DNA of 64,000 nucleotides, from contig JAEUVK010000066.1 in NCBI GenBank assembly GCA_016787135.1, forward strand, positions 1-64,000, given 5' to 3'. Positions 1 through 64,000 of this stretch are shown piece after piece (the first letter of the stretch is position 1; every line of letters begins with the position of its first letter). Below the pieces are notes generated by a model. That model was given only the letters and a program-made list of their open reading frames with translations, was not told where the DNA came from and ran no database searches. Source of the DNA: Chitinophagaceae bacterium. Its GTDB lineage: Bacteria > Bacteroidota > Bacteroidia > Chitinophagales > Chitinophagaceae. A program made the translations under genes and the position numbers.

Positions 1-614
1 TTCCGGCCATATTGAATGTATGGTTTGGCGGAAGCGAAGCAGGATATGCAGTGGCGGATGTATTGTTCGGAGATGTTAATCCTTCCGGTAAGCTCAGCAC
101 GACATTTCCCCGTAATGTAGGACAGGTGCCTGTCTTTTATAATCATAAGAATACCGGCCGCCCGCTGGAAGAAGGAAAATGGTTCTCTAAATTCCGTTCA
201 AACTATTTAGATGTGCCCAATGATCCGTTGTATCCTTTCGGATATGGATTAAGTTATACCAGCTTCTCCTACAGCGATCTTAAGCTTAACAGCACCTCAT
301 TAAAAGGCAATCAAACGCTGACGGCCAGTGTAACTGTGACCAATACCGGCAGCAAAGATGGCAAGGAGGTAGTACAGCTTTACATACGCGATATTGTGGG
401 CAGCGTGACGAGACCGGTAAAAGAGCTAAAGGGTTTCCAGAAAATAGAACTGAAAGCTGGTGAGTCAAAGACCGTTTCATTCGGCATCACCACCAACGAC
501 CTGAAGTTTTATAATTATGACCTGAAATACGACTGGGAACCGGGTGATTTTCTTATTATGATAGGAGGCAATTCCAAAGATGTAAAAAGTGGTAAGGTGA
601 ACTGGGTTAAATAA
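1..614 (+). CDS. GH3 beta-glucosidase-like enzyme, C-terminal fragment (5' end outside window)
   Basis: The reading frame is open from base 3, so the gene begins upstream of the window. What remains is the C-terminal part of a glycoside hydrolase family 3 protein: the end of the alpha/beta sandwich domain (GSEAGYAVADVLFGDVNPSGKL, split here as GSEAGYAVADVLFG and DVNPSGKL, then FPYGYGLSYT-like FGYGLSYTSF) followed by the fibronectin-III-like domain with VTNTGSKDGKEVVQLY. The same blocks occur in the complete GH3 at 1809-4043, so the two are paralogues. GH3 enzymes of this build release glucose or xylose from beta-linked oligosaccharides, usually in the periplasm. The N-terminal TIM barrel with the nucleophile cannot be seen, so the substrate cannot be judged. 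Eleven bases separate its stop from the next gene, which suggests co-transcription. Confidence 0.9.
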   Translation, partial: PAILNVWFGGSEAGYAVADVLFGDVNPSGKLSTTFPRNVGQVPVFYNHKNTGRPLEEGKWFSKFRSNYLDVPNDPLYPFGYGLSYTSFSYSDLKLNSTSLKGNQTLTASVTVTNTGSKDGKEVVQLYIRDIVGSVTRPVKELKGFQKIELKAGESKTVSFGITTNDLKFYNYDLKYDWEPGDFLIMIGGNSKDVKSGKVNWVK

Positions 615-625
615 CGCTATTACGA

Positions 626-1735
626 ATGAAGCTGAACCTTCCGGCCATTTTTATGATAGCTGGGCTGGCATCCTGCAACACCCAAAGCGATCCCGCAGTC
701 AATCATACTGACAGTATGATCGCCTGTGAATCAAACTTGCCTTCCCGTTTTGCTTCTGATGCAGATACTTCAATGATCATTCCCGGTGAAGGATCATCGG
801 AAGGAATGATGAAAATTCCCGGGGGAGAGTTCATGATGGGTGCATCAGACAATGAAGGACGGCCAGATGAATACCCGCAGCATAAGGTTAAGGTTGATTT
901 TTTCTGGATGGACGCTGCAGAAGTGACGAATGCACAATTCGAAAAATTTGTAAAAGCAACTGGCTACATCACCACGGCAGAACGAAAACCTGACTGGGAG
1001 GAATTGAAGAAACAATTACCTGCCGGCACGCCGAAACCGGATGAAAGTTTATTGGTTGCATCATCTTTGGTATTCACTCCGCCCGATCACCCGGTATCAT
1101 TGAATGATGCTTCACAATGGTGGAACTGGATGAAAGGAGCTGATTGGAAACATCCGCATGGCCCCGGCAGCACCATTAAAGGAAAAGAAAATTATCCTGT
1201 CGTGCATATATCCTGGGATGATGCGATGGCGTATTGTAAGTGGGCCGGTAAACGATTACCGACAGAAGCAGAGTGGGAGTGGGCCGCGAGAGGAGGATTA
1301 ATTGATAACAAATATCCCTGGGGCAATGAAGATGTGGAAGCCGGGGAAGCCAAAGCCAATACCTGGCAGGGAAGCTTTCCTGATAGAAATACCGAATGGG
1401 ATAGATATTACAAGGCAGCGCCGGTAAAAACATTTGCTCCGAATGGATATGGCTTATATGATATGGCCGGCAATGTATGGGAATGGTGCAACGATTGGTA
1501 CAGGCCTGATTACTACGAGCAGGTAAAAGTGAAGGCAGGGGAAAATCCAAAAGGACCAGCAGACAGTTATGATCCGATGGAGCCAACTGTCCCAAAGAAA
1601 GTAGTAAGGGGCGGATCATTTTTATGTAATGCCTCCTATTGCAAAGGCTACCGTGTTACGTCAAGAATGAAAACATCACCTGATACAGGCCTGGAACATA
1701 CAGGATTTCGTTGCGTTAAAGATATTTCGCCATAA
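626..1735 (+). CDS. Lipoprotein formylglycine-generating enzyme (SUMF1/FGE) homologue
   Basis: 369 residues. The N-terminus is a lipoprotein signal peptide with lipobox LASC ending at about residue 17. Residues ~80-369 form an FGE-sulfatase (SUMF1) domain: GGEFMMGASDNEG, EVTNAQFEKFV, VHISWDDAMAYCKWAGKR, LPTEAEWEWAARGG, GNVWEWCNDWY and VVRGGSFLCNASYCKGYR. Many bacterial SUMF1-fold proteins lack the active cysteines, but here Cys334 and Cys339 are both present with the same five-residue spacing as the catalytic pair of true FGEs, which oxidise a sulfatase cysteine to formylglycine. No sulfatase gene is visible in the window. As a lipoprotein it would act outside the cytoplasm, unusual for a sulfatase activator. 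It sits between two GH3 genes and is probably transcribed with them. Alternative: a structural SUMF1-fold protein with a different role. Confidence 0.85.
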   Translation: MKLNLPAIFMIAGLASCNTQSDPAVNHTDSMIACESNLPSRFASDADTSMIIPGEGSSEGMMKIPGGEFMMGASDNEGRPDEYPQHKVKVDFFWMDAAEVTNAQFEKFVKATGYITTAERKPDWEELKKQLPAGTPKPDESLLVASSLVFTPPDHPVSLNDASQWWNWMKGADWKHPHGPGSTIKGKENYPVVHISWDDAMAYCKWAGKRLPTEAEWEWAARGGLIDNKYPWGNEDVEAGEAKANTWQGSFPDRNTEWDRYYKAAPVKTFAPNGYGLYDMAGNVWEWCNDWYRPDYYEQVKVKAGENPKGPADSYDPMEPTVPKKVVRGGSFLCNASYCKGYRVTSRMKTSPDTGLEHTGFRCVKDISP

Positions 1736-1808
1736 AATGGTATTTGTGATAGGATAATTAGTATATCTCCGGGAGAAATGTGTCTTATTAATAATAAATG
1801 AATTGATC

Positions 1809-4043
1809 ATGTCAAAACGATTGAAAGCCTTTTTGCTTTTCTTTTTTGTTATCGCACAGTTTACTAACTGTGAAGCACAGAAAAAAACCATTGACCAGAA
1901 AGTGGATTCAGTATTGAAATTAATGACGCTGGAAGAAAAAGCAGGCCAGCTCAATCAATACTCAGGCGACTGGATTTCTACCGGCCCTATCACCAATGAT
2001 GGCGATAAGCAAAACCAGATTCGCAAAGGCCAGTTAGGTTCCATGCTCAACATCATGGGTGTAAAACATACCCGGCAATTGCAGGCTATGGCGATGGAAT
2101 CAAGATTGAGAATTCCATTACTCTTTGGTCAGGATGTTATACATGGGTATAAAACGACCTTTCCCATACCATTGGCTGAAGCCGCAAGCTGGGACCTTAA
2201 CGCAATCGAATTATCAGCAAGAATAGCCGCTACAGAAGCATCAGCGGCAGGTATTCATTGGACATTTGCACCGATGGTAGATATAGCCAGAGACCCACGC
2301 TGGGGACGGGTAATGGAAGGAGCGGGAGAAGATCCTTATCTCGGTTCTCTGATAGCCAAAGCAAGAGTAAAAGGTTTCCAGGGTAAGGGATTGGGCAATA
2401 CGGATGCTGTTATGGCTTGCGCCAAACATTTTGCTGCATATGGTGCAGCCGTAGGTGGCAGGGATTATAATAGTGTTGACATGAGCTTGCGTCAATTGCA
2501 TGAATTTTATTTGCCCCCGTTCAGGGCTGCTGCTGAAGCAGGCGCAGCTACATTCATGAATTCCTTTAATGACCTGAATGGAATACCTGCTACGGGTAAC
2601 AGTTACCTGCAAAGAGATATATTGAAAGGACAATGGAAATTTAAAGGCTTCGTGGTAAGCGACTGGGGAAGTATAGGGGAAATGATCCGGCATGGTTTTG
2701 TAAAAAACAATTATGAAGCGGCGCTGTCAGCAATCAGAGCGGGTAGCGATATGGATATGGAAAGCCGCAGCTACAAAGATTATTTAACAAAACTGGTAAA
2801 AGAAGGCAAAGTGCCGGCATCGCTGGTGGATGATGCCGTAAAAAGAATATTGAGAAAAAAAATTGAACTGGGATTGTTTGATGACCCCTATCGTTTCTGT
2901 AATGACGAAAGAGAAAAGGGAGCGTTGAATAATCCAGAACATGTAAAGGCGGCAAGAGAGGTAGCAGCTAAAAGTATCGTACTGCTGAAAAACGGGAATA
3001 ATCTTTTGCCGTTATCAAAGAATACAAAAAAGATCGCTTTTATAGGGCCATTGGTAAAAGAAGTAAAACAGAATCTTGGTTTCTGGAGTATTGAAATGCC
3101 GGATGATTCTTCTTATATCGTTTCGCAGTGGCAGGGTTTGGTCAAAAAAATGAGGTCGGCAGACTTGCTCTATGCGAGAGGCTGCGGGATCGAAGATACT
3201 TCCCGTGACGGGTTTGCGGAAGCAGTAGCGGTAGCGCAAAAGGCGGATGTGGTGATCATGAGTATCGGAGAAAGAAGGGATATGAGCGGCGAAGCAAAGA
3301 GCCGCAGCAATATTCACCTGCCCGGCGTACAAGAGGAGCTGGTAAAGGCCATACATGCGACAGGAAAGCCTGTGGTAGTGCTGATCAATGCAGGCCGCCC
3401 ATTGATTTTTGACTGGATCACCGATAATGTTCCCGCTATTTTATATACGTGGTGGCTCGGCAGTGAAGCGGGGAATGCGATTGCCGATGTATTGTTCGGT
3501 GATTACAATCCTTCTGCAAAACTACCCATGAGTTTTCCAAGAACAGAAGGGCAGATACCGATCTATTATAATTATTTCAATACCGGCCGCCCGGCTACCA
3601 GCGACAATGACCGGTTCTACCGCTCAGCTTATATTGACTTGTCCATACACCCGAAATATGAATTTGGTTACGGTTTGAGCTATACGACTTTTCAATACAG
3701 TGACCTGCAATTAAGCAAAAGGAAAATAAGAGCCAGAGAAAAGATTGAAGTGACCATGAAGCTGACCAACACCGGTAAGTATGCAGGCGAAGAAGTAGTG
3801 CAGCTATACCTTCGTGACAGGGTAGCGACAGTGGTCAGGCCGGTAAAAGAGTTGAAGGATTTTCAGAAAGTAAAACTCCAGCCAGGTGAATCAAAGAACA
3901 TTCGATTCATTATTGACAAAGAAAAACTATCTTTCTATAATGACAAGCTGCAATGGATAACAGAGCCAGGTGATTTTGACCTGATGATTGGATCTTCATC
4001 CGCTGATATCAGGCTGAAAGACGTGTTTGAACTGGTAAAATAA
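1809..4043 (+). CDS. GH3 beta-glucosidase/beta-xylosidase (BglX-like), exported
   Basis: 744 residues from the ATG at 1809; an in-frame TTG lies two codons earlier. The start MSKRLKAFLLFFFVIAQF then TNCEAQ is a signal sequence that could be a lipoprotein (Cys about 21) or cleave after EA. The TIM barrel contains the nucleophile Asp285 in GFVVSDWGS. The alpha/beta sandwich domain carries GEAKSRSNIHLPG, the region of the usual acid/base Glu in BglX-type enzymes, and a fibronectin-III-like domain ends the protein (LTNTGKYAGEEVVQLYLRD). It removes terminal beta-linked glucosyl or xylosyl residues in the periplasm. It is a full-length paralogue of the truncated GH3 at the left edge. The sequence AACGATTG, which recurs at other sugar-gene starts here, lies at codons 3-5. 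It ends 6 bp from the convergent reductase gene. Confidence 0.93.
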   Translation: MSKRLKAFLLFFFVIAQFTNCEAQKKTIDQKVDSVLKLMTLEEKAGQLNQYSGDWISTGPITNDGDKQNQIRKGQLGSMLNIMGVKHTRQLQAMAMESRLRIPLLFGQDVIHGYKTTFPIPLAEAASWDLNAIELSARIAATEASAAGIHWTFAPMVDIARDPRWGRVMEGAGEDPYLGSLIAKARVKGFQGKGLGNTDAVMACAKHFAAYGAAVGGRDYNSVDMSLRQLHEFYLPPFRAAAEAGAATFMNSFNDLNGIPATGNSYLQRDILKGQWKFKGFVVSDWGSIGEMIRHGFVKNNYEAALSAIRAGSDMDMESRSYKDYLTKLVKEGKVPASLVDDAVKRILRKKIELGLFDDPYRFCNDEREKGALNNPEHVKAAREVAAKSIVLLKNGNNLLPLSKNTKKIAFIGPLVKEVKQNLGFWSIEMPDDSSYIVSQWQGLVKKMRSADLLYARGCGIEDTSRDGFAEAVAVAQKADVVIMSIGERRDMSGEAKSRSNIHLPGVQEELVKAIHATGKPVVVLINAGRPLIFDWITDNVPAILYTWWLGSEAGNAIADVLFGDYNPSAKLPMSFPRTEGQIPIYYNYFNTGRPATSDNDRFYRSAYIDLSIHPKYEFGYGLSYTTFQYSDLQLSKRKIRAREKIEVTMKLTNTGKYAGEEVVQLYLRDRVATVVRPVKELKDFQKVKLQPGESKNIRFIIDKEKLSFYNDKLQWITEPGDFDLMIGSSSADIRLKDVFELVK

Positions 4044-4049
4044 GCAGGC

Positions 4050-5132
4050 TTACTTTGCATCAAAATCCACCACTATCTTTTCTGTTCTGGGATGCGACTG
4101 GCAGGTGAGGATATATCCTTTTTCCACTTCTTCATCTTCCAGTCCCCAATGAACATCCATCGCTACTTCACCTTCCAGCAGTTTGGCTTTGCAGGTACAG
4201 CACATGCCGCCTTTACAGGCATAGGGAAGGTCGGCGCCTTGTTGTAATGCAGCATCGAGTAAAGTTGTTTCACTGGTGAGGGGGAGGTCAAAGTCAAAGC
4301 TTCGACCGTCTAATTTAATGGTGATCCTGCTTTTCGCTCCTGTATCTTTTGCTGCCGGTTGTTGCCTGACCGTTGCCCGTTTCGTTTCCGACGAAGTAGT
4401 GAATAGTTCAAAATGGATTTTCTTTTTATCAATACCTTTTGCTTCTAAAAACTCTTTGGCGGTAAAGATCATTGCTTCCGGGCCGCAGATGAATGTTTCA
4501 TCTATAGAGGAATAATCAATCAGTTTTGAAAGATCATCCAGCTTTTCTTTGTCAATTCTTCCAAAACAAATACCGGAGTCTGTTCTTTCCCTGCTCAGGA
4601 CATTAATAAGGCTGAACCGCTGCAGGTATTTGTTCTTTAACGCTTCGAGCTCTTCAAAAAAAATGATAGAACTGCGGCTGCGGTTGCCATATACTAATGT
4701 AAAAGAACTTTTTGGCTCAGTATGCAACGTTGTTTTTATGATAGAAAGGACAGGGGTGATACCGCTGCCTGCTGCAATAGCGAGATAATTTTTTTTATTT
4801 GCGGGATTTAATTCGACATAGAATTTCCCGACCGGCGGCATTACTTCCAGTACATCTCCTTTCTTTAGTTGATCATTGGCGAAGGAAGAAAATAAACCGC
4901 CATCTACTTTCTTGACAGCTACACGCCATAAATTCTCCAGGGGGGTGCTGCAGATAGAATAAGTGCGCCTCACCTCTTCACCATTGATCATTTTCCGCAT
5001 GGTCAGGCTTTGGCCCTGTTTGAAGCAAAAAGTTTCTTTCAGTTCTTCCGGCACATCAAATATGATAGAAACGCAGTCGGCGGTTTCTTTATTAATTCCT
5101 TTTACAACCAGCTTGTGAAAATGAATGGACAT
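4050..5132 (-). CDS. paaE: PaaE-like ferredoxin-NAD(P)H reductase (phenylacetyl-CoA epoxidase reductase component)
   Basis: 360 residues with three domains in the order typical of PaaE: an N-terminal FAD-binding barrel (GQSLTMRKMING, RRTYSICS), an NAD(P)-binding domain (AAGSGITPVLSIIKT, FICGPEAMI), and a C-terminal plant-type 2Fe-2S domain with cysteines in YACKGGMCCTCKAKL and LTCQ. The reaction in known PaaE is electron transfer from NADPH through FAD and 2Fe-2S to the di-iron oxygenase PaaA. No paaA-D genes are in the window, so it may instead serve another oxygenase. A TetR-family regulator gene lies just upstream on the same strand, an arrangement seen around phenylacetate genes. The paaE assignment rests on domain order and motif style, not on an alignment. 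Confidence 0.8.
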   Translation of the reverse strand: MSIHFHKLVVKGINKETADCVSIIFDVPEELKETFCFKQGQSLTMRKMINGEEVRRTYSICSTPLENLWRVAVKKVDGGLFSSFANDQLKKGDVLEVMPPVGKFYVELNPANKKNYLAIAAGSGITPVLSIIKTTLHTEPKSSFTLVYGNRSRSSIIFFEELEALKNKYLQRFSLINVLSRERTDSGICFGRIDKEKLDDLSKLIDYSSIDETFICGPEAMIFTAKEFLEAKGIDKKKIHFELFTTSSETKRATVRQQPAAKDTGAKSRITIKLDGRSFDFDLPLTSETTLLDAALQQGADLPYACKGGMCCTCKAKLLEGEVAMDVHWGLEDEEVEKGYILTCQSHPRTEKIVVDFDAK

Positions 5133-5145
5133 TACAGGATCGTTA

Positions 5146-5177
5146 GTTACCCGGCAAAGTAACAGGGTTTTTGTAAC
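5146..5177 (-). promoter_or_regulatory. Candidate palindromic operator upstream of paaE-like gene
   Basis: GTTAC at 5146-5150 and GTAAC at 5159-5163 form an inverted repeat with an 8-bp spacer, and a second GTAAC follows at 5173-5177. The site lies 14 bp before the reductase start codon, where a TetR-type repressor could act; the adjacent gene encodes one. Short arms make chance occurrence quite possible. Confidence 0.25.
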
Positions 5178-5223
5178 AAGTGATATTTGAGTTTACGCAG
5201 GATAAATAGCGAAGTACTACACA

Positions 5224-5811
5224 TTACGCTTTTAATCCACCGATCAGGTAGGCTACCATGTTTTCTTCGAGCTCTTCCGGTGTATAGGTTTTCTGGCTGC
5301 GGTGCCAGAACTCTAATCCCCGGACAGCTGACAAGATGGTCAACACGGCTACATAGGGAAGTATCGGTTTTATTTCTTTGGCTCCAATGCCTTCACTGAT
5401 AAAACTTTCGAGCCGCTGCACATAATTGCGGCGTTGGGTGATAAAATCAGCAAGCGGCTGTGCTTCGAGGTGTATCCATTCATTGATCATGACATGATAT
5501 TCTTCAAACCTTGTCAGCATCATTTGAATGTGAAAACGGGTAACCGATTCTATCTTTTGCAGGTGAGAGAGGCTAGTATTATCCAGTTCGTTGATGTGGT
5601 TATAACAGTCATCTGATATGCGGAAGATGATCTCTTGCAATATCTCCGATTTTGACTGGATATGATTATACAAACTGGCCGCTTCTATACCTACACTTTC
5701 TGCAAGGTCACGCATAGAAGTGGCGGGAAACCCCTTTTCCCGGAACATGCAAGCAGCTTTCTGAACGATGAGTTCTTTTTTGGAAGCTTTTTTTCGTTGG
5801 GCCTTAGCCAT
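5224..5811 (-). CDS. TetR/AcrR family transcriptional regulator
   Basis: 195 residues. The N-terminal TetR helix-turn-helix spans about residues 12-58 (AACMFREKGFPATSMRDLAE, then VGIEAASLYNHIQSKSEIL). The C-terminal ~130 residues are all-helical and variable, as expected of the ligand-binding domain. A lysine- and arginine-rich start (MAKAQRKKASKK) precedes the HTH. It is followed 91 bp downstream on the same strand by the PaaE-like reductase, so that gene is the likely target. TetR proteins usually repress and are released by a small ligand; in phenylacetate clusters the ligand is an aryl-CoA, but that is only an inference here. Confidence 0.9.
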   Translation of the reverse strand: MAKAQRKKASKKELIVQKAACMFREKGFPATSMRDLAESVGIEAASLYNHIQSKSEILQEIIFRISDDCYNHINELDNTSLSHLQKIESVTRFHIQMMLTRFEEYHVMINEWIHLEAQPLADFITQRRNYVQRLESFISEGIGAKEIKPILPYVAVLTILSAVRGLEFWHRSQKTYTPEELEENMVAYLIGGLKA

Positions 5812-5842
5812 GATTCAAAGATAAAGAGTTATACCTCAAATT

Positions 5843-5873
5843 GGTCATATCTGGCAAAAAGGTCAAATATGCC
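5843..5873. promoter_or_regulatory. Imperfect 13-bp direct repeats between tetR and the PfkB gene
   Basis: GGTCATATCTGGC (5843-5855) and GGTCAAATATGCC (5861-5873) match at 10 of 13 positions and start 18 bp apart. They lie 32-62 bp upstream of the TetR start codon, a place where TetR proteins commonly bind their own promoter. No function is shown by the sequence itself. Confidence 0.25.
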
Positions 5874-5905
5874 GGTACAGATGGGGTTGGTGTTATAAAT
5901 TCATG

Positions 5906-5913
5906 TAGGTTTG
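5906..5913 (+). promoter_or_regulatory. TAnnTTTG -7 box, candidate promoter for the PfkB gene
   Basis: TAGGTTTG matches the Bacteroidota -7 consensus TAnnTTTG exactly. The upstream TTTG element is weak: GTTG ends 16 bp upstream rather than 19-21. It would give a 5' untranslated region of roughly 130 bases before the ATG at 6056. Confidence 0.35.
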
Positions 5914-6055
5914 CACGCCGAAAAGGCAGAGCTCAAATGTGTCATAATAGTCAGTATGCCAACCGATGGCAATGGTGAGATAGTTTGACTTGGATGATTT
6001 TTATGACCTATATGACTCAATTGACCCGATCTTTAAACAACTTCAACAAGCAAAC

Positions 6056-6979
6056 ATGTCTCTTATCTCAGTAGGCACCATGGCCTTTGACGCTATTGAA
6101 ACTCCATTTGGAAAAACAGAAAAAATTGTAGGCGGATCGGCTACCTATGTGGCGTATGCTGCGGCCAATTTTATAAAGCCTGTGCAGCAGATATCCATTG
6201 TAGGGTTTGATTTTCCGAAAGAGGAAATGGATGAATTGAGAAAAAGGGGGGTACACCTGGATGGGGTAGAGATCGTACCCAATAAAAAATCTTTTTTCTG
6301 GAAAGGCAGATACCACGAGGATATGAATAACCGGGACACGCTGGTAACCGATTTGAATGTTCTGGCCGACTTTGACCCCAAGGTACCGGATAGTTATCAG
6401 GGTGCTGACTTCCTGATGCTTGGTAACCTGATGCCTAAACTACAGTTGAATGTGATACAGGAACTGAAGAAAAGACCGAAACTGATCGTGATGGATACGA
6501 TGAATTTCTGGATGGAAACAGCAATGTCAGAATTAAAGATCGTATTGAAGTACGTGGATATGCTGCTGGTAAATGATGCAGAGGCAAGACAGCTGACGGG
6601 TCAGTTTTCCCTGGTGAAAGCTGCCAAAAGCATCATGACAATGGGGCCGAAATACCTGATCATTAAGAAAGGGGAGCATGGTGCTCTGCTGTTCCATGGT
6701 GATGAAGTGTTCTATGCACCTGCTTTGCCATTGGAAGACGTGTTTGATCCTACCGGGGCCGGAGACACCTTTGCCGGTGGTTTTATAGGGTATCTCGCCA
6801 AAACACAGGATATCGGGTTTGAGAATATGAAAACTGCTATCATAGTGGGTTCTGCCATGGCTAGTTTTTGTGTAGAAAAATTTGGTCCTACCCGTTTAAA
6901 AGAGATCAACAAAGAAGATATTGACAGGAGGATACAGCAGTTTAAGGAACTGGTGAGTTTTGATATCGAACTGGTGTGA
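6056..6979 (+). CDS. PfkB family carbohydrate/nucleoside kinase
   Basis: 307 residues from the ATG at 6056. An in-frame ATG at 5990 would add 22 residues that precede the usual PfkB start, so I prefer MSLISVGTMAFD. PfkB features are the Gly-rich N-terminal block (GGSATYVAYAAANF) and the C-terminal signature DPTGAGDTFAGGFIGY with catalytic Asp and the anion-hole GAGD. The family phosphorylates sugars or nucleosides with ATP. The specific substrate cannot be read: the sequence differs clearly from the fructokinase-like gene at 35388-36341, and the neighbours (TetR, a secreted protein) give no pathway hint. It is a cytoplasmic protein. Confidence 0.88.
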   Translation: MSLISVGTMAFDAIETPFGKTEKIVGGSATYVAYAAANFIKPVQQISIVGFDFPKEEMDELRKRGVHLDGVEIVPNKKSFFWKGRYHEDMNNRDTLVTDLNVLADFDPKVPDSYQGADFLMLGNLMPKLQLNVIQELKKRPKLIVMDTMNFWMETAMSELKIVLKYVDMLLVNDAEARQLTGQFSLVKAAKSIMTMGPKYLIIKKGEHGALLFHGDEVFYAPALPLEDVFDPTGAGDTFAGGFIGYLAKTQDIGFENMKTAIIVGSAMASFCVEKFGPTRLKEINKEDIDRRIQQFKELVSFDIELV

Positions 6980-7024
6980 TATTATTAAAGATTTATAGAA
7001 GAAGGTACTTCGTGGAAGGGTCTT

Positions 7025-8734
7025 TTAGTCTAGCTTCCTTGCCAGCACAATCGTATTCTTAAATCTCTCTTTTTTCCCCTGCAGGTTAAATATTTCTGTG
7101 AAGATGATATAAGTACCCACGGGTAATTTTCTCCCCTTATCATCCAGCCCGTCCCAGTTCCAGTAACCGGTAATGGCTAATGTACCATTGCGCACCAGGT
7201 TTCTGACCGGCCGCCCTGCGGCATCAAAGATGGTGATATTAGCTACATAGCCGGGTTCATCAATTTTGTATTGTATAGTGACTATATCATCAAAACCATC
7301 GTTGTCCGGAGAAAAAACTTTTGGGGCTACATCAATGGTGGCATCGATACCTGGTAGTTGTTTGTACTGCGAGTTCTTATAAGTAGGTGTGCCGTATCCT
7401 GCAGTGGAAGCAGCACTATGCCAGTTGGCTGCATCCTGTGATGACCCTGCAGGGTCAATTCTTTCCAGCGCAACACCTTCAGCATTGTCGATCAGTTTGA
7501 AATGCCAGTCGTCTTTATACTTTACTTCATCCACCACATTTCCCTGGAAGTTCAGCACTATGACTGTTCCTTCATCATCCGGAAAGGAAGGAGGCGATGA
7601 TATCACCAGTACATTTTCCGGGTTTTTGACCAGGTAATTCAGAGCAAGATTTTCTGCTTCTTCAGTTATTACAATATGGTCTCCCGGAAAAATGTAAAAG
7701 GGTGTTGTACTTAATGCCTTTATTGAACTGATAACGCCGCTATTATTACGATTGGCAATATAGAGTTTAGCTGCATCAAATATTTTATTGCTGTTGTTGA
7801 AGAACTCAACATAATCAAAAGCATTAGACCGGGGGTTGAACAATATTTCATTGATGATCCATTCCCCGGCTGCTGCATCAACCGGCAGGCCAACCTTTGC
7901 CTTATTGGCTGAACCAATACTATTGTTTTTACAATCTGTTACATTATTGATTGTGATATTATAAACGGTGTTTGCTGTCAAAGGGATATTTGTTTTTAAT
8001 TGAACAGTATTAAAAAGAGGTGCCAATGTTACAGCGCTGAGAAAGGTTAGCCCCCCATCAATAGCATAATTGGCGATTGTTGCACCTTTTACACTGTCAA
8101 CCGGTTCATCAAATACAAGAATAATGGTGATATTGTCTGTTGTATAAGCCATTTTTAAGAGTGGGGCCGTTTGATCATTGTTTACCGCATCAATAGAATT
8201 CTTTTTGCCCGGCGTGCCGCCGGTAACACTTACACTTGCTTTCCAATTGCTGATGCCTGCACAGGGGCTTTTGGTATCTGTCATTTCCAGCGTCCAGCCA
8301 CCTTCTTTCTTGACTTCATTCTGATACCAGGAAGATGAATAGTTAACTGCATGAATGATCATGCCATTAGCTGCTTTCAGAAATAGCTGATCACCGTCGT
8401 TATCTAAGGAAGGGAAACTGGTAACAGAAATAGTGGTACCAAATGCTGATAATAGTGCTACGGCGCTGCCGGTACAGACAATGACAAAGCTGTCAGGTTG
8501 TAAAATGAAGTTCGGCATCGGGCCGCTCAGGCCGCTCGCATCGCCGATCCGCCAGTTCTGCAGATTGATGGGAATACTGGTTGTATTCCTTAACTCTATC
8601 CATTCATTATTAGGAAGCCAGACCTGCGGAGAAGGATCAGCCATGATCTCATCTATCACTACATCATATCTGTTCTGTGCATGGATACACGCAGGAAACA
8701 GAAGGATAAGCAGCCATTTCAGATAAGGTTTCAT
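7025..8734 (-). CDS. Secreted lamin-tail-domain protein with Ig-like and FlgD-like C-terminus
   Basis: 569 residues. Signal peptide MKPYLKWLLILLFPACIHAQ. Two lamin-tail (LTD) domains are visible: residues ~22-130 (VVIDEIMADPSPQVW, NNEWIELRNTTS, SLDNDGDQLFL) and ~290-440 (GEWIINEILFNPRSNAFDYV, FFNNSNKIFDAAKLY). An SbsA-type Ig-like segment lies between them (~190-285; FDEPVDSVKG, LTANTVYNITINN). The C-terminus (PKVFSPDNDGFDDIVTIQYK, then PVGTYIIFTEIFNLQGK) resembles the FlgD-Ig or gliding-motility type tail found on secreted Bacteroidota proteins. LTD proteins of this type are poorly characterised; cell-surface location is inferred. It has no operon partner. Confidence 0.85.
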   Translation of the reverse strand: MKPYLKWLLILLFPACIHAQNRYDVVIDEIMADPSPQVWLPNNEWIELRNTTSIPINLQNWRIGDASGLSGPMPNFILQPDSFVIVCTGSAVALLSAFGTTISVTSFPSLDNDGDQLFLKAANGMIIHAVNYSSSWYQNEVKKEGGWTLEMTDTKSPCAGISNWKASVSVTGGTPGKKNSIDAVNNDQTAPLLKMAYTTDNITIILVFDEPVDSVKGATIANYAIDGGLTFLSAVTLAPLFNTVQLKTNIPLTANTVYNITINNVTDCKNNSIGSANKAKVGLPVDAAAGEWIINEILFNPRSNAFDYVEFFNNSNKIFDAAKLYIANRNNSGVISSIKALSTTPFYIFPGDHIVITEEAENLALNYLVKNPENVLVISSPPSFPDDEGTVIVLNFQGNVVDEVKYKDDWHFKLIDNAEGVALERIDPAGSSQDAANWHSAASTAGYGTPTYKNSQYKQLPGIDATIDVAPKVFSPDNDGFDDIVTIQYKIDEPGYVANITIFDAAGRPVRNLVRNGTLAITGYWNWDGLDDKGRKLPVGTYIIFTEIFNLQGKKERFKNTIVLARKLD

Positions 8735-8785
8735 GCTTACTAAGTTAAACTAACGGTTGTTTCAGATAAAATAATTGATGAATAT

Positions 8786-8816
8786 TTTGGTGGAAACCTT
8801 AGCCAGCCTATTTTTG
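8786..8816 (+). promoter_or_regulatory. Bacteroidota-type promoter for the asd leader
   Basis: TTTG at 8786-8789 and TATTTTTG at 8809-8816 match the -33 (TTTG) and -7 (TAnnTTTG) elements of Bacteroidota housekeeping promoters, with a 19-bp spacer. The transcript would begin near 8820, only about five bases before the leader-peptide ATG at 8825. This is the best promoter match I found in the window. Confidence 0.7.
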
Positions 8817-8824
8817 CACCCGTT

Positions 8825-8869
8825 ATGATGACAACGAAACACACAAAGCGCATTAAGAAACATTCCTGA
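8825..8869 (+). CDS. asd leader peptide (Thr/Lys-rich, 14 residues)
   Basis: The short frame reads M-M-T-T-K-H-T-K-R-I-K-K-H-S and stops at 8867-8869. Three Thr and four Lys codons in 14 match the end products of the pathway that starts with aspartate-semialdehyde dehydrogenase. The last Lys pair (AAG AAA, 8855-8860) overlaps the start of RNA segment 1 of the attenuator described in the next entry. A ribosome stalled there for lack of charged tRNA-Lys would cover segment 1. The frame sits just after a strong promoter and is too short for ordinary gene finding. Its translation is an inference. Confidence 0.65.
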   Translation: MMTTKHTKRIKKHS

Positions 8870-8944
8870 CGGAAGGTTTGCAGCGTTATGTGTGTATCAA
8901 CATAAAATCTTAGCAGGCCTTCCTTACGGAGGGCCTGTTTTTTT
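8858..8944 (+). promoter_or_regulatory. Transcription attenuator upstream of asd
   Basis: Segment 1 (8858-8866) pairs with segment 2 (8871-8879), eight of nine positions, closing a TGAC loop. Segment 2 (8871-8881, GGAAGGTTTGC) can instead pair with segment 3 (8913-8923, GCAGGCCTTCC) over 11 positions including two G-U pairs: the antiterminator. Segment 3 (8914-8923) otherwise pairs with segment 4 (8928-8937, GGAGGGCCTG) over ten positions with one G-U, a TTAC loop and seven T: an intrinsic terminator. The arrangements exclude each other. With the Thr/Lys leader peptide this is the classical amino-acid attenuation design: starvation would favour 2:3 and read-through into asd. Confidence 0.75.
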
Positions 8945-9002
8945 AAACACAATTATTCACCAAAAAACTTCACTTGTGAAAGTGAAGACGGGGGGACAAA
9001 AA

Positions 9003-9995
9003 ATGAAAGTTGCAGTCGTTGGCGCCACAGGTCTGGTGGGCTCTAAAATGTTACAGGTATTGGCAGAAAGAAATTTCCCGGTGACCGAACTGGTACCGGT
9101 AGCTTCTGAAAGATCAGTAGGCAAAGAAGTAGAATTCAAGGGTAAGAAATATAAGGTAGTGAGTATGACCGACGCTATCGCCGCTAAACCGGCTGTAGCT
9201 ATTTTTTCAGCAGGTGGCAGTACTTCATTGGAGTGGGCGCCGAAGTTTGCTGAAGCAGGTATCACCGTCATTGATAATTCTTCTGCATGGAGAATGGATC
9301 CGACGAAACCACTGGTGGTACCGGAGATCAATGCTGATGTACTGACAAAGAATGACAAGATCATTGCCAACCCGAACTGTTCAACCATACAGATGGTTGT
9401 AGCGTTGAACCCCCTGCATAAAAAATACGGTATAAAAAGAATTGTTGTTTCTACTTACCAAAGCGTTACGGGCACAGGTGTAAAAGCAGTCACCCAGTTA
9501 TTCAACGAAAGACAGGGTGTGGCTGGTGAAAGGGCTTACAAATACCCGATCGATCTGAATGTGATACCGCAGATAGATGTGTTTCTCGATAACGGATACA
9601 CGAAAGAAGAAATGAAGATGGTGAAAGAAACCTGCAAGATCATGCGGGATGATTCGATCCGTGTTACAGCAACAACAGTCCGTATACCTGTTGTCGGTGG
9701 CCACAGTGAAAGTGTGAACGTAGAGTTTGGAAAAGACTATGAACTTGGAGAAGTGAAATCGCTGTTACAATCCGCCCCGGGGGTGGTAGTGGTGGATGAT
9801 AACGCCAACCAGCTCTACCCCATGCCGATGGATGCGCATGAAAAAGATGAAGTATTTGTCGGCCGTTTGCGAAGGGATGAATCACAATCGAATACATTAA
9901 ATATGTGGGTGGTATCTGACAATCTCCGTAAAGGAGCAGCAACCAATGCTATCCAGATTGCGGAGTATCTTCTTTCTAAGAATCTACTCAACTAA
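9003..9995 (+). CDS. asd: Aspartate-semialdehyde dehydrogenase
   Basis: 330 residues from the ATG at 9003. An in-frame alternative start 37 codons earlier would run through the attenuator terminator and is rejected. The NADP-binding N-terminus reads MKVAVVGATGLVGSKMLQVL. The catalytic cysteine is Cys126 in IANPNCSTIQMV, and RIPVVGGHSESVNVEF holds the conserved His region. The enzyme reduces aspartyl phosphate to aspartate semialdehyde, the branch point to lysine, methionine and threonine, in the cytoplasm. Upstream lies a promoter, a Thr/Lys leader peptide and an attenuator. Its last 12 bases overlap the end of the convergent DUF2461 gene, and its likely terminator lies inside that gene. Confidence 0.97.
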   Translation: MKVAVVGATGLVGSKMLQVLAERNFPVTELVPVASERSVGKEVEFKGKKYKVVSMTDAIAAKPAVAIFSAGGSTSLEWAPKFAEAGITVIDNSSAWRMDPTKPLVVPEINADVLTKNDKIIANPNCSTIQMVVALNPLHKKYGIKRIVVSTYQSVTGTGVKAVTQLFNERQGVAGERAYKYPIDLNVIPQIDVFLDNGYTKEEMKMVKETCKIMRDDSIRVTATTVRIPVVGGHSESVNVEFGKDYELGEVKSLLQSAPGVVVVDDNANQLYPMPMDAHEKDEVFVGRLRRDESQSNTLNMWVVSDNLRKGAATNAIQIAEYLLSKNLLN

Positions 9996-10652
9996 AGCAC
10001 TATTGATAAATTCCAATAGCGGTTGCAACGCTTCAAAGCTTGCAACCGCTTTTTTTACCAGGTCTTTTGAAGTAAGGTCAGCATCTTTCAGGCTGGTCAT
10101 TGCTACAAAACTCTTCAGTTTCAGGTATTCAGCAGCAGGATTATCGGGTTCGTAGCCTTTCGGCACCCGGCTTAAGGTATATTCCGCATCACGGGAAAGA
10201 TCACCATACACAGCTTTGAATTTTTTACCGGTTATCACCTTCTTAAAAGCAGTAAGATTGTAATCTATTTCCTGCCTCACTTTATTCAGTTCGGGAGGCA
10301 TGGGCATCCACAGGCCACCGCCCACAAAGCTTTGTCCCGGCTCGCAATGGAAATAATATCCGCCAAACAAAGATTTTTTTCCTCCTTTATTTATATAAGC
10401 GCCCATATTAGTTTTGTAGGGGGATTTATCTTTTGAAAAACGGACATCCCGGTTGATACGGAACATACAGTCTTTGGCCACCAGCGATTTGATGGTAGGG
10501 TCATTTTTGGAATGTTTGTCTATCACAGTCTGTATAAAACCTGCAAAATCGCTTTTGGCAGATTCGTATTCTTTCCGGTGTTTATCAAACCACGGTTTAT
10601 TATTGTTTTTCTTCAGGTCTTTCAGGAATTTTAAAGTGGATGCCTGTAACAT
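9984..10652 (-). CDS. DUF2461 domain protein
   Basis: 222 residues, no signal peptide, so cytoplasmic. It has the DUF2461 pattern: N-terminal FLKDLKKNNNKPWFDKHR, then MFRINRDVRFSKDKSPYKT, GGYYFHCEPGQSFVGGGLWM-type segment (YYFHCEPGQSFVGGGLW) and RVPKGYEPDNPAAEYLK. The family is widespread and of unknown function. The gene converges on asd and shares 12 bp with its 3' end. About 30 bases before its own stop, the coding DNA contains a perfect inverted repeat that acts, on the other strand, like the asd terminator. LigA lies upstream on the same strand, 70 bp away. Confidence 0.9.
   Translation of the reverse strand: MLQASTLKFLKDLKKNNNKPWFDKHRKEYESAKSDFAGFIQTVIDKHSKNDPTIKSLVAKDCMFRINRDVRFSKDKSPYKTNMGAYINKGGKKSLFGGYYFHCEPGQSFVGGGLWMPMPPELNKVRQEIDYNLTAFKKVITGKKFKAVYGDLSRDAEYTLSRVPKGYEPDNPAAEYLKLKSFVAMTSLKDADLTSKDLVKKAVASFEALQPLLEFINSALVE
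10018..10056 (+). terminator. Intrinsic terminator for asd embedded in the DUF2461 coding sequence
   Basis: AGCGGTTGCAA (10018-10028) is perfectly complementary to TTGCAACCGCT (10040-10050); inside the loop GCTT and AAGC can extend the hairpin. Six further T follow (10051-10056), giving a run of seven. It begins 23 bp after the asd stop codon. On the opposite strand the same bases encode residues about 201-213 of the DUF2461 protein. Confidence 0.8.
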
Positions 10653-10722
10653 GATCTTTATTTTAATAAAAGTAAAACAGCGAGACGAATAAAAAGTTAT
10701 AAAGCGGACAAGCCAGCAGATA

Positions 10723-12843
<2,121 letters not shown>

Positions 12844-12963
12844 TTAAAGTTAGCTCCAAAGCTTATACGCTCTTTTATCGAAGAAAGAAGAATTAAAAAA
12901 TTAATGTGTCGTAAGTACATATTATGTATCTTCGGTTATTATTAATTGCCAATAATTGCTTTT

Positions 12964-15867
12964 ATGAAACGATTGCTGCTTACCTCGTGGTGCCTGCTAT
13001 TTGTTACCCAGTTTCTTTTTTCCCAGTTATTGACATGGACCCCCGACTTTGCTAAAGACAATGATAATATCACGATCACTGTTGATGCGACCAAAGGCAA
13101 CCAGGGACTGCAGAATTATAATCCCACAACGGATGTGTATGTGCATGTCGGCCTCATCACCAGTGCCAGCACCAGCAATACGGATTGGCGGTATTCAAAA
13201 TTTACCTGGGGTACTGCAACTGCTGCTGCACAGGCCACTTATCTTGGCAACAACAAATGGCAATATACTATTACCAATATCCGGGCATTTTTTAATGCCC
13301 CTGCAGGAGTACCGGCTGGAGAGACTATCCGAAAGATCGCCATCCTTTTTCGTAACGGAACGGGGTCTGTTGTTCAGCGAAATACCGATGGGAGCGACAT
13401 GTATATTCCCGTTTATGATAATACGATCGCTGTTCGGTTTTCGGCACCCGCTTTTCAGCCCACCTTTACACCTATATCAGAACCGATCAGTAAACAGGTC
13501 GGGGACAATATAAATGTTACAGGTATTGCGAACCAGTCTGCTGATATGAAGATCTACCTGAACGGGTCAGCGATTCAAACCGCAACAGGAGTAACTACAA
13601 TTTCTGCCAATCCGACCATTACGACCTCAGGCAACAATGAAATAGTAGTAGAAGCTACAGCCAGTGCTGTTACTAAAAAAGATACACTCAGGTTCTTCGT
13701 AGCTCCTGGTGTAAATATAGCCCCATTACCGGCAGGGGTCAGGGATGGTATCAATTATGCGGTCAATAATACAGAAGTAACATTGGTCTTGTATGCGCCC
13801 GGCAAAAACAGGGTATCAGTGATAGGAGAATTTACTGGCAGTAACTGGGCGGAACAGTCGCAGTATATCATGAATAAAACACCAGACGGTAATTATTGGT
13901 GGATCACTATAACAGGGCTTACTTCCGGGCAGGAATATGCCTTTCAGTATTTAGTGGATGGTAACCTGAAGATTGCTGAGCCGTATGCCGAAAAAATCCT
14001 TGATCCCGGTAATGATGGCTCTATCACATCGTCCACATATCCCAACCTCAAGCCTTACCCGGCCGGTCAAACGGGTATGGTGAGTGTGTTGCAAACCAAT
14101 CCACCCGCATATAGCTGGTCAGTATCAAATTTCTCAAGACCTGATAAAAGAAACCTGGTTATTTATGAATTGCTGTTACGGGATTTTATCCAGGCACATG
14201 ACTGGAAGACCCTGAAAGACACACTCAATTATTTAAAGAATCTTGGTGTGAATGCCATTGAAGTAATGCCTTTCAATGAATTTGAGGGGAACCTGAGCTG
14301 GGGTTATAATCCATTCCAGTATTTTGCCTTGGATAAATACTACGGACCAAAGAATAACCTGAAAGAGTTCATTGACAGTTGTCATAAAAAGGGGATAGCT
14401 GTCATCATGGACATAGTCTTGAACCATACGTATGGTCCTTCGCCATTGGCACGGCTATACTGGGATGCGCAAAATAACAGGCCGGCTGCCAATAATCCCT
14501 GGTACAATCCGGTAGCGCCTACCGCTTTTGGTTTTGGCGAGGATTTTAATCACTCAAGTACCGCCACTGTTTATTTCTTTAACCGGGTATTGCAGTACTG
14601 GCTTACCGAATATAAAATTGATGGCTATCGTTTTGATTTTTCAAAGGGGCTTACACAAACCCCTTCGACATCTGATGCAGGCTTTTCAGCCTATGATGCC
14701 AGCCGTATTGCCATCATAAATAACTATGCGAATACGATCAAGGCTATTTATCCTGACGCCTACATCATACTCGAACATTTTTGCGCAGATAACGAAGAAA
14801 AAGAATTATCAGACAATGGTTATATGCTTTGGTCAAATGTGTGGACACAATACCAGGAAGCATCCATGGGATATATCAGCAACTCAAACTTTGAAAGAGG
14901 AATCTATACGGCCAGGAATTGGCAAAACCCGCACCTCGTCACTTTCATGGAAAGCCATGATGAAGAAAGAATAACATACAAGAATATCAAGTATGGCAAC
15001 TCTTCCGGCAGCTATAATATCAAGACTGAAGCGACTGCATTGAACCGGATGGAACTGAATGCTGCATTCATGCTGACTATTCCGGGACCCAAAATGATCT
15101 GGGAATTTGGTGAATTAGGATATGATTTTTCCCGTTGCCACCTTGCCACCAACGGAGAAGGCGGAGATTGTAATACAAAAACAGATCCCAAGCCTATTCG
15201 CTGGGATTACCTGCAGGTCATACAGCGGAAAAGAGTATATGATATTTACAGCAGCATTAATAAACTGAGGTTTCATGGTTGGTACAAAGATGTATTCACT
15301 GGTAATAATATAAACCTTGCCCGGAACCTGTCAGGTGCTTTTAAAACTATAACGATCCGCAGTGCTAACGATACCTCCATGCTTTGCGTGATCGGCAACT
15401 TTGATGTGACCGCCCAGACTGCCAGCATTACTCTGCCGGCAGCGGGTACCTGGTATGATTACCTGAACGGAACAACTTTTACTGCTACAGGTGCTGCTCA
15501 ATCTATTACCCTCCAGCCGGGAGAATACCATATATACCTCAACCGTAACCTGGTGAATGCTGTTACCACACCTGTAATAGATATTAATAATCCCGGTAAT
15601 GACCTTCAGGTATTTGTTTACCCCAACCCTGTTGGCAGTAATTCTATATCCGAAATATATGTTCCTGAGAAAGGAAATGTACAGTTGGATATATTGAATG
15701 CACAGGGACAGAAGGTAGCCGTTATCTTTACTGGCGTATTACCCAAAGGCAAGCATATCATTTCCTTATCCGGAAAAACAAATAATTTGCCGGCCGGTAT
15801 GTATTTATTAAAAGTACAGACAAGGACCAGGGTCCGGTCTTTAAAGCTTTTAATAACCGCTCATTAA
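12964..15867 (+). CDS. Secreted GH13 alpha-amylase-family enzyme with E-set domains and T9SS tail
   Basis: 967 residues from the ATG at 12964 (a TTG six codons upstream is unlikely). Signal peptide MKRLLLTSWCLLFVTQFLFS. Residues ~20-155 are a beta-sandwich domain; ~255-350 resemble CBM48/E-set (YAPGKNRVSVIGEFTGSNW). The GH13 TIM barrel spans ~395-790 with DIVLNHTYG, nucleophile Asp558 (DGYRFDFSKG), acid/base Glu604 (AYIILEHF) and Asp666 (FMESHDEER). The C-terminus (VFVYPNPVG ... LPAGMYLLKVQ) is a type IX secretion signal, so the enzyme reaches the surface. Expected activity is cleavage of alpha-1,4 or alpha-1,6 glucan linkages; CBM48 favours a branched substrate, but this is inference. AACGATTGCTG directly follows the start codon (12968-12978). 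Confidence 0.93.
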   Translation: MKRLLLTSWCLLFVTQFLFSQLLTWTPDFAKDNDNITITVDATKGNQGLQNYNPTTDVYVHVGLITSASTSNTDWRYSKFTWGTATAAAQATYLGNNKWQYTITNIRAFFNAPAGVPAGETIRKIAILFRNGTGSVVQRNTDGSDMYIPVYDNTIAVRFSAPAFQPTFTPISEPISKQVGDNINVTGIANQSADMKIYLNGSAIQTATGVTTISANPTITTSGNNEIVVEATASAVTKKDTLRFFVAPGVNIAPLPAGVRDGINYAVNNTEVTLVLYAPGKNRVSVIGEFTGSNWAEQSQYIMNKTPDGNYWWITITGLTSGQEYAFQYLVDGNLKIAEPYAEKILDPGNDGSITSSTYPNLKPYPAGQTGMVSVLQTNPPAYSWSVSNFSRPDKRNLVIYELLLRDFIQAHDWKTLKDTLNYLKNLGVNAIEVMPFNEFEGNLSWGYNPFQYFALDKYYGPKNNLKEFIDSCHKKGIAVIMDIVLNHTYGPSPLARLYWDAQNNRPAANNPWYNPVAPTAFGFGEDFNHSSTATVYFFNRVLQYWLTEYKIDGYRFDFSKGLTQTPSTSDAGFSAYDASRIAIINNYANTIKAIYPDAYIILEHFCADNEEKELSDNGYMLWSNVWTQYQEASMGYISNSNFERGIYTARNWQNPHLVTFMESHDEERITYKNIKYGNSSGSYNIKTEATALNRMELNAAFMLTIPGPKMIWEFGELGYDFSRCHLATNGEGGDCNTKTDPKPIRWDYLQVIQRKRVYDIYSSINKLRFHGWYKDVFTGNNINLARNLSGAFKTITIRSANDTSMLCVIGNFDVTAQTASITLPAAGTWYDYLNGTTFTATGAAQSITLQPGEYHIYLNRNLVNAVTTPVIDINNPGNDLQVFVYPNPVGSNSISEIYVPEKGNVQLDILNAQGQKVAVIFTGVLPKGKHIISLSGKTNNLPAGMYLLKVQTRTRVRSLKLLITAH
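12968..12978 (+). promoter_or_regulatory. AACGATTGCT motif copy inside the start of the GH13 gene
   Basis: AACGATTGCTG begins one base into codon 2. It matches the motif found directly before susC1 and the SLC45-like transporter gene. Position just after the ATG would still allow a repressor to block transcription if it is an operator. Confidence 0.35.
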
Positions 15868-15878
15868 AAGTGTTGACT

Positions 15879-16595
15879 ATGACAGAAAAAGAATTGAACC
15901 TTAAGACGGCGGCGCTGGAGAAGATCAGCCACCTTGACTATTTTAATATAGCTATTTCGGTTGACTGCGTAATATTCGGCTATGAAAATAAAGAATTGAA
16001 AGTATTATTGATCAAATCTGACCTTGAGGAATTCTCAGGCCTGTACTCTTTATTAGGTGACCTGGTTCGCCCTGATGAAGACCTCGAAAGCGCTTCATAC
16101 AGGGTACTCGCTGACAGAACCGGCATGGAAGACGTTTATCTTGAGCAGGTGCATACATTTGGCAGTATAGCCCGTCACCCGTCGGGCCGGGTTATCACCA
16201 CCGCTTATTACTCCCTGATTGATATCACCCATCATAAATTGCAGCTTAACCATAATGATCTTCACTGGCATTCGGTAAATGATATTAAGAAGCTGGCCTT
16301 CGATCATAAACTCATATTGAACACCTGCCTGAAACGCCTGAGGGACCAGATCATGGAGAACCCTGTTGCTTTTAACCTGCTGCAGGATAAATTTTCTTTG
16401 CGTGAGCTGCAAGAAGTTTATGAAGCCATTCTCGATATAAAACTGGATCGCAGAAACTTCAGGAAAAAAATTGCCTTAAAAGACTGGTTGCAGGACCTTA
16501 ATGAAATGGAAACGAACTTATCCCATCGTCCTGGCAAACTATATGCCCTGAAGAAACAATACAAGACATCACGGGTAAGAAGTATGGCCGGTTAG
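15879..16595 (+). CDS. NrtR/AraR-like Nudix-related transcriptional regulator
   Basis: 238 residues from the ATG at 15879. Residues ~25-150 have the Nudix fold (ISVDCVIFGYENKELKVLLI, GLYSLLGDLVRPDEDLESAS) but the catalytic Nudix box is degenerate: the REUxEE segment reads YRVLADRTGM, lacking the metal-binding glutamates. Residues ~160-225 form a winged-helix (FSLRELQEVYEAILDIKLDR, then RNFRKKI). This is the architecture of NrtR-type regulators; Bacteroidota members include arabinose-responsive AraR. It follows the GH13 stop codon after 11 bp and so is probably transcribed with it. The ligand is unknown; a sugar or sugar-nucleotide is a reasonable guess from context. Confidence 0.85.
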   Translation: MTEKELNLKTAALEKISHLDYFNIAISVDCVIFGYENKELKVLLIKSDLEEFSGLYSLLGDLVRPDEDLESASYRVLADRTGMEDVYLEQVHTFGSIARHPSGRVITTAYYSLIDITHHKLQLNHNDLHWHSVNDIKKLAFDHKLILNTCLKRLRDQIMENPVAFNLLQDKFSLRELQEVYEAILDIKLDRRNFRKKIALKDWLQDLNEMETNLSHRPGKLYALKKQYKTSRVRSMAG

Positions 16596-16622
16596 AGCTG
16601 ACAGATCCGGTTAAAAAAGCAG

Positions 16623-17618
16623 TTACAGGGATCCGCCTTCTACAAAACGTGAAGGAAGAATAATAGATTTGGGTGCTGTTTTACTTTCCATGTTTTCCAG
16701 CATTCTTTTGATCGCCAGTTTGCCAAGCTCATAACCGCTGGTTTCGATATAAGAGATCTCCGGCTTAAATAGCCCCGGAATAAAACCATTACTGATTGCC
16801 AGTACAGAAATATCATCCGGCACAGAAAGGTCAGAATGATTGAGTGCTTTCATCGCCCCGATCAGTATCTCATCACTCATACAAAAAATATGGTCAGGCC
16901 GGGACGATCCGGAAATAGCTGATGCAACAATTTGTCTTGCTTCGTCACTATTATTACAAAATTTTATCCCGGGTTTTACTTTCTTGTTACCTTTTTCAAA
17001 AACACTTATAAATGCTTCCTTTCTTTTTTTAGTGATGGATAATTCCGGGTTTCCGAATATTGCCAGTATATTCTTCTTATTATATTTAATGATGGTATGC
17101 GCCGCCATAGTGGCTGCTTCTTCATCTGCCAGGCAGATTTTATCAAACATATCTGAATCCTGTACTTTGTCAAAGAAGATGACCGGCATTCCGGATTGCT
17201 GGTATTTGATGAATAACTCTCCTGAACAGGTATCGGGTGTTACAGAAATAAAGATACCATCTACACGGCTGTGTTTACAAAGCTTAAGGCTTTCTGCTTC
17301 CTGCAGGGGATCATCACCGGATTGCAGGATTAATAATGAATACCCGTTTTTTCTTGCTTCTTCTTCTACTGCAGAGATAAACGAATCATAAAACATATTG
17401 GAGATGGCAGGGACAATCACTCCGAAAACATTGCTTTTATTGGTGCGCAGGTTAATAGCATACGTATTGGGTTCGTATTCCATCAGCGCTGCCAGTTCTT
17501 TTACCTTCCTTTTAGTATTTTCAGAAATATCCGGGTGGTTCTTCAATGCCCTTGATACCGTGGATATACTCAGGTCAAGCTGAACAGATATCTTCTTTAA
17601 TGTGGCGTTTTGTCCCAT
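16623..17618 (-). CDS. LacI family transcriptional regulator 1
   Basis: 331 residues from the ATG ending at 17618; a TTG three codons earlier is less likely. The N-terminal LacI HTH reads LKKISVQLDLSISTVSRALK and the hinge region NTYAINLRTNKSN. The periplasmic-binding-like domain follows (FGVIVPAISNMFYDSFI ... GKLAIKRML). The C-terminus EGGSL is shared with LacI regulator 2 at 41190-42182. Recognition helix STVSRALK and following HPDISENTK are the same in both proteins, so they should read the same or very similar operators. It is divergent from susC1 with 379 bp between, which contains two overlapping operator-like sequences; autoregulation and susC1 control are inferred. Confidence 0.95.
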   Translation of the reverse strand: MGQNATLKKISVQLDLSISTVSRALKNHPDISENTKRKVKELAALMEYEPNTYAINLRTNKSNVFGVIVPAISNMFYDSFISAVEEEARKNGYSLLILQSGDDPLQEAESLKLCKHSRVDGIFISVTPDTCSGELFIKYQQSGMPVIFFDKVQDSDMFDKICLADEEAATMAAHTIIKYNKKNILAIFGNPELSITKKRKEAFISVFEKGNKKVKPGIKFCNNSDEARQIVASAISGSSRPDHIFCMSDEILIGAMKALNHSDLSVPDDISVLAISNGFIPGLFKPEISYIETSGYELGKLAIKRMLENMESKTAPKSIILPSRFVEGGSL

Positions 17619-17659
17619 AGCAAACAATCAAATTAAAAATACATCCAATATTTTTTCCA

Positions 17660-17687
17660 CCGAAAACATTTGCGGAAATGTTTGCGG
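17660..17687. promoter_or_regulatory. Two overlapping LacI-type operator candidates
   Basis: CCGAAAACATTTGCGG (17660-17675) is 12/16 palindromic, and GCGGAAATGTTTGCGG (17672-17687) is an imperfect second copy. Their centres are 12 bp apart, about one helical turn. Read on the minus strand the first contains GCAAATGTTTTC, two changes away from the perfect GCAAACGTTTGC palindrome at 33949-33960 with its centre pattern kept. They lie 42-69 bp upstream of lacI1. Confidence 0.5.
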
Positions 17688-17986
17688 GGTTGCTCTGGCG
17701 GCTCAGGCCCTGTTTGGGTGTTCTTTCTACACATTTTACAATATAAATTTAACTATTGAATGATTTTTAACGTTGCTTTTGAGATTTGTGCAGCAGGAAC
17801 GATCACGGTATTGCCTATAATAATACGCACAGTAAGAAGAATCCGGGTTATCAGGCACTATTGAACAGGTCAGAGTTATCAATCTTCAAGCCATCAACAT
17901 CTCGCTTCTCGTCATTATGATCACAGTCAGTTACTGAGAAGCAGGAAGATTTAAACAGGGATCAACACACTGATTATAACTACAAA

Positions 17987-17997
17987 AACGATTGCTT
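17987..17997 (+). promoter_or_regulatory. AACGATTGCTT motif abutting the susC1 start codon
   Basis: AACGATTGCTT ends at the base before ATG. The identical 11-mer has the same position before the SLC45-like transporter gene (34023-34033). It could be a LacI-family operator overlapping the translation start (complement GCAATCGTT) or an RNA-level element. Confidence 0.5.
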
Positions 17998-20900
17998 ATG
18001 TCTGCAAAAACACTGCTTTCTGCACTATTCTTTGCTGTATTCGTTTTTATCCTCCAGGTATCCTATGCGCAGGATAAGACCATTACAGGTAAAGTAACCG
18101 ATTCCAAAGACGGGTCGCCCGTGGCAGGCGCCTCGGTTCAGGCAAAAGGAACCAGGGCTGGTACCTCCACAAAAGCTGACGGGACCTTCAGTATCACGGT
18201 AGGGTCCGGTGTCAACACGCTGGTAATTTCCTCGATTGGTTATGAAACACAGGAGGTTTCTATTGCTGGTGTTACATCGGTCAATGTTTCATTTGTTGCT
18301 TCCCTTGGCGCAGGTCTGGGTGAAGTGGTAGTAACCGGCTATGGCACTGCCCGAAAAAAAGACCTTACCGGCGCTATTTCTTCCGTTAAGGCCAAAGACT
18401 TCAACCAGGGTGTTGTAACGGCGCCTGATCAATTGCTTCAGAACAAAGTGGCCGGTCTTGAAATAACCAATAACAGTGGTATGCCCGGTACGGCCACTAC
18501 CATTAAGATACGGGGAAACAACTCTATCCGTGCTGCCAATAACCCATTATATGTTATTGACGGGGTGCCCCTGGATGGAAGATCAGCAAGACCGGGAGTC
18601 AACCTGGGCGCCAACGGCCTTGGATTTGGTACTACTCCGGATGCCAACGCACTTACTTACATCAACCCGAATGATATTGCGCAGATAGACGTACTAAAAG
18701 ATGCATCTTCTGCTGCCATATACGGATCAAGGGGTGCGAATGGTGTGATCATGATCACCACCAAAAAAGGAACTTCCGGTCCCACCAAGATAGAAGTAGG
18801 CACCAACTTTGGATTTGCCGCAGGATACATGAAGAAATATGAGGTGTTGGATGCCGGGCAATTCCGGGCAGCCATTAAGAAATATAACCTTAATAATTCA
18901 TTAGACGGCGGCCAGACCGTTGATCCTATGAAGGAGATCACGCAAAGCAGTTTGTCACAGAATTATAACTTGGCTTTCAGCGGCGGGAATGATGTTGGCA
19001 GGTTCCGTGCTTCTTTCCTTGGCTCAAGGGCACAAGGGTTCATCAAAGAATCAAATCTTGATAAATATCTCGGTTCATTCGGCGGTCAATACAAATTCCT
19101 GGATAAAAAACTATCCATTGACTTTAACCTGATAGCCGGCCATGTATCCGAGAATATTCCCAATGTCAGCAATACAGCCGGATCACAAGGTAACCTGATA
19201 AGCTCCGCATTAAGCTGGAATCCCACGGTGGCTTTTACAGATAATGCAGGGCTGTTTGTTTTTCCTTCCAACGGATCCGGTAACCCGATGGCCTTACTGA
19301 AAGGTATTACAGACAAGGCCAATGTAAATGCTTTCCTGGGTAATATTTCAGCCGGGTATAAGATCCTCAGTAACCTGGAGTATAAATTCCTGTATGCTAT
19401 TAACCACAGCACGGGTGAAAGAAATACCAATCTCTATGGCTGGTTACAGGGTTATTCCGGTTTATCAGGTCTTGGATATGGTATAAAGTCTTTTGCAAAA
19501 CTGAGCTCAGAGACCTTTACACACACTTTGAATTATAAGGCTAAGCTGACAACAGTGCTTAACCTGGATGCATTGGCAGGTTTTGAATACTGGAAGTCCA
19601 ATTTTTCCAATTCATCATTTGCTGCCCGTGGTTTTAACACAAACCAGAGCCAGACCAATTTAATAGATATTCCCTACACAAATATCCTGGCAAATGGCAA
19701 TACCCAGTTCCTGCCCAGTACATTCACCGACCCTAAAGTGGAATTGCAATCTTATTTTGCCAGGGCTGTATTGAATTATGACGACAGGTATTTACTGACA
19801 GCTACTATTCGTCGTGATGGATCCAGCAAATTCGGAAAGAACAATAAGTATGGTAATTTCCCGTCTGCCGCTGTTAAATGGAATATCAGCAATGAAAATT
19901 TCCTGAAAGGGAATACACTGTTCAATAATCTTGCATTGCGTGCATCATGGGGTATTACCGGTAACCAGGAGTTCCCTGCAGGCGCATCACAGGAACAGTT
20001 TGGTTTCTCTGCATATAATACGGCCAGCCAGCAGAATGTAGCTAACCCGAACCTGCAGTGGGAAGAGACCAAATCATTTAACATCGGTCTTGACTTTTCT
20101 ATCCTGAAAGGAAAAGTATATGGCAGCCTGGATTATTATGACAAGAATACGTCTGATATTCTCTTCCAGAGCACAGCTATACAGCCGGCCCCTGCTTCTA
20201 TCTACTTTATCAATATTCCCGGTAACCTGACCAATAAAGGGGTCGAGTTCTTCGTAGGCGCTTCCATAATAGATAAGGGTAACATTGGATGGGATGTAAG
20301 CTTTAATATTTCCAACAACAAGAACCTGCTGAAGAATTTCTTTGCACCCGGAACCAAAACACCGCTTACTATTCTCACAGGACAGATAAACGGACAAGGG
20401 GTATCCAATACGCTGGCACAGATCATTACCAATAACCAGCCGGTCAATGAATTTTACCTGAAGCCGTTCAATGGTTTTGATCAGAATGGTATCCAGCAGA
20501 TCGGGACCACAGAGGTCTTTGCCGGTGACCCCAACCCGCACACATTATATGGTTTTGGTTCTAACGTCAGGTATAAGAAATTTAATTTCAGTGTCAACGT
20601 TGGTGGCGCAGGCGGATTCATGATCTACAATAATACAGCTACCAACATTACTAATATATCTTCTATACAAGGTGGCAGAAACATAGACCTCGCTGCATAT
20701 AATTCTGCAGAGAAAGTGGCCAGTGCGGTAGGTGTTTCCACAAGATTTTTGGAAAAAGGAGATTATTTCAAACTGAGAAATGCTACAGTGCGTTACAGCT
20801 TTGGCAATGTAGGTAAATATGTCAGGGACCTGAGTGCATTTGTAACAGGTACCAACCTGTTCGTCATTACCAAGTTCACAGGGTTCGATCCGGAAGTGAA

Positions 20901-21000
20901 TATTGATAAGAGTAATAATAATTATCCGTCAAGGTCAATAGAGTACATCCCTTACCCGACCCCCCGGACAATTTCTTTCGGTGTTAATCTATCCTTATAA
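17998..21000 (+). CDS. SusC/RagA family TonB-linked outer-membrane transporter 1
   Basis: 1000 residues from the ATG at 17998. Signal peptide MSAKTLLSALFFAVFVFILQ ending near VSYA. Residues ~25-110 are the carboxypeptidase-regulatory-like domain (TITGKVTDSKDGSPVAGASV). The TonB-box/plug region begins GEVVVTGYGTARKKDLTGAI and includes IKIRGNNSIRAANNPLYVID and DVLKDASSAAIYGSRGANGV. The rest is the 22-strand barrel ending in a SusC-type aromatic strand (RTISFGVNLSL). It imports oligosaccharides across the outer membrane with its SusD partner, encoded 19 bp downstream. The linked GH13 gene and LacI regulator suggest an alpha-glucan substrate, by context only. Confidence 0.95.
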   Translation: MSAKTLLSALFFAVFVFILQVSYAQDKTITGKVTDSKDGSPVAGASVQAKGTRAGTSTKADGTFSITVGSGVNTLVISSIGYETQEVSIAGVTSVNVSFVASLGAGLGEVVVTGYGTARKKDLTGAISSVKAKDFNQGVVTAPDQLLQNKVAGLEITNNSGMPGTATTIKIRGNNSIRAANNPLYVIDGVPLDGRSARPGVNLGANGLGFGTTPDANALTYINPNDIAQIDVLKDASSAAIYGSRGANGVIMITTKKGTSGPTKIEVGTNFGFAAGYMKKYEVLDAGQFRAAIKKYNLNNSLDGGQTVDPMKEITQSSLSQNYNLAFSGGNDVGRFRASFLGSRAQGFIKESNLDKYLGSFGGQYKFLDKKLSIDFNLIAGHVSENIPNVSNTAGSQGNLISSALSWNPTVAFTDNAGLFVFPSNGSGNPMALLKGITDKANVNAFLGNISAGYKILSNLEYKFLYAINHSTGERNTNLYGWLQGYSGLSGLGYGIKSFAKLSSETFTHTLNYKAKLTTVLNLDALAGFEYWKSNFSNSSFAARGFNTNQSQTNLIDIPYTNILANGNTQFLPSTFTDPKVELQSYFARAVLNYDDRYLLTATIRRDGSSKFGKNNKYGNFPSAAVKWNISNENFLKGNTLFNNLALRASWGITGNQEFPAGASQEQFGFSAYNTASQQNVANPNLQWEETKSFNIGLDFSILKGKVYGSLDYYDKNTSDILFQSTAIQPAPASIYFINIPGNLTNKGVEFFVGASIIDKGNIGWDVSFNISNNKNLLKNFFAPGTKTPLTILTGQINGQGVSNTLAQIITNNQPVNEFYLKPFNGFDQNGIQQIGTTEVFAGDPNPHTLYGFGSNVRYKKFNFSVNVGGAGGFMIYNNTATNITNISSIQGGRNIDLAAYNSAEKVASAVGVSTRFLEKGDYFKLRNATVRYSFGNVGKYVRDLSAFVTGTNLFVITKFTGFDPEVNIDKSNNNYPSRSIEYIPYPTPRTISFGVNLSL

Positions 21001-21019
21001 TCTGAAAAAATAAAATATT

Positions 21020-22660
21020 ATGAGACTGAATAAAAATTATAAACTGTGTTTGCTGCTGATGGTTGCGGGGTTTGCAGGCTGTACAAAGCTGGATGAAAAG
21101 CTGAACAGCACACTCACCAACCAACAGACTGCAGCCGCTCTCGGATCGCAGGGTACAGCATTGTTGCTGAAGGCGGCCTATGCAGATTTTACCGGCCCGT
21201 TTGGTGATGTCGGCCAGTTGGTCAACCTGACAGGAAACAGCTCGGATGAATCACTGGTGCCTACACGTGGTGGCGACTGGGATGATAATGGCGCCTGGAG
21301 GGTAGTTCACAATCATACATGGACCGCGGACCTCGGCTCGATATTGAATACATTCAATAGTTTGAACAAGCTGAATTTTGATGCGACCAACGTACTTGCA
21401 TTTGGTCCTACGGCAGAACAAGCTGCTGAAGCAAGATTTCTGAGAGCATGGTCATTGTACTATTTGCTTGACCTGTTTGGTCAATACCCTATCAGAAACC
21501 CCGGTGACAATCTTTTAAATGCACCGGAAGTAAAGTCAGGCACTGCTGCGGTTGACTTCATTATTTCTGAACTCAATGCTATACTTGCTACATTACCTGC
21601 AGCAGTACCTAATATGAATTACAGGGCTAACCCCGATGCTGCAAGAATGCTGCTGATGAGATGTTATCTGAATAAAGGAGCATTTGCCAACAGGGCTGCT
21701 CCCACTTTTGCCGATGCTGATATGCAGCAGGTGATCACACTTGGGAATGCTATTATCACTTCCGGGCGTTATTCTTATACTCCTAACTTCTTTGATAATT
21801 TCAGCGTGGATAATGATACGAAATCAAAAGAAGGTATCTTCTGTTATCAGAACACAGGTGGTGTCTCTGCCAATAACCTGGATGTACGCTCCTTCTGGTA
21901 CAGGACCTTACATTACAACCAATATACACCCAAGAACCCCAATGCTGGCTGGAATGGTTTTTCAACAGTAGCAGAGTTCTATAATACATTTGGCATTACA
22001 ACCACGCCAACGATGACCCTGAATGATTCTTTGCTGGATAAAAGAATTGGTGGCCGGTTTTATCACGGCGTTACAGATCTTTCCGGAATAAGACCGGGGC
22101 TGTTGGTAGGACAGCAATACAATGAGAATGGCGTTGCTTTGCGTGACAGGAAGAATCCTTCCAATGCATTGGCTTTTGATCCTGTAATAGGAACCAATAT
22201 GATCGAAACCAGTTCGAACAAAGAAGAAATAACAGGTATTCGGGTAGTAAAATATCCGCCGGATATGGCAAACTATGATGGATCTGCGGGTAATGACCTG
22301 ATCATTTTCCGGTATCCTGACGTGGTATTGATGGTGGCTGAAGCTATGATGAGAAAAGCTACTCCGGATAATGCAGGCGCTTTGACATTGGTAAATGGGC
22401 TGCGTACGGCAAGAGGAGCAGCACCGCTTGCCTCTATGACGCTTGTTTCAGCTACTAATTATGCACCGAGCACATTATTGGCTGAAAGAGGCCGTGAGCT
22501 ATATTGGGAATATGTGAGAAGAACTGACCTTATACGTTTTGGCGTATTTCTCAGACCGTGGCCTTATAAACCGGCAGATAACCCGAAATATCTTTTATTC
22601 CCGATACCGTCACAGTCGTTGGCTGCTAACCCTAACCTAGTACAAAACCCGGGATATTAA
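21020..22660 (+). CDS. SusD/RagB family nutrient-binding lipoprotein 1
   Basis: 546 residues. Lipoprotein signal with lipobox FAGC (cysteine at residue 21). TPR-like helices in the N-terminal half carry the SusD pattern AEARFLRAWSLYYLLDLFGQ and the C-terminal part has ILAERGRELYWEYVRRTDLI-type LLAERGRELYWEYVRRTDLI. The C-terminus LFPIPSQSLAANPNLVQNPGY is the usual SusD ending. It forms the lid of the SusC1 transporter and binds the incoming glycan on the cell surface. It is followed by an intrinsic terminator, closing a SusCD two-gene unit. Confidence 0.95.
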   Translation: MRLNKNYKLCLLLMVAGFAGCTKLDEKLNSTLTNQQTAAALGSQGTALLLKAAYADFTGPFGDVGQLVNLTGNSSDESLVPTRGGDWDDNGAWRVVHNHTWTADLGSILNTFNSLNKLNFDATNVLAFGPTAEQAAEARFLRAWSLYYLLDLFGQYPIRNPGDNLLNAPEVKSGTAAVDFIISELNAILATLPAAVPNMNYRANPDAARMLLMRCYLNKGAFANRAAPTFADADMQQVITLGNAIITSGRYSYTPNFFDNFSVDNDTKSKEGIFCYQNTGGVSANNLDVRSFWYRTLHYNQYTPKNPNAGWNGFSTVAEFYNTFGITTTPTMTLNDSLLDKRIGGRFYHGVTDLSGIRPGLLVGQQYNENGVALRDRKNPSNALAFDPVIGTNMIETSSNKEEITGIRVVKYPPDMANYDGSAGNDLIIFRYPDVVLMVAEAMMRKATPDNAGALTLVNGLRTARGAAPLASMTLVSATNYAPSTLLAERGRELYWEYVRRTDLIRFGVFLRPWPYKPADNPKYLLFPIPSQSLAANPNLVQNPGY

Positions 22661-22698
22661 TTTTTTCGAGCAAGCAGTTAGTAATTTTTAGCAATTCA

Positions 22699-22726
22699 AA
22701 AAAAGCCATTTTCTAATGGCTTTTTT
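22699..22726 (+). terminator. Intrinsic terminator after susD1
   Basis: AAAAAAGCCATT (22699-22710) is complementary to AATGGCTTTTTT (22715-22726) around a TTCT loop, with more T downstream. It starts 39 bp after the susD1 stop and separates that unit from the FG-GAP lipoprotein genes. Confidence 0.8.
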
Positions 22727-22771
22727 CTTTTCTCGCGGCGTCAGGGTGCCATGCAGAAAGCATAAATGCAA

Positions 22772-22779
22772 TAGATTTG
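22772..22779 (+). promoter_or_regulatory. TAnnTTTG box, candidate promoter for the FG-GAP lipoprotein genes
   Basis: TAGATTTG matches the -7 consensus and lies 24 bp before the first gene of the set, just after the susD1 terminator. No TTTG is found at the expected upstream distance, so the promoter is only partly supported. Confidence 0.4.
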
Positions 22780-22803
22780 AATGTTGTCCATTAATTAAAA
22801 CCA

Positions 22804-25800
22804 ATGAAAGCTGGAACAGCGATCCGATTGTTAATATGTATGTCTGTTTGGCTGCTGCCAGAGAGTTGCCGTAATGCGAAAAAGGATAGCCCTCTTTTTA
22901 CGTTGATGGAAAAAACTGGTATAGATTTTCAGAATAATGTTGAGGACGGCAGTAAGGATAACAGCTTTCTTTTCCGGAATTTTTACAATGGCGGAGGTGT
23001 TGCTATCGGTGATATCAATAATGACGGGTTGCCGGATGTATTCCTTACTTCCAATGCCGGCGCCAATAAATTATACCTTAACAAAAACAATTTTCAGTTT
23101 GAAGATATCACTGTCAAAGCTGGTATAGAGAACGATGGCAAATGGAATACAGGGGTTGTGTTTGCCGATGTGAACAGCGATGACTGGCTGGATATTTATG
23201 TTTGCACATCCGGGCATATGAGTACCGGTAACCGGAAGAATAAACTTTATATCAACAACCGAAATAACACATTTACAGAATCAGCAGTGGCTTATGGTCT
23301 TGACATATCCGCTTACACCACACAGGTCTCATTTTTTGATTATGACCTGGATGGCGACCTGGATTGCTTTATGATCAACAACAGTCCTATCCCAGTCAAT
23401 CAGCTTGGCTATTCTAATAAAAGAGATCTGCCGGAAAAGGAATGGCCGGTAGCAGAATTTTTAAAAGGGGGTGGCGATCATCTCTTCCGGAATGATGAGG
23501 GGCATTTCACAGAAGTAACAAAACAAGCGGGCATACATGGCTCGCTGATCAGTTTCGGGCTGGGAGTTTCTGTGGCAGATATCAATGATGATGATTACCC
23601 GGATGTTTTTGTTTCCAATGATTCTTACGAAAGGGATTATTTATACATCAACCAGAAGGACGGATCGTTCAAAGACGAACTGGAAAAATGGATGCAGCAT
23701 GTCAGTTTTTCTTCCATGGGGGCAGATATTGCCGATATCAATAATGATGGCTACCCGGACCTGTTCACGACAGACATGTTTCCCATGGGGGATCACCGGC
23801 TTAAGACCATGGGTGCATTTGACAATGTTGACCTTTTCAACGCCAAGCTGAAAGCAGGTTTTTATTACCAGTATCCGGTAAATAGTTTGCAGCTGAATGA
23901 CAGGAACGGGATGTTCAAAGATATAGCAAGGTATGCCGGTGTACCGGCTACTGACTGGAGCTGGGGCGCCCTGATGTTCGATATGGATAATGATGGCTGG
24001 AATGATATCTATGTTTGCAACGGGGTAAACCGCGATGTGACCAATCTTGATTTTATGAACTTTTTTGCTGATGAAGTTTACCACAAAATGGTGTTGAGCG
24101 GGCAAAAAAAAGAAATCGACCTGTTGCTGAAACAAATACCGAGAACACCGCTGCCGAATAAAGCGTTCAGGAATAATAAAGATCTTAAGTTTACAGATAT
24201 CGGGGAGTCATGGGGATTGGGGCAACCAACTTATTCCAACGGTGCTGCTTATGGCGACCTTGACAATGACGGCGACCTCGATCTTATAGTAAGCAATGAG
24301 AATCAGCCATCATTCGTATATAAGAATAACTCAAGGGAGCTCAACCGGAATAATTATATAGCCATACAACTGGTTGGAAAAGATAAGAACACATTTGCGA
24401 TCGGGAGTAAGATAAGAGTGTATGCCGGCAGCCAGTTACTTACAAGAGAACAAGTGCCAAGCCGGGGATTTCAATCTTCCATGGATTACAAACTCATTAT
24501 AGGGTTAGGTCAGACAGCTGCGGTGGATTCCATGATCATCACCTGGCCTGACAGAACAGTTACGAAAATTGAAAAACCGGCGATCAACCAGGTTCATGTA
24601 ATTAAACAGGTTCCCGAAAAAACTATGATTGCTCACAAAGCAGAAAGGGCGATACCAGCATTTTTTATGCAGGTACAAAATAGTTTCGATAAACATATTG
24701 AAGATGATGTCAATGATTTTTATACAGAGCGGAATATTCCGAGGCTACTTTCAAAAGAGGGGCCTAAAGCAGCAGTAGGTGATTTAAACGGAGATGGGTT
24801 GGATGATGTTTTCATTGGGGGCACACCCGGTTATCCCGGCCAGGTTTATATCCAGGCCAAAGATCGCAGGTTTGAAAAGAAGGAACAGCCATCTTTGAAA
24901 CTTTACAGCGATTTTGAAGATGTAGCCGTTCTGCTTTTTGATTGCGACAATGACAGCGATCTTGATCTGATGATCGGCCCCGGCGGTAACAAAGCAACCC
25001 CGAATAGCCGTGAATTACAGCTTCGGTTATTCAGAAATGACGGGAAAGGAAATTTTTCCATTGATACAAAGGCCTTTCCCAATACAGGAATGAATATATC
25101 TGTGGCCATCGCTAATGATTTTACCAATGACGGATATCCTGATCTTTTTGTTGGGGCCAGAAGTTTCCCCGGAGTTTTCGGTGCCGACCCGGTAAGTTTC
25201 TTGTTTGTGAATGATGGAGCCGGTCATTTCACAGACAGAACGAAGGAGCTGAATAATGATATTGCCAAAATCGGGATGGTGTGTGATGCTGTCTGGGCGG
25301 ATGTTACCGGTGATACGCATAAGGAGCTGATCATTGTCGGAGAATGGATGACGCCCCGGATATTTTCCGTTACAACAAACAGGTTTGAAGAAGTGAAAAC
25401 AAATATGACGGATATGTATGGTTGGTGGCAGACAGTATCCGTTGCCGATGTCAATGGTGATGGGAAGCAGGACCTGTTACTGGGAAATATCGGTGAAAAT
25501 TTTTACCTGAATCCTGATCAGGACAATCCTGTCAAATTATGGATAAATGACTATGACCAGAATGGCAGTACTGAAAAGGTCATGACATCTGCAGTAAATG
25601 GGAAAGATATGCCCGTGTTTTTAAAAAGGGATATGGAGGATCAGCTTCCGTCCATCAAAAAAAGCAACCTGAAAAATGAAGCGTATGCAGAGAAAAGCAT
25701 CCAGGAGTTATTCCCGCCCGCTATCCTGGAAAAAGCGATGGTAAAGAAATTCAATTATACCTCTTCCTGCGTCGCACTTAATAACGGGAACGGCCATTTT

Positions 25801-26148
25801 AACATTCAGAAATTGCCATCCATGTCACAGCTCTCCTGCATTAATGTATTTTATGTAACGGACCTGAATAATGACGCTTACCCGGATATTATTTCAGGCG
25901 GTAACCAGTTTGGTTTCCTGCCGCAATTTGAAAGATTGGATGCAAGTATCGGAGATGTGCTGATCAATGATGGCAAAGGGGGATTTATATGGCAGGAAGC
26001 AGCCAGAACAGGATTGAAACTAAGAGGTGAAATGAGGGATATTGCGGAACTAAAATGCGGAACTAAGAAATGTATTTTGTTTTTACAGAACAATGAATAC
26101 CCTGTTTTGTACGAAATAAATAATGCGTCAGGATTATCAACAAATTAG
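22804..26148 (+). CDS. FG-GAP/VCBS repeat lipoprotein with ASPIC/UnbV-like (CRTAC1) segment, copy 1
   Basis: 1114 residues. Lipoprotein signal with lipobox PESC. Two beta-propeller regions are made of repeated calcium-binding-like units: N-terminal (GVAIGDINNDGLPDVFLTS, FDYDLDGDLDCFMINN, ADINNDGYPDLFTTDM, GDLDNDGDLDLIVSN) and C-terminal (GDLNGDGLDDVFIGG, ADVNGDGKQDLLLGN, TDLNNDAYPDIISGG). Between them residues ~510-600 contain IGSKIRVYAGSQLLTREQ and PSRGFQSSMDYKLIIGLG, typical of the ASPIC/UnbV segment. Such proteins sit on the cell surface or periplasmic face and often follow SusCD pairs in Bacteroidota, but no activity is established. First of three tandem paralogues; 6 bp separate its stop from the next start. 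Confidence 0.88.
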   Translation: MKAGTAIRLLICMSVWLLPESCRNAKKDSPLFTLMEKTGIDFQNNVEDGSKDNSFLFRNFYNGGGVAIGDINNDGLPDVFLTSNAGANKLYLNKNNFQFEDITVKAGIENDGKWNTGVVFADVNSDDWLDIYVCTSGHMSTGNRKNKLYINNRNNTFTESAVAYGLDISAYTTQVSFFDYDLDGDLDCFMINNSPIPVNQLGYSNKRDLPEKEWPVAEFLKGGGDHLFRNDEGHFTEVTKQAGIHGSLISFGLGVSVADINDDDYPDVFVSNDSYERDYLYINQKDGSFKDELEKWMQHVSFSSMGADIADINNDGYPDLFTTDMFPMGDHRLKTMGAFDNVDLFNAKLKAGFYYQYPVNSLQLNDRNGMFKDIARYAGVPATDWSWGALMFDMDNDGWNDIYVCNGVNRDVTNLDFMNFFADEVYHKMVLSGQKKEIDLLLKQIPRTPLPNKAFRNNKDLKFTDIGESWGLGQPTYSNGAAYGDLDNDGDLDLIVSNENQPSFVYKNNSRELNRNNYIAIQLVGKDKNTFAIGSKIRVYAGSQLLTREQVPSRGFQSSMDYKLIIGLGQTAAVDSMIITWPDRTVTKIEKPAINQVHVIKQVPEKTMIAHKAERAIPAFFMQVQNSFDKHIEDDVNDFYTERNIPRLLSKEGPKAAVGDLNGDGLDDVFIGGTPGYPGQVYIQAKDRRFEKKEQPSLKLYSDFEDVAVLLFDCDNDSDLDLMIGPGGNKATPNSRELQLRLFRNDGKGNFSIDTKAFPNTGMNISVAIANDFTNDGYPDLFVGARSFPGVFGADPVSFLFVNDGAGHFTDRTKELNNDIAKIGMVCDAVWADVTGDTHKELIIVGEWMTPRIFSVTTNRFEEVKTNMTDMYGWWQTVSVADVNGDGKQDLLLGNIGENFYLNPDQDNPVKLWINDYDQNGSTEKVMTSAVNGKDMPVFLKRDMEDQLPSIKKSNLKNEAYAEKSIQELFPPAILEKAMVKKFNYTSSCVALNNGNGHFNIQKLPSMSQLSCINVFYVTDLNNDAYPDIISGGNQFGFLPQFERLDASIGDVLINDGKGGFIWQEAARTGLKLRGEMRDIAELKCGTKKCILFLQNNEYPVLYEINNASGLSTN

Positions 26149-26154
26149 TTACTA

Positions 26155-29100
26155 GTGGGAAGAACATCGGCATATATACTGCTTGCGGCTTTCTTTTTTT
26201 ATTCCTGTACTGACAAGCAGGAAGAGAAACCTTTATTCAGTTTGCTGGATAATACCGGTATTACTTTCAGCAATACGGTTCAGGATACAAAAGAATTGAA
26301 TATTATCAATTACCGGAATTTTTACAATGGCGGTGGTGTGGCTATCGGAGATATTAATAATGACGGCCTTTCGGATGTCTTTTTTACCGCCAACCAGGCC
26401 AGCAATAAACTATATCTTAATAAAGGTAACTGGCAGTTTGAAGATATTTCTGTAAAAGCGGGGTTTACAGATAAAAAGCAATGGAGTACTGGTGTGGTGA
26501 TGGTCGACATCAACGCCGACGGATGGCTGGATATTTTTGTCTGCAATGCAGGACATATGGAAGACTCTTCATTAAGAAGGAACCAGCTGTTTATCAATAA
26601 TCATAACCTTACGTTTACAGAGTGTGCGGCAAAGTATGGCCTGGATGATATTGGATATACCACGCAGGCCTCATTTTTTGATTACGACATTGACGGCGAT
26701 CTTGATTGTTTTATTATTAATAACAGTCCTATTTCACCTGTCAGCCTGAATTATATCAACAAACGGGGTCTTCCTGATGCAGAATGGCCTATACTCCCTG
26801 AAATGAAAGGGGGAGGAGATCACTTGTACCGCAATGATAACGGCAGGTATGTTGATGTATCAAAGCAGGCTGGTATTTATGGAAGTACCATGAGTTTCGG
26901 TCTGGGAGCAACCGTAGGCGATGTTAATCACGACGGCTATCCCGACGTATATGTGTCCAATGATTTTTATGAGCAGGATTATTTATACATCAATCAAAAG
27001 GATGGAACCTTTAAGGATGAAATGGAACAATGGATGCAGCATACCAGCCTTGCATCTATGGGTGCGGATTTAGGGGATATCAATAATGACGGGTACCCCG
27101 ATATTTTTACGACTGATATGCTGCCGGGGGATGATTACCGGGTGAAAACAACTTTTGCATTCGAGGACATAAACGTTTACCGGCTAAAACAAAGGAACGG
27201 CATCTATCACCAGTTCTTCCAGAATACGCTTCAGTTGAATAATAAGAATGGCAAGTTTGCTGATGTGGCAAATTATGCCGGTGTGTCAGCTACAGACTGG
27301 AGCTGGGGAGGGTTAATGTTTGATGCCGATAATGATGGCAATACCGATCTGTATGTGTGTAATGGTATTTATCATGATCTGATCAACCAGGATTTTTTGG
27401 ATTTTTCTGCGAGTGAGATCATGCAGCGAATGATCGCCACGGGTGAAAAGGAGGACATGAATGTGATCATTGATAAAATGCCATCAATACATGTCCTTAA
27501 TAAAATGTACAGGAATCATGGTGATCTCAGATTTGAAGACACGGGTGAGAAATGGGGCTTTTCGCAGCCTTCCTTCTCCAACGGGGCTGCTTATGGCGAC
27601 CTCGACAATGATGGTGACCTTGACCTGATCGTGAATAATGTTAACCAGCCGGCATTTGTTTACCGGAACAACGCTGCAGAGTATAACGGCAATAAGTACA
27701 TTGCTGTTTCCCTGAAAGGGTCAGGCAATAACACGTTCGCCATAGGAAGTATCATTAAAGTATTTGCAGGAAAACAGATCCTGACAAGAGAAGTGATACC
27801 CAGCCGGGGTTTTCAATCCTCTATGGATTATAGAACGATCATCGGACTGGGTTCTATCAAACAGGCAGACTCTATGATCATCCAATGGCCGGATCGTTCT
27901 TACTCCAGGTATATAAATCCTGTGTCTGATAAGGTATATCTGCTGAAAGAGACGGAAGAAATTAAATATCCCCCAACGCCTGTATTAAATATGCCGGGTG
28001 CAACAATGTTTGAGAATGTTGCTTCTGATTTTGAAAAACATACAGAGGATGATTATGTTGATTTTTTTTATGAGCGGAATATTCCAAGGATGCTTTCCCG
28101 TGAAGGCCCAAAGGCTGCAGTAGCAGATGTTAACGGGGACGGTTTGGATGATGTGTTCATTGGAGGAACAAATGGTCACCCCGGCCAGTTATATATCCAG
28201 GAGGCAAATGGCAGGTTTAGTAAGAAGGTGGAAAAAGCAGTTGAATTATTCCCGGATTTTGAGGATGTAGCAGTTCTTTTTTTTGATTGCGATAATGACA
28301 AAGACCAGGACCTGGTGATAGGTCCTGGTGGAAATAATGTTCCTGCCGGAAGCAGGCAGTTGCAGTTAAGATTGTATAAAAATGACGGGAAAGGGAACTT
28401 TGAGCTGGATACAAAAGCATTCCCGGTAAACAATGCCAATATCAGTGTGATTACGTCAAATGATTTTGATGCTGATGGCGATCGGGATCTCTTTATTGGT
28501 GCAAGAAATATCCCCCGGCAATACGGATTGACACCACTATCCTTTCTTTTTGTAAATGATGGCAGCGGTCATTTTACGGATATTGCTAAGGAAAAGGGCG
28601 GTGGAATCGCAGAAGCGGGTATGGTGACTGGTGCTGTGTGGGCGGATGTAGCAGACGATAAACAGGATGAACTGATCATTGTGGCTGAATGGGAGACCCC
28701 TAAAGTGTTTTCATTTAAGAAAGATCATTTTGAAGAGGTGAAAACAAACCTTGCAGGTATGTATGGTTGGTGGCAGACGGTTGAAGCCATTGATGTGAAT
28801 GGTGATGGAAGAAAGGATATCGTGTTGGGAAATATTGGGGAGAATTGTTACCTGCGGCCGGATGAAAGCCGCCCTGTTAAAATCTGGATCAACGATTTTG
28901 ATAACAACGGAGTAGTAGATAAGATCATCACATATACGGTTGAAGGAAAAGATAAACCTGTGTTTTTAAAACGTGACCTGGAAGAATCAATGCCTTTTCT
29001 TAAAAAACAAAACCTGCGGCATGAAGTATATGCAACAAAATCTGTACAAGAACTGGTTTCTCCGGATAAAATAAAAGAGGCTATTGTAAAAACATTCAAT

Positions 29101-29493
29101 TATTCTGCATCATGTGTGGCATACAATAATAGCAATGGAAGATTTACCATTCGAAAACTACCGCCAATGGTACAGTTATCATCTGTTAATGCCGTTCGCA
29201 GTGTTGATATTAATAACGATAATATCCCTGATCTTGTACTTGGTGGAAATTTATTCAATTTTCAGCCTCAACTTGAAAGGTTGGATGCCAGTCACGGCGA
29301 TGTTTTGATCAATGATCGTAAAGAAAACCTTCGCTGGATAGAGCCGAGCCAAACGGGGTTGGCATTGAGGGGTGAGCTTAGAGATATTGCTGTAATAAAC
29401 GGCCGGCGTAAGCAATACCTGCTTTTTCTACAGAATGATATGGTCCCTCTTCTTTACACAGTAAGAAATATTCCGGTAACGGATCAAAAATGA
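26155..29493 (+). CDS. FG-GAP/VCBS repeat lipoprotein with ASPIC/UnbV-like segment, copy 2
   Basis: 1112 residues, starting at GTG. Lipobox FYSC in the first 20 residues. Same architecture as copy 1, with near-identical stretches such as GGGVAIGDINNDGLSDVFFT, YTTQASFFDYDIDGDLDCFI, NGAAYGDLDNDGDLDLIVNN, PSRGFQSSMDYRTIIGLG and LSREGPKAAVADVNGDGLDD. The two genes clearly arose by tandem duplication and are probably co-transcribed. The Asp-rich repeats suggest calcium-stabilised propeller blades. No catalytic residues are recognised. A binding, scaffold or adhesion role at the surface is possible but unsupported by sequence alone. Confidence 0.88.
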   Translation: MGRTSAYILLAAFFFYSCTDKQEEKPLFSLLDNTGITFSNTVQDTKELNIINYRNFYNGGGVAIGDINNDGLSDVFFTANQASNKLYLNKGNWQFEDISVKAGFTDKKQWSTGVVMVDINADGWLDIFVCNAGHMEDSSLRRNQLFINNHNLTFTECAAKYGLDDIGYTTQASFFDYDIDGDLDCFIINNSPISPVSLNYINKRGLPDAEWPILPEMKGGGDHLYRNDNGRYVDVSKQAGIYGSTMSFGLGATVGDVNHDGYPDVYVSNDFYEQDYLYINQKDGTFKDEMEQWMQHTSLASMGADLGDINNDGYPDIFTTDMLPGDDYRVKTTFAFEDINVYRLKQRNGIYHQFFQNTLQLNNKNGKFADVANYAGVSATDWSWGGLMFDADNDGNTDLYVCNGIYHDLINQDFLDFSASEIMQRMIATGEKEDMNVIIDKMPSIHVLNKMYRNHGDLRFEDTGEKWGFSQPSFSNGAAYGDLDNDGDLDLIVNNVNQPAFVYRNNAAEYNGNKYIAVSLKGSGNNTFAIGSIIKVFAGKQILTREVIPSRGFQSSMDYRTIIGLGSIKQADSMIIQWPDRSYSRYINPVSDKVYLLKETEEIKYPPTPVLNMPGATMFENVASDFEKHTEDDYVDFFYERNIPRMLSREGPKAAVADVNGDGLDDVFIGGTNGHPGQLYIQEANGRFSKKVEKAVELFPDFEDVAVLFFDCDNDKDQDLVIGPGGNNVPAGSRQLQLRLYKNDGKGNFELDTKAFPVNNANISVITSNDFDADGDRDLFIGARNIPRQYGLTPLSFLFVNDGSGHFTDIAKEKGGGIAEAGMVTGAVWADVADDKQDELIIVAEWETPKVFSFKKDHFEEVKTNLAGMYGWWQTVEAIDVNGDGRKDIVLGNIGENCYLRPDESRPVKIWINDFDNNGVVDKIITYTVEGKDKPVFLKRDLEESMPFLKKQNLRHEVYATKSVQELVSPDKIKEAIVKTFNYSASCVAYNNSNGRFTIRKLPPMVQLSSVNAVRSVDINNDNIPDLVLGGNLFNFQPQLERLDASHGDVLINDRKENLRWIEPSQTGLALRGELRDIAVINGRRKQYLLFLQNDMVPLLYTVRNIPVTDQK

Positions 29494-29512
29494 GTCTGCC
29501 CTGACAGTAAAA

Positions 29513-32500
29513 ATGCGAAAAATAATTACGATATCATTTCTCTGGACCACAATTACAGCAGTATTGCTGGTTAATTCTTTTTTTATTTTAAATGGCTGCA
29601 GTAATGATAAAACGGAGAAAAGAGCGATGTTCCGGGTATTGGATGATAAGCGTACCGGTCTTCATTTTGTCAATAAGCTCACGCCAGCAAAGGATTTCAA
29701 TATATTCAACTACATGTATTTTTATAACGGCGCCGGGATCGGGGCCGGCGATTTTAATAACGACGGCCTGACTGACCTGTTCTTCGCTTCCAACCAGGGA
29801 AGAAATTCAATATTTATGAATAAAGGCGGCTTGGCTTTTTCAGATTTGACAGAGCAGGCAGGAATACCACAGGATGGAGGATGGTCCACAGGGGTATCTG
29901 TCGTAGATATCAATAATGACGGACTATTAGATATATATGTTTGCCGGGTGGGTAATTATGAAGTATTAAAAGGCAGGAACCAGTTTCTCATTTGTAAACA
30001 CATTGATGAAAATGGCATTCCTCATTACGAGGATGAAGCCAGGCAATATGGTCTTGATTTTTCCGGCTTCAGCACGCAGGCGGTCTTTTTTGATTATGAT
30101 ATGGACGACGATCTGGATATGTTCCTGCTTAACCATGCTGTTCATCAAAACGGGTCTTTTGCTCCCAGGGCCAATTTTGCAGGAACATATAGCCTGATCT
30201 CCGGCGATCGTATGTTCAGAAATGATGGCAATACATTTACAGATGTAACAAAAGGCTCAGGAATTAATAGCTCTGTCATCAGTTATGGCTTGGGTGTGGT
30301 GGCCTCCGACATTAACCTTGATGGCTGGACCGACCTGTATGTAGGTAATGATTTTCATGAGAACGATTACCTCTACATCAATCAGAGGAACGGGACCTTT
30401 TCGGAAGAAAGCGGTCAGCGCATGATGCATACATCAGAATTCTCAATGGGAGTAGATGCAGCCGATGTGAACAACGATGGCTATCCGGAAATTATTTCAA
30501 TGGATATGTTGCCATCAGATCCTTATATTTTAAAGAGGTCACTGGGCGATGACGATCATGATGTCTTTTATCAGAAAATTGCAGCGGGTTATAATTACCA
30601 GTATTCGCGGAATAATCTTCAGTATAACCGCCGCAACGGTCATTTCAGTGAAGCCGGGCTCTATTCGGGAATCTATGCTACAGACTGGAGCTGGGCCTCC
30701 CTTTGGATGGATTTCAATAATGACGGGTCAAAGGACCTCTTTATTTCCAACGGGATACCCAAGCGGCTGAATGATATGGACTATATCAATTTTATCTCCA
30801 ACGACGAAGTACAGCAAAAGATACGCAACAACCAGATGGATGATAGGAATATGGCGCTGATCAAAAAATTCCCGGAGATCAAAATACCAAATAAATTCTA
30901 CCGTAACACAGGAGAATTATTATTCCAGGATATAAAAGACAGCATTGCCAATGATCAGCCCTCCTATTCAAATGGCGCTGTTTATACCGACCTGGATAAT
31001 GACGGAGACCTGGACATTGTAGTCAATAATATTGATGACCCTGTTCTGTTGTATGAGAACACCTGTAACAACAATTCCAGGAAGACCTTTGCGGAAATAA
31101 AACTTAACGGACCTGAAAAGAACGGGAATGCTGTAGGAGCAAAGATTGTACTGTTTTCCGGGAGCAGTATAATGACCTATGATAACTACCCGGTAAGAGG
31201 ATTCCTTTCGTCTATGCAGTCTCCTTTACACCTGGGGTTGAATAATAAAAAAATTGATTCAGCTTTTTTGATATGGCCTGATAACTCCTGTCAGCCTGTG
31301 AAAATAGATACCAACAAAATTCAGTCATACAAATATGCAGCAGGGTTACCTGTATTCGATTACTCCGGGATCACTGCATTCATCAAAAATAAAATCAGGG
31401 TGGCAGAAGATATTACAGCCTCAACGGGAATTCAATATCTGCACCGGGAGAACACATTCAATGAGTTTAACAGGGAACCATTAATTCCTCATTGGGTATC
31501 AACAGAAGGCCCTGCACTGGCAGTGACCGATATCAATAAAGATGGGCTGGATGATATATTCATCGGGGCGTCAAAAAACCTCCACAATGCAATATTTCTT
31601 CAGCGCCCCGGCGGTAAATTTTACCAGGCACAACAATCTGCTTTGTTTGCTGACAGTACGTATGAAGATGCAGATGCAATATGGGCTGATGTGAATAATG
31701 ACGCCTGCCCGGATCTGATAATTGCAAGCGGAGGCAATGAATATTACGGGCAGGACAGGTATTTGTTGCCCCGGATATATCTGAATGATGGAAAGGGAAT
31801 ACTTACAAAGAAAGAAGATGCTTTCAGGGATATCTATATGACCGCTTCATGTGTAGTGGCTAATGATTTTAACGCAGACGGTTTCATAGACCTTTTCATC
31901 GGTGGCAGGGCTGTTCCCTGGGCCTATGGAGAAATACCGCGGTCATTTTTGTTACAGAATGATGGTACAGGAAAGTTCACTGATGTGACGGAAAAATATG
32001 CCGCCGGGCTGGCAAAGATCGGCATGGTTACAAAAGCTGTGTGGTTTGATATAGATAAAGACAATCAGACAGATCTACTTGTATCCTGTGAATGGGGAGG
32101 TATCTATGCATTTATCAATGACAAAGGTCAGTTCCGCAAAAAAGTACTGACAGATAAAAAAGGCTGGTGGAATTTTGTTTTTCCTTTTGATGCAGACGGA
32201 GATGGCGATATTGATCTTGTGGCCGGGAACCTGGGACTTAATAGCCGTTTGAAGGCCACTGGTAAACAGCCTGTAAATATGTATTTCAATGACTTTGATG
32301 ATAACGGTAAAAAGGAGCAGGTACTTACATATTTTGTCGGGGGAAAAGAAGTGCCATTTTCCAGCAAAGATGATCTGCAAAAGCAAATGCCTGCCCTGAA
32401 AAAAAAGTTTTTGTATGCTGAGGACTTTGCAAGATCATCTTTAGAAAAGATTTTTTCCAAAGAGAAACTGAATACTGCGGAAGTACTGTCAGCTGATTAT

Positions 32501-32860
32501 TTTTCAAACACTATACTGATCAACCGGGGCAACCTGGATTTTATGGCAATGCCGCTTCCATGGGAAGCACAACTTACGTCTTACCGGGACGCCGCTGTTA
32601 TTGATGCCAATAATGACGAACTTCCTGACATCATGCTTGCAGGTAATTATTACAGCAATAATATACAGATGGGGAGATATGATGCAGATTATGGCACCAT
32701 ATTGGTCAATAAAGGAGACGGACTGTTTAGCTGTGAAAAAATAAATGGCTTAACGGTTAAAGGGCAGGTTCGTCACATACGACCAGCTACGATAGCCGGC
32801 AGGAAATCTTTTGTCCTGTCCAGGAATGATGACAGTGTAATGGTCGTGCGGTTCCGATGA
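29513..32860 (+). CDS. FG-GAP/VCBS repeat lipoprotein with ASPIC/UnbV-like segment, copy 3 (divergent)
   Basis: 1115 residues. Lipobox LNGC near residue 29. It keeps the two-propeller layout (GAGDFNNDGLTDLFFASNQG, VDINNDGLLDIYVCRVGN, YTDLDNDGDLDIVVNN, TDINKDGLDDIFIGAS, FDADGDGDIDLVAGNLG) and the central ASPIC-like block (GNAVGAKIVLFSGSSIMTYD, YPVRGFLSSMQSPLHLGLN). It is less similar to copies 1 and 2 than they are to each other, so it is an older duplicate or was acquired separately. It ends the three-gene run, 23 bp from the convergent gene at 32884-33828. Function unknown. Confidence 0.87.
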   Translation: MRKIITISFLWTTITAVLLVNSFFILNGCSNDKTEKRAMFRVLDDKRTGLHFVNKLTPAKDFNIFNYMYFYNGAGIGAGDFNNDGLTDLFFASNQGRNSIFMNKGGLAFSDLTEQAGIPQDGGWSTGVSVVDINNDGLLDIYVCRVGNYEVLKGRNQFLICKHIDENGIPHYEDEARQYGLDFSGFSTQAVFFDYDMDDDLDMFLLNHAVHQNGSFAPRANFAGTYSLISGDRMFRNDGNTFTDVTKGSGINSSVISYGLGVVASDINLDGWTDLYVGNDFHENDYLYINQRNGTFSEESGQRMMHTSEFSMGVDAADVNNDGYPEIISMDMLPSDPYILKRSLGDDDHDVFYQKIAAGYNYQYSRNNLQYNRRNGHFSEAGLYSGIYATDWSWASLWMDFNNDGSKDLFISNGIPKRLNDMDYINFISNDEVQQKIRNNQMDDRNMALIKKFPEIKIPNKFYRNTGELLFQDIKDSIANDQPSYSNGAVYTDLDNDGDLDIVVNNIDDPVLLYENTCNNNSRKTFAEIKLNGPEKNGNAVGAKIVLFSGSSIMTYDNYPVRGFLSSMQSPLHLGLNNKKIDSAFLIWPDNSCQPVKIDTNKIQSYKYAAGLPVFDYSGITAFIKNKIRVAEDITASTGIQYLHRENTFNEFNREPLIPHWVSTEGPALAVTDINKDGLDDIFIGASKNLHNAIFLQRPGGKFYQAQQSALFADSTYEDADAIWADVNNDACPDLIIASGGNEYYGQDRYLLPRIYLNDGKGILTKKEDAFRDIYMTASCVVANDFNADGFIDLFIGGRAVPWAYGEIPRSFLLQNDGTGKFTDVTEKYAAGLAKIGMVTKAVWFDIDKDNQTDLLVSCEWGGIYAFINDKGQFRKKVLTDKKGWWNFVFPFDADGDGDIDLVAGNLGLNSRLKATGKQPVNMYFNDFDDNGKKEQVLTYFVGGKEVPFSSKDDLQKQMPALKKKFLYAEDFARSSLEKIFSKEKLNTAEVLSADYFSNTILINRGNLDFMAMPLPWEAQLTSYRDAAVIDANNDELPDIMLAGNYYSNNIQMGRYDADYGTILVNKGDGLFSCEKINGLTVKGQVRHIRPATIAGRKSFVLSRNDDSVMVVRFR

Positions 32861-32883
32861 TAAAACTGAGATCGATTATCTTA

Positions 32884-33828
32884 TTATACTACGGGATAGT
32901 AAATACGTGTCACCCATTTGGAACTATCGGGTTCTTTTGTTCTGTCGCTGATCAGCATTTGAAAAGGGATGGCGATGATCGAACGCTGGTAGTCCAGTAT
33001 ATACTGTTCGAACTGTTTCATCGCAGCTTCTATTTGTCCGGGGCCACCCGCTACTTCACCGGCTAATATGTTGCCATTTTTCATCATCCATTTGGAAGAG
33101 ATATCGCCATCTTCGGGCAGATCTTTATCTGTCGGCAAGCCTAACTGAACAATATAAGAGCTGCTATCGGCCTTCCGGATATTAAGCATCGGGGAAAATA
33201 ATTCTTTTGCCCCGCGTACCCGGATATAATTCCTGAGTTTTTCAATGATGGTATAAATTTCCTGAGTTGAAGGATAATGAGATAAGGCCTGTTTGACGGA
33301 AACCAGGTGCTGGTATTGTACTTTTTCATTCCGGATATTGATGCCTCCATAGATATTCCTGATGTCGCCCGTGTATTTTTCTAAAGCACTGACAATCTTA
33401 TCAAATACTTTTTTTATCTCCCTTGCCCGGAAGTAACCTGCTATCCTGCTGAACGGGTTCATTCCGTTATTTACCGATGTTGATAGCTCAATCCCGATCA
33501 TATCTATTTTATAAGGCACTATTCTTAAAAGGACGCTGTCCGGTTTATTATTTCCTGTTTTAAGCCTGATGATGTCATACATGATCTTTTCTACCTGGAA
33601 ATTATAGCCTCCGCTAGCCAGCATTATACTGCCATCTTCATTTTTTGAAACGGTGCCCGGCCACCATTTCTGCCAGTTTGTGTCGTTAATGAGGAAACGG
33701 AAAACACCTTCCCGGTTGGCATTGTAAGAAACGGCACTGGCTATATTCAGTTTCTCCGGAATAAGAACGTACACTGAAGCAAGAAGGAGAAAAAGAATGG
33801 TACCGGCAATCGTAAAAAATCGTTTCAT
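32884..33828 (-). CDS. Membrane-anchored protein, tentative SRPBCC plus GyrI-like fold
   Basis: 314 residues. One N-terminal transmembrane helix or uncleaved signal (MKRFFTIAGTILFLLLASVY). Residues ~30-150 hint at a polyketide-cyclase/SRPBCC fold (NREGVFRFLINDTNWQKWWPG, typical FxxItdxxnWxxWwpg spacing). Residues ~155-310 hint at a GyrI-like small-molecule-binding domain (YIVQLGLPTDKDLPEDGDIS; GPGQIEAAMKQFEQYI). I do not recognise a specific function and no catalytic residues are evident. It is convergent with the FG-GAP genes and divergent from the SLC45-like transporter gene, with which it may share back-to-back promoter boxes at 33864-33877. Confidence 0.7.
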   Translation of the reverse strand: MKRFFTIAGTILFLLLASVYVLIPEKLNIASAVSYNANREGVFRFLINDTNWQKWWPGTVSKNEDGSIMLASGGYNFQVEKIMYDIIRLKTGNNKPDSVLLRIVPYKIDMIGIELSTSVNNGMNPFSRIAGYFRAREIKKVFDKIVSALEKYTGDIRNIYGGINIRNEKVQYQHLVSVKQALSHYPSTQEIYTIIEKLRNYIRVRGAKELFSPMLNIRKADSSSYIVQLGLPTDKDLPEDGDISSKWMMKNGNILAGEVAGGPGQIEAAMKQFEQYILDYQRSIIAIPFQMLISDRTKEPDSSKWVTRIYYPVV

Positions 33829-33863
33829 AAAGCAGCAGGTGGTTTCGTTTTATGCATGATCTG

Positions 33864-33877
33864 CAAAAATAGGTTTG
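33864..33877. promoter_or_regulatory. Back-to-back TAnnTTTG boxes in the divergent region
   Basis: TAGGTTTG at 33870-33877 (+) and TATTTTTG read on the minus strand at 33871-33864 share their TA. The first would serve the transporter gene (start 34034), the second the gene starting at 33828. The -33 elements are imperfect: TTTT 18 bp upstream for the plus box, TTTG at 22 bp for the minus box. Confidence 0.4.
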
Positions 33878-33948
33878 ATTGGTACACGTATTGCAAACAA
33901 TGCAAAAGCAGTGTATTGGGGTGGATCAAACCATCCGATTTTCTCACA

Positions 33949-33960
33949 GCAAACGTTTGC
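33949..33960. promoter_or_regulatory. Perfect LacI-type operator palindrome GCAAACGTTTGC
   Basis: GCAAACGTTTGC is a perfect 12-bp palindrome with the central CG that LacI/PurR/CcpA-type regulators recognise. It lies 73 bp before the transporter start codon and downstream of the candidate promoter at 33870, consistent with repression by blocking transcription. Two LacI genes with the same recognition helix are in the window. Confidence 0.7.
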
Positions 33961-34022
33961 AAATTATAACCTCCCTGTGCTCTACCAATATGCCCGGACT
34001 GTTTTTGTATTTTAACCCATTA

Positions 34023-34033
34023 AACGATTGCTT
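34023..34033 (+). promoter_or_regulatory. AACGATTGCTT motif abutting the SLC45-like transporter start
   Basis: Identical to the susC1 motif and likewise ends at the base before ATG. Only 62 bp separate it from the perfect palindrome at 33949-33960, so two LacI dimers could cooperate here. Confidence 0.5.
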
Positions 34034-35377
34034 ATGTCCTTCAAACCCCGGCTTAGTTTCTGGCAGATCATCAATATGAATTTCGGGTTCTTTGGTCTGC
34101 AGTACAGTTTCGGTTTGCAACAGGCGAATATGAGTCCCATCTATTCTTATCTCGGGGCTGAAGAAAGCAAATTGCCTTATCTATGGCTGGCGGGTCCGAT
34201 GACAGGACTGATCGTTCAACCGATCATTGGAGCATTAAGCGATAAAACCATTACGAAATGGGGAAGAAGGACGCCCTATTTCCTGGTTGGCGCTATATTT
34301 TGCAGCCTTGCCCTTTTTGCTATGCCGCATAGCAGTACCGTATGGATGGCTGCAAGTATCCTCTGGATATTAGATGCGGCAAATAATATTACACAGGAGC
34401 CTTACCGTGCTTTTGTCAGTGATAAACTGGATAAAAGCCAGCATTCGCTTGGATTCTTAACACAAAGCGCTTTTACAGGTTTGGGACAAACACTTTCTTA
34501 TCTCACGCCTTTTCTTTTGATCAACCTGCTGGCTATTTCTGAAACTTCCAAAGTAGGCAAAATACCGCTTACGACCTATATCGCTTTTATGATCGGGTCT
34601 GTTGTTTCTATCGGCTCTATTTTATGGACATTAAAAACAACGAAAGAGATACCATTGACAGAAGAAGAAAAGCAAAAGATCCGGCAATCACCAAAAGGAG
34701 TAGGAGCTACATTCCGGGAAATATACCTGGCCTTTAAAGAAATGCCGCTGACCATGAAATTAATGGGGCCGATGATGCTCTTTAGCTGGTACGCTATGTT
34801 CATCTACTGGCAATACATTGCTAAATGCTTATCCAAATCATTATACAATACAGTTGATGCAGAAAGCCCTTTATTTCGGAAAGCAGAATTATGGGTGGGG
34901 CCTCTGGGCGCTTTTTACAACGGGGTCGCTTTTGTATCTGCATTCGGACTGGCGTGGTTGGCGAGGAAGTATGGACCGAAATACATACACATGGCCTGTC
35001 TATTTCTTGCAGGCGCCGGGTTGCTGGCCATTCCGCACATACAGGATAAAAATCTTTTATTCATTCCCATGGTCGGAATGGGATTATCATGGGCGAGCAT
35101 GATGGGCAATCCATATATTATGCTGGCAGGCAGCATACCCCCCGAAAGGACCGGGGTGTATATGGGTATCTTCAATATGTTCATCGTAATACCCATGCTG
35201 CTTGAGACTTTTACCTTTCCTTTATATTATGAATCATGGCTGGGCAACGATTCTACCCATGCTATTACATTAGCAGGAATTCTGCTTATTCTTGCATCAC
35301 TTTCGGTGTTATTAATAAAAATGAATAAAAGGATGGAGGGGTCGGTTGACGAGATCGTTCACGGCTTGGTTCATTAA
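34034..35377 (+). CDS. SLC45/GPH-like MFS sugar transporter
   Basis: 447 residues from the ATG at 34034. About 12 hydrophobic helices. The N-terminal half has the SLC45/sucrose-transporter pattern: NFGFFGLQYSFGLQQANMSP, LWLAGPMTGLIVQPIIGALS, then DKTITKWGRRTPYFLVGAIF with the RxGRRxPY loop. Relatives move sucrose, maltose or other alpha-glucosides with protons across the inner membrane. It is followed 10 bp later by a fructokinase-like gene and then an amylosucrase-type GH13, so sucrose is the best-supported cargo. Control is suggested by the operator palindrome and start-site motif upstream. A maltodextrin cargo remains possible because the surface enzymes nearby cut alpha-glucans. Confidence 0.9.
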   Translation: MSFKPRLSFWQIINMNFGFFGLQYSFGLQQANMSPIYSYLGAEESKLPYLWLAGPMTGLIVQPIIGALSDKTITKWGRRTPYFLVGAIFCSLALFAMPHSSTVWMAASILWILDAANNITQEPYRAFVSDKLDKSQHSLGFLTQSAFTGLGQTLSYLTPFLLINLLAISETSKVGKIPLTTYIAFMIGSVVSIGSILWTLKTTKEIPLTEEEKQKIRQSPKGVGATFREIYLAFKEMPLTMKLMGPMMLFSWYAMFIYWQYIAKCLSKSLYNTVDAESPLFRKAELWVGPLGAFYNGVAFVSAFGLAWLARKYGPKYIHMACLFLAGAGLLAIPHIQDKNLLFIPMVGMGLSWASMMGNPYIMLAGSIPPERTGVYMGIFNMFIVIPMLLETFTFPLYYESWLGNDSTHAITLAGILLILASLSVLLIKMNKRMEGSVDEIVHGLVH

Positions 35378-35387
35378 CAGAAATACA

Positions 35388-36341
35388 ATGAAAAAGATAC
35401 TTTGTATAGGCGAAGCCCTGATAGATATGATCTGTACAGACAAAGGGAAGTTTTTGGCTGAAGGGCAGCATTTTTTAAAAAAACCCGGAGGAGCGCCTAC
35501 TAATGTAGCAGCGGCTATAGCTGCATTAGGGGGAAACGTGGAATTGGCTGCAAAAGTAGGGGCAGACCCTTTTGGCAAACACCTGACAGATGTGATGAAA
35601 TCTTTCGGCGTTTCTGACAAATGGATAATAAAAGATAAAGATCATTTTACTACACTGGCCTTCGTGTCGTTGATGGAGAATGGAGAAAGAGATTTTTATT
35701 TTAACCGCGGGGCTGATGGATATTTAAGCCTTACAGAAATTGAAAGTATTGATCTGGATGAGGTTTCTATTATCCACTTCGGTTCTGCTACCGCCTTTTT
35801 GCCCGGGCCGCTGCAGGCTGCTTATACAGGGCTGCTGCAACGGGCATTGCAGAAGAATATCTTCATCAGTTTCGATCCTAACTACCGGCACCTGCTTTTC
35901 CATGACAGTATGCAATCTTTTGTTGATCAGTCATGGAACTTTCTGCGATCAAGTCATTTTTTTAAGGTAAGTGATGAAGAGGCCATGCTGATCACAGGCG
36001 CTTTTTCGGTAAGCGCTGCTGCAAGTATTTTATTAAAAAAAACAAACGCGGTATTCGCTATCACTCTAGGCAAAGAAGGAACAATGCTTGGTTTTAATAA
36101 TGCAATAGAAATTATTCCCAGCATACCGGTAAAGCCTGTGGATACCACCGGGGCGGGTGATGCTTTCGTAGGTGCAGTATTATATCAATTAAACGCTTAT
36201 GCTGTTGATAAGATGAAAGGCTTGTCTGCGGACAACTGGAAAAAGATAATACATAATGCCAACAAAGCCGGCGCCCGCACCTGTGAATATCTCGGTGCTA
36301 TGGAAGCCTTCAAACACCTGAGCAGCGATATCTTTAAATGA
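35388..36341 (+). CDS. PfkB family carbohydrate kinase, probable fructokinase
   Basis: 317 residues from the ATG at 35388; an in-frame upstream start inside the transporter gene is rejected. PfkB signatures are present: N-terminal KPGGAPTNVAAAIAALGG and C-terminal PVDTTGAGDAFVGAVLYQL with catalytic Asp. The opening LCIGEALIDMICTDKG is typical of fructokinase-like members. Reaction: ATP-dependent phosphorylation of a free sugar, most likely fructose to fructose-6-phosphate, in the cytoplasm. The next gene encodes an amylosucrase-type enzyme that would release fructose from sucrose, which strongly supports this choice. It begins 10 bp after the transporter and ends 7 bp before the GH13 gene. 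Confidence 0.88.
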   Translation: MKKILCIGEALIDMICTDKGKFLAEGQHFLKKPGGAPTNVAAAIAALGGNVELAAKVGADPFGKHLTDVMKSFGVSDKWIIKDKDHFTTLAFVSLMENGERDFYFNRGADGYLSLTEIESIDLDEVSIIHFGSATAFLPGPLQAAYTGLLQRALQKNIFISFDPNYRHLLFHDSMQSFVDQSWNFLRSSHFFKVSDEEAMLITGAFSVSAAASILLKKTNAVFAITLGKEGTMLGFNNAIEIIPSIPVKPVDTTGAGDAFVGAVLYQLNAYAVDKMKGLSADNWKKIIHNANKAGARTCEYLGAMEAFKHLSSDIFK

Positions 36342-36348
36342 TTTTTGA

Positions 36349-38295
36349 GTGTATAACCGGGTATTACATACACGTATCAATGAGATCCTGCACTCCGGTC
36401 AGATAGATATTGCAGGCGAGGACAATATGTTCTTTACCCGCTTTATTGCCAATGCCACTGCTATTGATGCATTATTTCATGATATCTATGGTAGCAACCC
36501 GGAGAGTCATGAATATTTTGAAAAACTGATCAGTTTACTTACACGATCCTATATCGGAAGACCGGCAGAATTGCGGCAAAGAGATGAAGAAAAAGAAATG
36601 AAAGGCAATTGGTTCCTGAGCAACGAAATAACAGGAATGAGTTTATATGTTGACCGTTTCTGCGGAAGTATTAAGAACCTACAAAGCAAACTGGATTACT
36701 TCAAAAAACTGGGAGTTAATTTTCTTCACCTGATGCCGGTATTTGAAAGCCCTGAAGGAGAAAGTGATGGTGGCTATGCTGTATCTGATTTCAGGAAAGT
36801 AGATAGACGATTCGGAACATTCAATGATCTTCGGAGCCTGCAGCAACACATGCAGCAGGAAGGTATGTACCTGATGCTGGATATAGTACTTAATCACACT
36901 TCGCATCATCATGAATGGGCGCAAAAAGCAAAAGGAGGAGATAAAAAATACCAGCGCTATTTCTATATGTATGATGACAGGCGGTTACCTGATGAGTACG
37001 ACAGAACGATGCCGGAGATATTTCCTGAAAGCTCCCCCGGCAATTTTACCTACGACCCTGAAATGAAGAAATGGGTAATGACGGTTTTTCATCGTTACCA
37101 GTGGGACCTGAATTATACCAACCCTGAAGTGTTTTTGGAAATGCTGGATAACATTCTCTTCTATGCCAATTTCGGAGTGGACATTCTGCGCATAGATGCA
37201 CCGGCCTTCATCTGGAAACAATTGGGCACTCCGTGTCAGAACCTGCCCCAAGCACATACTTTGCTGCGGCTGATCAAACAATGTGTACAGGTAGCAGCGC
37301 CGGGTATGGCTTTGTTAGGCGAAGCGATTGTAGCCCCTAAGGAGATCATGAAATATTTCGGCACAGGGTTATATACAGCTAAAGAATGCGACTTTGCTTA
37401 TAATGCCACACACATGGCATTGCAATGGGATGCACTGGCCACTGCCGATACAAGGGTAATGCTGGCCGCACAACACGAGATATTGCAAAAGCCTTATGGT
37501 ACTTCCTGGATTACTTATACGCGTTGTCATGATGATATCGGATTAGGGTATGATGATTATATGATAAAGCAGGCAGGCTTCAATCCATTTGAACACCGGC
37601 GGTTCTTAAAGGAGTATTATTCAGGCAATCATTCCAATACACCGGCAAAAGGGGCATTGTTCTCAGTCAATCCTAAAACAAATGATGCCCGCATCAGCGG
37701 TTCACTGGCCTCATTATGTGGATTGGAAAAGGCCATCGGCGCCAAAGATGAAGTAGCCATTGATTATGCTATCCGCCGTATCATCCTGATGCAGGCGCAT
37801 AGTTTTTTTATCGGTGGTGTACCGATGATATTTTATGGCGATGAGGCGGGTTATACCAATGACTATTCCTATCTGAACGATCCGGGCAAAAGCTATGACA
37901 ACCGCTGGATGCATCGTCCGGTCATCGACTGGAAAAAGAATGCAAACATCGACAGGGAAGACACGGTTGAGCAGAGGATCTTCTCTGCTACACAAAAGCT
38001 CATCAGCCTGCGCAGGAAAATATTTGCGGTGGGCGACTATAAGAATCTGACCTGGATGACGCCGCATAATATACATGTGGCTGGTTACCTCCGCACTTTC
38101 GAAGAGCAGAAATTATATTGCCTGTTTAATTTCCTGGATAAGCCTTCTTATCTTACCTGGCATGCGTTCAAGGAGCATGGGGCAGAACCCCGTATATTAT
38201 TCGACCATTGGCAGCAAAAAGAAATGCATGTCGGTTATGATCATGAGTACCTGGTGATAGAGCCGTATCAATTCCTGTTACTGGAAGTGAAGTAG
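36349..38295 (+). CDS. Amylosucrase / sucrose hydrolase-type GH13 (subfamily 4-like)
   Basis: 648 residues from a GTG start, with no signal peptide, so cytoplasmic. The N-terminal ~85 residues are the helical domain of amylosucrases (FFTRFIANATAIDALF). The GH13 barrel has VFESPEGESDGGYAVSDF, LDIVLNHTSHHHEWA, nucleophile Asp283 (VDILRIDAPAFIW), acid/base Glu325 (ALLGEAIVAP) and the third acid Asp395 (TRCHDDIG). These positions sit within three residues of the catalytic pair I recall for the Neisseria polysaccharea amylosucrase (286 and 328). The enzyme would split sucrose, giving fructose and either glucose or an alpha-1,4-glucan. Sucrose phosphorylase is less likely because of the N-terminal domain and length. 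Confidence 0.88.
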   Translation: MYNRVLHTRINEILHSGQIDIAGEDNMFFTRFIANATAIDALFHDIYGSNPESHEYFEKLISLLTRSYIGRPAELRQRDEEKEMKGNWFLSNEITGMSLYVDRFCGSIKNLQSKLDYFKKLGVNFLHLMPVFESPEGESDGGYAVSDFRKVDRRFGTFNDLRSLQQHMQQEGMYLMLDIVLNHTSHHHEWAQKAKGGDKKYQRYFYMYDDRRLPDEYDRTMPEIFPESSPGNFTYDPEMKKWVMTVFHRYQWDLNYTNPEVFLEMLDNILFYANFGVDILRIDAPAFIWKQLGTPCQNLPQAHTLLRLIKQCVQVAAPGMALLGEAIVAPKEIMKYFGTGLYTAKECDFAYNATHMALQWDALATADTRVMLAAQHEILQKPYGTSWITYTRCHDDIGLGYDDYMIKQAGFNPFEHRRFLKEYYSGNHSNTPAKGALFSVNPKTNDARISGSLASLCGLEKAIGAKDEVAIDYAIRRIILMQAHSFFIGGVPMIFYGDEAGYTNDYSYLNDPGKSYDNRWMHRPVIDWKKNANIDREDTVEQRIFSATQKLISLRRKIFAVGDYKNLTWMTPHNIHVAGYLRTFEEQKLYCLFNFLDKPSYLTWHAFKEHGAEPRILFDHWQQKEMHVGYDHEYLVIEPYQFLLLEVK

Positions 38296-38298
38296 AGA

Positions 38299-39801
38299 TC
38301 ATTTAGTGGCGCCATATTTCTTTATCAGCGCCAGCAACACCCCATTGGTCCAGCCAAAGCCATCTTGTCCGGCATATTCACCACCGCCTGCTTCTAAGTC
38401 AGTATCCACTACATTGTATTTTTCCATCAGTTTGCCGGTGCGTTTGAATACATCTGTATTTAAACAGATCCATCGTTTGGCAATTTCAGCAGCCAGTTCA
38501 TGATGCCCGTAATTTTCTAACCCGGTTATTGTCATCCATTGCAAAGGGGCCCATCCGTTAGGGGCATCCCATTGTTGACTGGTTGTTTCTAACGTGCTGA
38601 CAACACCTCCGGGTTTCAAAAATCTTTCTAGGATGGTAGCAGCCACTTTCTTTGCCTGTTCTTCAGTGGATATCTTGAAAAATAACGGCATCATTCCGGC
38701 TAATGTCAGTGTTTCCTTATGTTTATTGCCGGCCACATCATAGTCTGTGTAGAATCCTTTTCCATCATTCCAGCAATACTTTTGTATTGATAATTTTCTT
38801 TTTGCTGCCAATGACTGGTATCGTTCAGCTTTTTGGCCATCCTCTTTTAACTGGTAGGCCTCCGCAATGGTCTTTTCCAAATGCCACAAAAGGGAATTCA
38901 AATCAACGGGAACTATATCGGTTGTATGAATACTTGCAAAGGAATGTACATCTTTGAACCAGCGGCAGCTATAGTCCCATCCTGATTCAGCGCCGGCCCG
39001 TAAATGGCGATACAGGTTCATGGGTCTTTGTTCTGTCAGTAATGCCAGTTCCACATCTTCCCGGTATGATTCAGGCCTTGGCGTATCATTCTCATCCCAA
39101 TAGCGATTCATGACCTCGCCACCGGGCATTTTTACAACATGATGAGCAGTAGTATTGGTTGCAGTCAGTTCGTCTGCTCCTTTCATCCAGAACCGGTATT
39201 CTTTTTCCATCTCCTGCAGGTATGTGATCAAGACATCTTTTCCTTTTATTCCTGCCAGCAATTGTATCATCAATGAATAGAATGGCGGCTGTGAACGCCC
39301 GATAAAATAGCTCCGGTTGCCATTCGGTATATAACCAAGCATATTGATCAAGTAGGAAAAATTTTTTACCATATTCTCCAGCATCACGTATTTACCCGAC
39401 GCTTCAAGACCGAGCATGGTAAAATAACTGTCCCAGTAATAGATCTCGCCGAACCTTCCGCCGGGAACAATGTAGGGCCAGGGAAGAGGGATCAGTGTAC
39501 CTCCTATTGTATCCGGTTGCCGGGTCAGCACATTCCATAGTGTTTCGATATTTTCTTCTACCGACTGGCTGGTATCACTGTGATAGTTGTTGGAGTGAGG
39601 GACCGGGAGTTCAAAATTTTCCAGTATGAATGTTTTCAGATCGAACCCGGGATGATCCTTTAGCAGGATATATTTTTTAAGTATCTCTTCTTCCGGAGAC
39701 CTGGCCACGCAATCAACAAATGTTTTTCCGTCAGCAAAAAGCCGGCTCATCTGAACATCTTCAAAAAGAGAGGAGACCTGATATGCTTTTGTATCTGGCA
39801 T
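38299..39801 (-). CDS. Trehalase, GH37
   Basis: 501 residues from the ATG ending at 39801. A longer reading to 39876 would overlap the upstream transporter gene, so it is rejected. Both GH37 signatures are present: PGGRFGEIYYWDSYF and QQWDAPNGWAPLQ. The catalytic acid lies in ESGWDYSCRW (Asp) and the base in GGGEYAGQDGFGWTNG (Glu). No signal peptide is seen, so it acts in the cytoplasm on imported trehalose, releasing two glucose molecules. Only 20 bp separate it from the MFS gene upstream on the same strand, indicating an operon of lacI2-controlled trehalose uptake and hydrolysis. It converges on the amylosucrase gene with a 3-bp gap. Confidence 0.92.
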   Translation of the reverse strand: MPDTKAYQVSSLFEDVQMSRLFADGKTFVDCVARSPEEEILKKYILLKDHPGFDLKTFILENFELPVPHSNNYHSDTSQSVEENIETLWNVLTRQPDTIGGTLIPLPWPYIVPGGRFGEIYYWDSYFTMLGLEASGKYVMLENMVKNFSYLINMLGYIPNGNRSYFIGRSQPPFYSLMIQLLAGIKGKDVLITYLQEMEKEYRFWMKGADELTATNTTAHHVVKMPGGEVMNRYWDENDTPRPESYREDVELALLTEQRPMNLYRHLRAGAESGWDYSCRWFKDVHSFASIHTTDIVPVDLNSLLWHLEKTIAEAYQLKEDGQKAERYQSLAAKRKLSIQKYCWNDGKGFYTDYDVAGNKHKETLTLAGMMPLFFKISTEEQAKKVAATILERFLKPGGVVSTLETTSQQWDAPNGWAPLQWMTITGLENYGHHELAAEIAKRWICLNTDVFKRTGKLMEKYNVVDTDLEAGGGEYAGQDGFGWTNGVLLALIKKYGATK

Positions 39802-39821
39802 GCGTATTATAGTTAACCTTG

Positions 39822-41051
39822 TTAACCTGCTGTTGCTGTGTTTTTCTTTTGTACCCGGTAAAAGAGAAACAGGCAAAATAACAGAACGGACATGGGAACA
39901 AGGGAAAAATAAAAAGCTTTCTGGCCACCGATATTCTTAAACAGATATCCCACCAACCTTGAACCTAATGTACCGCCAATAGCGGAAAAGAAAACCAGTA
40001 AGGATGCCATCGGGCTATGCAATACTTTTTCTGTAGAGCTTAGAACAAACGAGTTTACCAAAGGGTAAATAGGAGCGAGGAATAAGCCGATGAGAGGAAA
40101 AACGTACGCTATCATGGGCACATCGTTCAGTGTTTCGATCTTTTTGGGCTCAAGGTGCTGTGTTTGCGGAAGCACGAATACTACCATAGAGGCGGCGCCT
40201 ATGAGGCAGACAGCAAGAATGACATACCAGGATATTTTTTTCACCAGTAAAGAAGACAGGTATCTTCCAAGAGCAATGGACAACATCAGTATCACCGCCA
40301 TATATACGCTGGTCTTTTCGGGAAGATGCAGTACTTTTTCGTTGAATGAAGGAAGCCAGCTCATGATACCTTGCTCTGTCATCACATACAAAAAAGCAGT
40401 AACGGCAAAAATGATGACCAATGGACGGTTCAGCAATTTTATCATTTCTGTAAAATCTTTAGCGACAGAAGAACCGGGCATCTCGTATCGTATGTTAAAA
40501 GCAGAGAATAGTAAGATGAGGAATGAAACGGCAATAACCCCTGCCAGCAGCAGGTAGATACGTAGCCAGGCATCTGGATCAGTGTCACTATAAAAAAATG
40601 GGAAAGCAATAAAGCCGGTAGCGATACCGATCATAAAAAAACTTTCAATGGAGCTTAATACACTCTTGTGCTCTTTATCATTGGTCGTGATCAAACCGAT
40701 CAGTGAATAGACAGATACCTTGATGATAGCGAAGGAAATTCCCACACAGGCAAAGAGAATCCTGACAGATGTAAAGGAATTGCCCCAATACATTCCAAGA
40801 CAGCCAGCAAAGACAAGTGCCAATGCGATCAGCATTCCTTTTTTATACCCAAGCCGTGGAAGGAAAGAGCCTACGAGGAAGGATACAAAAGCAATGGACA
40901 GGTCCTTGAATGCTTCCAGGGAACTGGCTGTTATTTCATCTACATGGTATCTGTTCTGTGATTTCTGAATAAGGATGCCTACGCTGTTCAGCAATATGGC
41001 AAAAACGAAATAATTAAGAAATAGTGATAGCCTGATCTTGAAGTTGGACAT
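39822..41051 (-). CDS. MFS sugar transporter (candidate trehalose/disaccharide permease)
   Basis: 409 residues, about 12 hydrophobic helices, MSNFKIRLSLFLNYFVFAIL at the N-terminus. The charged loop between helices 2 and 3 (FLPRLGYKKGMLI) fits MFS topology. It resembles FucP/GluP-like sugar permeases in general style, but I cannot name a subfamily. It is followed 20 bp later by trehalase, making trehalose or a related disaccharide the likely cargo. Upstream are an operator-like TATAACGTTTGC (41138-41149) and a start-proximal ACCGATTGCT copy, pointing to control by the LacI protein encoded just upstream. Confidence 0.87.
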   Translation of the reverse strand: MSNFKIRLSLFLNYFVFAILLNSVGILIQKSQNRYHVDEITASSLEAFKDLSIAFVSFLVGSFLPRLGYKKGMLIALALVFAGCLGMYWGNSFTSVRILFACVGISFAIIKVSVYSLIGLITTNDKEHKSVLSSIESFFMIGIATGFIAFPFFYSDTDPDAWLRIYLLLAGVIAVSFLILLFSAFNIRYEMPGSSVAKDFTEMIKLLNRPLVIIFAVTAFLYVMTEQGIMSWLPSFNEKVLHLPEKTSVYMAVILMLSIALGRYLSSLLVKKISWYVILAVCLIGAASMVVFVLPQTQHLEPKKIETLNDVPMIAYVFPLIGLFLAPIYPLVNSFVLSSTEKVLHSPMASLLVFFSAIGGTLGSRLVGYLFKNIGGQKAFYFSLVPMSVLLFCLFLFYRVQKKNTATAG

Positions 41052-41053
41052 GC

Positions 41054-41064
41054 AGCAATCGGTT
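41054..41064 (-). promoter_or_regulatory. AACCGATTGCT motif just before the MFS/trehalase start
   Basis: Read on the minus strand AACCGATTGCT ends two bases before the ATG. It differs from the susC1 motif AACGATTGCTT by one inserted C and a changed last base, and keeps the same tight spacing to the start codon. Confidence 0.4.
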
Positions 41065-41137
41065 GATTAATGATTTACCCGGGCGTATCATTCTAAAATA
41101 ATGCACTCCAAAATGAAAGAAAAGTAAACGAAAAAAC

Positions 41138-41149
41138 TATAACGTTTGC
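41138..41149 (-). promoter_or_regulatory. LacI-type operator candidate GCAAACGTTATA
   Basis: Reading the minus strand, GCAAACGTTATA keeps the left half and central CG of the perfect palindrome at 33949-33960. It lies about 87-98 bp upstream of the MFS gene and about 40 bp after the lacI2 stop codon, as expected of a promoter-proximal operator. Confidence 0.5.
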
Positions 41150-41189
41150 GGTGTAAAAAAGATGCTTTTTGAAACAACAACCGGCCAGC

Positions 41190-42182
41190 TCAAAGCGAAC
41201 CGCCTTCGATCAGCAATGATTCGACGGTCACTTCTTCCGGTGTGTGGTCGTTCCGCAGGCAGGAAAGCATCTGGGCAAAAGCGAGTTTGCCTAATTTAAA
41301 CCCGCTTGTTTCCACATAAGTTATTTTGGGATCATATAATGTTGGGAAAAGTCCATTACTGATGCCGATTACTCCGATATCATCGGGTACTTTCAGTTTC
41401 AGTTTATGAATAGCATACATTACCCCGATCAGTATCTGGTCGCCCATGCAAAAGATGGCATCGGGTCTGTTCTTACCTTTCAATATTTCCAAAGCCACTC
41501 TTTTGGATTCATTGATCGTTTCCGGGTAATCAATGGTAAGTTTCGTTTTGGGGGCATGCTTTTCGAAGGTCTCTTTGAAAGAGGCACAGCGGATCTTTGT
41601 AATGCTGAGATGGGGATGGCCAAATAACCCAAGCACCCTCTTCTTTTTCTTTTCAATGATGGCTTCCGCAGCGATCCTGGCAGCTTCTGCATCTGCCAGG
41701 CATACTTTATGATAACCTTCCACTTCCGCTACCCGGTCAATGAAGACTACCGGTATCTTTTGTTCTTCCAGTTTGCGGAAGGGGGTCATATCTTCTGTTT
41801 CTATTGAAATGGAAGCAAACAACCCCATCACCATATTTTTCCTGAACAGGTGGAGGTTGGCAGTTTCTATCTGCGCTTTGTCCCTCGATTGCATTATCAT
41901 TACCGAATAGCCATGCAGCCTTGCATCTTCTTCTACGGCAGCGATGAATGAATCATAGAAAAAATTATCAATGGATGGGACCAGTATGCCGAGCAAATTG
42001 CTCTGGCGGGTACGTAGCTGTACGGCATAATTATTCGGCTCATACTCCAGTGCCGTTGCCAGTTCTTTTACTTTTGTCTTGGTATTCTCTGAAATATCCG
42101 GGTGGTCTTTCAATGCCCGGGACACAGTAGAAATACTGATGCCGAGCACTTCAGACAATTTTTTCAAGGTGCTTTGCTGCAT
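41190..42182 (-). CDS. LacI family transcriptional regulator 2
   Basis: 330 residues. LacI HTH at the N-terminus (LKKLSEVLGISISTVSRALK), hinge NNYAVQLRTRQSN, then the sugar-binding core (LGILVPSIDNFFYDSFI ... FCMGDQILIGVMYAI). It is a close paralogue of LacI 1 with identical recognition-helix sequence and the same EGGSL end. Its gene lies directly upstream of the MFS/trehalase genes on the same strand. The motif AACGATTGCTT occurs 12 bp before its own start (42195-42205), so autoregulation is likely. The effector is not readable; trehalose, sucrose, maltose or a phosphorylated sugar are candidates. Confidence 0.95.
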   Translation of the reverse strand: MQQSTLKKLSEVLGISISTVSRALKDHPDISENTKTKVKELATALEYEPNNYAVQLRTRQSNLLGILVPSIDNFFYDSFIAAVEEDARLHGYSVMIMQSRDKAQIETANLHLFRKNMVMGLFASISIETEDMTPFRKLEEQKIPVVFIDRVAEVEGYHKVCLADAEAARIAAEAIIEKKKKRVLGLFGHPHLSITKIRCASFKETFEKHAPKTKLTIDYPETINESKRVALEILKGKNRPDAIFCMGDQILIGVMYAIHKLKLKVPDDIGVIGISNGLFPTLYDPKITYVETSGFKLGKLAFAQMLSCLRNDHTPEEVTVESLLIEGGSL

Positions 42183-42194
42183 TCTTTAGGGTTT

Positions 42195-42205
42195 AAGCAA
42201 TCGTT
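42195..42205 (-). promoter_or_regulatory. AACGATTGCTT motif upstream of lacI2
   Basis: Exact 11-mer match on the minus strand, 12 bases before the ATG. Because the distance to the start codon differs from the susC1 copy, a DNA-binding role is easier to reconcile than a strict ribosome-site role. Confidence 0.5.
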
Positions 42206-42277
42206 CGTCAAAATAGGCTTTTTAAAGTTAATGCTTTTCTTTTTGGATTGAGTTGTTTTAAGCAGGATCCCTGCATG

Positions 42278-42310
42278 AAAAAAAAAGGCGTCGTAAAGAA
42301 TTACAACGCC
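42278..42310 (-). terminator. Intrinsic terminator of the haloperoxidase-like operon
   Basis: On the minus strand GGCGTTGTAA (42310-42301) pairs with TTACGACGCC (42296-42287), nine of ten positions, around a TTCT loop, followed by a run of nine T (42286-42278). It begins 26 bp after the stop codon at 42337. Confidence 0.8.
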
Positions 42311-42336
42311 GCGTTTATGCTTATAGTCTGAAATGT

Positions 42337-43884
42337 TTATCCTCCGTCTGTCATGGCCCTTTGTACGGCATAGTTACCTACATTCTTTCCAACGGTCAGA
42401 CCTACCTCACAATCGGCGCGGTAATGTATGCCTCCGTAAAGTCTTGATAAGGCCGCTTCCATTGCCATTGCCTCATAAGCAGGCTTTCTTTCTGGGATAA
42501 TATACCCAAGAATAGCAGCAGCAGCCCCGCTGAAGGTAGAATGACCTGAAATATAAGAAGGGAAATTCGGCATACCTGTAAGCGTTTTGATGCTGGGATC
42601 AAGTTGCGATGGTCGCGGATTAAAGTAATAGAATTTGGTATCCCATGTCACAATTGCTGCATCCATTTCGGCCATATTCAACAGGGCAAGGTTGCGTGCC
42701 CAGCGTACCTCACTAAAGTTCTTTTGAATAAAATCTGCAGCTGCTATTTCATTCCAATGTCCCGGGGGTGTAGAAGTAGCTATGCCATCAGCCCAGAAAT
42801 GGACCTTTTCAATATTCTCTCTTTTGGGATTTTTTGTGTAAGAATACACCTCTTCCAGTTCCCTTTTCATTTGCTCGCTGGATGTGGAGGGAGGCGGCCC
42901 TGGACGAAGTGAGACAGCCGTAAGTGAATCGAAAAGGAATGTTTTAACCTTACCAAACAATGGGAGCATAGGCGGCCTTTTTGGAGATTCCAGGCTGATC
43001 CAGGGCATTTCTCCCCTGGTGATGCAATCTGTTTCAAGTTGGGTCCACACAGTTTGGTTACCTGCAGCGGCGCCGGCACGGTCGCCTCTGGCACGGGTCA
43101 CAAATTTTTGCGCCACCTGTTTACCCAAAAGTTCACCTGCTTCTAGGTCGCTACGGACATTAGCGCCAGCAATAAGGCGTGATCTTTTATGTTCTTCTAC
43201 TTTTTGCTGAATAAAATCCTGGTCACCGGGAAACAAAAGTTTCATCAATTCGGCAGCCGCACCTGCTACTACGGCATCTTCTGACGGGTAAGAAGGAAGA
43301 TCAGATTGCGGTATCAGCACCTGCAGTGTATTATCCACTTTATAAGGAGCCGGACGATTATATAATTTTTTATAATGCCAGGCTGCTACTAATGCATCAT
43401 ACTGTGCCGCGCTGACATAGGCATAGGCTCTTGCTGCATACGGCGGGTTAGCAAAAGGGAATTGTGGATACGCCAGCGGGTTATTTGCATTAGGAAAAGG
43501 ATAAGTGCCATCTGCATTCTGGTAAGGGGGTAAATTATGTTTGGCAACCAGTTCCCTTAAAATTTCATTCCAGCGCAACACTGCACCGGCGCTCCAATAT
43601 TTAACTATTCTCTTTTCTTCACCGGTAAGTTCAGCCTGCCAGGTTTTTATTTCATTGATCTGTGCGATATAGTCAGGTACTGTGGTTGCTATCGGGGCTG
43701 CCACCGGAAATTCTGTTGGCGCAGTCAGTAATACTGGTTTCCAGGTACCGGCATTAATATCAATATTGGCAGGATTTAATGCAGGAATATCATCCGTTCT
43801 GTTCTCTACTTCTTTGCTGCACCCGGTCAATAATAAAGCAACGGCTGCCAGAAAAGTTATCGGGGAGAAGAATATTTTTTTCAT
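42337..43884 (-). CDS. Vanadium-haloperoxidase/PAP2-type lipoprotein B
   Basis: 515 residues from the ATG ending at 43884; a longer frame to 44040 would overlap the barrel gene and lacks a signal. Lipobox LLTGC (cysteine about residue 22). The C-terminal half holds the PAP2/vanadium-haloperoxidase site: FNPRPSQLD (Arg), FPSYISGHSTFSG (Ser-Gly-His) and SRLYGGIHYRADCEVG (Arg, vanadate/phosphate-binding His). The N-terminal ~250 residues resemble the helical part of bacterial vanadium-dependent haloperoxidase-like proteins. It could oxidise halides with peroxide, or hydrolyse a phosphate ester; sequence alone does not decide. Start codon is one base after the barrel stop, so translation is coupled. 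Confidence 0.85.
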   Translation of the reverse strand: MKKIFFSPITFLAAVALLLTGCSKEVENRTDDIPALNPANIDINAGTWKPVLLTAPTEFPVAAPIATTVPDYIAQINEIKTWQAELTGEEKRIVKYWSAGAVLRWNEILRELVAKHNLPPYQNADGTYPFPNANNPLAYPQFPFANPPYAARAYAYVSAAQYDALVAAWHYKKLYNRPAPYKVDNTLQVLIPQSDLPSYPSEDAVVAGAAAELMKLLFPGDQDFIQQKVEEHKRSRLIAGANVRSDLEAGELLGKQVAQKFVTRARGDRAGAAAGNQTVWTQLETDCITRGEMPWISLESPKRPPMLPLFGKVKTFLFDSLTAVSLRPGPPPSTSSEQMKRELEEVYSYTKNPKRENIEKVHFWADGIATSTPPGHWNEIAAADFIQKNFSEVRWARNLALLNMAEMDAAIVTWDTKFYYFNPRPSQLDPSIKTLTGMPNFPSYISGHSTFSGAAAAILGYIIPERKPAYEAMAMEAALSRLYGGIHYRADCEVGLTVGKNVGNYAVQRAMTDGG

Positions 43885-43885
43885 A

Positions 43886-44839
43886 TTAGTTGGTTTTAGC
43901 AGCAGTTTTTGCTTTAGGTGAAAAATCAAGCACATAAAAGAAAGAGCCATATACCGTAGTGGACTGGCCCATGTTTCTTCCGGCCACGGTAGTATTGCCA
44001 CCACCCACGATGGATAATTCAGGTAACGAGGGGATGACATACTTAATATTTACGCCAACGGTAGTCGCATTCATCTTGTTACTTGGGAAGGGCATGTTGT
44101 TCCGTGTGATGTCGAAACCACCAAGTGTGTTCCATTGATTCGCTACTGCTTCGGCTATCCATCTGTGATTCCTGAAACCTGCACGAAAATTCCAGTTCAT
44201 TCCATCTGGCATTTCCACCTCGTTGGTATAATGCATTTCAGTAGTGTAATAGGAGGTGCGGTCAATTTTGATTTTGTCCCGGAATACATACGTGCCGGAA
44301 AGAGTGGCAAACAGATCCCCTTTTTGATAATCTGCCATCAGCCTGGCAGAGGCTGCTTTGCTTCTTAGCCCGATTGATAGAGGTAAAAAGTCGGCTACAT
44401 AATCACTGAGCGGGAATGATACACCGCCAATGGCAAAAAGTGAAAGTTTCCCATCACCAACCTTTTTTTGAACGGGCCTCCATTTCAGGAATAAACTCAG
44501 GTCCTGGATGCCATCCAGGCCATGTAATGTTCCGGCGGATGCTTTGGTTTTTACATAGGGCACACTGAATAATGCGTTCAATTTACGGGTGATCCCGTAA
44601 TTACCCATCAGGCCAAACATCTGCGTGGATACTTTTCCAATATTGAGATTCTCTCTTTTCAATGTGCCTTCCCAGTAATTTTTCCAACTGCTGTAGCTAT
44701 ACATGGGACCAACACAAAAGGCATTTTTTTCCATCATGATAGCATCGATATCAGTCTGGGCGTTTGATGGCGTTGAACAGACAAGAAGAAGAGCAGAAAA
44801 AAGAAACTTCTCCCTGTATTTTAGTATATAATTTTTCAT
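43886..44839 (-). CDS. Predicted outer-membrane beta-barrel protein
   Basis: 317 residues. Signal peptide ending about TPSNAQ. The rest alternates hydrophobic and polar residues with many aromatic-ended strands (FGLMGNYGITRKLNALFSVP; KLSLFAIGGVSFPLSD; GDLFATLSGTYVFRDKIKI; VYGSFFYVLDFSPK), in keeping with a barrel of about 12 strands like the 'transporter' or phenol-degradation-associated (MetA) barrels. No specific substrate can be named. It lies between two haloperoxidase-like lipoprotein genes, 30 bp after the first and 1 bp before the second, so the three gene products probably work together at the outer membrane. Confidence 0.75.
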   Translation of the reverse strand: MKNYILKYREKFLFSALLLVCSTPSNAQTDIDAIMMEKNAFCVGPMYSYSSWKNYWEGTLKRENLNIGKVSTQMFGLMGNYGITRKLNALFSVPYVKTKASAGTLHGLDGIQDLSLFLKWRPVQKKVGDGKLSLFAIGGVSFPLSDYVADFLPLSIGLRSKAASARLMADYQKGDLFATLSGTYVFRDKIKIDRTSYYTTEMHYTNEVEMPDGMNWNFRAGFRNHRWIAEAVANQWNTLGGFDITRNNMPFPSNKMNATTVGVNIKYVIPSLPELSIVGGGNTTVAGRNMGQSTTVYGSFFYVLDFSPKAKTAAKTN

Positions 44840-44869
44840 AAACAGTTTTTGTTGATTGATGACACACTA

Positions 44870-46195
44870 CTATTTTCTCATTCTCAGCCGGCCAATGATA
44901 AAATTGCCGACCCTTCTTCCATAATCTGTACTGATGATGCAGGAATTATGGAAATGGAGACCGCCATAAAAGCGGGCCCAGTTGTTTTCAATCGCTGCGT
45001 CCCTGAAAGATTTGAATGACCTGCTTTTGATCCCAAACTCCAGTTCTGATGTATCTGTATAGGCAAAATTGTCGCCGAATACATGTGTCAATGCCTCGGC
45101 ATTGGCAGAAGAAATGGTAGAATGACCGCAGGTATATTCAGGGAATGGCGGCGTCTGGAGGTAAGGTCTCCAGTCCTGGTCTATGTATTTGTTGATGACT
45201 GTTTCCGGCCGGGCATAATTACTCCTGTACTTTTCATCCCAGCAATGAATAAAGGCATCGAACTGTGTGATCGCCATAATAGCATACGCATAGACGGTAG
45301 CAGCAAAATCGTAATTCGCCTTTTGCGCAGCAATACCCACGATGCTCATCCAGTGACCGGGAGGCGAAAACTTCTTCGTTCCAAACATGACATGTCCGCT
45401 TACGTTCAGCTTGAATGGATTGTCGTCCCAGAAATCAGCAATATGCTTTTGCTCATCACTCAGACTATCGACTGCATTTTTAATGGAGATCACTTCCTGG
45501 TAATATTTACTGTTTTTGTCTTTGATATTGAAAACAGGGGGACGCGGAGGTGTGAATTCGGAAGCACTATCCAGAACCAGCGTCCTGATTTTATTCCAGT
45601 GTGGCTCCATCGCCTGCGTATATGCAGGCGGAGTAGGGATCCAGCGGCCGGGAGTATCGATCACATTATACTTCGGGAATGTTCTTGTCTGCAGGTAATT
45701 ATCCTTCTTGCTCCATTTGAGAATAACGGCGGAAACAGTATCTGCAAAGGCTACAGTATTTTTAAAAACATCTCCGGGCATTCCATGATCTTTGGCCAGT
45801 TCTTTTAAGCTGTCGGTATAGTACGACATACTGCCTTCGGGAAACGTAACGGCTTCGCCGAGTTTTGAGAAAGCAAGGATAGCTGCAAATTCAACATCTA
45901 TTTTCTTACCTGTCTCAGGTTTCGGAACACTACTTAAGCCATGAAGCTGACCGGATAACGACTCATATTTATCCGGGTAGCCGCCTGCTATCACTTCATA
46001 GGCGGCCACACTGGCGTACATATAATTTCTGGAAGCAACGATCGGGCTGAAATTATTTCCCATGACAACGCTGTTCAGTTCATGTACGGTATTAGAGAAC
46101 AAGATTGGATCGTGAACGATCTTTTCGTAATCGTTTTTTTGATTGCAGGATACTGCCACAAGCAATCCTGCAATAGCTGCAAAAGCTATGCGCAT
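44870..46195 (-). CDS. Vanadium-haloperoxidase/PAP2-type lipoprotein A
   Basis: 441 residues. Lipobox VAVSC (cysteine at residue 17). Conserved site elements occur in order: RSNYARPETVINKY (Arg), FPEYTCGHSTISS (Gly-His) and ARFYGGLHFHNSC (Arg, His). These match the vanadate- or phosphate-binding pocket of vanadium haloperoxidases and PAP2 phosphatases. It shares the layout of lipoprotein B but little identity outside the pocket. It follows the 184-residue hypothetical gene by 66 bp and precedes the barrel gene. A periplasmic or surface role in halogen or peroxide chemistry is possible; a phosphatase is the main alternative. Confidence 0.85.
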   Translation of the reverse strand: MRIAFAAIAGLLVAVSCNQKNDYEKIVHDPILFSNTVHELNSVVMGNNFSPIVASRNYMYASVAAYEVIAGGYPDKYESLSGQLHGLSSVPKPETGKKIDVEFAAILAFSKLGEAVTFPEGSMSYYTDSLKELAKDHGMPGDVFKNTVAFADTVSAVILKWSKKDNYLQTRTFPKYNVIDTPGRWIPTPPAYTQAMEPHWNKIRTLVLDSASEFTPPRPPVFNIKDKNSKYYQEVISIKNAVDSLSDEQKHIADFWDDNPFKLNVSGHVMFGTKKFSPPGHWMSIVGIAAQKANYDFAATVYAYAIMAITQFDAFIHCWDEKYRSNYARPETVINKYIDQDWRPYLQTPPFPEYTCGHSTISSANAEALTHVFGDNFAYTDTSELEFGIKSRSFKSFRDAAIENNWARFYGGLHFHNSCIISTDYGRRVGNFIIGRLRMRK

Positions 46196-46261
46196 ATTAA
46201 ATCAATTAATAAAATGAAAATAGTGAGTGAATGAAAGCGTTGACCGGTGACGATTTACTTT

Positions 46262-46816
46262 TCAGCATTCCGGCGGCTGATGGGGAGTGTTTGCTGCGAT
46301 TTTTGGCAGCAATGAGCTATTATGTGAAAAGATGTTTTTGTTAAACGAAGCAAACAAATGAGAGTGATAGGATTGATTATGGTCATCATAATCACTCAAT
46401 ATACTTTTGGAAAGCGGGCCAGGTGCCTTTTTTGATTGCCCTGAATGATCCATGTCCGCAGAGCTGTTAGCTTTTGCTATATCATTCTGAATAGATCTTA
46501 ATTGTTGTTTGGATTCATTAGGGATACATTTGAAAATTACGATATCCCCTTCTATTTTCTTTTTTACATATGTATAAGAAATACCGTCAATTTCTATTTG
46601 TCCGTAATGTCTTTCGTATTCAGTAAAACGCTGCTGGTAAGGCATGTTCAGCGCTACTTTTATTTCGATCAGTTGTGTTTCATCGTATTCATCATTGTCG
46701 AGGAGAGATTCCAGTTTGCGGTCTGCATGTTGCTGGAGCAAAGGAAACAGAAGCCTGTAACCGCCGAGGTTAAAGAATAATATAGCAATCAGCAATATGG
46801 CAGCAGTCTTTCTCAA
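46262..46816 (-). CDS. Hypothetical protein with N-terminal membrane anchor
   Basis: 184 residues. One hydrophobic N-terminal helix (KTAAILLIAILFFNLGGYRL), then a short alpha/beta segment (ESLLDNDEYDETQLIEIKVA; YGQIEIDGISYTYVKKKIEG) and a low-complexity, Ser/His-rich tail. I do not recognise the family. Its position upstream of the haloperoxidase-barrel-haloperoxidase genes on the same strand suggests it is the first gene of that unit. The tail holds several His residues that could bind metal, but spacing is irregular. Confidence 0.7.
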   Translation of the reverse strand: MRKTAAILLIAILFFNLGGYRLLFPLLQQHADRKLESLLDNDEYDETQLIEIKVALNMPYQQRFTEYERHYGQIEIDGISYTYVKKKIEGDIVIFKCIPNESKQQLRSIQNDIAKANSSADMDHSGQSKKAPGPLSKSILSDYDDHNQSYHSHLFASFNKNIFSHNSSLLPKIAANTPHQPPEC

Positions 46817-46895
46817 TCGTCAGCTTAGGGTCACAAGTTAACCTGATTATCTGAAAAACAAATATGACAGGCCAAAAATCCGGGAAGCTGCTTTG

Positions 46896-48935
46896 CTATT
46901 TATTCACTGCAAACGTTTTCTTCTCCGGCCCGGCGCCTGTAATAGTCAGTTTTTTCCAATGAGCTGGTAAAGCTGACTTTATTTGTATCAAACCCTTAGG
47001 TGTTATTTCAATACCACCAAATCCCATTAATATGCTTTGCAAAATACCCCCTGCTCCTGTGGCAAAGTAAGGATTGGTTCCTCCCCTGGTCTCTGCTATC
47101 ACCCGGAAGGGAGGATTAAGATTTGGCAGATAAGCATCCTTGAACCAGTGATATGCTTTTTCTCCATCGCCCAGTCTTGCATACAGCGTTGTAAAAACAG
47201 CCTGTGTCATAGCCGGAGTGCCTTCAATAGGTACTTTTGTTTCATAATACTCCAGATCTTTCCTGATCTGTTTCGGATCCGTTATTTCTTTTAGCGGATA
47301 GGCGAGCAGGTTCACATCGGCTTGTTTGATACCTTCTCCATTATAAGCAGCATGTTCTTTTGTTACTCCATCAGCAAATTTCAATATGGGAATATTATTG
47401 GCAACATTCATCCAGTCGCCATCAGGAGTAAGACCCAGCACTTTTGCTGCTTCGGTGGCAAATTGAAGATTCGCTTTTGCAGCCGCATTGGTGAAAGCGT
47501 TGTTATCGACATTCTCCGCCCATTCATCAGCCGCTACAACATTTTTTATGTCATATTTACCGGGCCCGTTTCTTTCCACCCTGCTTGTCCAGAAGTTGGC
47601 CGTTTCCGATAGTATCGGCCAACCTTTTTCTTTCAGCCAAGTTTTATCCTGTGTAACACAATAATAATTCCAGGCAGCAATGGCAACACATGCCGTAATG
47701 TGATGCTCAAACGGGCCACTCAATGCCCATACCGGTGTTTCTTCTACTCCTGTCTCAGCACTTTCCCATGGATACATCGCCCCTTTATATCCTTTGCTGA
47801 ATGCATTTCGTTTGGCAGCTTCTAATCTTTGAAACCGGTACTCGATCATACTCTTTGCCAGCTCAGGATGTAATACCAGTAGGGCAGGATACATCCACAA
47901 TTCTGTGTCCCAGAACACATGACCATTATATCCAAGCCCGCTTAATCCCATCGGCGAAGGAGATAAAGCGGTCCCTTCCCTGCTGAAGGAATATAAATGG
48001 TATAACATGCTGTGTACATCCTGCTGTGCCTGCAGATCTCCTTCAATCGTGATGTCGCTTTTCCATAGTTCATCCCATGCTTTTTTATGAAAGCTGATCA
48101 ATCTTTCCCGGCCTTCCAGTTTGGCAAAGATGGCCGAACGTTCCGCTTCGTTCAGCGGATCGTCGTGGTGTGCAGAAGTGATAGAAGATCCGGCAATGGA
48201 GAATCTGTATGTCTCCCCTGCATTGATCTTTCTGGTGAATTTCATCAGGTGCATATTATTATCCCACATTTCATGTATCACTCTTGGTTCTTGACCATGC
48301 TTTTCATTAAAAAGAAAGGTATTGGATGCGCACATCAGTAATTTACCGGCCGGACTTTTGGCTGATGATGTAAGCAAACTGATTACAACATGTGGCCTGT
48401 CTATTTCATTGTAGTAATTCTGTACATCCTTCAATGCGTCCGGGGCTTCCATTACACTGGCTCCGCTAATACTTATGTCTCTTTTAGCCGTGATCGTTAC
48501 GTCCATTAGTACTGTATAAGGAAGATGACGCAATGAATAGTAAGTGTAGCTGACCGAAGCTTTGTCGGTGTATTCAAATTTTGAAGTGAAATTAGCATAC
48601 CGCATGTCCAGTTCCTGCTGCATATCCTTTGCATCTCCACCGTTGATACGGTGGCCATCAACTTCCAGGTACATGTTCAGCAGGTTGAAACTTCTGAGGA
48701 AATTGCTGACCCGCCCTCTTCCATAAAGGTCATAGGCACCCGCCAGTACCACATCTTTGACTCTAAATGGTTCCGGTGAAGAGACAATCCCGATCATGCC
48801 GTTGGCTACCGTGATACCATAATACGCAGAGGGGTCGATAACAGGGGCAGAAATTTTCCATGGATCTGGTTGCGAGGCAGCAGCAAAAGAAAAAATGAAG
48901 CCGAGCAGTATTATTAGGAATCTTTGAGCAAGCAT
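46896..48935 (-). CDS. Secreted GH65 alpha-glucoside hydrolase
   Basis: 679 residues. Signal peptide MLAQRFLIILLGFIFSFAAA. GH65 marks: GHVFWDTELWMYPALLVLHP and the acid Glu471 in AADEWAENVDNNAFTN. The family includes maltose, trehalose and kojibiose phosphorylases and a few hydrolases. Here Glu615 lies in ETRGGTNPYFATGAGG, where phosphorylases carry a phosphate-binding His-Ser; a Glu general base there marks the hydrolase type, as in the kojibiose hydrolase of Flavobacterium johnsoniae (from memory, Glu472 and Glu616). Export also argues against a phosphorylase, since phosphorolysis belongs inside the cell. It is divergent from susC2 with 240 bp between, including one operator-like site. Confidence 0.88.
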   Translation of the reverse strand: MLAQRFLIILLGFIFSFAAASQPDPWKISAPVIDPSAYYGITVANGMIGIVSSPEPFRVKDVVLAGAYDLYGRGRVSNFLRSFNLLNMYLEVDGHRINGGDAKDMQQELDMRYANFTSKFEYTDKASVSYTYYSLRHLPYTVLMDVTITAKRDISISGASVMEAPDALKDVQNYYNEIDRPHVVISLLTSSAKSPAGKLLMCASNTFLFNEKHGQEPRVIHEMWDNNMHLMKFTRKINAGETYRFSIAGSSITSAHHDDPLNEAERSAIFAKLEGRERLISFHKKAWDELWKSDITIEGDLQAQQDVHSMLYHLYSFSREGTALSPSPMGLSGLGYNGHVFWDTELWMYPALLVLHPELAKSMIEYRFQRLEAAKRNAFSKGYKGAMYPWESAETGVEETPVWALSGPFEHHITACVAIAAWNYYCVTQDKTWLKEKGWPILSETANFWTSRVERNGPGKYDIKNVVAADEWAENVDNNAFTNAAAKANLQFATEAAKVLGLTPDGDWMNVANNIPILKFADGVTKEHAAYNGEGIKQADVNLLAYPLKEITDPKQIRKDLEYYETKVPIEGTPAMTQAVFTTLYARLGDGEKAYHWFKDAYLPNLNPPFRVIAETRGGTNPYFATGAGGILQSILMGFGGIEITPKGLIQIKSALPAHWKKLTITGAGPEKKTFAVNK

Positions 48936-48998
48936 ATGAGCAGTTTTCGTTAGTAATTGATTATAAATATCCTATATCGGTTTGAATATCGGAAAACC

Positions 48999-49010
48999 CC
49001 AAACGATTGC
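48999..49010. promoter_or_regulatory. LacI-type operator candidate in the GH65 / susC2 divergent region
   Basis: CCAAACGATTGC, complement GCAATCGTTTGG, differs from the perfect palindrome GCAAACGTTTGC at two positions and keeps the central CG. It is 64 bp upstream of the GH65 start and 166 bp upstream of susC2, so it could control both. Confidence 0.5.
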
Positions 49011-49164
49011 AGTTGATAATTTTCATAGAGCAAATCTGACCAGGTCTGCCGGCATGGAAAATAACCGGGTTGAGGGAAATTATTTTTTTATAATTAAAAA
49101 AGTCTTAACATTGTGTCTTCAATACACATTACGAGTATTGATCTAACTGAATTGCTTAACTATT

Positions 49165-49175
49165 AATGATTGCTT
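49165..49175 (+). promoter_or_regulatory. AATGATTGCTT motif abutting the susC2 start codon
   Basis: One base differs from the susC1 motif, at the C of the central CG. It ends at the base before ATG as in susC1. A partial copy ATTGCTTAA lies at 49151-49159. Confidence 0.45.
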
Positions 49176-52100
49176 ATGTCCTGCAAAAAAATGCTAAAGG
49201 CAAGCGTATTGTTTACCTTCCTTTTGCTCTCTCATCTTCTCTCTTATTCCCAAGACAAAGTGATTACCGGAAAAGTGACCGACTCCAAAGATGGATCAGG
49301 GCTTGCTGGTGTTACGGTTGTTCCGAAAGGAGGTACAGGTGGCACACAAACCGTTAATGATGGTTCTTACCGGCTCACGGTTGGGCCTTCCGTGACAGTA
49401 CTCATTTTTTCTTCCGTTGGCTTTGTGACCCAGGAGATCAATATTGCCGGAAGAACGTCAATTGATGTTTCGATGGCATTGAATAACACATCACTTGGTG
49501 AAGTGGTAGTGATTGGTTACGGAACAACCAGGAAAAAGGACCTGACAGGGTCGGTAACTGTTATTGGTGAAAAAGATTTCCAGAAAGGAAATATTACTAC
49601 ACCGGAACAACTTATTGCCGGAAGAGTAGCGGGTGTGCAAATTACATCCAATGGAGGTGCCCCGGGTGCCGGAAGTACAATACGTATCCGTGGCGGTGCT
49701 TCACTGAATGCGAGTAATGATCCGCTGATAGTAGTAGATGGTGTACCTGTCGATAATGGCGGTATTTCAGGTGCCGCGAATGCGCTGGCCCTGATCAATC
49801 CGAATGACATTGAATCCTTCAATGTGCTGAAAGATGCTTCCGCCACAGCCATCTACGGCGCCAGAGCTTCAAACGGGGTTATTATCATCACCACCAAAAA
49901 AGGAAGAAGCGGTAAACCTAAATTCAATTTCAATACGCAATTATCATTATCTACTTTGCCTAAAAAAGCAGATGTACTTTCTCCGACAGAGTTCAGGGCT
50001 TATGTAAATGCAAATGGTACACCCGCTCAAATTGGTTTGCTTGGCAGCGCCAACACAGATTGGCAGGATGCGATCTATGACAATGCGATTTCAACAGATA
50101 ATAACCTGAGTGTTTCCGGTGCTTATAAGAAAATTCCTTACAGGCTGTCCATTGGTTTTTTAAGCCAGGATGGAATCCTGATAACAGGGAATATGAAAAG
50201 AAAATCGGCTTCCCTTAACCTGAACCCAAAATTGTTCCAGGACCATCTGAGAATCGATTTCAATGTAAAAGGCTCTATCAATAATTCAAGGTTTGCGGAT
50301 GAAGGCGCTATCGGTAATGCGGTACGGTTTGATCCTACCAAGCCCGTAAAATCTTCAGATAAAAGGTATGGTGGCTATTTTGAATGGCTGGACCCGTCTT
50401 CAACGACCGGTTTGCGTGACCTGGCTCCGTTGAACCCGGTAGGCCTGTTGGAGCAAAGAACAGATAAAAGTGAAGTAAGAAGAAGTATCGGTAACATGAA
50501 GCTGGATTATAAGCTTCATTTCTTACCCGATCTTCATTTAGTGGTGAACCTCGGTTATGATATCTCCACCGGTGAAGGAACTGTTTATATCCCCGACAGT
50601 GCAGCTTCATCTTATCGCCGCTCTCCTGACGCTAAACACGGAGGCGTAGATAACAGGTACCTTCAGAAAAAGGCGAATACGCTGCTGGAGACTTATTTTA
50701 ATTATGTAAAGGACATTAAATCTATCAATAGCCGTATCGATTTTACCGGTGGATATACTTACCAGAAATTCATGACCCATGTAATCAACGCGGAGAAAGA
50801 CCCTAATGGTAAACTGTATCAGAAAGCCGATGGAACGCTTGATACGATACCCACAACCGGCCAACGCTATACGGGATTCAGTGATATGACGACCGACGGT
50901 TACATTATGTCATGGCCTACCAATCCATTTGACAAACCGAAGGCGTATCTGATCTCTCTGTTTGGCAGATTAAACTACTCTTTCAAAGATAAGTTCCTGC
51001 TTACCGGTACGATCCGTCGCGACGCATCTAGTAAATTCTCCGAAGACAACTGGATTGGCTGGTTCCCGTCCGCAGCATTTGCCTGGAAACTGAAACAGGA
51101 ATCATTTATGAGGAACTCCCGGGTGATAAGCGATCTGAAACTCAGGTTAGGCTATGGTATCACCGGTCAGCAGGATGGGATCGGGTATTATGATTATCTC
51201 GCCAGGTATTCCCAGGCTAACAACAGGGCGCAATACCAGTTTGGTAATACCTATTATCAGCCTTACCGTCCGGAAGGGTATAACGACCGCTTGAAATGGG
51301 AGGAAACAACTACTTATAATGCCGGTATCGATTTTGGATTTTTAAATAACAGAATCACCGGTAGCGTGGATGTTTACCTGAAGCAAACCAAGGATCTTCT
51401 TAGCGTGATAGATCAGCCGGCAGGTACTAATTTCTCCAATAAGATACTGGCCAATATTGGTACCATGGAAAACCGCGGTGTTGAGTTTACCCTTAACACA
51501 CAACCAGTCAACACTAAAAACGTAAGCTGGGATCTTGGTTTTAATATTACTTATAATAAGAATGAGATCACCAAGCTAACATTTACCAATGACCCGAATT
51601 TCCCGGGTAATCTGACGGGTGGTATAGCAGGTGGTGTGGGTAGCACTATCCAGATACATAGTGTAAGCTATCCCAAGAGCTCTTTCTATGTGTACAAACA
51701 GATCTATGATAAAGATGGCAGGCCTATTGAAGGATTGTTTGAAGATCTCGATCGTAACGGGCTGATCAACGTAGATGACCTGTATCGCTACAAGAGCCCT
51801 GACCCGACAGTTTTCCTCGGAGCTTATTCTACGGTTAACTATAAAAAGTGGTCAGCAGGATTCTCACTCCGGGCAAACATCAATAACTATATGTACAATA
51901 ACAGGTTCTCCAATACGGGTGTCAAAAGAAATATTATTGACCCGCTTGGATTCCTGGCCAATGGTTCAAGAAACCTGCTGGAAACCAATTTCACAGGCAA
52001 TGGCGATACTTACCTGTTGTCAGATTACTATATAGAGAACGCTTCTTTCCTCAGGATGGATAACATTAACATAGGATATAATGCCGGTGACCTGGTAAAA

Positions 52101-52253
52101 AAGAATACAAATCTGAGGATCGGGGTAAACGTACAGAACGCATTTACCGTTACGAAATATAAAGGAGTGGATCCGGAAGTTTCCGGTGGTATTGATAACA
52201 ACTTCTATCCACGTCCAAGAATATTCGTTCTCAGCCTGAATCTTGATTTCTAA
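49176..52253 (+). CDS. SusC/RagA family TonB-linked outer-membrane transporter 2
   Basis: 1025 residues from the ATG at 49176. Signal peptide ending about LLSYSQ. Carboxypeptidase-regulatory-like domain (ITGKVTDSKDGSGLAGVTVV), TonB-box region GEVVVIGYGTTRKKDLTGSV, plug (IRIRGGASLNASNDPLIVVD; NVLKDASATAIYGARASNGV) and barrel ending RPRIFVLSLNLDF. First gene of a susC-susD-susE-susF set. Its N-terminus resembles SusC1, suggesting common ancestry. The SusE/SusF-type partners and secreted GH13 downstream point to an alpha-glucan, while GH53 enzymes further on would suit galactan; the true cargo cannot be decided from sequence. Confidence 0.95.
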   Translation: MSCKKMLKASVLFTFLLLSHLLSYSQDKVITGKVTDSKDGSGLAGVTVVPKGGTGGTQTVNDGSYRLTVGPSVTVLIFSSVGFVTQEINIAGRTSIDVSMALNNTSLGEVVVIGYGTTRKKDLTGSVTVIGEKDFQKGNITTPEQLIAGRVAGVQITSNGGAPGAGSTIRIRGGASLNASNDPLIVVDGVPVDNGGISGAANALALINPNDIESFNVLKDASATAIYGARASNGVIIITTKKGRSGKPKFNFNTQLSLSTLPKKADVLSPTEFRAYVNANGTPAQIGLLGSANTDWQDAIYDNAISTDNNLSVSGAYKKIPYRLSIGFLSQDGILITGNMKRKSASLNLNPKLFQDHLRIDFNVKGSINNSRFADEGAIGNAVRFDPTKPVKSSDKRYGGYFEWLDPSSTTGLRDLAPLNPVGLLEQRTDKSEVRRSIGNMKLDYKLHFLPDLHLVVNLGYDISTGEGTVYIPDSAASSYRRSPDAKHGGVDNRYLQKKANTLLETYFNYVKDIKSINSRIDFTGGYTYQKFMTHVINAEKDPNGKLYQKADGTLDTIPTTGQRYTGFSDMTTDGYIMSWPTNPFDKPKAYLISLFGRLNYSFKDKFLLTGTIRRDASSKFSEDNWIGWFPSAAFAWKLKQESFMRNSRVISDLKLRLGYGITGQQDGIGYYDYLARYSQANNRAQYQFGNTYYQPYRPEGYNDRLKWEETTTYNAGIDFGFLNNRITGSVDVYLKQTKDLLSVIDQPAGTNFSNKILANIGTMENRGVEFTLNTQPVNTKNVSWDLGFNITYNKNEITKLTFTNDPNFPGNLTGGIAGGVGSTIQIHSVSYPKSSFYVYKQIYDKDGRPIEGLFEDLDRNGLINVDDLYRYKSPDPTVFLGAYSTVNYKKWSAGFSLRANINNYMYNNRFSNTGVKRNIIDPLGFLANGSRNLLETNFTGNGDTYLLSDYYIENASFLRMDNINIGYNAGDLVKKNTNLRIGVNVQNAFTVTKYKGVDPEVSGGIDNNFYPRPRIFVLSLNLDF

Positions 52254-52256
52254 AAA

Positions 52257-52267
52257 AATGATTGCTT
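52257..52267 (+). promoter_or_regulatory. AATGATTGCTT motif between susC2 and susD2
   Basis: The same 11-mer as before susC2, starting right after the susC2 stop and ending 14 bases before the susD2 ATG. An operator inside an operon would be unusual, so this copy keeps an RNA-level role open. Confidence 0.4.
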
Positions 52268-52281
52268 AAAATAATTGCAAC

Positions 52282-53916
52282 ATGAAAAAATTAATTTTTA
52301 ATAGTAGCGCCATCTTCGGCCTGGTTGCTTTACTGGCACTGTCATCCTGCTTAAAGCATCCGAATGAGTTGCCTACTAACGATGTAACATCTGAAACTGT
52401 TTATGCCACACCTGCAGGATACAAGCAAGTGCTGGCTAAAGTATATGGCAGTTTTGCATTGACAGGAAATTCCGGTCCTGCAGGTAACGGCGATGTACAG
52501 GGTATTGATGAAGGGTTCTCTGATTTCTACCGTTTGTTCTGGAAAGCGCAGGAATTAAGCACCGATGAAGCGGTGATCTCCTGGGGCGACGTAGGTATTC
52601 AGGATTTTCACAGGATGAACTGGACCTCTAATAATAGCTTCCTGACAGGTCTTTATTATCGCAGCATGTATCAAATCACGCTGTGTAATGAATTCATCAG
52701 ACAGGCCGCAGATGATAAGCTAAGCGCAAGAGGTATCAGCGGAGGTGAAGCAGATAACATCCGCCAGTATGCAAGAGAAGCAAGATTTCTCCGTGCTTTT
52801 CAATACTGGGTGCTGATGGATCTTTATGGCAACCCTCCTTTTGCAACAGAAACAACCACTATCGGTGGTGCACCTCCCCCACAAGCGAAGCGAAGCGAAA
52901 TTTTTACTTATATAGAAAGCGAGCTGAAAGCTCTCGAGACAAACCCAAACATGCCGGGCGCCAGAGCCAATGAATATGGCCGGGTAGATAAGGCAGCCGT
53001 CTGGGCTTTGCTCGCCCGCCTGTATCTTAATGCACAGGTGTATAACCAGGATCCTGTTACCGGTACTCCGGGACCGGAAAGATTTAGCGATGCGGCCACT
53101 TATGCTAAAAATGTGATCGATGCCGGTTATTCGCTTGTCACTAACTATCCCTGGCTAATGCGTGCCGATAATGACCTGAATAAAAGTGAATTTATTTTCA
53201 CTATTAATTATGATGGCTTAAGAACACAGGGCTATGGCGGTACAACATTCCTTTCACATGCATGCGTAGGTGGTTCAATGCCTGCTTCCACTTTTGGTAT
53301 AGCTGGCGGCTGGAGCGGAACCAGGACAACAAAAAATCTTCCAGCACTGTTTCCTGATGTGACCGGCACTGCTGATAAGAGAGCCCAATTCTATACAACA
53401 GGGCAAAGCCTGGAGATCGGTGATCTGACAGCGTTCATTGATGGATATGCCGTCACAAAATACCGGAATGTAAAAAGAGATGGATCGGCAGGATCAAGCC
53501 AGGATTTTTCTGATATCGATATGCCTTTGTTCCGTTTACCTGAAATGTATTTGATCTATGCAGAGTCAGTAATACGGAAGCCCGCAGCAGGCAATGCCGC
53601 TACAGCTTTGGGTTATATTAATAAAATGCGTGGCCGTGCTTATGCCAACGACCCTAACAGCACAGCAGGCAATATCAGTTCAGGAGAAATGACACTTGAT
53701 TTTATTCTTGATGAAAGAGCAAGAGAATTATACTGGGAAGGATTCCGTCGTACCGATCTTATCAGGTACAACAGGTTTACAGAAGGCGCTTATTTGTGGC
53801 CATGGAAAGGTGGTGTAAGCTCAGGAACCGGAGTGGCTTCTTATCGTAAGCTTTATCCTATTCCTTCCAGAGACCTGAACTCGAATACAAACCTTGTGCA
53901 AAACCCCGGTTATTAA
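52282..53916 (+). CDS. SusD/RagB family nutrient-binding lipoprotein 2
   Basis: 544 residues. Lipobox LSSC. SusD features: YAREARFLRAFQYWVLMDLY, ESELKALETNPNMPG, LDERARELYWEGFRRTDLIR and the ending LYPIPSRDLNSNTNLVQNPG plus Y. It lies 28 bp after susC2 and forms the surface-exposed binding lid of that transporter. It is only distantly similar to SusD1, so the two systems probably take up different glycans or different sizes of the same glycan. Confidence 0.95.
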   Translation: MKKLIFNSSAIFGLVALLALSSCLKHPNELPTNDVTSETVYATPAGYKQVLAKVYGSFALTGNSGPAGNGDVQGIDEGFSDFYRLFWKAQELSTDEAVISWGDVGIQDFHRMNWTSNNSFLTGLYYRSMYQITLCNEFIRQAADDKLSARGISGGEADNIRQYAREARFLRAFQYWVLMDLYGNPPFATETTTIGGAPPPQAKRSEIFTYIESELKALETNPNMPGARANEYGRVDKAAVWALLARLYLNAQVYNQDPVTGTPGPERFSDAATYAKNVIDAGYSLVTNYPWLMRADNDLNKSEFIFTINYDGLRTQGYGGTTFLSHACVGGSMPASTFGIAGGWSGTRTTKNLPALFPDVTGTADKRAQFYTTGQSLEIGDLTAFIDGYAVTKYRNVKRDGSAGSSQDFSDIDMPLFRLPEMYLIYAESVIRKPAAGNAATALGYINKMRGRAYANDPNSTAGNISSGEMTLDFILDERARELYWEGFRRTDLIRYNRFTEGAYLWPWKGGVSSGTGVASYRKLYPIPSRDLNSNTNLVQNPGY

Positions 53917-53939
53917 TATCACCAAATAATTTATTGTAT

Positions 53940-54788
53940 ATGAAAAATAGATTGCTTTTCATTTTCCCTGCGATGCTGCTGTTGTTGCTGACTGCATGCA
54001 CCAAGGATGAGAACAAAATATATTACGAGGAAGGCACTGCGCCTGTCCTCACGGCATCATCCACTACGCCGATGGTGCTGCTGAATGCCAATAAAAACAA
54101 TTTTGCCATCAAGTTCACCTGGACCAATCCTAATTACCGGTTCACCACTGGTATCAGCTCTCAGGATGTCACCTATACCTTACAAGTTGATACAGCCGGT
54201 AAGAATTTTACCAGCGCCGGCAAACAGGAAATGACGATCGCTAATGACAACGAAGTGTCGCTGACAGTAAAAGAACTGAATGGTTTTTTGTCAAAAATGG
54301 AACTGACAGCAGGCAGAGCGTATAATGTAGAAATAAGGATCAAATCAGCGCTGGTGAATAACAGCGTTCCGCTTTATTCTAATGTTATTAAGATCAATAT
54401 TACACCTTATCTCGATTTTGCCGTTGAACCTCCCGGCACTTCAGCTAATAACTATAATGACGGGAACTTGTGGGTCATTGGTGACTGCTTTGGTGCCCCC
54501 AATTGGACCAATCCGCTTCCTGCTCCACAAGACGTTAATCATAAGTTTACCAGGATAGATGTTCTGCACTATGAATTAACGATCAATTTTGTATCTGGTG
54601 GTGGCTATAAAATGATACAAACCCAGGGTGTATGGGGAACGCAATACCATGCGTTGGTAGCCAACACAGCCTTGTCAGGTGATTTCGAAAAAAGAGATGC
54701 TGATCCTCAGTTTGCATCGCCGGGTGCTGGCCGATACAAGATCGAAGTCAATTTCCAGACAGGTAAATACAAACTAACACCTCAATAA
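53940..54788 (+). CDS. SusE-type glycan-binding lipoprotein
   Basis: 283 residues from the ATG at 53940. Lipobox LTAC. Residues ~22-155 form the SusE N-terminal Ig/fibronectin-like domain (FKFTWTNPNYRF-type KFTWTNPNYRF; VTYTLQVDTAGKNF). Residues ~175-283 resemble a SusE/SusF C-terminal starch-binding domain (LWVIGDCFGAPNW; YKIEVNFQTGKYKLTPQ). It is a surface lipoprotein that holds the polysaccharide near SusCD. Family members bind starch in Bacteroides, but homologues elsewhere bind other glycans. Translation starts 23 bp after susD2. Confidence 0.88.
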   Translation: MKNRLLFIFPAMLLLLLTACTKDENKIYYEEGTAPVLTASSTTPMVLLNANKNNFAIKFTWTNPNYRFTTGISSQDVTYTLQVDTAGKNFTSAGKQEMTIANDNEVSLTVKELNGFLSKMELTAGRAYNVEIRIKSALVNNSVPLYSNVIKINITPYLDFAVEPPGTSANNYNDGNLWVIGDCFGAPNWTNPLPAPQDVNHKFTRIDVLHYELTINFVSGGGYKMIQTQGVWGTQYHALVANTALSGDFEKRDADPQFASPGAGRYKIEVNFQTGKYKLTPQ

Positions 54789-54807
54789 CCACATAAATCA
54801 GTCGGAT

Positions 54808-56571
54808 ATGAAAAATATTTTAAATACTATTATGCTGGCAGCTATCGGAGTAGTGATCTTCTCCGGCTGTCAAAAAGTGGCTGATTTGCCCTATTATGAG
54901 GATGGGAAGTCTGTCACGCTTTCTGCTTCCAAAACTGCTGTGACACCTGCGCTTGCTGACAGCACGTCTGAAGTCGTTAAGTTTACCTGGACGAGTCCGG
55001 AGTACGCTACGGATACGAGTACCTATAAATTCGTTCTTGAGATCGATTCTACCGGAAGGAATTTTTCCAAAAAGCTAACAAAGACCGTACACGGCAATTT
55101 GCAGACAGGATTAACAGGACGTGAATTGAACAATATACTCCTCAACTATGGTTTTACTCTTGGATCGCCCTATGAGGTAGATGTGAGAGTAGTGTCTTCA
55201 TACAGTAATAACAATGAGAAATATATTTCCAATGTGGTGAAGCTGTCTGTAACTCCTTTTAATGATCCGTCAAAACTGACGAGCACCCAAACCGCAGTTA
55301 CGCTGGCGCTGGCCACCGCTTCTCAGCTTTCCAATACGTTTAACTGGACAGCGTCATTTATCGGGTATAACGGAATTGTCACCTATACCTTACAATATGA
55401 TTCTGCTACCCGGAATTTTGCGAATCCAAAGGAAATGGCTGTAGGCGCATCTATATTGACCAAGGGGCTTACCCAGGGAGAAATGAATACAACTGCTTTG
55501 AATTCCGGCATACCTGGCGGTAATTCCGGCAAAGTAGAATACAGGATAAAATCCGTCACGGCACAGGGAGCAATTTCTTATTCGAATGTGGTTGCAGTAA
55601 CCATCCAAAGTTACCTGCCGATCTTAAGATTCTATTTACCGGGGGGGTACCAGGCCTCAACAGGTAATGGTAACGACTGGGATCCAGGAACTGCGCCAGA
55701 ACTGATCCGTGATCTTCGGTCACCCGTATTCAATGATATGTACTATATCTATATTTATTTACCTGCCGGTGCAGAGTTTAAAGTAACACAAGGCCGTGCA
55801 TGGGATGTGAACTATGGTGGTACTGGCGGAAACCTGGCACAAAATGGCGCCAATTTCACTGTAGCTACAGCTGGCGTTTACAGGGTGTCTATTAACCGTA
55901 CTACGCTGAAATATGACATCAGGGCCGGAAGAATGGGTTTTGTTGGCGGTGCAACAGGGGCCGACTGGACACCAGGTAATGTTTTCCCGAATTATGCTTT
56001 GGGCGCACCTGCAAATAATTTATTTGTCGGGCTTACCACTTTTACTACCGGTGGATGGAAACTTATTGACAATGACCAATGGAATAATGGTTCCAATGCA
56101 GTGGATGAAACCAGAAGCTATGGATCAACCGGCGGAAGCGGTAGCACGATGGAAGTAAATGGCGCTAATTTCCCTGACATCACAACTGCCGGAAGGTACA
56201 GGGTGATCTGGGATGGTCGTGATGTAAACAACATCAAGTATGAAATGAGTCCGGGTACGGAAATGAGAGTAGTAGGAAATGGCATACAGGGGATACCGGA
56301 TTGGGATCCTGCTTCATCACCTCAAATGACCTATAATGGTAACGGTGTCTGGACAGCGACCCTCACACTTGTTGCAGGAAAGGATATCAAGTTCCTTGCC
56401 GGCAATGCCTGGGGCGCATTTGACTATGAAGATAACAGTGGTGGCAGTACCGCTACCGGCACACCCAGAAAGATCAAGTGGGAAGGCGGCGATAATTTTA
56501 AAACACCTGCCGTGACCGGATCTTATACCATCACATTAAATGAGAATACACAAACTGTAACGATCAATTAA
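54808..56571 (+). CDS. SusF/SusE-type multidomain glycan-binding lipoprotein
   Basis: 587 residues. Lipobox FSGC. Two SusE-like fibronectin domains in tandem (~25-145, VKFTWTSPEYAT; ~150-270, TFNWTASFIGYNG) are followed by about three repeated beta-sandwich binding domains (~270-375, ~375-485, ~490-587) with Trp-rich sites (GVWTATLTLVAGKDIKFLAG; NAWGAFDYED). The layout matches SusF-like proteins, with an extra N-terminal fibronectin repeat. It would anchor glycan at the surface. An intrinsic terminator follows, ending the susCDEF operon. Confidence 0.88.
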   Translation: MKNILNTIMLAAIGVVIFSGCQKVADLPYYEDGKSVTLSASKTAVTPALADSTSEVVKFTWTSPEYATDTSTYKFVLEIDSTGRNFSKKLTKTVHGNLQTGLTGRELNNILLNYGFTLGSPYEVDVRVVSSYSNNNEKYISNVVKLSVTPFNDPSKLTSTQTAVTLALATASQLSNTFNWTASFIGYNGIVTYTLQYDSATRNFANPKEMAVGASILTKGLTQGEMNTTALNSGIPGGNSGKVEYRIKSVTAQGAISYSNVVAVTIQSYLPILRFYLPGGYQASTGNGNDWDPGTAPELIRDLRSPVFNDMYYIYIYLPAGAEFKVTQGRAWDVNYGGTGGNLAQNGANFTVATAGVYRVSINRTTLKYDIRAGRMGFVGGATGADWTPGNVFPNYALGAPANNLFVGLTTFTTGGWKLIDNDQWNNGSNAVDETRSYGSTGGSGSTMEVNGANFPDITTAGRYRVIWDGRDVNNIKYEMSPGTEMRVVGNGIQGIPDWDPASSPQMTYNGNGVWTATLTLVAGKDIKFLAGNAWGAFDYEDNSGGSTATGTPRKIKWEGGDNFKTPAVTGSYTITLNENTQTVTIN

Positions 56572-56600
56572 TAGAAAGCAGTTCTCTCTCTTTTTATTGC

Positions 56601-56637
56601 AAAAGACCGTCCCACCCACCAGGCAGGACGGTCTTTT
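56601..56637 (+). terminator. Intrinsic terminator after the susCDEF operon
   Basis: AAAAGACCGTCC (56601-56612) and GGACGGTCTTTT (56626-56637) are perfectly complementary over 12 bp with a 13-base loop; a T-rich tail follows. The GH13 gene starting at 56663 follows at once, so it needs read-through or a close promoter that I did not identify. Confidence 0.85.
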
Positions 56638-56662
56638 ATTTTTTAAACAAAAACCTTATAAA

Positions 56663-59032
56663 ATGAAACCTCAAATCAACCGCAGCAATCTGCGAAAAGC
56701 ACTGCTTTTTGCAGTATTCTTTTTTTCCCTTTCTCAGTCAAAGGCTCAGAACGATGTCATGATGCAGGCATTCTACTGGGATGTACCTGTGAACGCTAGT
56801 ACACTGAATGGTTCCTGGTGGGATACATTGACAGGTAAAATGCCGTCGCTTAAAAGTGCAGGATTTACAGGTCTGTGGGTCCCGCCACCATCCAAAGGAA
56901 ATTTTGGTATATATGATATGGGCTATGGCCTGTATGATCATTATGATCTTGGCAACTATAATCAGAAAGGAACAACAGAAACACGTTTTGGCTCAAGATC
57001 AGAATTGAACAGCATGCTTACAGCAGCTCACTCTACGACCGGGGGCGCTTCTTACATGAATATCTATGCTGATATTATTTTAAATCATATTTACACCGGC
57101 GAATCAGAATCGCAAAGCAATCCCGCGGTCAAGCAGTATGTATTTGATAAAGCATATCGCAACAGTACGCAATACCAGGCTTATCCCACCAATGAGATCA
57201 CCTGGGTCATTCCTAATGCAGCAGCCGGCGATTATTATATTCAAATAGCCGGATACTTACTGAACTATGGAGGAAATGTTACAGAAAGAGGGTACGATGT
57301 TTTTATTGACTGGACCGGCGCCTCCCCCAATGGCAGCCAATCATGGGAATCAGAACCTAATAACGGAGGCGGCCAGTTTAATACTTTCCCCGCTTCAGCC
57401 AGGACAGTAAGTGGTCATATGCAAAATTCAACCGACATAGATGAATATAAGATCACACTTAGCTCCGCACATGATATCGTAATTAAACTGGTAGCAAAGA
57501 AAGAAGGTACCAACGGTTCGGGTCAATGGGAATGGCAATGGGCAGCACAGGAAAACGGGTATTACCCGGTTGCAGTTTGGAAGAACGGATCGAACCTGGC
57601 AAGTACCACTTTGCAGGCGAGAACCAATACCAATGTTACTTATCCCAATCATACCGGAAGCGGCGAAGCCAATTATTCATGGACCTATACAGATTTTCAC
57701 CCGGTGGACAATAGTGACTGGCTTGGATTCCCGGGCTCTGACGAGATCATTACCAATACCAAATTTTTCGGCAATGACCTGAACACTTTCAGTACAACAG
57801 TCAAGACACGGCTGAAGAACTGGGGCTATTGGATGGCGAATACCGTCGGGTTTGACGGGTTTCGTCTTGACTTTGTCCGCGGCTTCCAGGAATCATTCGT
57901 AGCAGAATGGGTAAATAATCTTCCTCTGTTGAGCGGCAGCCAACGGTTCATTGTGGGTGAATACTGGGGCGCTGATTATCGCATTAAGAACTGGGTAAAT
58001 ACTGTTGCAACAAGCGGCGCCGATGTGGATGGTTTTGATTTTCCATTAAAGAACTCATTGAAAGATCTATGTAACGGCAATGGGTCTTCCTTTGATATGC
58101 GCTGGTTGAATCATGCAGGATTGGTAAGAAATAACGCCGGAAACAGTCTGCCCGGGACTTCCGTGGTTACATTTGCCGATAACCATGATACCGGAAAGGA
58201 ACACGATAAGTGGATCACCAAAGACCATAAGCTGGCTTATGCCTATATGCTTACCCATGAAGGAAGACCCTGTGTGTTTTATCCCCATTATTACGGCGTG
58301 ACACAGGTGGATGCACATAATAGTTATTATACTACTACAGCACCAGCCAGCCTGAGAACAGATATCAACAAACTGATACAGGTACGAAAAACATACTTAG
58401 GGGGTAGTTTAACCGTATTAAGCGAAACAGGTAATCCGTATCCATCTGCCGATGCGTACAGTGTATATATAGCCCGCAGACAAGGCAATGGTACGAAAGG
58501 CGGCGCCATTATCTGTATCAATAACCATGATTCAAATACAAAAGGTTTGTGGGTAGATGTTTCTCCTGCAGGGTATGAAAATCTTGCCGGCAAAACACTG
58601 GTCAATGCAATAAACGGGGTTGATTCGGTATATGTGTATCCTGATGGCAGAGCCTATTTTTCAGCACCACCCCGTGGTTATACCATATGGGTAAAGAAAA
58701 CAGACTATGTAGCGATTTCTGCAAGAATATCTGCGCAGGCCCCGCCTAAAATGAAAGAATTAGCTGCTATTCCGGCCGATGAAAATTTTTCCGTGTACCC
58801 CAACCCGGCCAATAGCCATGTCAGGGTCAATATATCGGTAAAAGAAAATAGTACTGCAAAAATCTATATGATCAATACAGCCGGGAACAAGATCAGTGAA
58901 TTGCATAACGGAAGGCTGGAAGGTAAAAACAGTTTTTTGTGGGATTGTTCAGCAGTTCCGGGAGGCATTTATTTTTGCGTAGTTAGTACGGGAAAAAGGA
59001 TCTACAGGAAAAAAATAATAGTATCAAAATAG
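56663..59032 (+). CDS. Secreted GH13 alpha-amylase with enlarged B region and T9SS tail
   Basis: 789 residues from the ATG at 56663; the longer frame would start before the terminator hairpin and is rejected. Signal peptide ending SQSKAQ at about residue 29. GH13 elements: MMQAFYWDVP, LWVPPPSKG, ADIILNH, nucleophile Asp403 (DGFRLDFVRG), acid/base Glu433 (FIVGEYWGAD) and Asp509 (FADNHDTGKE). Between barrel segments, residues ~165-345 contain an insertion of about 180 residues (ADGDYYIQIAGYLL-like GDYYIQIAGYLLNYGGNV; DEYKITLSSAHDIVIKLVAK), far larger than a usual B domain. The C-terminus (SVYPNPANSHVRVNIS ... GIYFCVVS) is a type IX secretion signal. It should cut internal alpha-1,4 bonds in starch at the surface. 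Confidence 0.92.
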   Translation: MKPQINRSNLRKALLFAVFFFSLSQSKAQNDVMMQAFYWDVPVNASTLNGSWWDTLTGKMPSLKSAGFTGLWVPPPSKGNFGIYDMGYGLYDHYDLGNYNQKGTTETRFGSRSELNSMLTAAHSTTGGASYMNIYADIILNHIYTGESESQSNPAVKQYVFDKAYRNSTQYQAYPTNEITWVIPNAAAGDYYIQIAGYLLNYGGNVTERGYDVFIDWTGASPNGSQSWESEPNNGGGQFNTFPASARTVSGHMQNSTDIDEYKITLSSAHDIVIKLVAKKEGTNGSGQWEWQWAAQENGYYPVAVWKNGSNLASTTLQARTNTNVTYPNHTGSGEANYSWTYTDFHPVDNSDWLGFPGSDEIITNTKFFGNDLNTFSTTVKTRLKNWGYWMANTVGFDGFRLDFVRGFQESFVAEWVNNLPLLSGSQRFIVGEYWGADYRIKNWVNTVATSGADVDGFDFPLKNSLKDLCNGNGSSFDMRWLNHAGLVRNNAGNSLPGTSVVTFADNHDTGKEHDKWITKDHKLAYAYMLTHEGRPCVFYPHYYGVTQVDAHNSYYTTTAPASLRTDINKLIQVRKTYLGGSLTVLSETGNPYPSADAYSVYIARRQGNGTKGGAIICINNHDSNTKGLWVDVSPAGYENLAGKTLVNAINGVDSVYVYPDGRAYFSAPPRGYTIWVKKTDYVAISARISAQAPPKMKELAAIPADENFSVYPNPANSHVRVNISVKENSTAKIYMINTAGNKISELHNGRLEGKNSFLWDCSAVPGGIYFCVVSTGKRIYRKKIIVSK

Positions 59033-59060
59033 AATGATGAGTGTATTTCATGTACTTTTT

Positions 59061-59086
59061 AGGTCATCCTCCGGGATGACCTTTTT
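59061..59086 (+). terminator. Intrinsic terminator after the secreted GH13 gene
   Basis: AGGTCATCC (59061-59069) pairs with GGATGACCT (59074-59082) around TCCG, followed by TTTT. It separates the amylase from the GH53 galactanase gene. Confidence 0.8.
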
Positions 59087-59111
59087 CAGCTCTTTATGAG
59101 TATATACATAT

Positions 59112-59119
59112 TACTTTTG
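59112..59119 (+). promoter_or_regulatory. TAnnTTTG box, candidate promoter for the GH53 genes
   Basis: TACTTTTG matches the -7 consensus and lies just after the GH13 terminator. The start codon is only five bases downstream, so any transcript from it would be leaderless or nearly so. No exact TTTG lies at 19-21 bp upstream. Confidence 0.4.
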
Positions 59120-59124
59120 CTTGT

Positions 59125-60153
59125 ATGAAAGCTTACATATTATTTATTACACTGTCTGCATCAGGTCTTTTTTTTACCTGTAAAAAGAAGAATGACCCTG
59201 CGCCGAACCCCACCCCGCCAGTTATTACCGGTTTTGCAAAAGGAGCTGATATAGGCTGGCTCACGGAAATGGAAGCTGCAGGAAGAAAATTCTATAATAC
59301 CAACGGGGTGCAATATGATTGCATATCGCTGCTTAAGGAACTTGGCATGAATACGATCCGGCTGAGGGTATGGGTCAATCCGGTCAATGGATGGAATGGC
59401 AGCGCTGATGTCATCAACAAAGCTGTGAGGGCAAAAAATGCAGGAATGCGGGTGATGATAGATTTTCATTACAGTGACACATGGGCTGACCCCGGCCACC
59501 AGGCAAAACCGGCGGCATGGGCCTCGCAGGATCTTGCCACACTCAAAACTTCTTTATATAATCATACACTTAATGTACTTACTGATCTTAAGAACAACGG
59601 TGTCACACCTGAATGGGTACAGGTGGGTAATGAAACCAATGATGGCATGTTATGGCCGGAAGGGAAGGCCTCTGCTAATATGGCCAACTTTACACAGCTG
59701 GTGAATGCAGGCTATGACGCAGTAAAGGCCGTTAGTACCTCCATAAAAGTGATCGTACATGTGTCCAATGGATTTGACAACAGTTTATTCCGTTGGTTGT
59801 TTGACGGGTTAAAAAATAATGGGGGTAAATGGGACGTGATCGGCATGTCCCTATATCCTTCTCCTTCTAACTGGTCCACGCTGAATTCCCAGTGTTTGAC
59901 CAATATGAATGATATGATCAGTCGTTATGGGAAAGAGGTAATGGTGGTGGAAGTGGGAATGAGCTGGGATCAGCCTGCAGCGTGCAATTCTTTTATAGCT
60001 GATATTATTGCTAAAACAAAGTCGGTAGCAAATGATAAGGGCCTGGGAGTTTTATATTGGGAGCCGGAAGCCTATAATAACTGGCAGGGATATACTTTAG
60101 GGGCTTTTGATAATGCAGGCAAACCAACTGCTGCTTTGAATGCATTTAATTAG
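59125..60153 (+). CDS. GH53 endo-beta-1,4-galactanase, lipoprotein
   Basis: 342 residues. Lipobox FFTC (cysteine about residue 19), so it is anchored in a membrane. The GH53 TIM barrel covers ~35-342: GADIGWLTEMEAAGRKFYN, TIRLRVWVNP, MIDFHYSDTWADPG, acid/base Glu in QVGNETNDGMLWPEG and nucleophile Glu in VMVVEVGMSW. Known GH53 enzymes cut beta-1,4-galactan side chains of pectin (arabinogalactan type I) into galacto-oligosaccharides. A second GH53 domain is fused to GH2 in the next gene, 43 bp downstream; the pair would degrade galactan to galactose. Confidence 0.93.
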   Translation: MKAYILFITLSASGLFFTCKKKNDPAPNPTPPVITGFAKGADIGWLTEMEAAGRKFYNTNGVQYDCISLLKELGMNTIRLRVWVNPVNGWNGSADVINKAVRAKNAGMRVMIDFHYSDTWADPGHQAKPAAWASQDLATLKTSLYNHTLNVLTDLKNNGVTPEWVQVGNETNDGMLWPEGKASANMANFTQLVNAGYDAVKAVSTSIKVIVHVSNGFDNSLFRWLFDGLKNNGGKWDVIGMSLYPSPSNWSTLNSQCLTNMNDMISRYGKEVMVVEVGMSWDQPAACNSFIADIIAKTKSVANDKGLGVLYWEPEAYNNWQGYTLGAFDNAGKPTAALNAFN

Positions 60154-60196
60154 ACTATTGAACAAGGGCCTCTCTTTTACCATAACAACTTCTTAT

Positions 60197-63100
60197 ATGA
60201 AACGCATACCTGTATTTTTCCTGCTGGTGATTATGATCCCGCTTATTTCTTCTGCCCAGCGACAGAAAATAAACTTTGACAACGACTGGAGGTTTCATTT
60301 TGGCCATGCTGCTGATCCTGAAAAGGATTTCAATTACAGTATAGCAACCATATTTTCAAAGTCCGGCGGTGCGGCCAATACAGCGATTGACCTGCGATTT
60401 AAAGATAGCGCCTGGAAAAGGCTGAACCTCCCTCACGACTGGGCTGTTGAACTTCCTTTTGTAAATGTGAATAACCGCGATGTTGAATCGCATGGATACA
60501 AGCCGGTCGGCGGTTTGTTTCCTGAAACAAGCATCGGGTGGTACCGGAAACATTTCACTATAGCGAGGGCTGATTCGGGACAGCGATTTCAGATACAGTT
60601 TGACGGCATATTCCGGGATGCAAATATCTGGGTGAACGGATTTTACCTTGGCAACAATAAAAGTGGCTATGTTGGTATAGCCTGTGACATTACTGATTAT
60701 ATCAATTTTGACAGGGATAATGTAGTGGTGGTAAGAGCAGATGCCACGCAATATGAAGGATGGTTTTATGAAGGTGCCGGTATCTATCGCCATGTATGGC
60801 TGAATAAATATGACAATGTGCATATCGCTCATGATGGGGTATTTGCCTGGTCTGCTATCAACAGTAATAAAGCGGTCGTTAACGTAGAAACAACAGTAGA
60901 AAATCAATCACTCTTATCATCGTCCTGCGTAGTGTCAGCCTATATCACAAGCAGGGAGGGGAAAGTGCTGGCAAAGGCAAAAGATCAACCCCTTACTTTA
61001 AACATCAACAAATCGGCTACTACCGTCAGCAATATTTCCATGGTCAATTTCAGGGAATGGTCTCTGGAAGATCCTTACCTGTACAGGGTAGTGGTGGAAG
61101 TAAGATCAGGCGGCAGGATGGTTGACAGGCAGGTGATGCGTTATGGGATCCGGCAGGTAGAAATAAAAACCAATGGAGTATTTCTTAATGGCAAACATAT
61201 AAAACTGTTGGGTGTCAACTGTCACCAGGATCATGCAGGAGTCGGCAGCGCCCTGCCCGATTATTTGCAATACTATCGCATTGATCTTTTAAAGAACTTT
61301 GGTGTGAATGCTTATCGTACCAGTCATAATGCCCCTACACCGGAATTGCTGGATGCCTGCGATAGCCTGGGAATGCTGGTAATGGATGAGCAACGTTTAC
61401 TGAACAGCGGCCCGGAATATATGAACCAGTTTGAAAGATTGGTAAAACGTGACCGCAGCAGGGCCTGTGTCTTTATGTGGTCTATCGGTAATGAAGAAGG
61501 ATGGATACATACTACCACTTTCGGCAAAAGAATAGCACAAACATTCATTGCCAAACAAAAAGAACTGGACCCTACAAGAACGTGTACCTATGCGGCCGAT
61601 CTGGCGAATGTTTATAAAGGGGTCAATGAAGTGATCCCGGTAAGAAGCTTCAATTACCGTCATTTTGGTGTGGCTGATTATCATCGTGATCATCCGGAAC
61701 AGCCGATCATTGGTACAGAGATGGGAAGCACGGTGACAACAAGAGGTATTTATGAAAAAGATACAATAAGAGGATATGTACCCGACCAGGACATCACAGC
61801 GCCTTGGTGGGCCAGCAAAGCAGAAGACTGGTGGACATTAGCAGCAGTAAATGATTTCTGGCTCGGGGGTTTTGTATGGACCGGGCTGGATTATCGCGGA
61901 GAACCTACGCCTTATTCCTGGCCGAATATCAATTCGCATTTCGGCATCATGGATATGTGCGGTTTCCCGAAGAACATCTATTACTATTATCAAAGCTGGT
62001 GGACGGATAAAGATGTATTGCATATCTCCCCGCACTGGAACTGGAGAGGCAAACAGGCAGGATGGAATAAAAAAGTGGGTGACCCGGTAGATGTATGGGT
62101 CAATACCAATGCGGATAATGTGGAACTTTTCCTGAACGGGAAAAGCCTTGGCAAAAAAGATATGCCACGTAATAGCCACCTGCAATGGACCGTTAATTAT
62201 GAACCGGGAAAATTAGAAGCAGTAGCCTATAAGAAAGGGAAGAGGCTGACAGCGAAAGTGGAAACAACCGGGGCGCCTGTTGAGGTGGTCGTGACACCGT
62301 ATAAAACAACGATACTTGCTGATGGAAAGGATGCCACCGTCATTAATATCAGCGTAGTGGACCGGGAAGGCCGTGAAGTACCGGATGCGGATAACCTGAT
62401 CAGGTTTTCTGTCTCGGGTGATGGAAAGATCATCGGAGCAGGGAATGGTGATCCCAGCAGTCATGAACCGGATAAATGTGCTGATGGAGCCTGGCAAAGA
62501 ACTTTGTTCAATGGCAAATGCCAGGTGATCATACAGGCAGGTACAAAACCGGACATGATAAAGTTTGAAGCAAAGGCAACAGGGTTATGGTCAGGTGGTA
62601 CGGATATTCAAACCATCTCTCCTGAAAGTGTTGCTGCTATTACTATTGACAAAAATTACCAGTTACCTGTTTCAACAACAAGGAAGGAAGTAGATAAAAT
62701 GATCGGGGCCGATATTTCCTTTTTACCCGAGCTGGAAGCAAGAGGAATGAAGTTCTCTGATAATGGTACAGAGAAAGATGCGATTCAGATACTAAAAGAT
62801 CATGGCTTTAATTATGTACGGTTGCGCATATTCAATGACCCGGCAAGGGATAGCGGCTATTCTCCCGGTAAAGGTTTTTGCGACCTGGCCAATACCAAAA
62901 AGATGGCAAAGAGGGTGAAAGAGACGGGTATGAAGTTGTTGCTTGATTTTCACTACAGCGATTACTGGGCAGATCCGGGTAAACAGTACAAACCTGCTGC
63001 ATGGCGTGGATTGTCATTTGAGGAGTTGAAGAAAGCCGTCTATGATTATACCAAGCAGGTGATGACAGAATTAAAAGCGCAGGGAACCACGCCGGATATG

Positions 63101-63604
63101 GTGCAGATCGGCAACGAGATCAACCATGGTATTATCTGGCCCGAAGGAAATGTAAGCAACCTGGATGGGCTGGCACAATTGATCAATGCAGGTACGGCTG
63201 CAGTAAAATCGGTTGATCCGTCCGTTACCATGATGCTGCATGTGGCACTGGGCGGGCAAAATGATGAATCGGTCTTTTTTATTGATAATATGGTCGCAAG
63301 AGGGGTGTACTTCGATGTGATCGGCGAATCGTATTATCCTAAATGGCACGGCACACTGGATGACCTGCGGGATAATCTCAATGACCTGGTAAGACGATAT
63401 GGCAAAGATGTGATCGTGGTGGAGTATTCAGCATTGAAGAATGAGGTAAATAAGATCGCTTTTGAAGTGGAGGGTGGTAAGGGTAAAGGCACTTGTATCT
63501 GGGAGCCATTAAGTACATGGGAAAAGGTGTTTGATAATAACGGCAAGTCCAATGACCTGATCAAACTCTATGATGAGATCAGTAAAATGTACTTAGGTAA
63601 ATAA
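60197..63604 (+). CDS. GH2 beta-galactosidase fused to a GH53 galactanase domain
   Basis: 1135 residues from the ATG at 60197. Signal peptide ending about LISSAQ (residue 21). Residues ~25-310 are the GH2 sugar-binding and immunoglobulin-like domains. The GH2 catalytic barrel spans ~315-610 with acid/base Glu433 (MWSIGNEEGW) and nucleophile Glu508 (IIGTEMGSTV). A DUF4982-like and an Ig-like region follow to about 830 (DPVDVWVNTNADNVELFLNG; TTILADGKDATVINISVVDR). Residues ~836-1135 are a nearly complete GH53 barrel: GADISFLPELEARG, LLLDFHYSDYWADPG, acid/base in QIGNEINHGIIWPEG and nucleophile in VIVVEYSAL. One polypeptide could thus cut galactan internally and release galactose. Confidence 0.9.
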   Translation: MKRIPVFFLLVIMIPLISSAQRQKINFDNDWRFHFGHAADPEKDFNYSIATIFSKSGGAANTAIDLRFKDSAWKRLNLPHDWAVELPFVNVNNRDVESHGYKPVGGLFPETSIGWYRKHFTIARADSGQRFQIQFDGIFRDANIWVNGFYLGNNKSGYVGIACDITDYINFDRDNVVVVRADATQYEGWFYEGAGIYRHVWLNKYDNVHIAHDGVFAWSAINSNKAVVNVETTVENQSLLSSSCVVSAYITSREGKVLAKAKDQPLTLNINKSATTVSNISMVNFREWSLEDPYLYRVVVEVRSGGRMVDRQVMRYGIRQVEIKTNGVFLNGKHIKLLGVNCHQDHAGVGSALPDYLQYYRIDLLKNFGVNAYRTSHNAPTPELLDACDSLGMLVMDEQRLLNSGPEYMNQFERLVKRDRSRACVFMWSIGNEEGWIHTTTFGKRIAQTFIAKQKELDPTRTCTYAADLANVYKGVNEVIPVRSFNYRHFGVADYHRDHPEQPIIGTEMGSTVTTRGIYEKDTIRGYVPDQDITAPWWASKAEDWWTLAAVNDFWLGGFVWTGLDYRGEPTPYSWPNINSHFGIMDMCGFPKNIYYYYQSWWTDKDVLHISPHWNWRGKQAGWNKKVGDPVDVWVNTNADNVELFLNGKSLGKKDMPRNSHLQWTVNYEPGKLEAVAYKKGKRLTAKVETTGAPVEVVVTPYKTTILADGKDATVINISVVDREGREVPDADNLIRFSVSGDGKIIGAGNGDPSSHEPDKCADGAWQRTLFNGKCQVIIQAGTKPDMIKFEAKATGLWSGGTDIQTISPESVAAITIDKNYQLPVSTTRKEVDKMIGADISFLPELEARGMKFSDNGTEKDAIQILKDHGFNYVRLRIFNDPARDSGYSPGKGFCDLANTKKMAKRVKETGMKLLLDFHYSDYWADPGKQYKPAAWRGLSFEELKKAVYDYTKQVMTELKAQGTTPDMVQIGNEINHGIIWPEGNVSNLDGLAQLINAGTAAVKSVDPSVTMMLHVALGGQNDESVFFIDNMVARGVYFDVIGESYYPKWHGTLDDLRDNLNDLVRRYGKDVIVVEYSALKNEVNKIAFEVEGGKGKGTCIWEPLSTWEKVFDNNGKSNDLIKLYDEISKMYLGK

Positions 63605-63608
63605 ATGC

Positions 63609-64000
63609 TCAGGCAATATCTTTCTGGTGATCAATGATGAATTGGATCAGGCCCTCCAGCGATACATCATCAATGCGGGATACCGCATCATTGATCTCTT
63701 CCCGGTTTACCTGTGCCGCGAATGAGGGCGTTTTTAATCTTTTCAATACGCTTTTTGGCTCCAGGCCGTCATACCGTGTTGGCCGTATCAATGCAGCCGC
63801 ATGTATAAAACCGGAAAGTTCATCTATCGCATAGATCATCTTGTCCATTTTGCTAACGGGCTCTACTCCGAAATAATTTGGACCATGAGAAGCGATACAA
63901 CGGATAACATCCGGGTCAATATTCCTTCTTTCTAACTCTTCTATAATGATGCGGCAGTGATCGTCGGGATATTTTTCCCAGTCGGCATCATGCAGCAGGC
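63609..64000 (-). CDS. HD-domain protein, partial (5' end outside window)
   Basis: 130 codons remain open to the right edge, so the start lies beyond base 64000. The visible part begins LLHDADWEKYPDDHCRIII with the His-Asp pair of the HD metal-binding fold and continues EELERRNIDPDVIRCIASHG, AIDELSGFIHAAALIRPTRY and a helical end. HD proteins are metal-dependent phosphohydrolases acting on nucleotides or related phosphates. The substrate cannot be deduced. The gene is convergent with the GH2-GH53 gene, 4 bp from its stop. Confidence 0.75.
   Translation of the reverse strand, partial: LLHDADWEKYPDDHCRIIIEELERRNIDPDVIRCIASHGPNYFGVEPVSKMDKMIYAIDELSGFIHAAALIRPTRYDGLEPKSVLKRLKTPSFAAQVNREEINDAVSRIDDVSLEGLIQFIIDHQKDIA

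Follow-up and report, generated by a model that had tools for sequence, protein, structure and literature searches.

The window analysed here is 64,000 nucleotides of contig JAEUVK010000066.1 from a Chitinophagaceae bacterium (assembly GCA_016787135.1). Seven of its genes, all on the forward strand, follow one another in the order SusC, SusD, SusE, SusE with an X25 domain, GH13, GH53 lipoprotein and GH2-GH53 fusion (Table 1). A SusC-SusD pair and degrading enzymes are thereby gathered in one same-strand cluster (49170-63604), which is the composition of a polysaccharide utilisation locus. The start of the fusion gene was placed at the ATG at 60197, judged the best choice, with a second in-frame ATG lying upstream at 60140; its stop codon ends at 63604. 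A neighbouring part of the window (36349-48935) holds an alpha-glucoside cluster with GH13, trehalase, an MFS transporter, a LacI regulator and a GH65 kojibiose hydrolase, among which lie two PAP2/vanadium-haloperoxidase-like genes.

Table 1. Genes of the locus, and parts and predicted catalytic residues of the fusion protein (positions in the window).
Feature	Coordinates	Strand	Evidence
SusC-like TonB-dependent transporter	49170..52253	+	Pfam; in 25 of 80 loci
SusD-like glycan-binding protein	52282..53916	+	Pfam; in 27 of 80 loci
SusE-like protein	53934..54788	+	Pfam
SusE-like protein with X25 domain	54808..56571	+	Pfam; relatives occur in many loci
GH13 alpha-amylase-like protein with type IX sorting tail, outside the conserved operon	56666..59032	+	Pfam, NCBIfam
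Separate GH53, BtGal subtype, putative lipoprotein (N-terminal cysteine)	59125..60153	+	Pfam 343 bits
GH2-GH53 fusion gene	60197..63604	+	Single open frame, 1135 aa; full-length in 70 of 394 family genomes
Signal peptide MKRIPVFFLLVIMIPLISSA	60197..60256	+	Signal-peptidase-I type, without lipobox; by eye and pattern
GH2 beta-galactosidase half, residues 21-808	60257..62620	+	Pfam, NCBIfam GalA 1026 bits, VIA-align Z 33
E433, predicted GH2 acid/base (SIGNEEG)	61493..61495	+	Aligned to GNE motif of solved GH2 enzymes
E508, predicted GH2 nucleophile (GTEMGST)	61718..61720	+	Aligns with GSE in solved GH2 enzymes
Linker, residues 809-832	62621..62692	+	Poorly conserved; dN/dS 0.15
GH53 beta-1,4-galactanase half, residues 833-1135, trimmed subtype	62693..63601	+	PF07745 315 bits
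E974, predicted GH53 acid/base, strand 4 (GNEIN)	63116..63118	+	Invariant also in wider GH53 alignment
E1076, predicted GH53 nucleophile, strand 7 (VVEYS)	63422..63424	+	Aligned to BlGal E263

The first-pass annotation had described one chain in which GH2 is followed by GH53, and the Pfam and NCBIfam domains confirmed this order within a single frame. Pfam finds GH2_N, GH2, GH2_C, DUF4982 and GH2_C5 across the first ~800 residues and then GH53, the architecture of the GH2 half being jelly roll, Ig, TIM barrel, DUF4982 and GH2_C5. Residues 28-799 match GalA (NF041462), an NCBIfam family of GH2 proteins with DUF4982 and GH2_C5, above its curated cut-off (1026 against 900 bits), and the model reaches no further than the start of the linker before GH53. 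In the C-terminal 300 residues, where a GH53 domain was to be sought, PF07745 matches residues 836-1078 (315 bits, E 8e-94; cut-off 24) and covers the profile no further than position 245 of 340. A truncated barrel, which this early stop could mean, was ruled out: in the alignment the strand-7 nucleophile motif VVEYS and then the strand-8 WEP motif are present beyond the Pfam match, joined by short loops, and the predicted fold spans the barrel. In a full-chain AlphaFold2 model (pLDDT 80, pTM 0.81), residues 833-1131 matched each of the ten listed GH53 structures at Z scores of 34.3-36.3, best of all 7osk (Z 36.3, rmsd 1.8 Å, 294 residues). When the GH53 domain was modelled alone (pLDDT 94.4), Z rose to 35.1-37.4 against the ten GH53 entries, the next family following at Z 23. 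The predicted structure of the GH2 half matched BuGH2A and Bacillus circulans beta-galactosidase (Z 33).

Both pairs of catalytic glutamates noted initially were recovered (E433/E508 and E974/E1076), and all four columns are invariant across 65 aligned fusions, namely the window protein and 64 others at 64 to 84% identity to it. The position mutated in 2gft, the nucleophile mutant E263A of the Bacillus licheniformis galactanase, aligns to E1076. Nei-Gojobori comparison of the window with L033, a relative 95% identical in the fusion, gave the lowest dN/dS values in the two enzyme halves (0.026 in GH2, 0.038 in GH53) and higher ones in the linker (0.15) and the signal peptide (0.76); the ratios of 0.03-0.04 indicate strong purifying selection on each half. 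Judging from its invariant catalytic residues, the selection acting on it and its predicted GH53 fold, the GH53 half is probably active, as had been supposed. Related GH2 enzymes without a GH53 half, at identities of up to 71%, would fit a GH53 half that is mainly a binding or scaffold module for GH2, without significant catalysis, yet with both of its catalytic glutamates invariant in the 65 fusions and a dN/dS of 0.038 we regard such a role as highly improbable.

The fused GH53 belongs to a subtype with trimmed loops. Aligned with the most similar other Bacteroidota GH53s it is without loop 7, which is long in those enzymes and follows strand 7 (~34 residues missing), and loop 8, after strand 8, is shortened; the core motifs WADP, GNE, SYYP and WEP are all retained, and in the nucleophile motif ET has become EY. 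In characterised galactanases loop 7 joins loop 8 through a calcium site or a disulphide (PMC8447715). No stabilising interaction of this kind was found in the fused type, loop 7 being absent throughout the subtype. BtGal is an exception of the same sort, with a significantly shorter loop 7 and no loop 7-loop 8 interaction, and the feature is therefore common, not defining (PMC8447715). The closest solved GH53s by sequence are IaGal from Ignisphaera aggregans (7osk, nearest, 232 bits by phmmer) and BlGal, IaGal ranking first by fold too; compared with these two, loop 7, which carries the calcium site, and the greater part of loop 8 are missing from the fused half.

The IaGal loop around W338, which was engineered so that a -4 subsite was added or the -3 subsite removed, determines product length, and enzymes without a -3 subsite break down galactotriose (PMC8447715). 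Lying close to the C-terminal end of the barrel, that engineered loop may be taken as loop 8. With loop 7 deleted and loop 8 short, we infer that the fused GH53 would prefer short oligosaccharides over the polymer, and it is probably an oligosaccharide trimmer more than a second polymer cutter. A larger departure, in which the GH53 half is catalytically altered and no endo-galactanase at all, acting instead on very short oligosaccharides, in exo fashion, by transglycosylation or on another beta-galactoside, appears rather unlikely to us. It could draw on the loss of loop 7 (~34 residues) and the short loop 8 in fused and unfused members alike, on the change from ET to EY, on the Pfam match ending at 245 of 340 and on the standing of the subtype as a clade of its own apart from the surface GH53s; the catalytic and core motifs are nevertheless kept, and BtGal, also short in loop 7 (PMC8447715), is yet active on potato galactan (PMC5238430).

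A phylogeny of GH53 domains places the fused type in one clade (SH-aLRT 100) with 41 fused members, 4 standalone, 2 with only GH2_C5 before GH53 and 1 split gene. The separate GH53 upstream in the window falls in a different clade, so that two subtypes meet at the locus; its nearest solved structure is that from B. thetaiotaomicron (6gp5, 309 bits by phmmer). Near the 6 relatives with a fused-type GH53 but without a GH2 catalytic part, no GH2 gene was found, and some of them adjoin housekeeping genes; the role of the fused-type GH53 is therefore not tied to the beta-galactosidase. Nor was fusion the cause of the loop trimming, which the unfused members share. Two of these proteins (L111:9479-10927 and L165:5607-7121) have only a GH2_C5 Ig-like domain, and no GH2 catalytic part, in front of GH53. 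The neighbourhoods of unfused members include DprA (by L112:9668-10951 and L163:6185-7471) and LigD (by L111 and L165), without SusC/D. Elsewhere in the data, the separate GH53 of L089, recorded under the name Cellulophaga sp. BC115SP, is joined to Flectobacillus genes by a branch of zero length, and the record may be misnamed.

The additional GH53 lipoprotein that had been reported just upstream of the fusion was found there, with its N-terminal cysteine. Such a cysteine is present in all 41 adjacent separate GH53s (23 fitted a strict lipobox pattern and the other 18 were recognised by eye); by contrast, 67 of the 69 non-redundant fusions are without a lipobox-like motif and carry a non-lipoprotein signal peptide, all these calls being made by signal-peptide pattern and by eye in place of a dedicated predictor. 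Pfam finds no type IX sorting domain in the fusion. This split in the lipobox pattern, together with the missing sorting domain, suggests that the fusion is periplasmic and the separate GH53 a surface lipoprotein. The chain, at first called secreted, is thus most likely periplasmic instead.

A full-length fused frame is present in 70 of 394 sampled genomes of the same family (Chitinophagaceae), none with an internal stop; the count was taken by hand from a table, and 3 of the 70 are short by up to ~10% at one end. The same domain order, which was to be sought in protein databases, occurs in further Bacteroidota loci as well. A scan of bacteria and archaea with one genome per species returned, among the best 80 loci, named lineages that are all Bacteroidota (among them Chitinophagaceae, Saprospiraceae, Cyclobacteriaceae, Flectobacillaceae, Sphingobacteriaceae and Flavobacteriaceae). 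Many carriers are soil and water Bacteroidota, and isolates carrying the fusion include Flavihumibacter stibioxidans, Flavisolibacter nicotianae and Arcicella rosea. Fusion and domain order persist over an identity range of 62-95%. The window genome is fragmented (227 contigs), which might raise the thought of an assembly chimera, a chance joining or a stop codon overlooked in a single metagenome bin; all this is excluded, the same frame being found in the 95% relative on a separate MAG contig, in the 70 family genomes and in isolates.

As to the history of the fusion, GH2-only relatives, which reach the 71% identity given above, lie mostly outside the fused group in the GH2 tree, with a few inside it. 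Since they occur both outside and within that group, it is likely that fusion took place and that some fusions were afterwards lost or split, and we claim no exact number of events. At L118:4313-7842 and L102:3062-6359 two overlapping frames take the place of the single fused one, by a true split or a frameshift.

Beyond the main lineage, sequence comparison shows at least one further, independent origin of a GH2-GH53 fusion. Genome G733, from another family, encodes a GH2-GH53 protein of 1166 aa. Its GH2 is nearest GalB (873 bits, just short of the 900 required), and its GH53 half belongs to the BtGal type, unlike that of the main lineage. In the sister genomes G911 and G939 the same GH2 and GH53 genes are adjacent and separate, their GH53s being 89 and 80% identical to the G733 domain. 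G883 and G785, of the same genus as G733, are also fused, and with a GH53 domain only ~58% identical to that of G733 they may represent a further separate event. In the locus collection, the independent fusion of a GalB-like GH2 and a BtGal-like GH53 was seen at L167:5402-8899, L172 and L173, the genes being adjacent in sister genomes. A triple fusion, GH2-GH53-esterase, was observed at L105:7577-11872 and L104:3-3137 (Puia and another Chitinophagaceae MAG). The C-terminal esterase-like domain of the complete triple fusion comes closest, among NCBIfam descriptions, to pectin acetylesterase, scoring below its cut-off, and in L049 and L081 the fusion gene is directly followed by separate genes for relatives of the L105/L104 domain at 67% identity. 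The G733-type fusion with its separate sister genes and the esterase case together show that joining of neighbouring genes is recurrent in these operons.

Such recurrence, the persistence of GH2-only relatives and the one split pair of frames (L118) would agree with a neutral joining of adjacent co-transcribed genes, which fixed equal expression without catalytic coupling. We give this reading, which is compatible with the one we prefer, somewhat less than even weight, as the fusion has been kept over 62-95% identity with conserved domain order. A more general proposal is offered tentatively: galactan operons of Bacteroidota may repeatedly condense into single chains, GH2 with GH53 at least twice (with different subtypes) and in one lineage with an esterase added, and the loop-trimmed periplasmic GH53 of the main lineage would feed the GH2 active site of the same molecule.

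The genes around the fusion were compared over the 80 best loci, in which some contigs are too short to show SusC/D or GH53. A BtGal-type GH53 lies upstream of the fusion in 32 of the 80, at a median distance of 87 bases. The order SusC-SusD-SusE-GH53-fusion recurs, the fusion often being the last gene of the operon, and there are many fusion loci with SusC/D or the separate GH53 absent nearby. A galactokinase is found near the fusion in 11 loci, a sodium:solute symporter in 15 and either of them in 19, one or both sometimes coming after the fusion; the galactokinase of the window genome is on another contig. The GH13 gene, which in the window stands between the SusE and GH53 genes, is missing at this place in the 95% relative L033 and therefore looks like a lineage-specific insertion into a galactan operon. 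A starch locus, as GH13 and X25 might imply, was rejected as the conserved role, GH13 being missing in L033 and most loci whereas GH53 and the fusion recur. Two further neighbours were noted. An 866-aa protein near the fusion in 10 loci (L062:4940-7537) has a weak GH5/cellulase match without a clear solved relative and may represent a group of clan GH-A glycoside hydrolases not described before; a 246-aa protein that follows the fusion in 9 loci (L043:14098-14835) has no Pfam or NCBIfam match.

We consider it likely that the fusion is a periplasmic enzyme with two activities and belongs to a locus for beta-1,4-galactan utilisation, in which galactan is taken to galactose. The upstream GH53 lipoprotein would cut galactan at the cell surface and SusC/SusD would carry the fragments into the periplasm, where the GH53 half of the fusion would shorten the imported galacto-oligosaccharides and the GH2 half would take galactose off their non-reducing ends. 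Galactose would then be taken up, in some relatives probably through the adjacent sodium:solute symporter, for which it is a candidate substrate, and be phosphorylated by galactokinase. For the GH2 half, the assignment is to the GalA family, linkage specificity being beyond what a sequence can tell. The coupling of internal cutting to galactose release that the first annotation had envisaged is a reasonable reading of the fusion, and might bring a kinetic benefit. The nearest known system is the galactan locus BT4667-BT4673 of B. thetaiotaomicron, with GH2, GH53 (BT4668/BtGal) and SusC/D/E, which shares the enzyme families, the transport proteins and the expected substrate. There, however, GH53 and GH2 are separate genes, as are SusC/D/E (PMC5238430); in the window the fused GH53 is of the other subtype, and it is the upstream GH53 that resembles BtGal.

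Fusions of two glycoside hydrolases are known as a class of protein. Like them, the window protein has two catalytic domains that would act in sequence on one glycan, but the GH2-GH53 pairing specifically is not described in the open-licence papers searched; CAZy may list such modular proteins. The statement that GH53 is normally a single-domain enzyme holds only in part, given the modular architectures among solved GH53s and several Bacteroidota relatives. The fusion is real and conserved, and it is a new pairing of two familiar enzyme families, not a new kind of system. It offers a natural, conserved test case of two sequential pectin-galactan activities, as predicted, in one protein, for which the unfused relatives of each half serve as natural controls. 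The usual label of GH53 as an extracellular endo-galactanase, these results suggest, misses a widespread, loop-trimmed subtype that is probably periplasmic. With the fusion, a single enzyme could be enough to turn galactan oligosaccharides into galactose.
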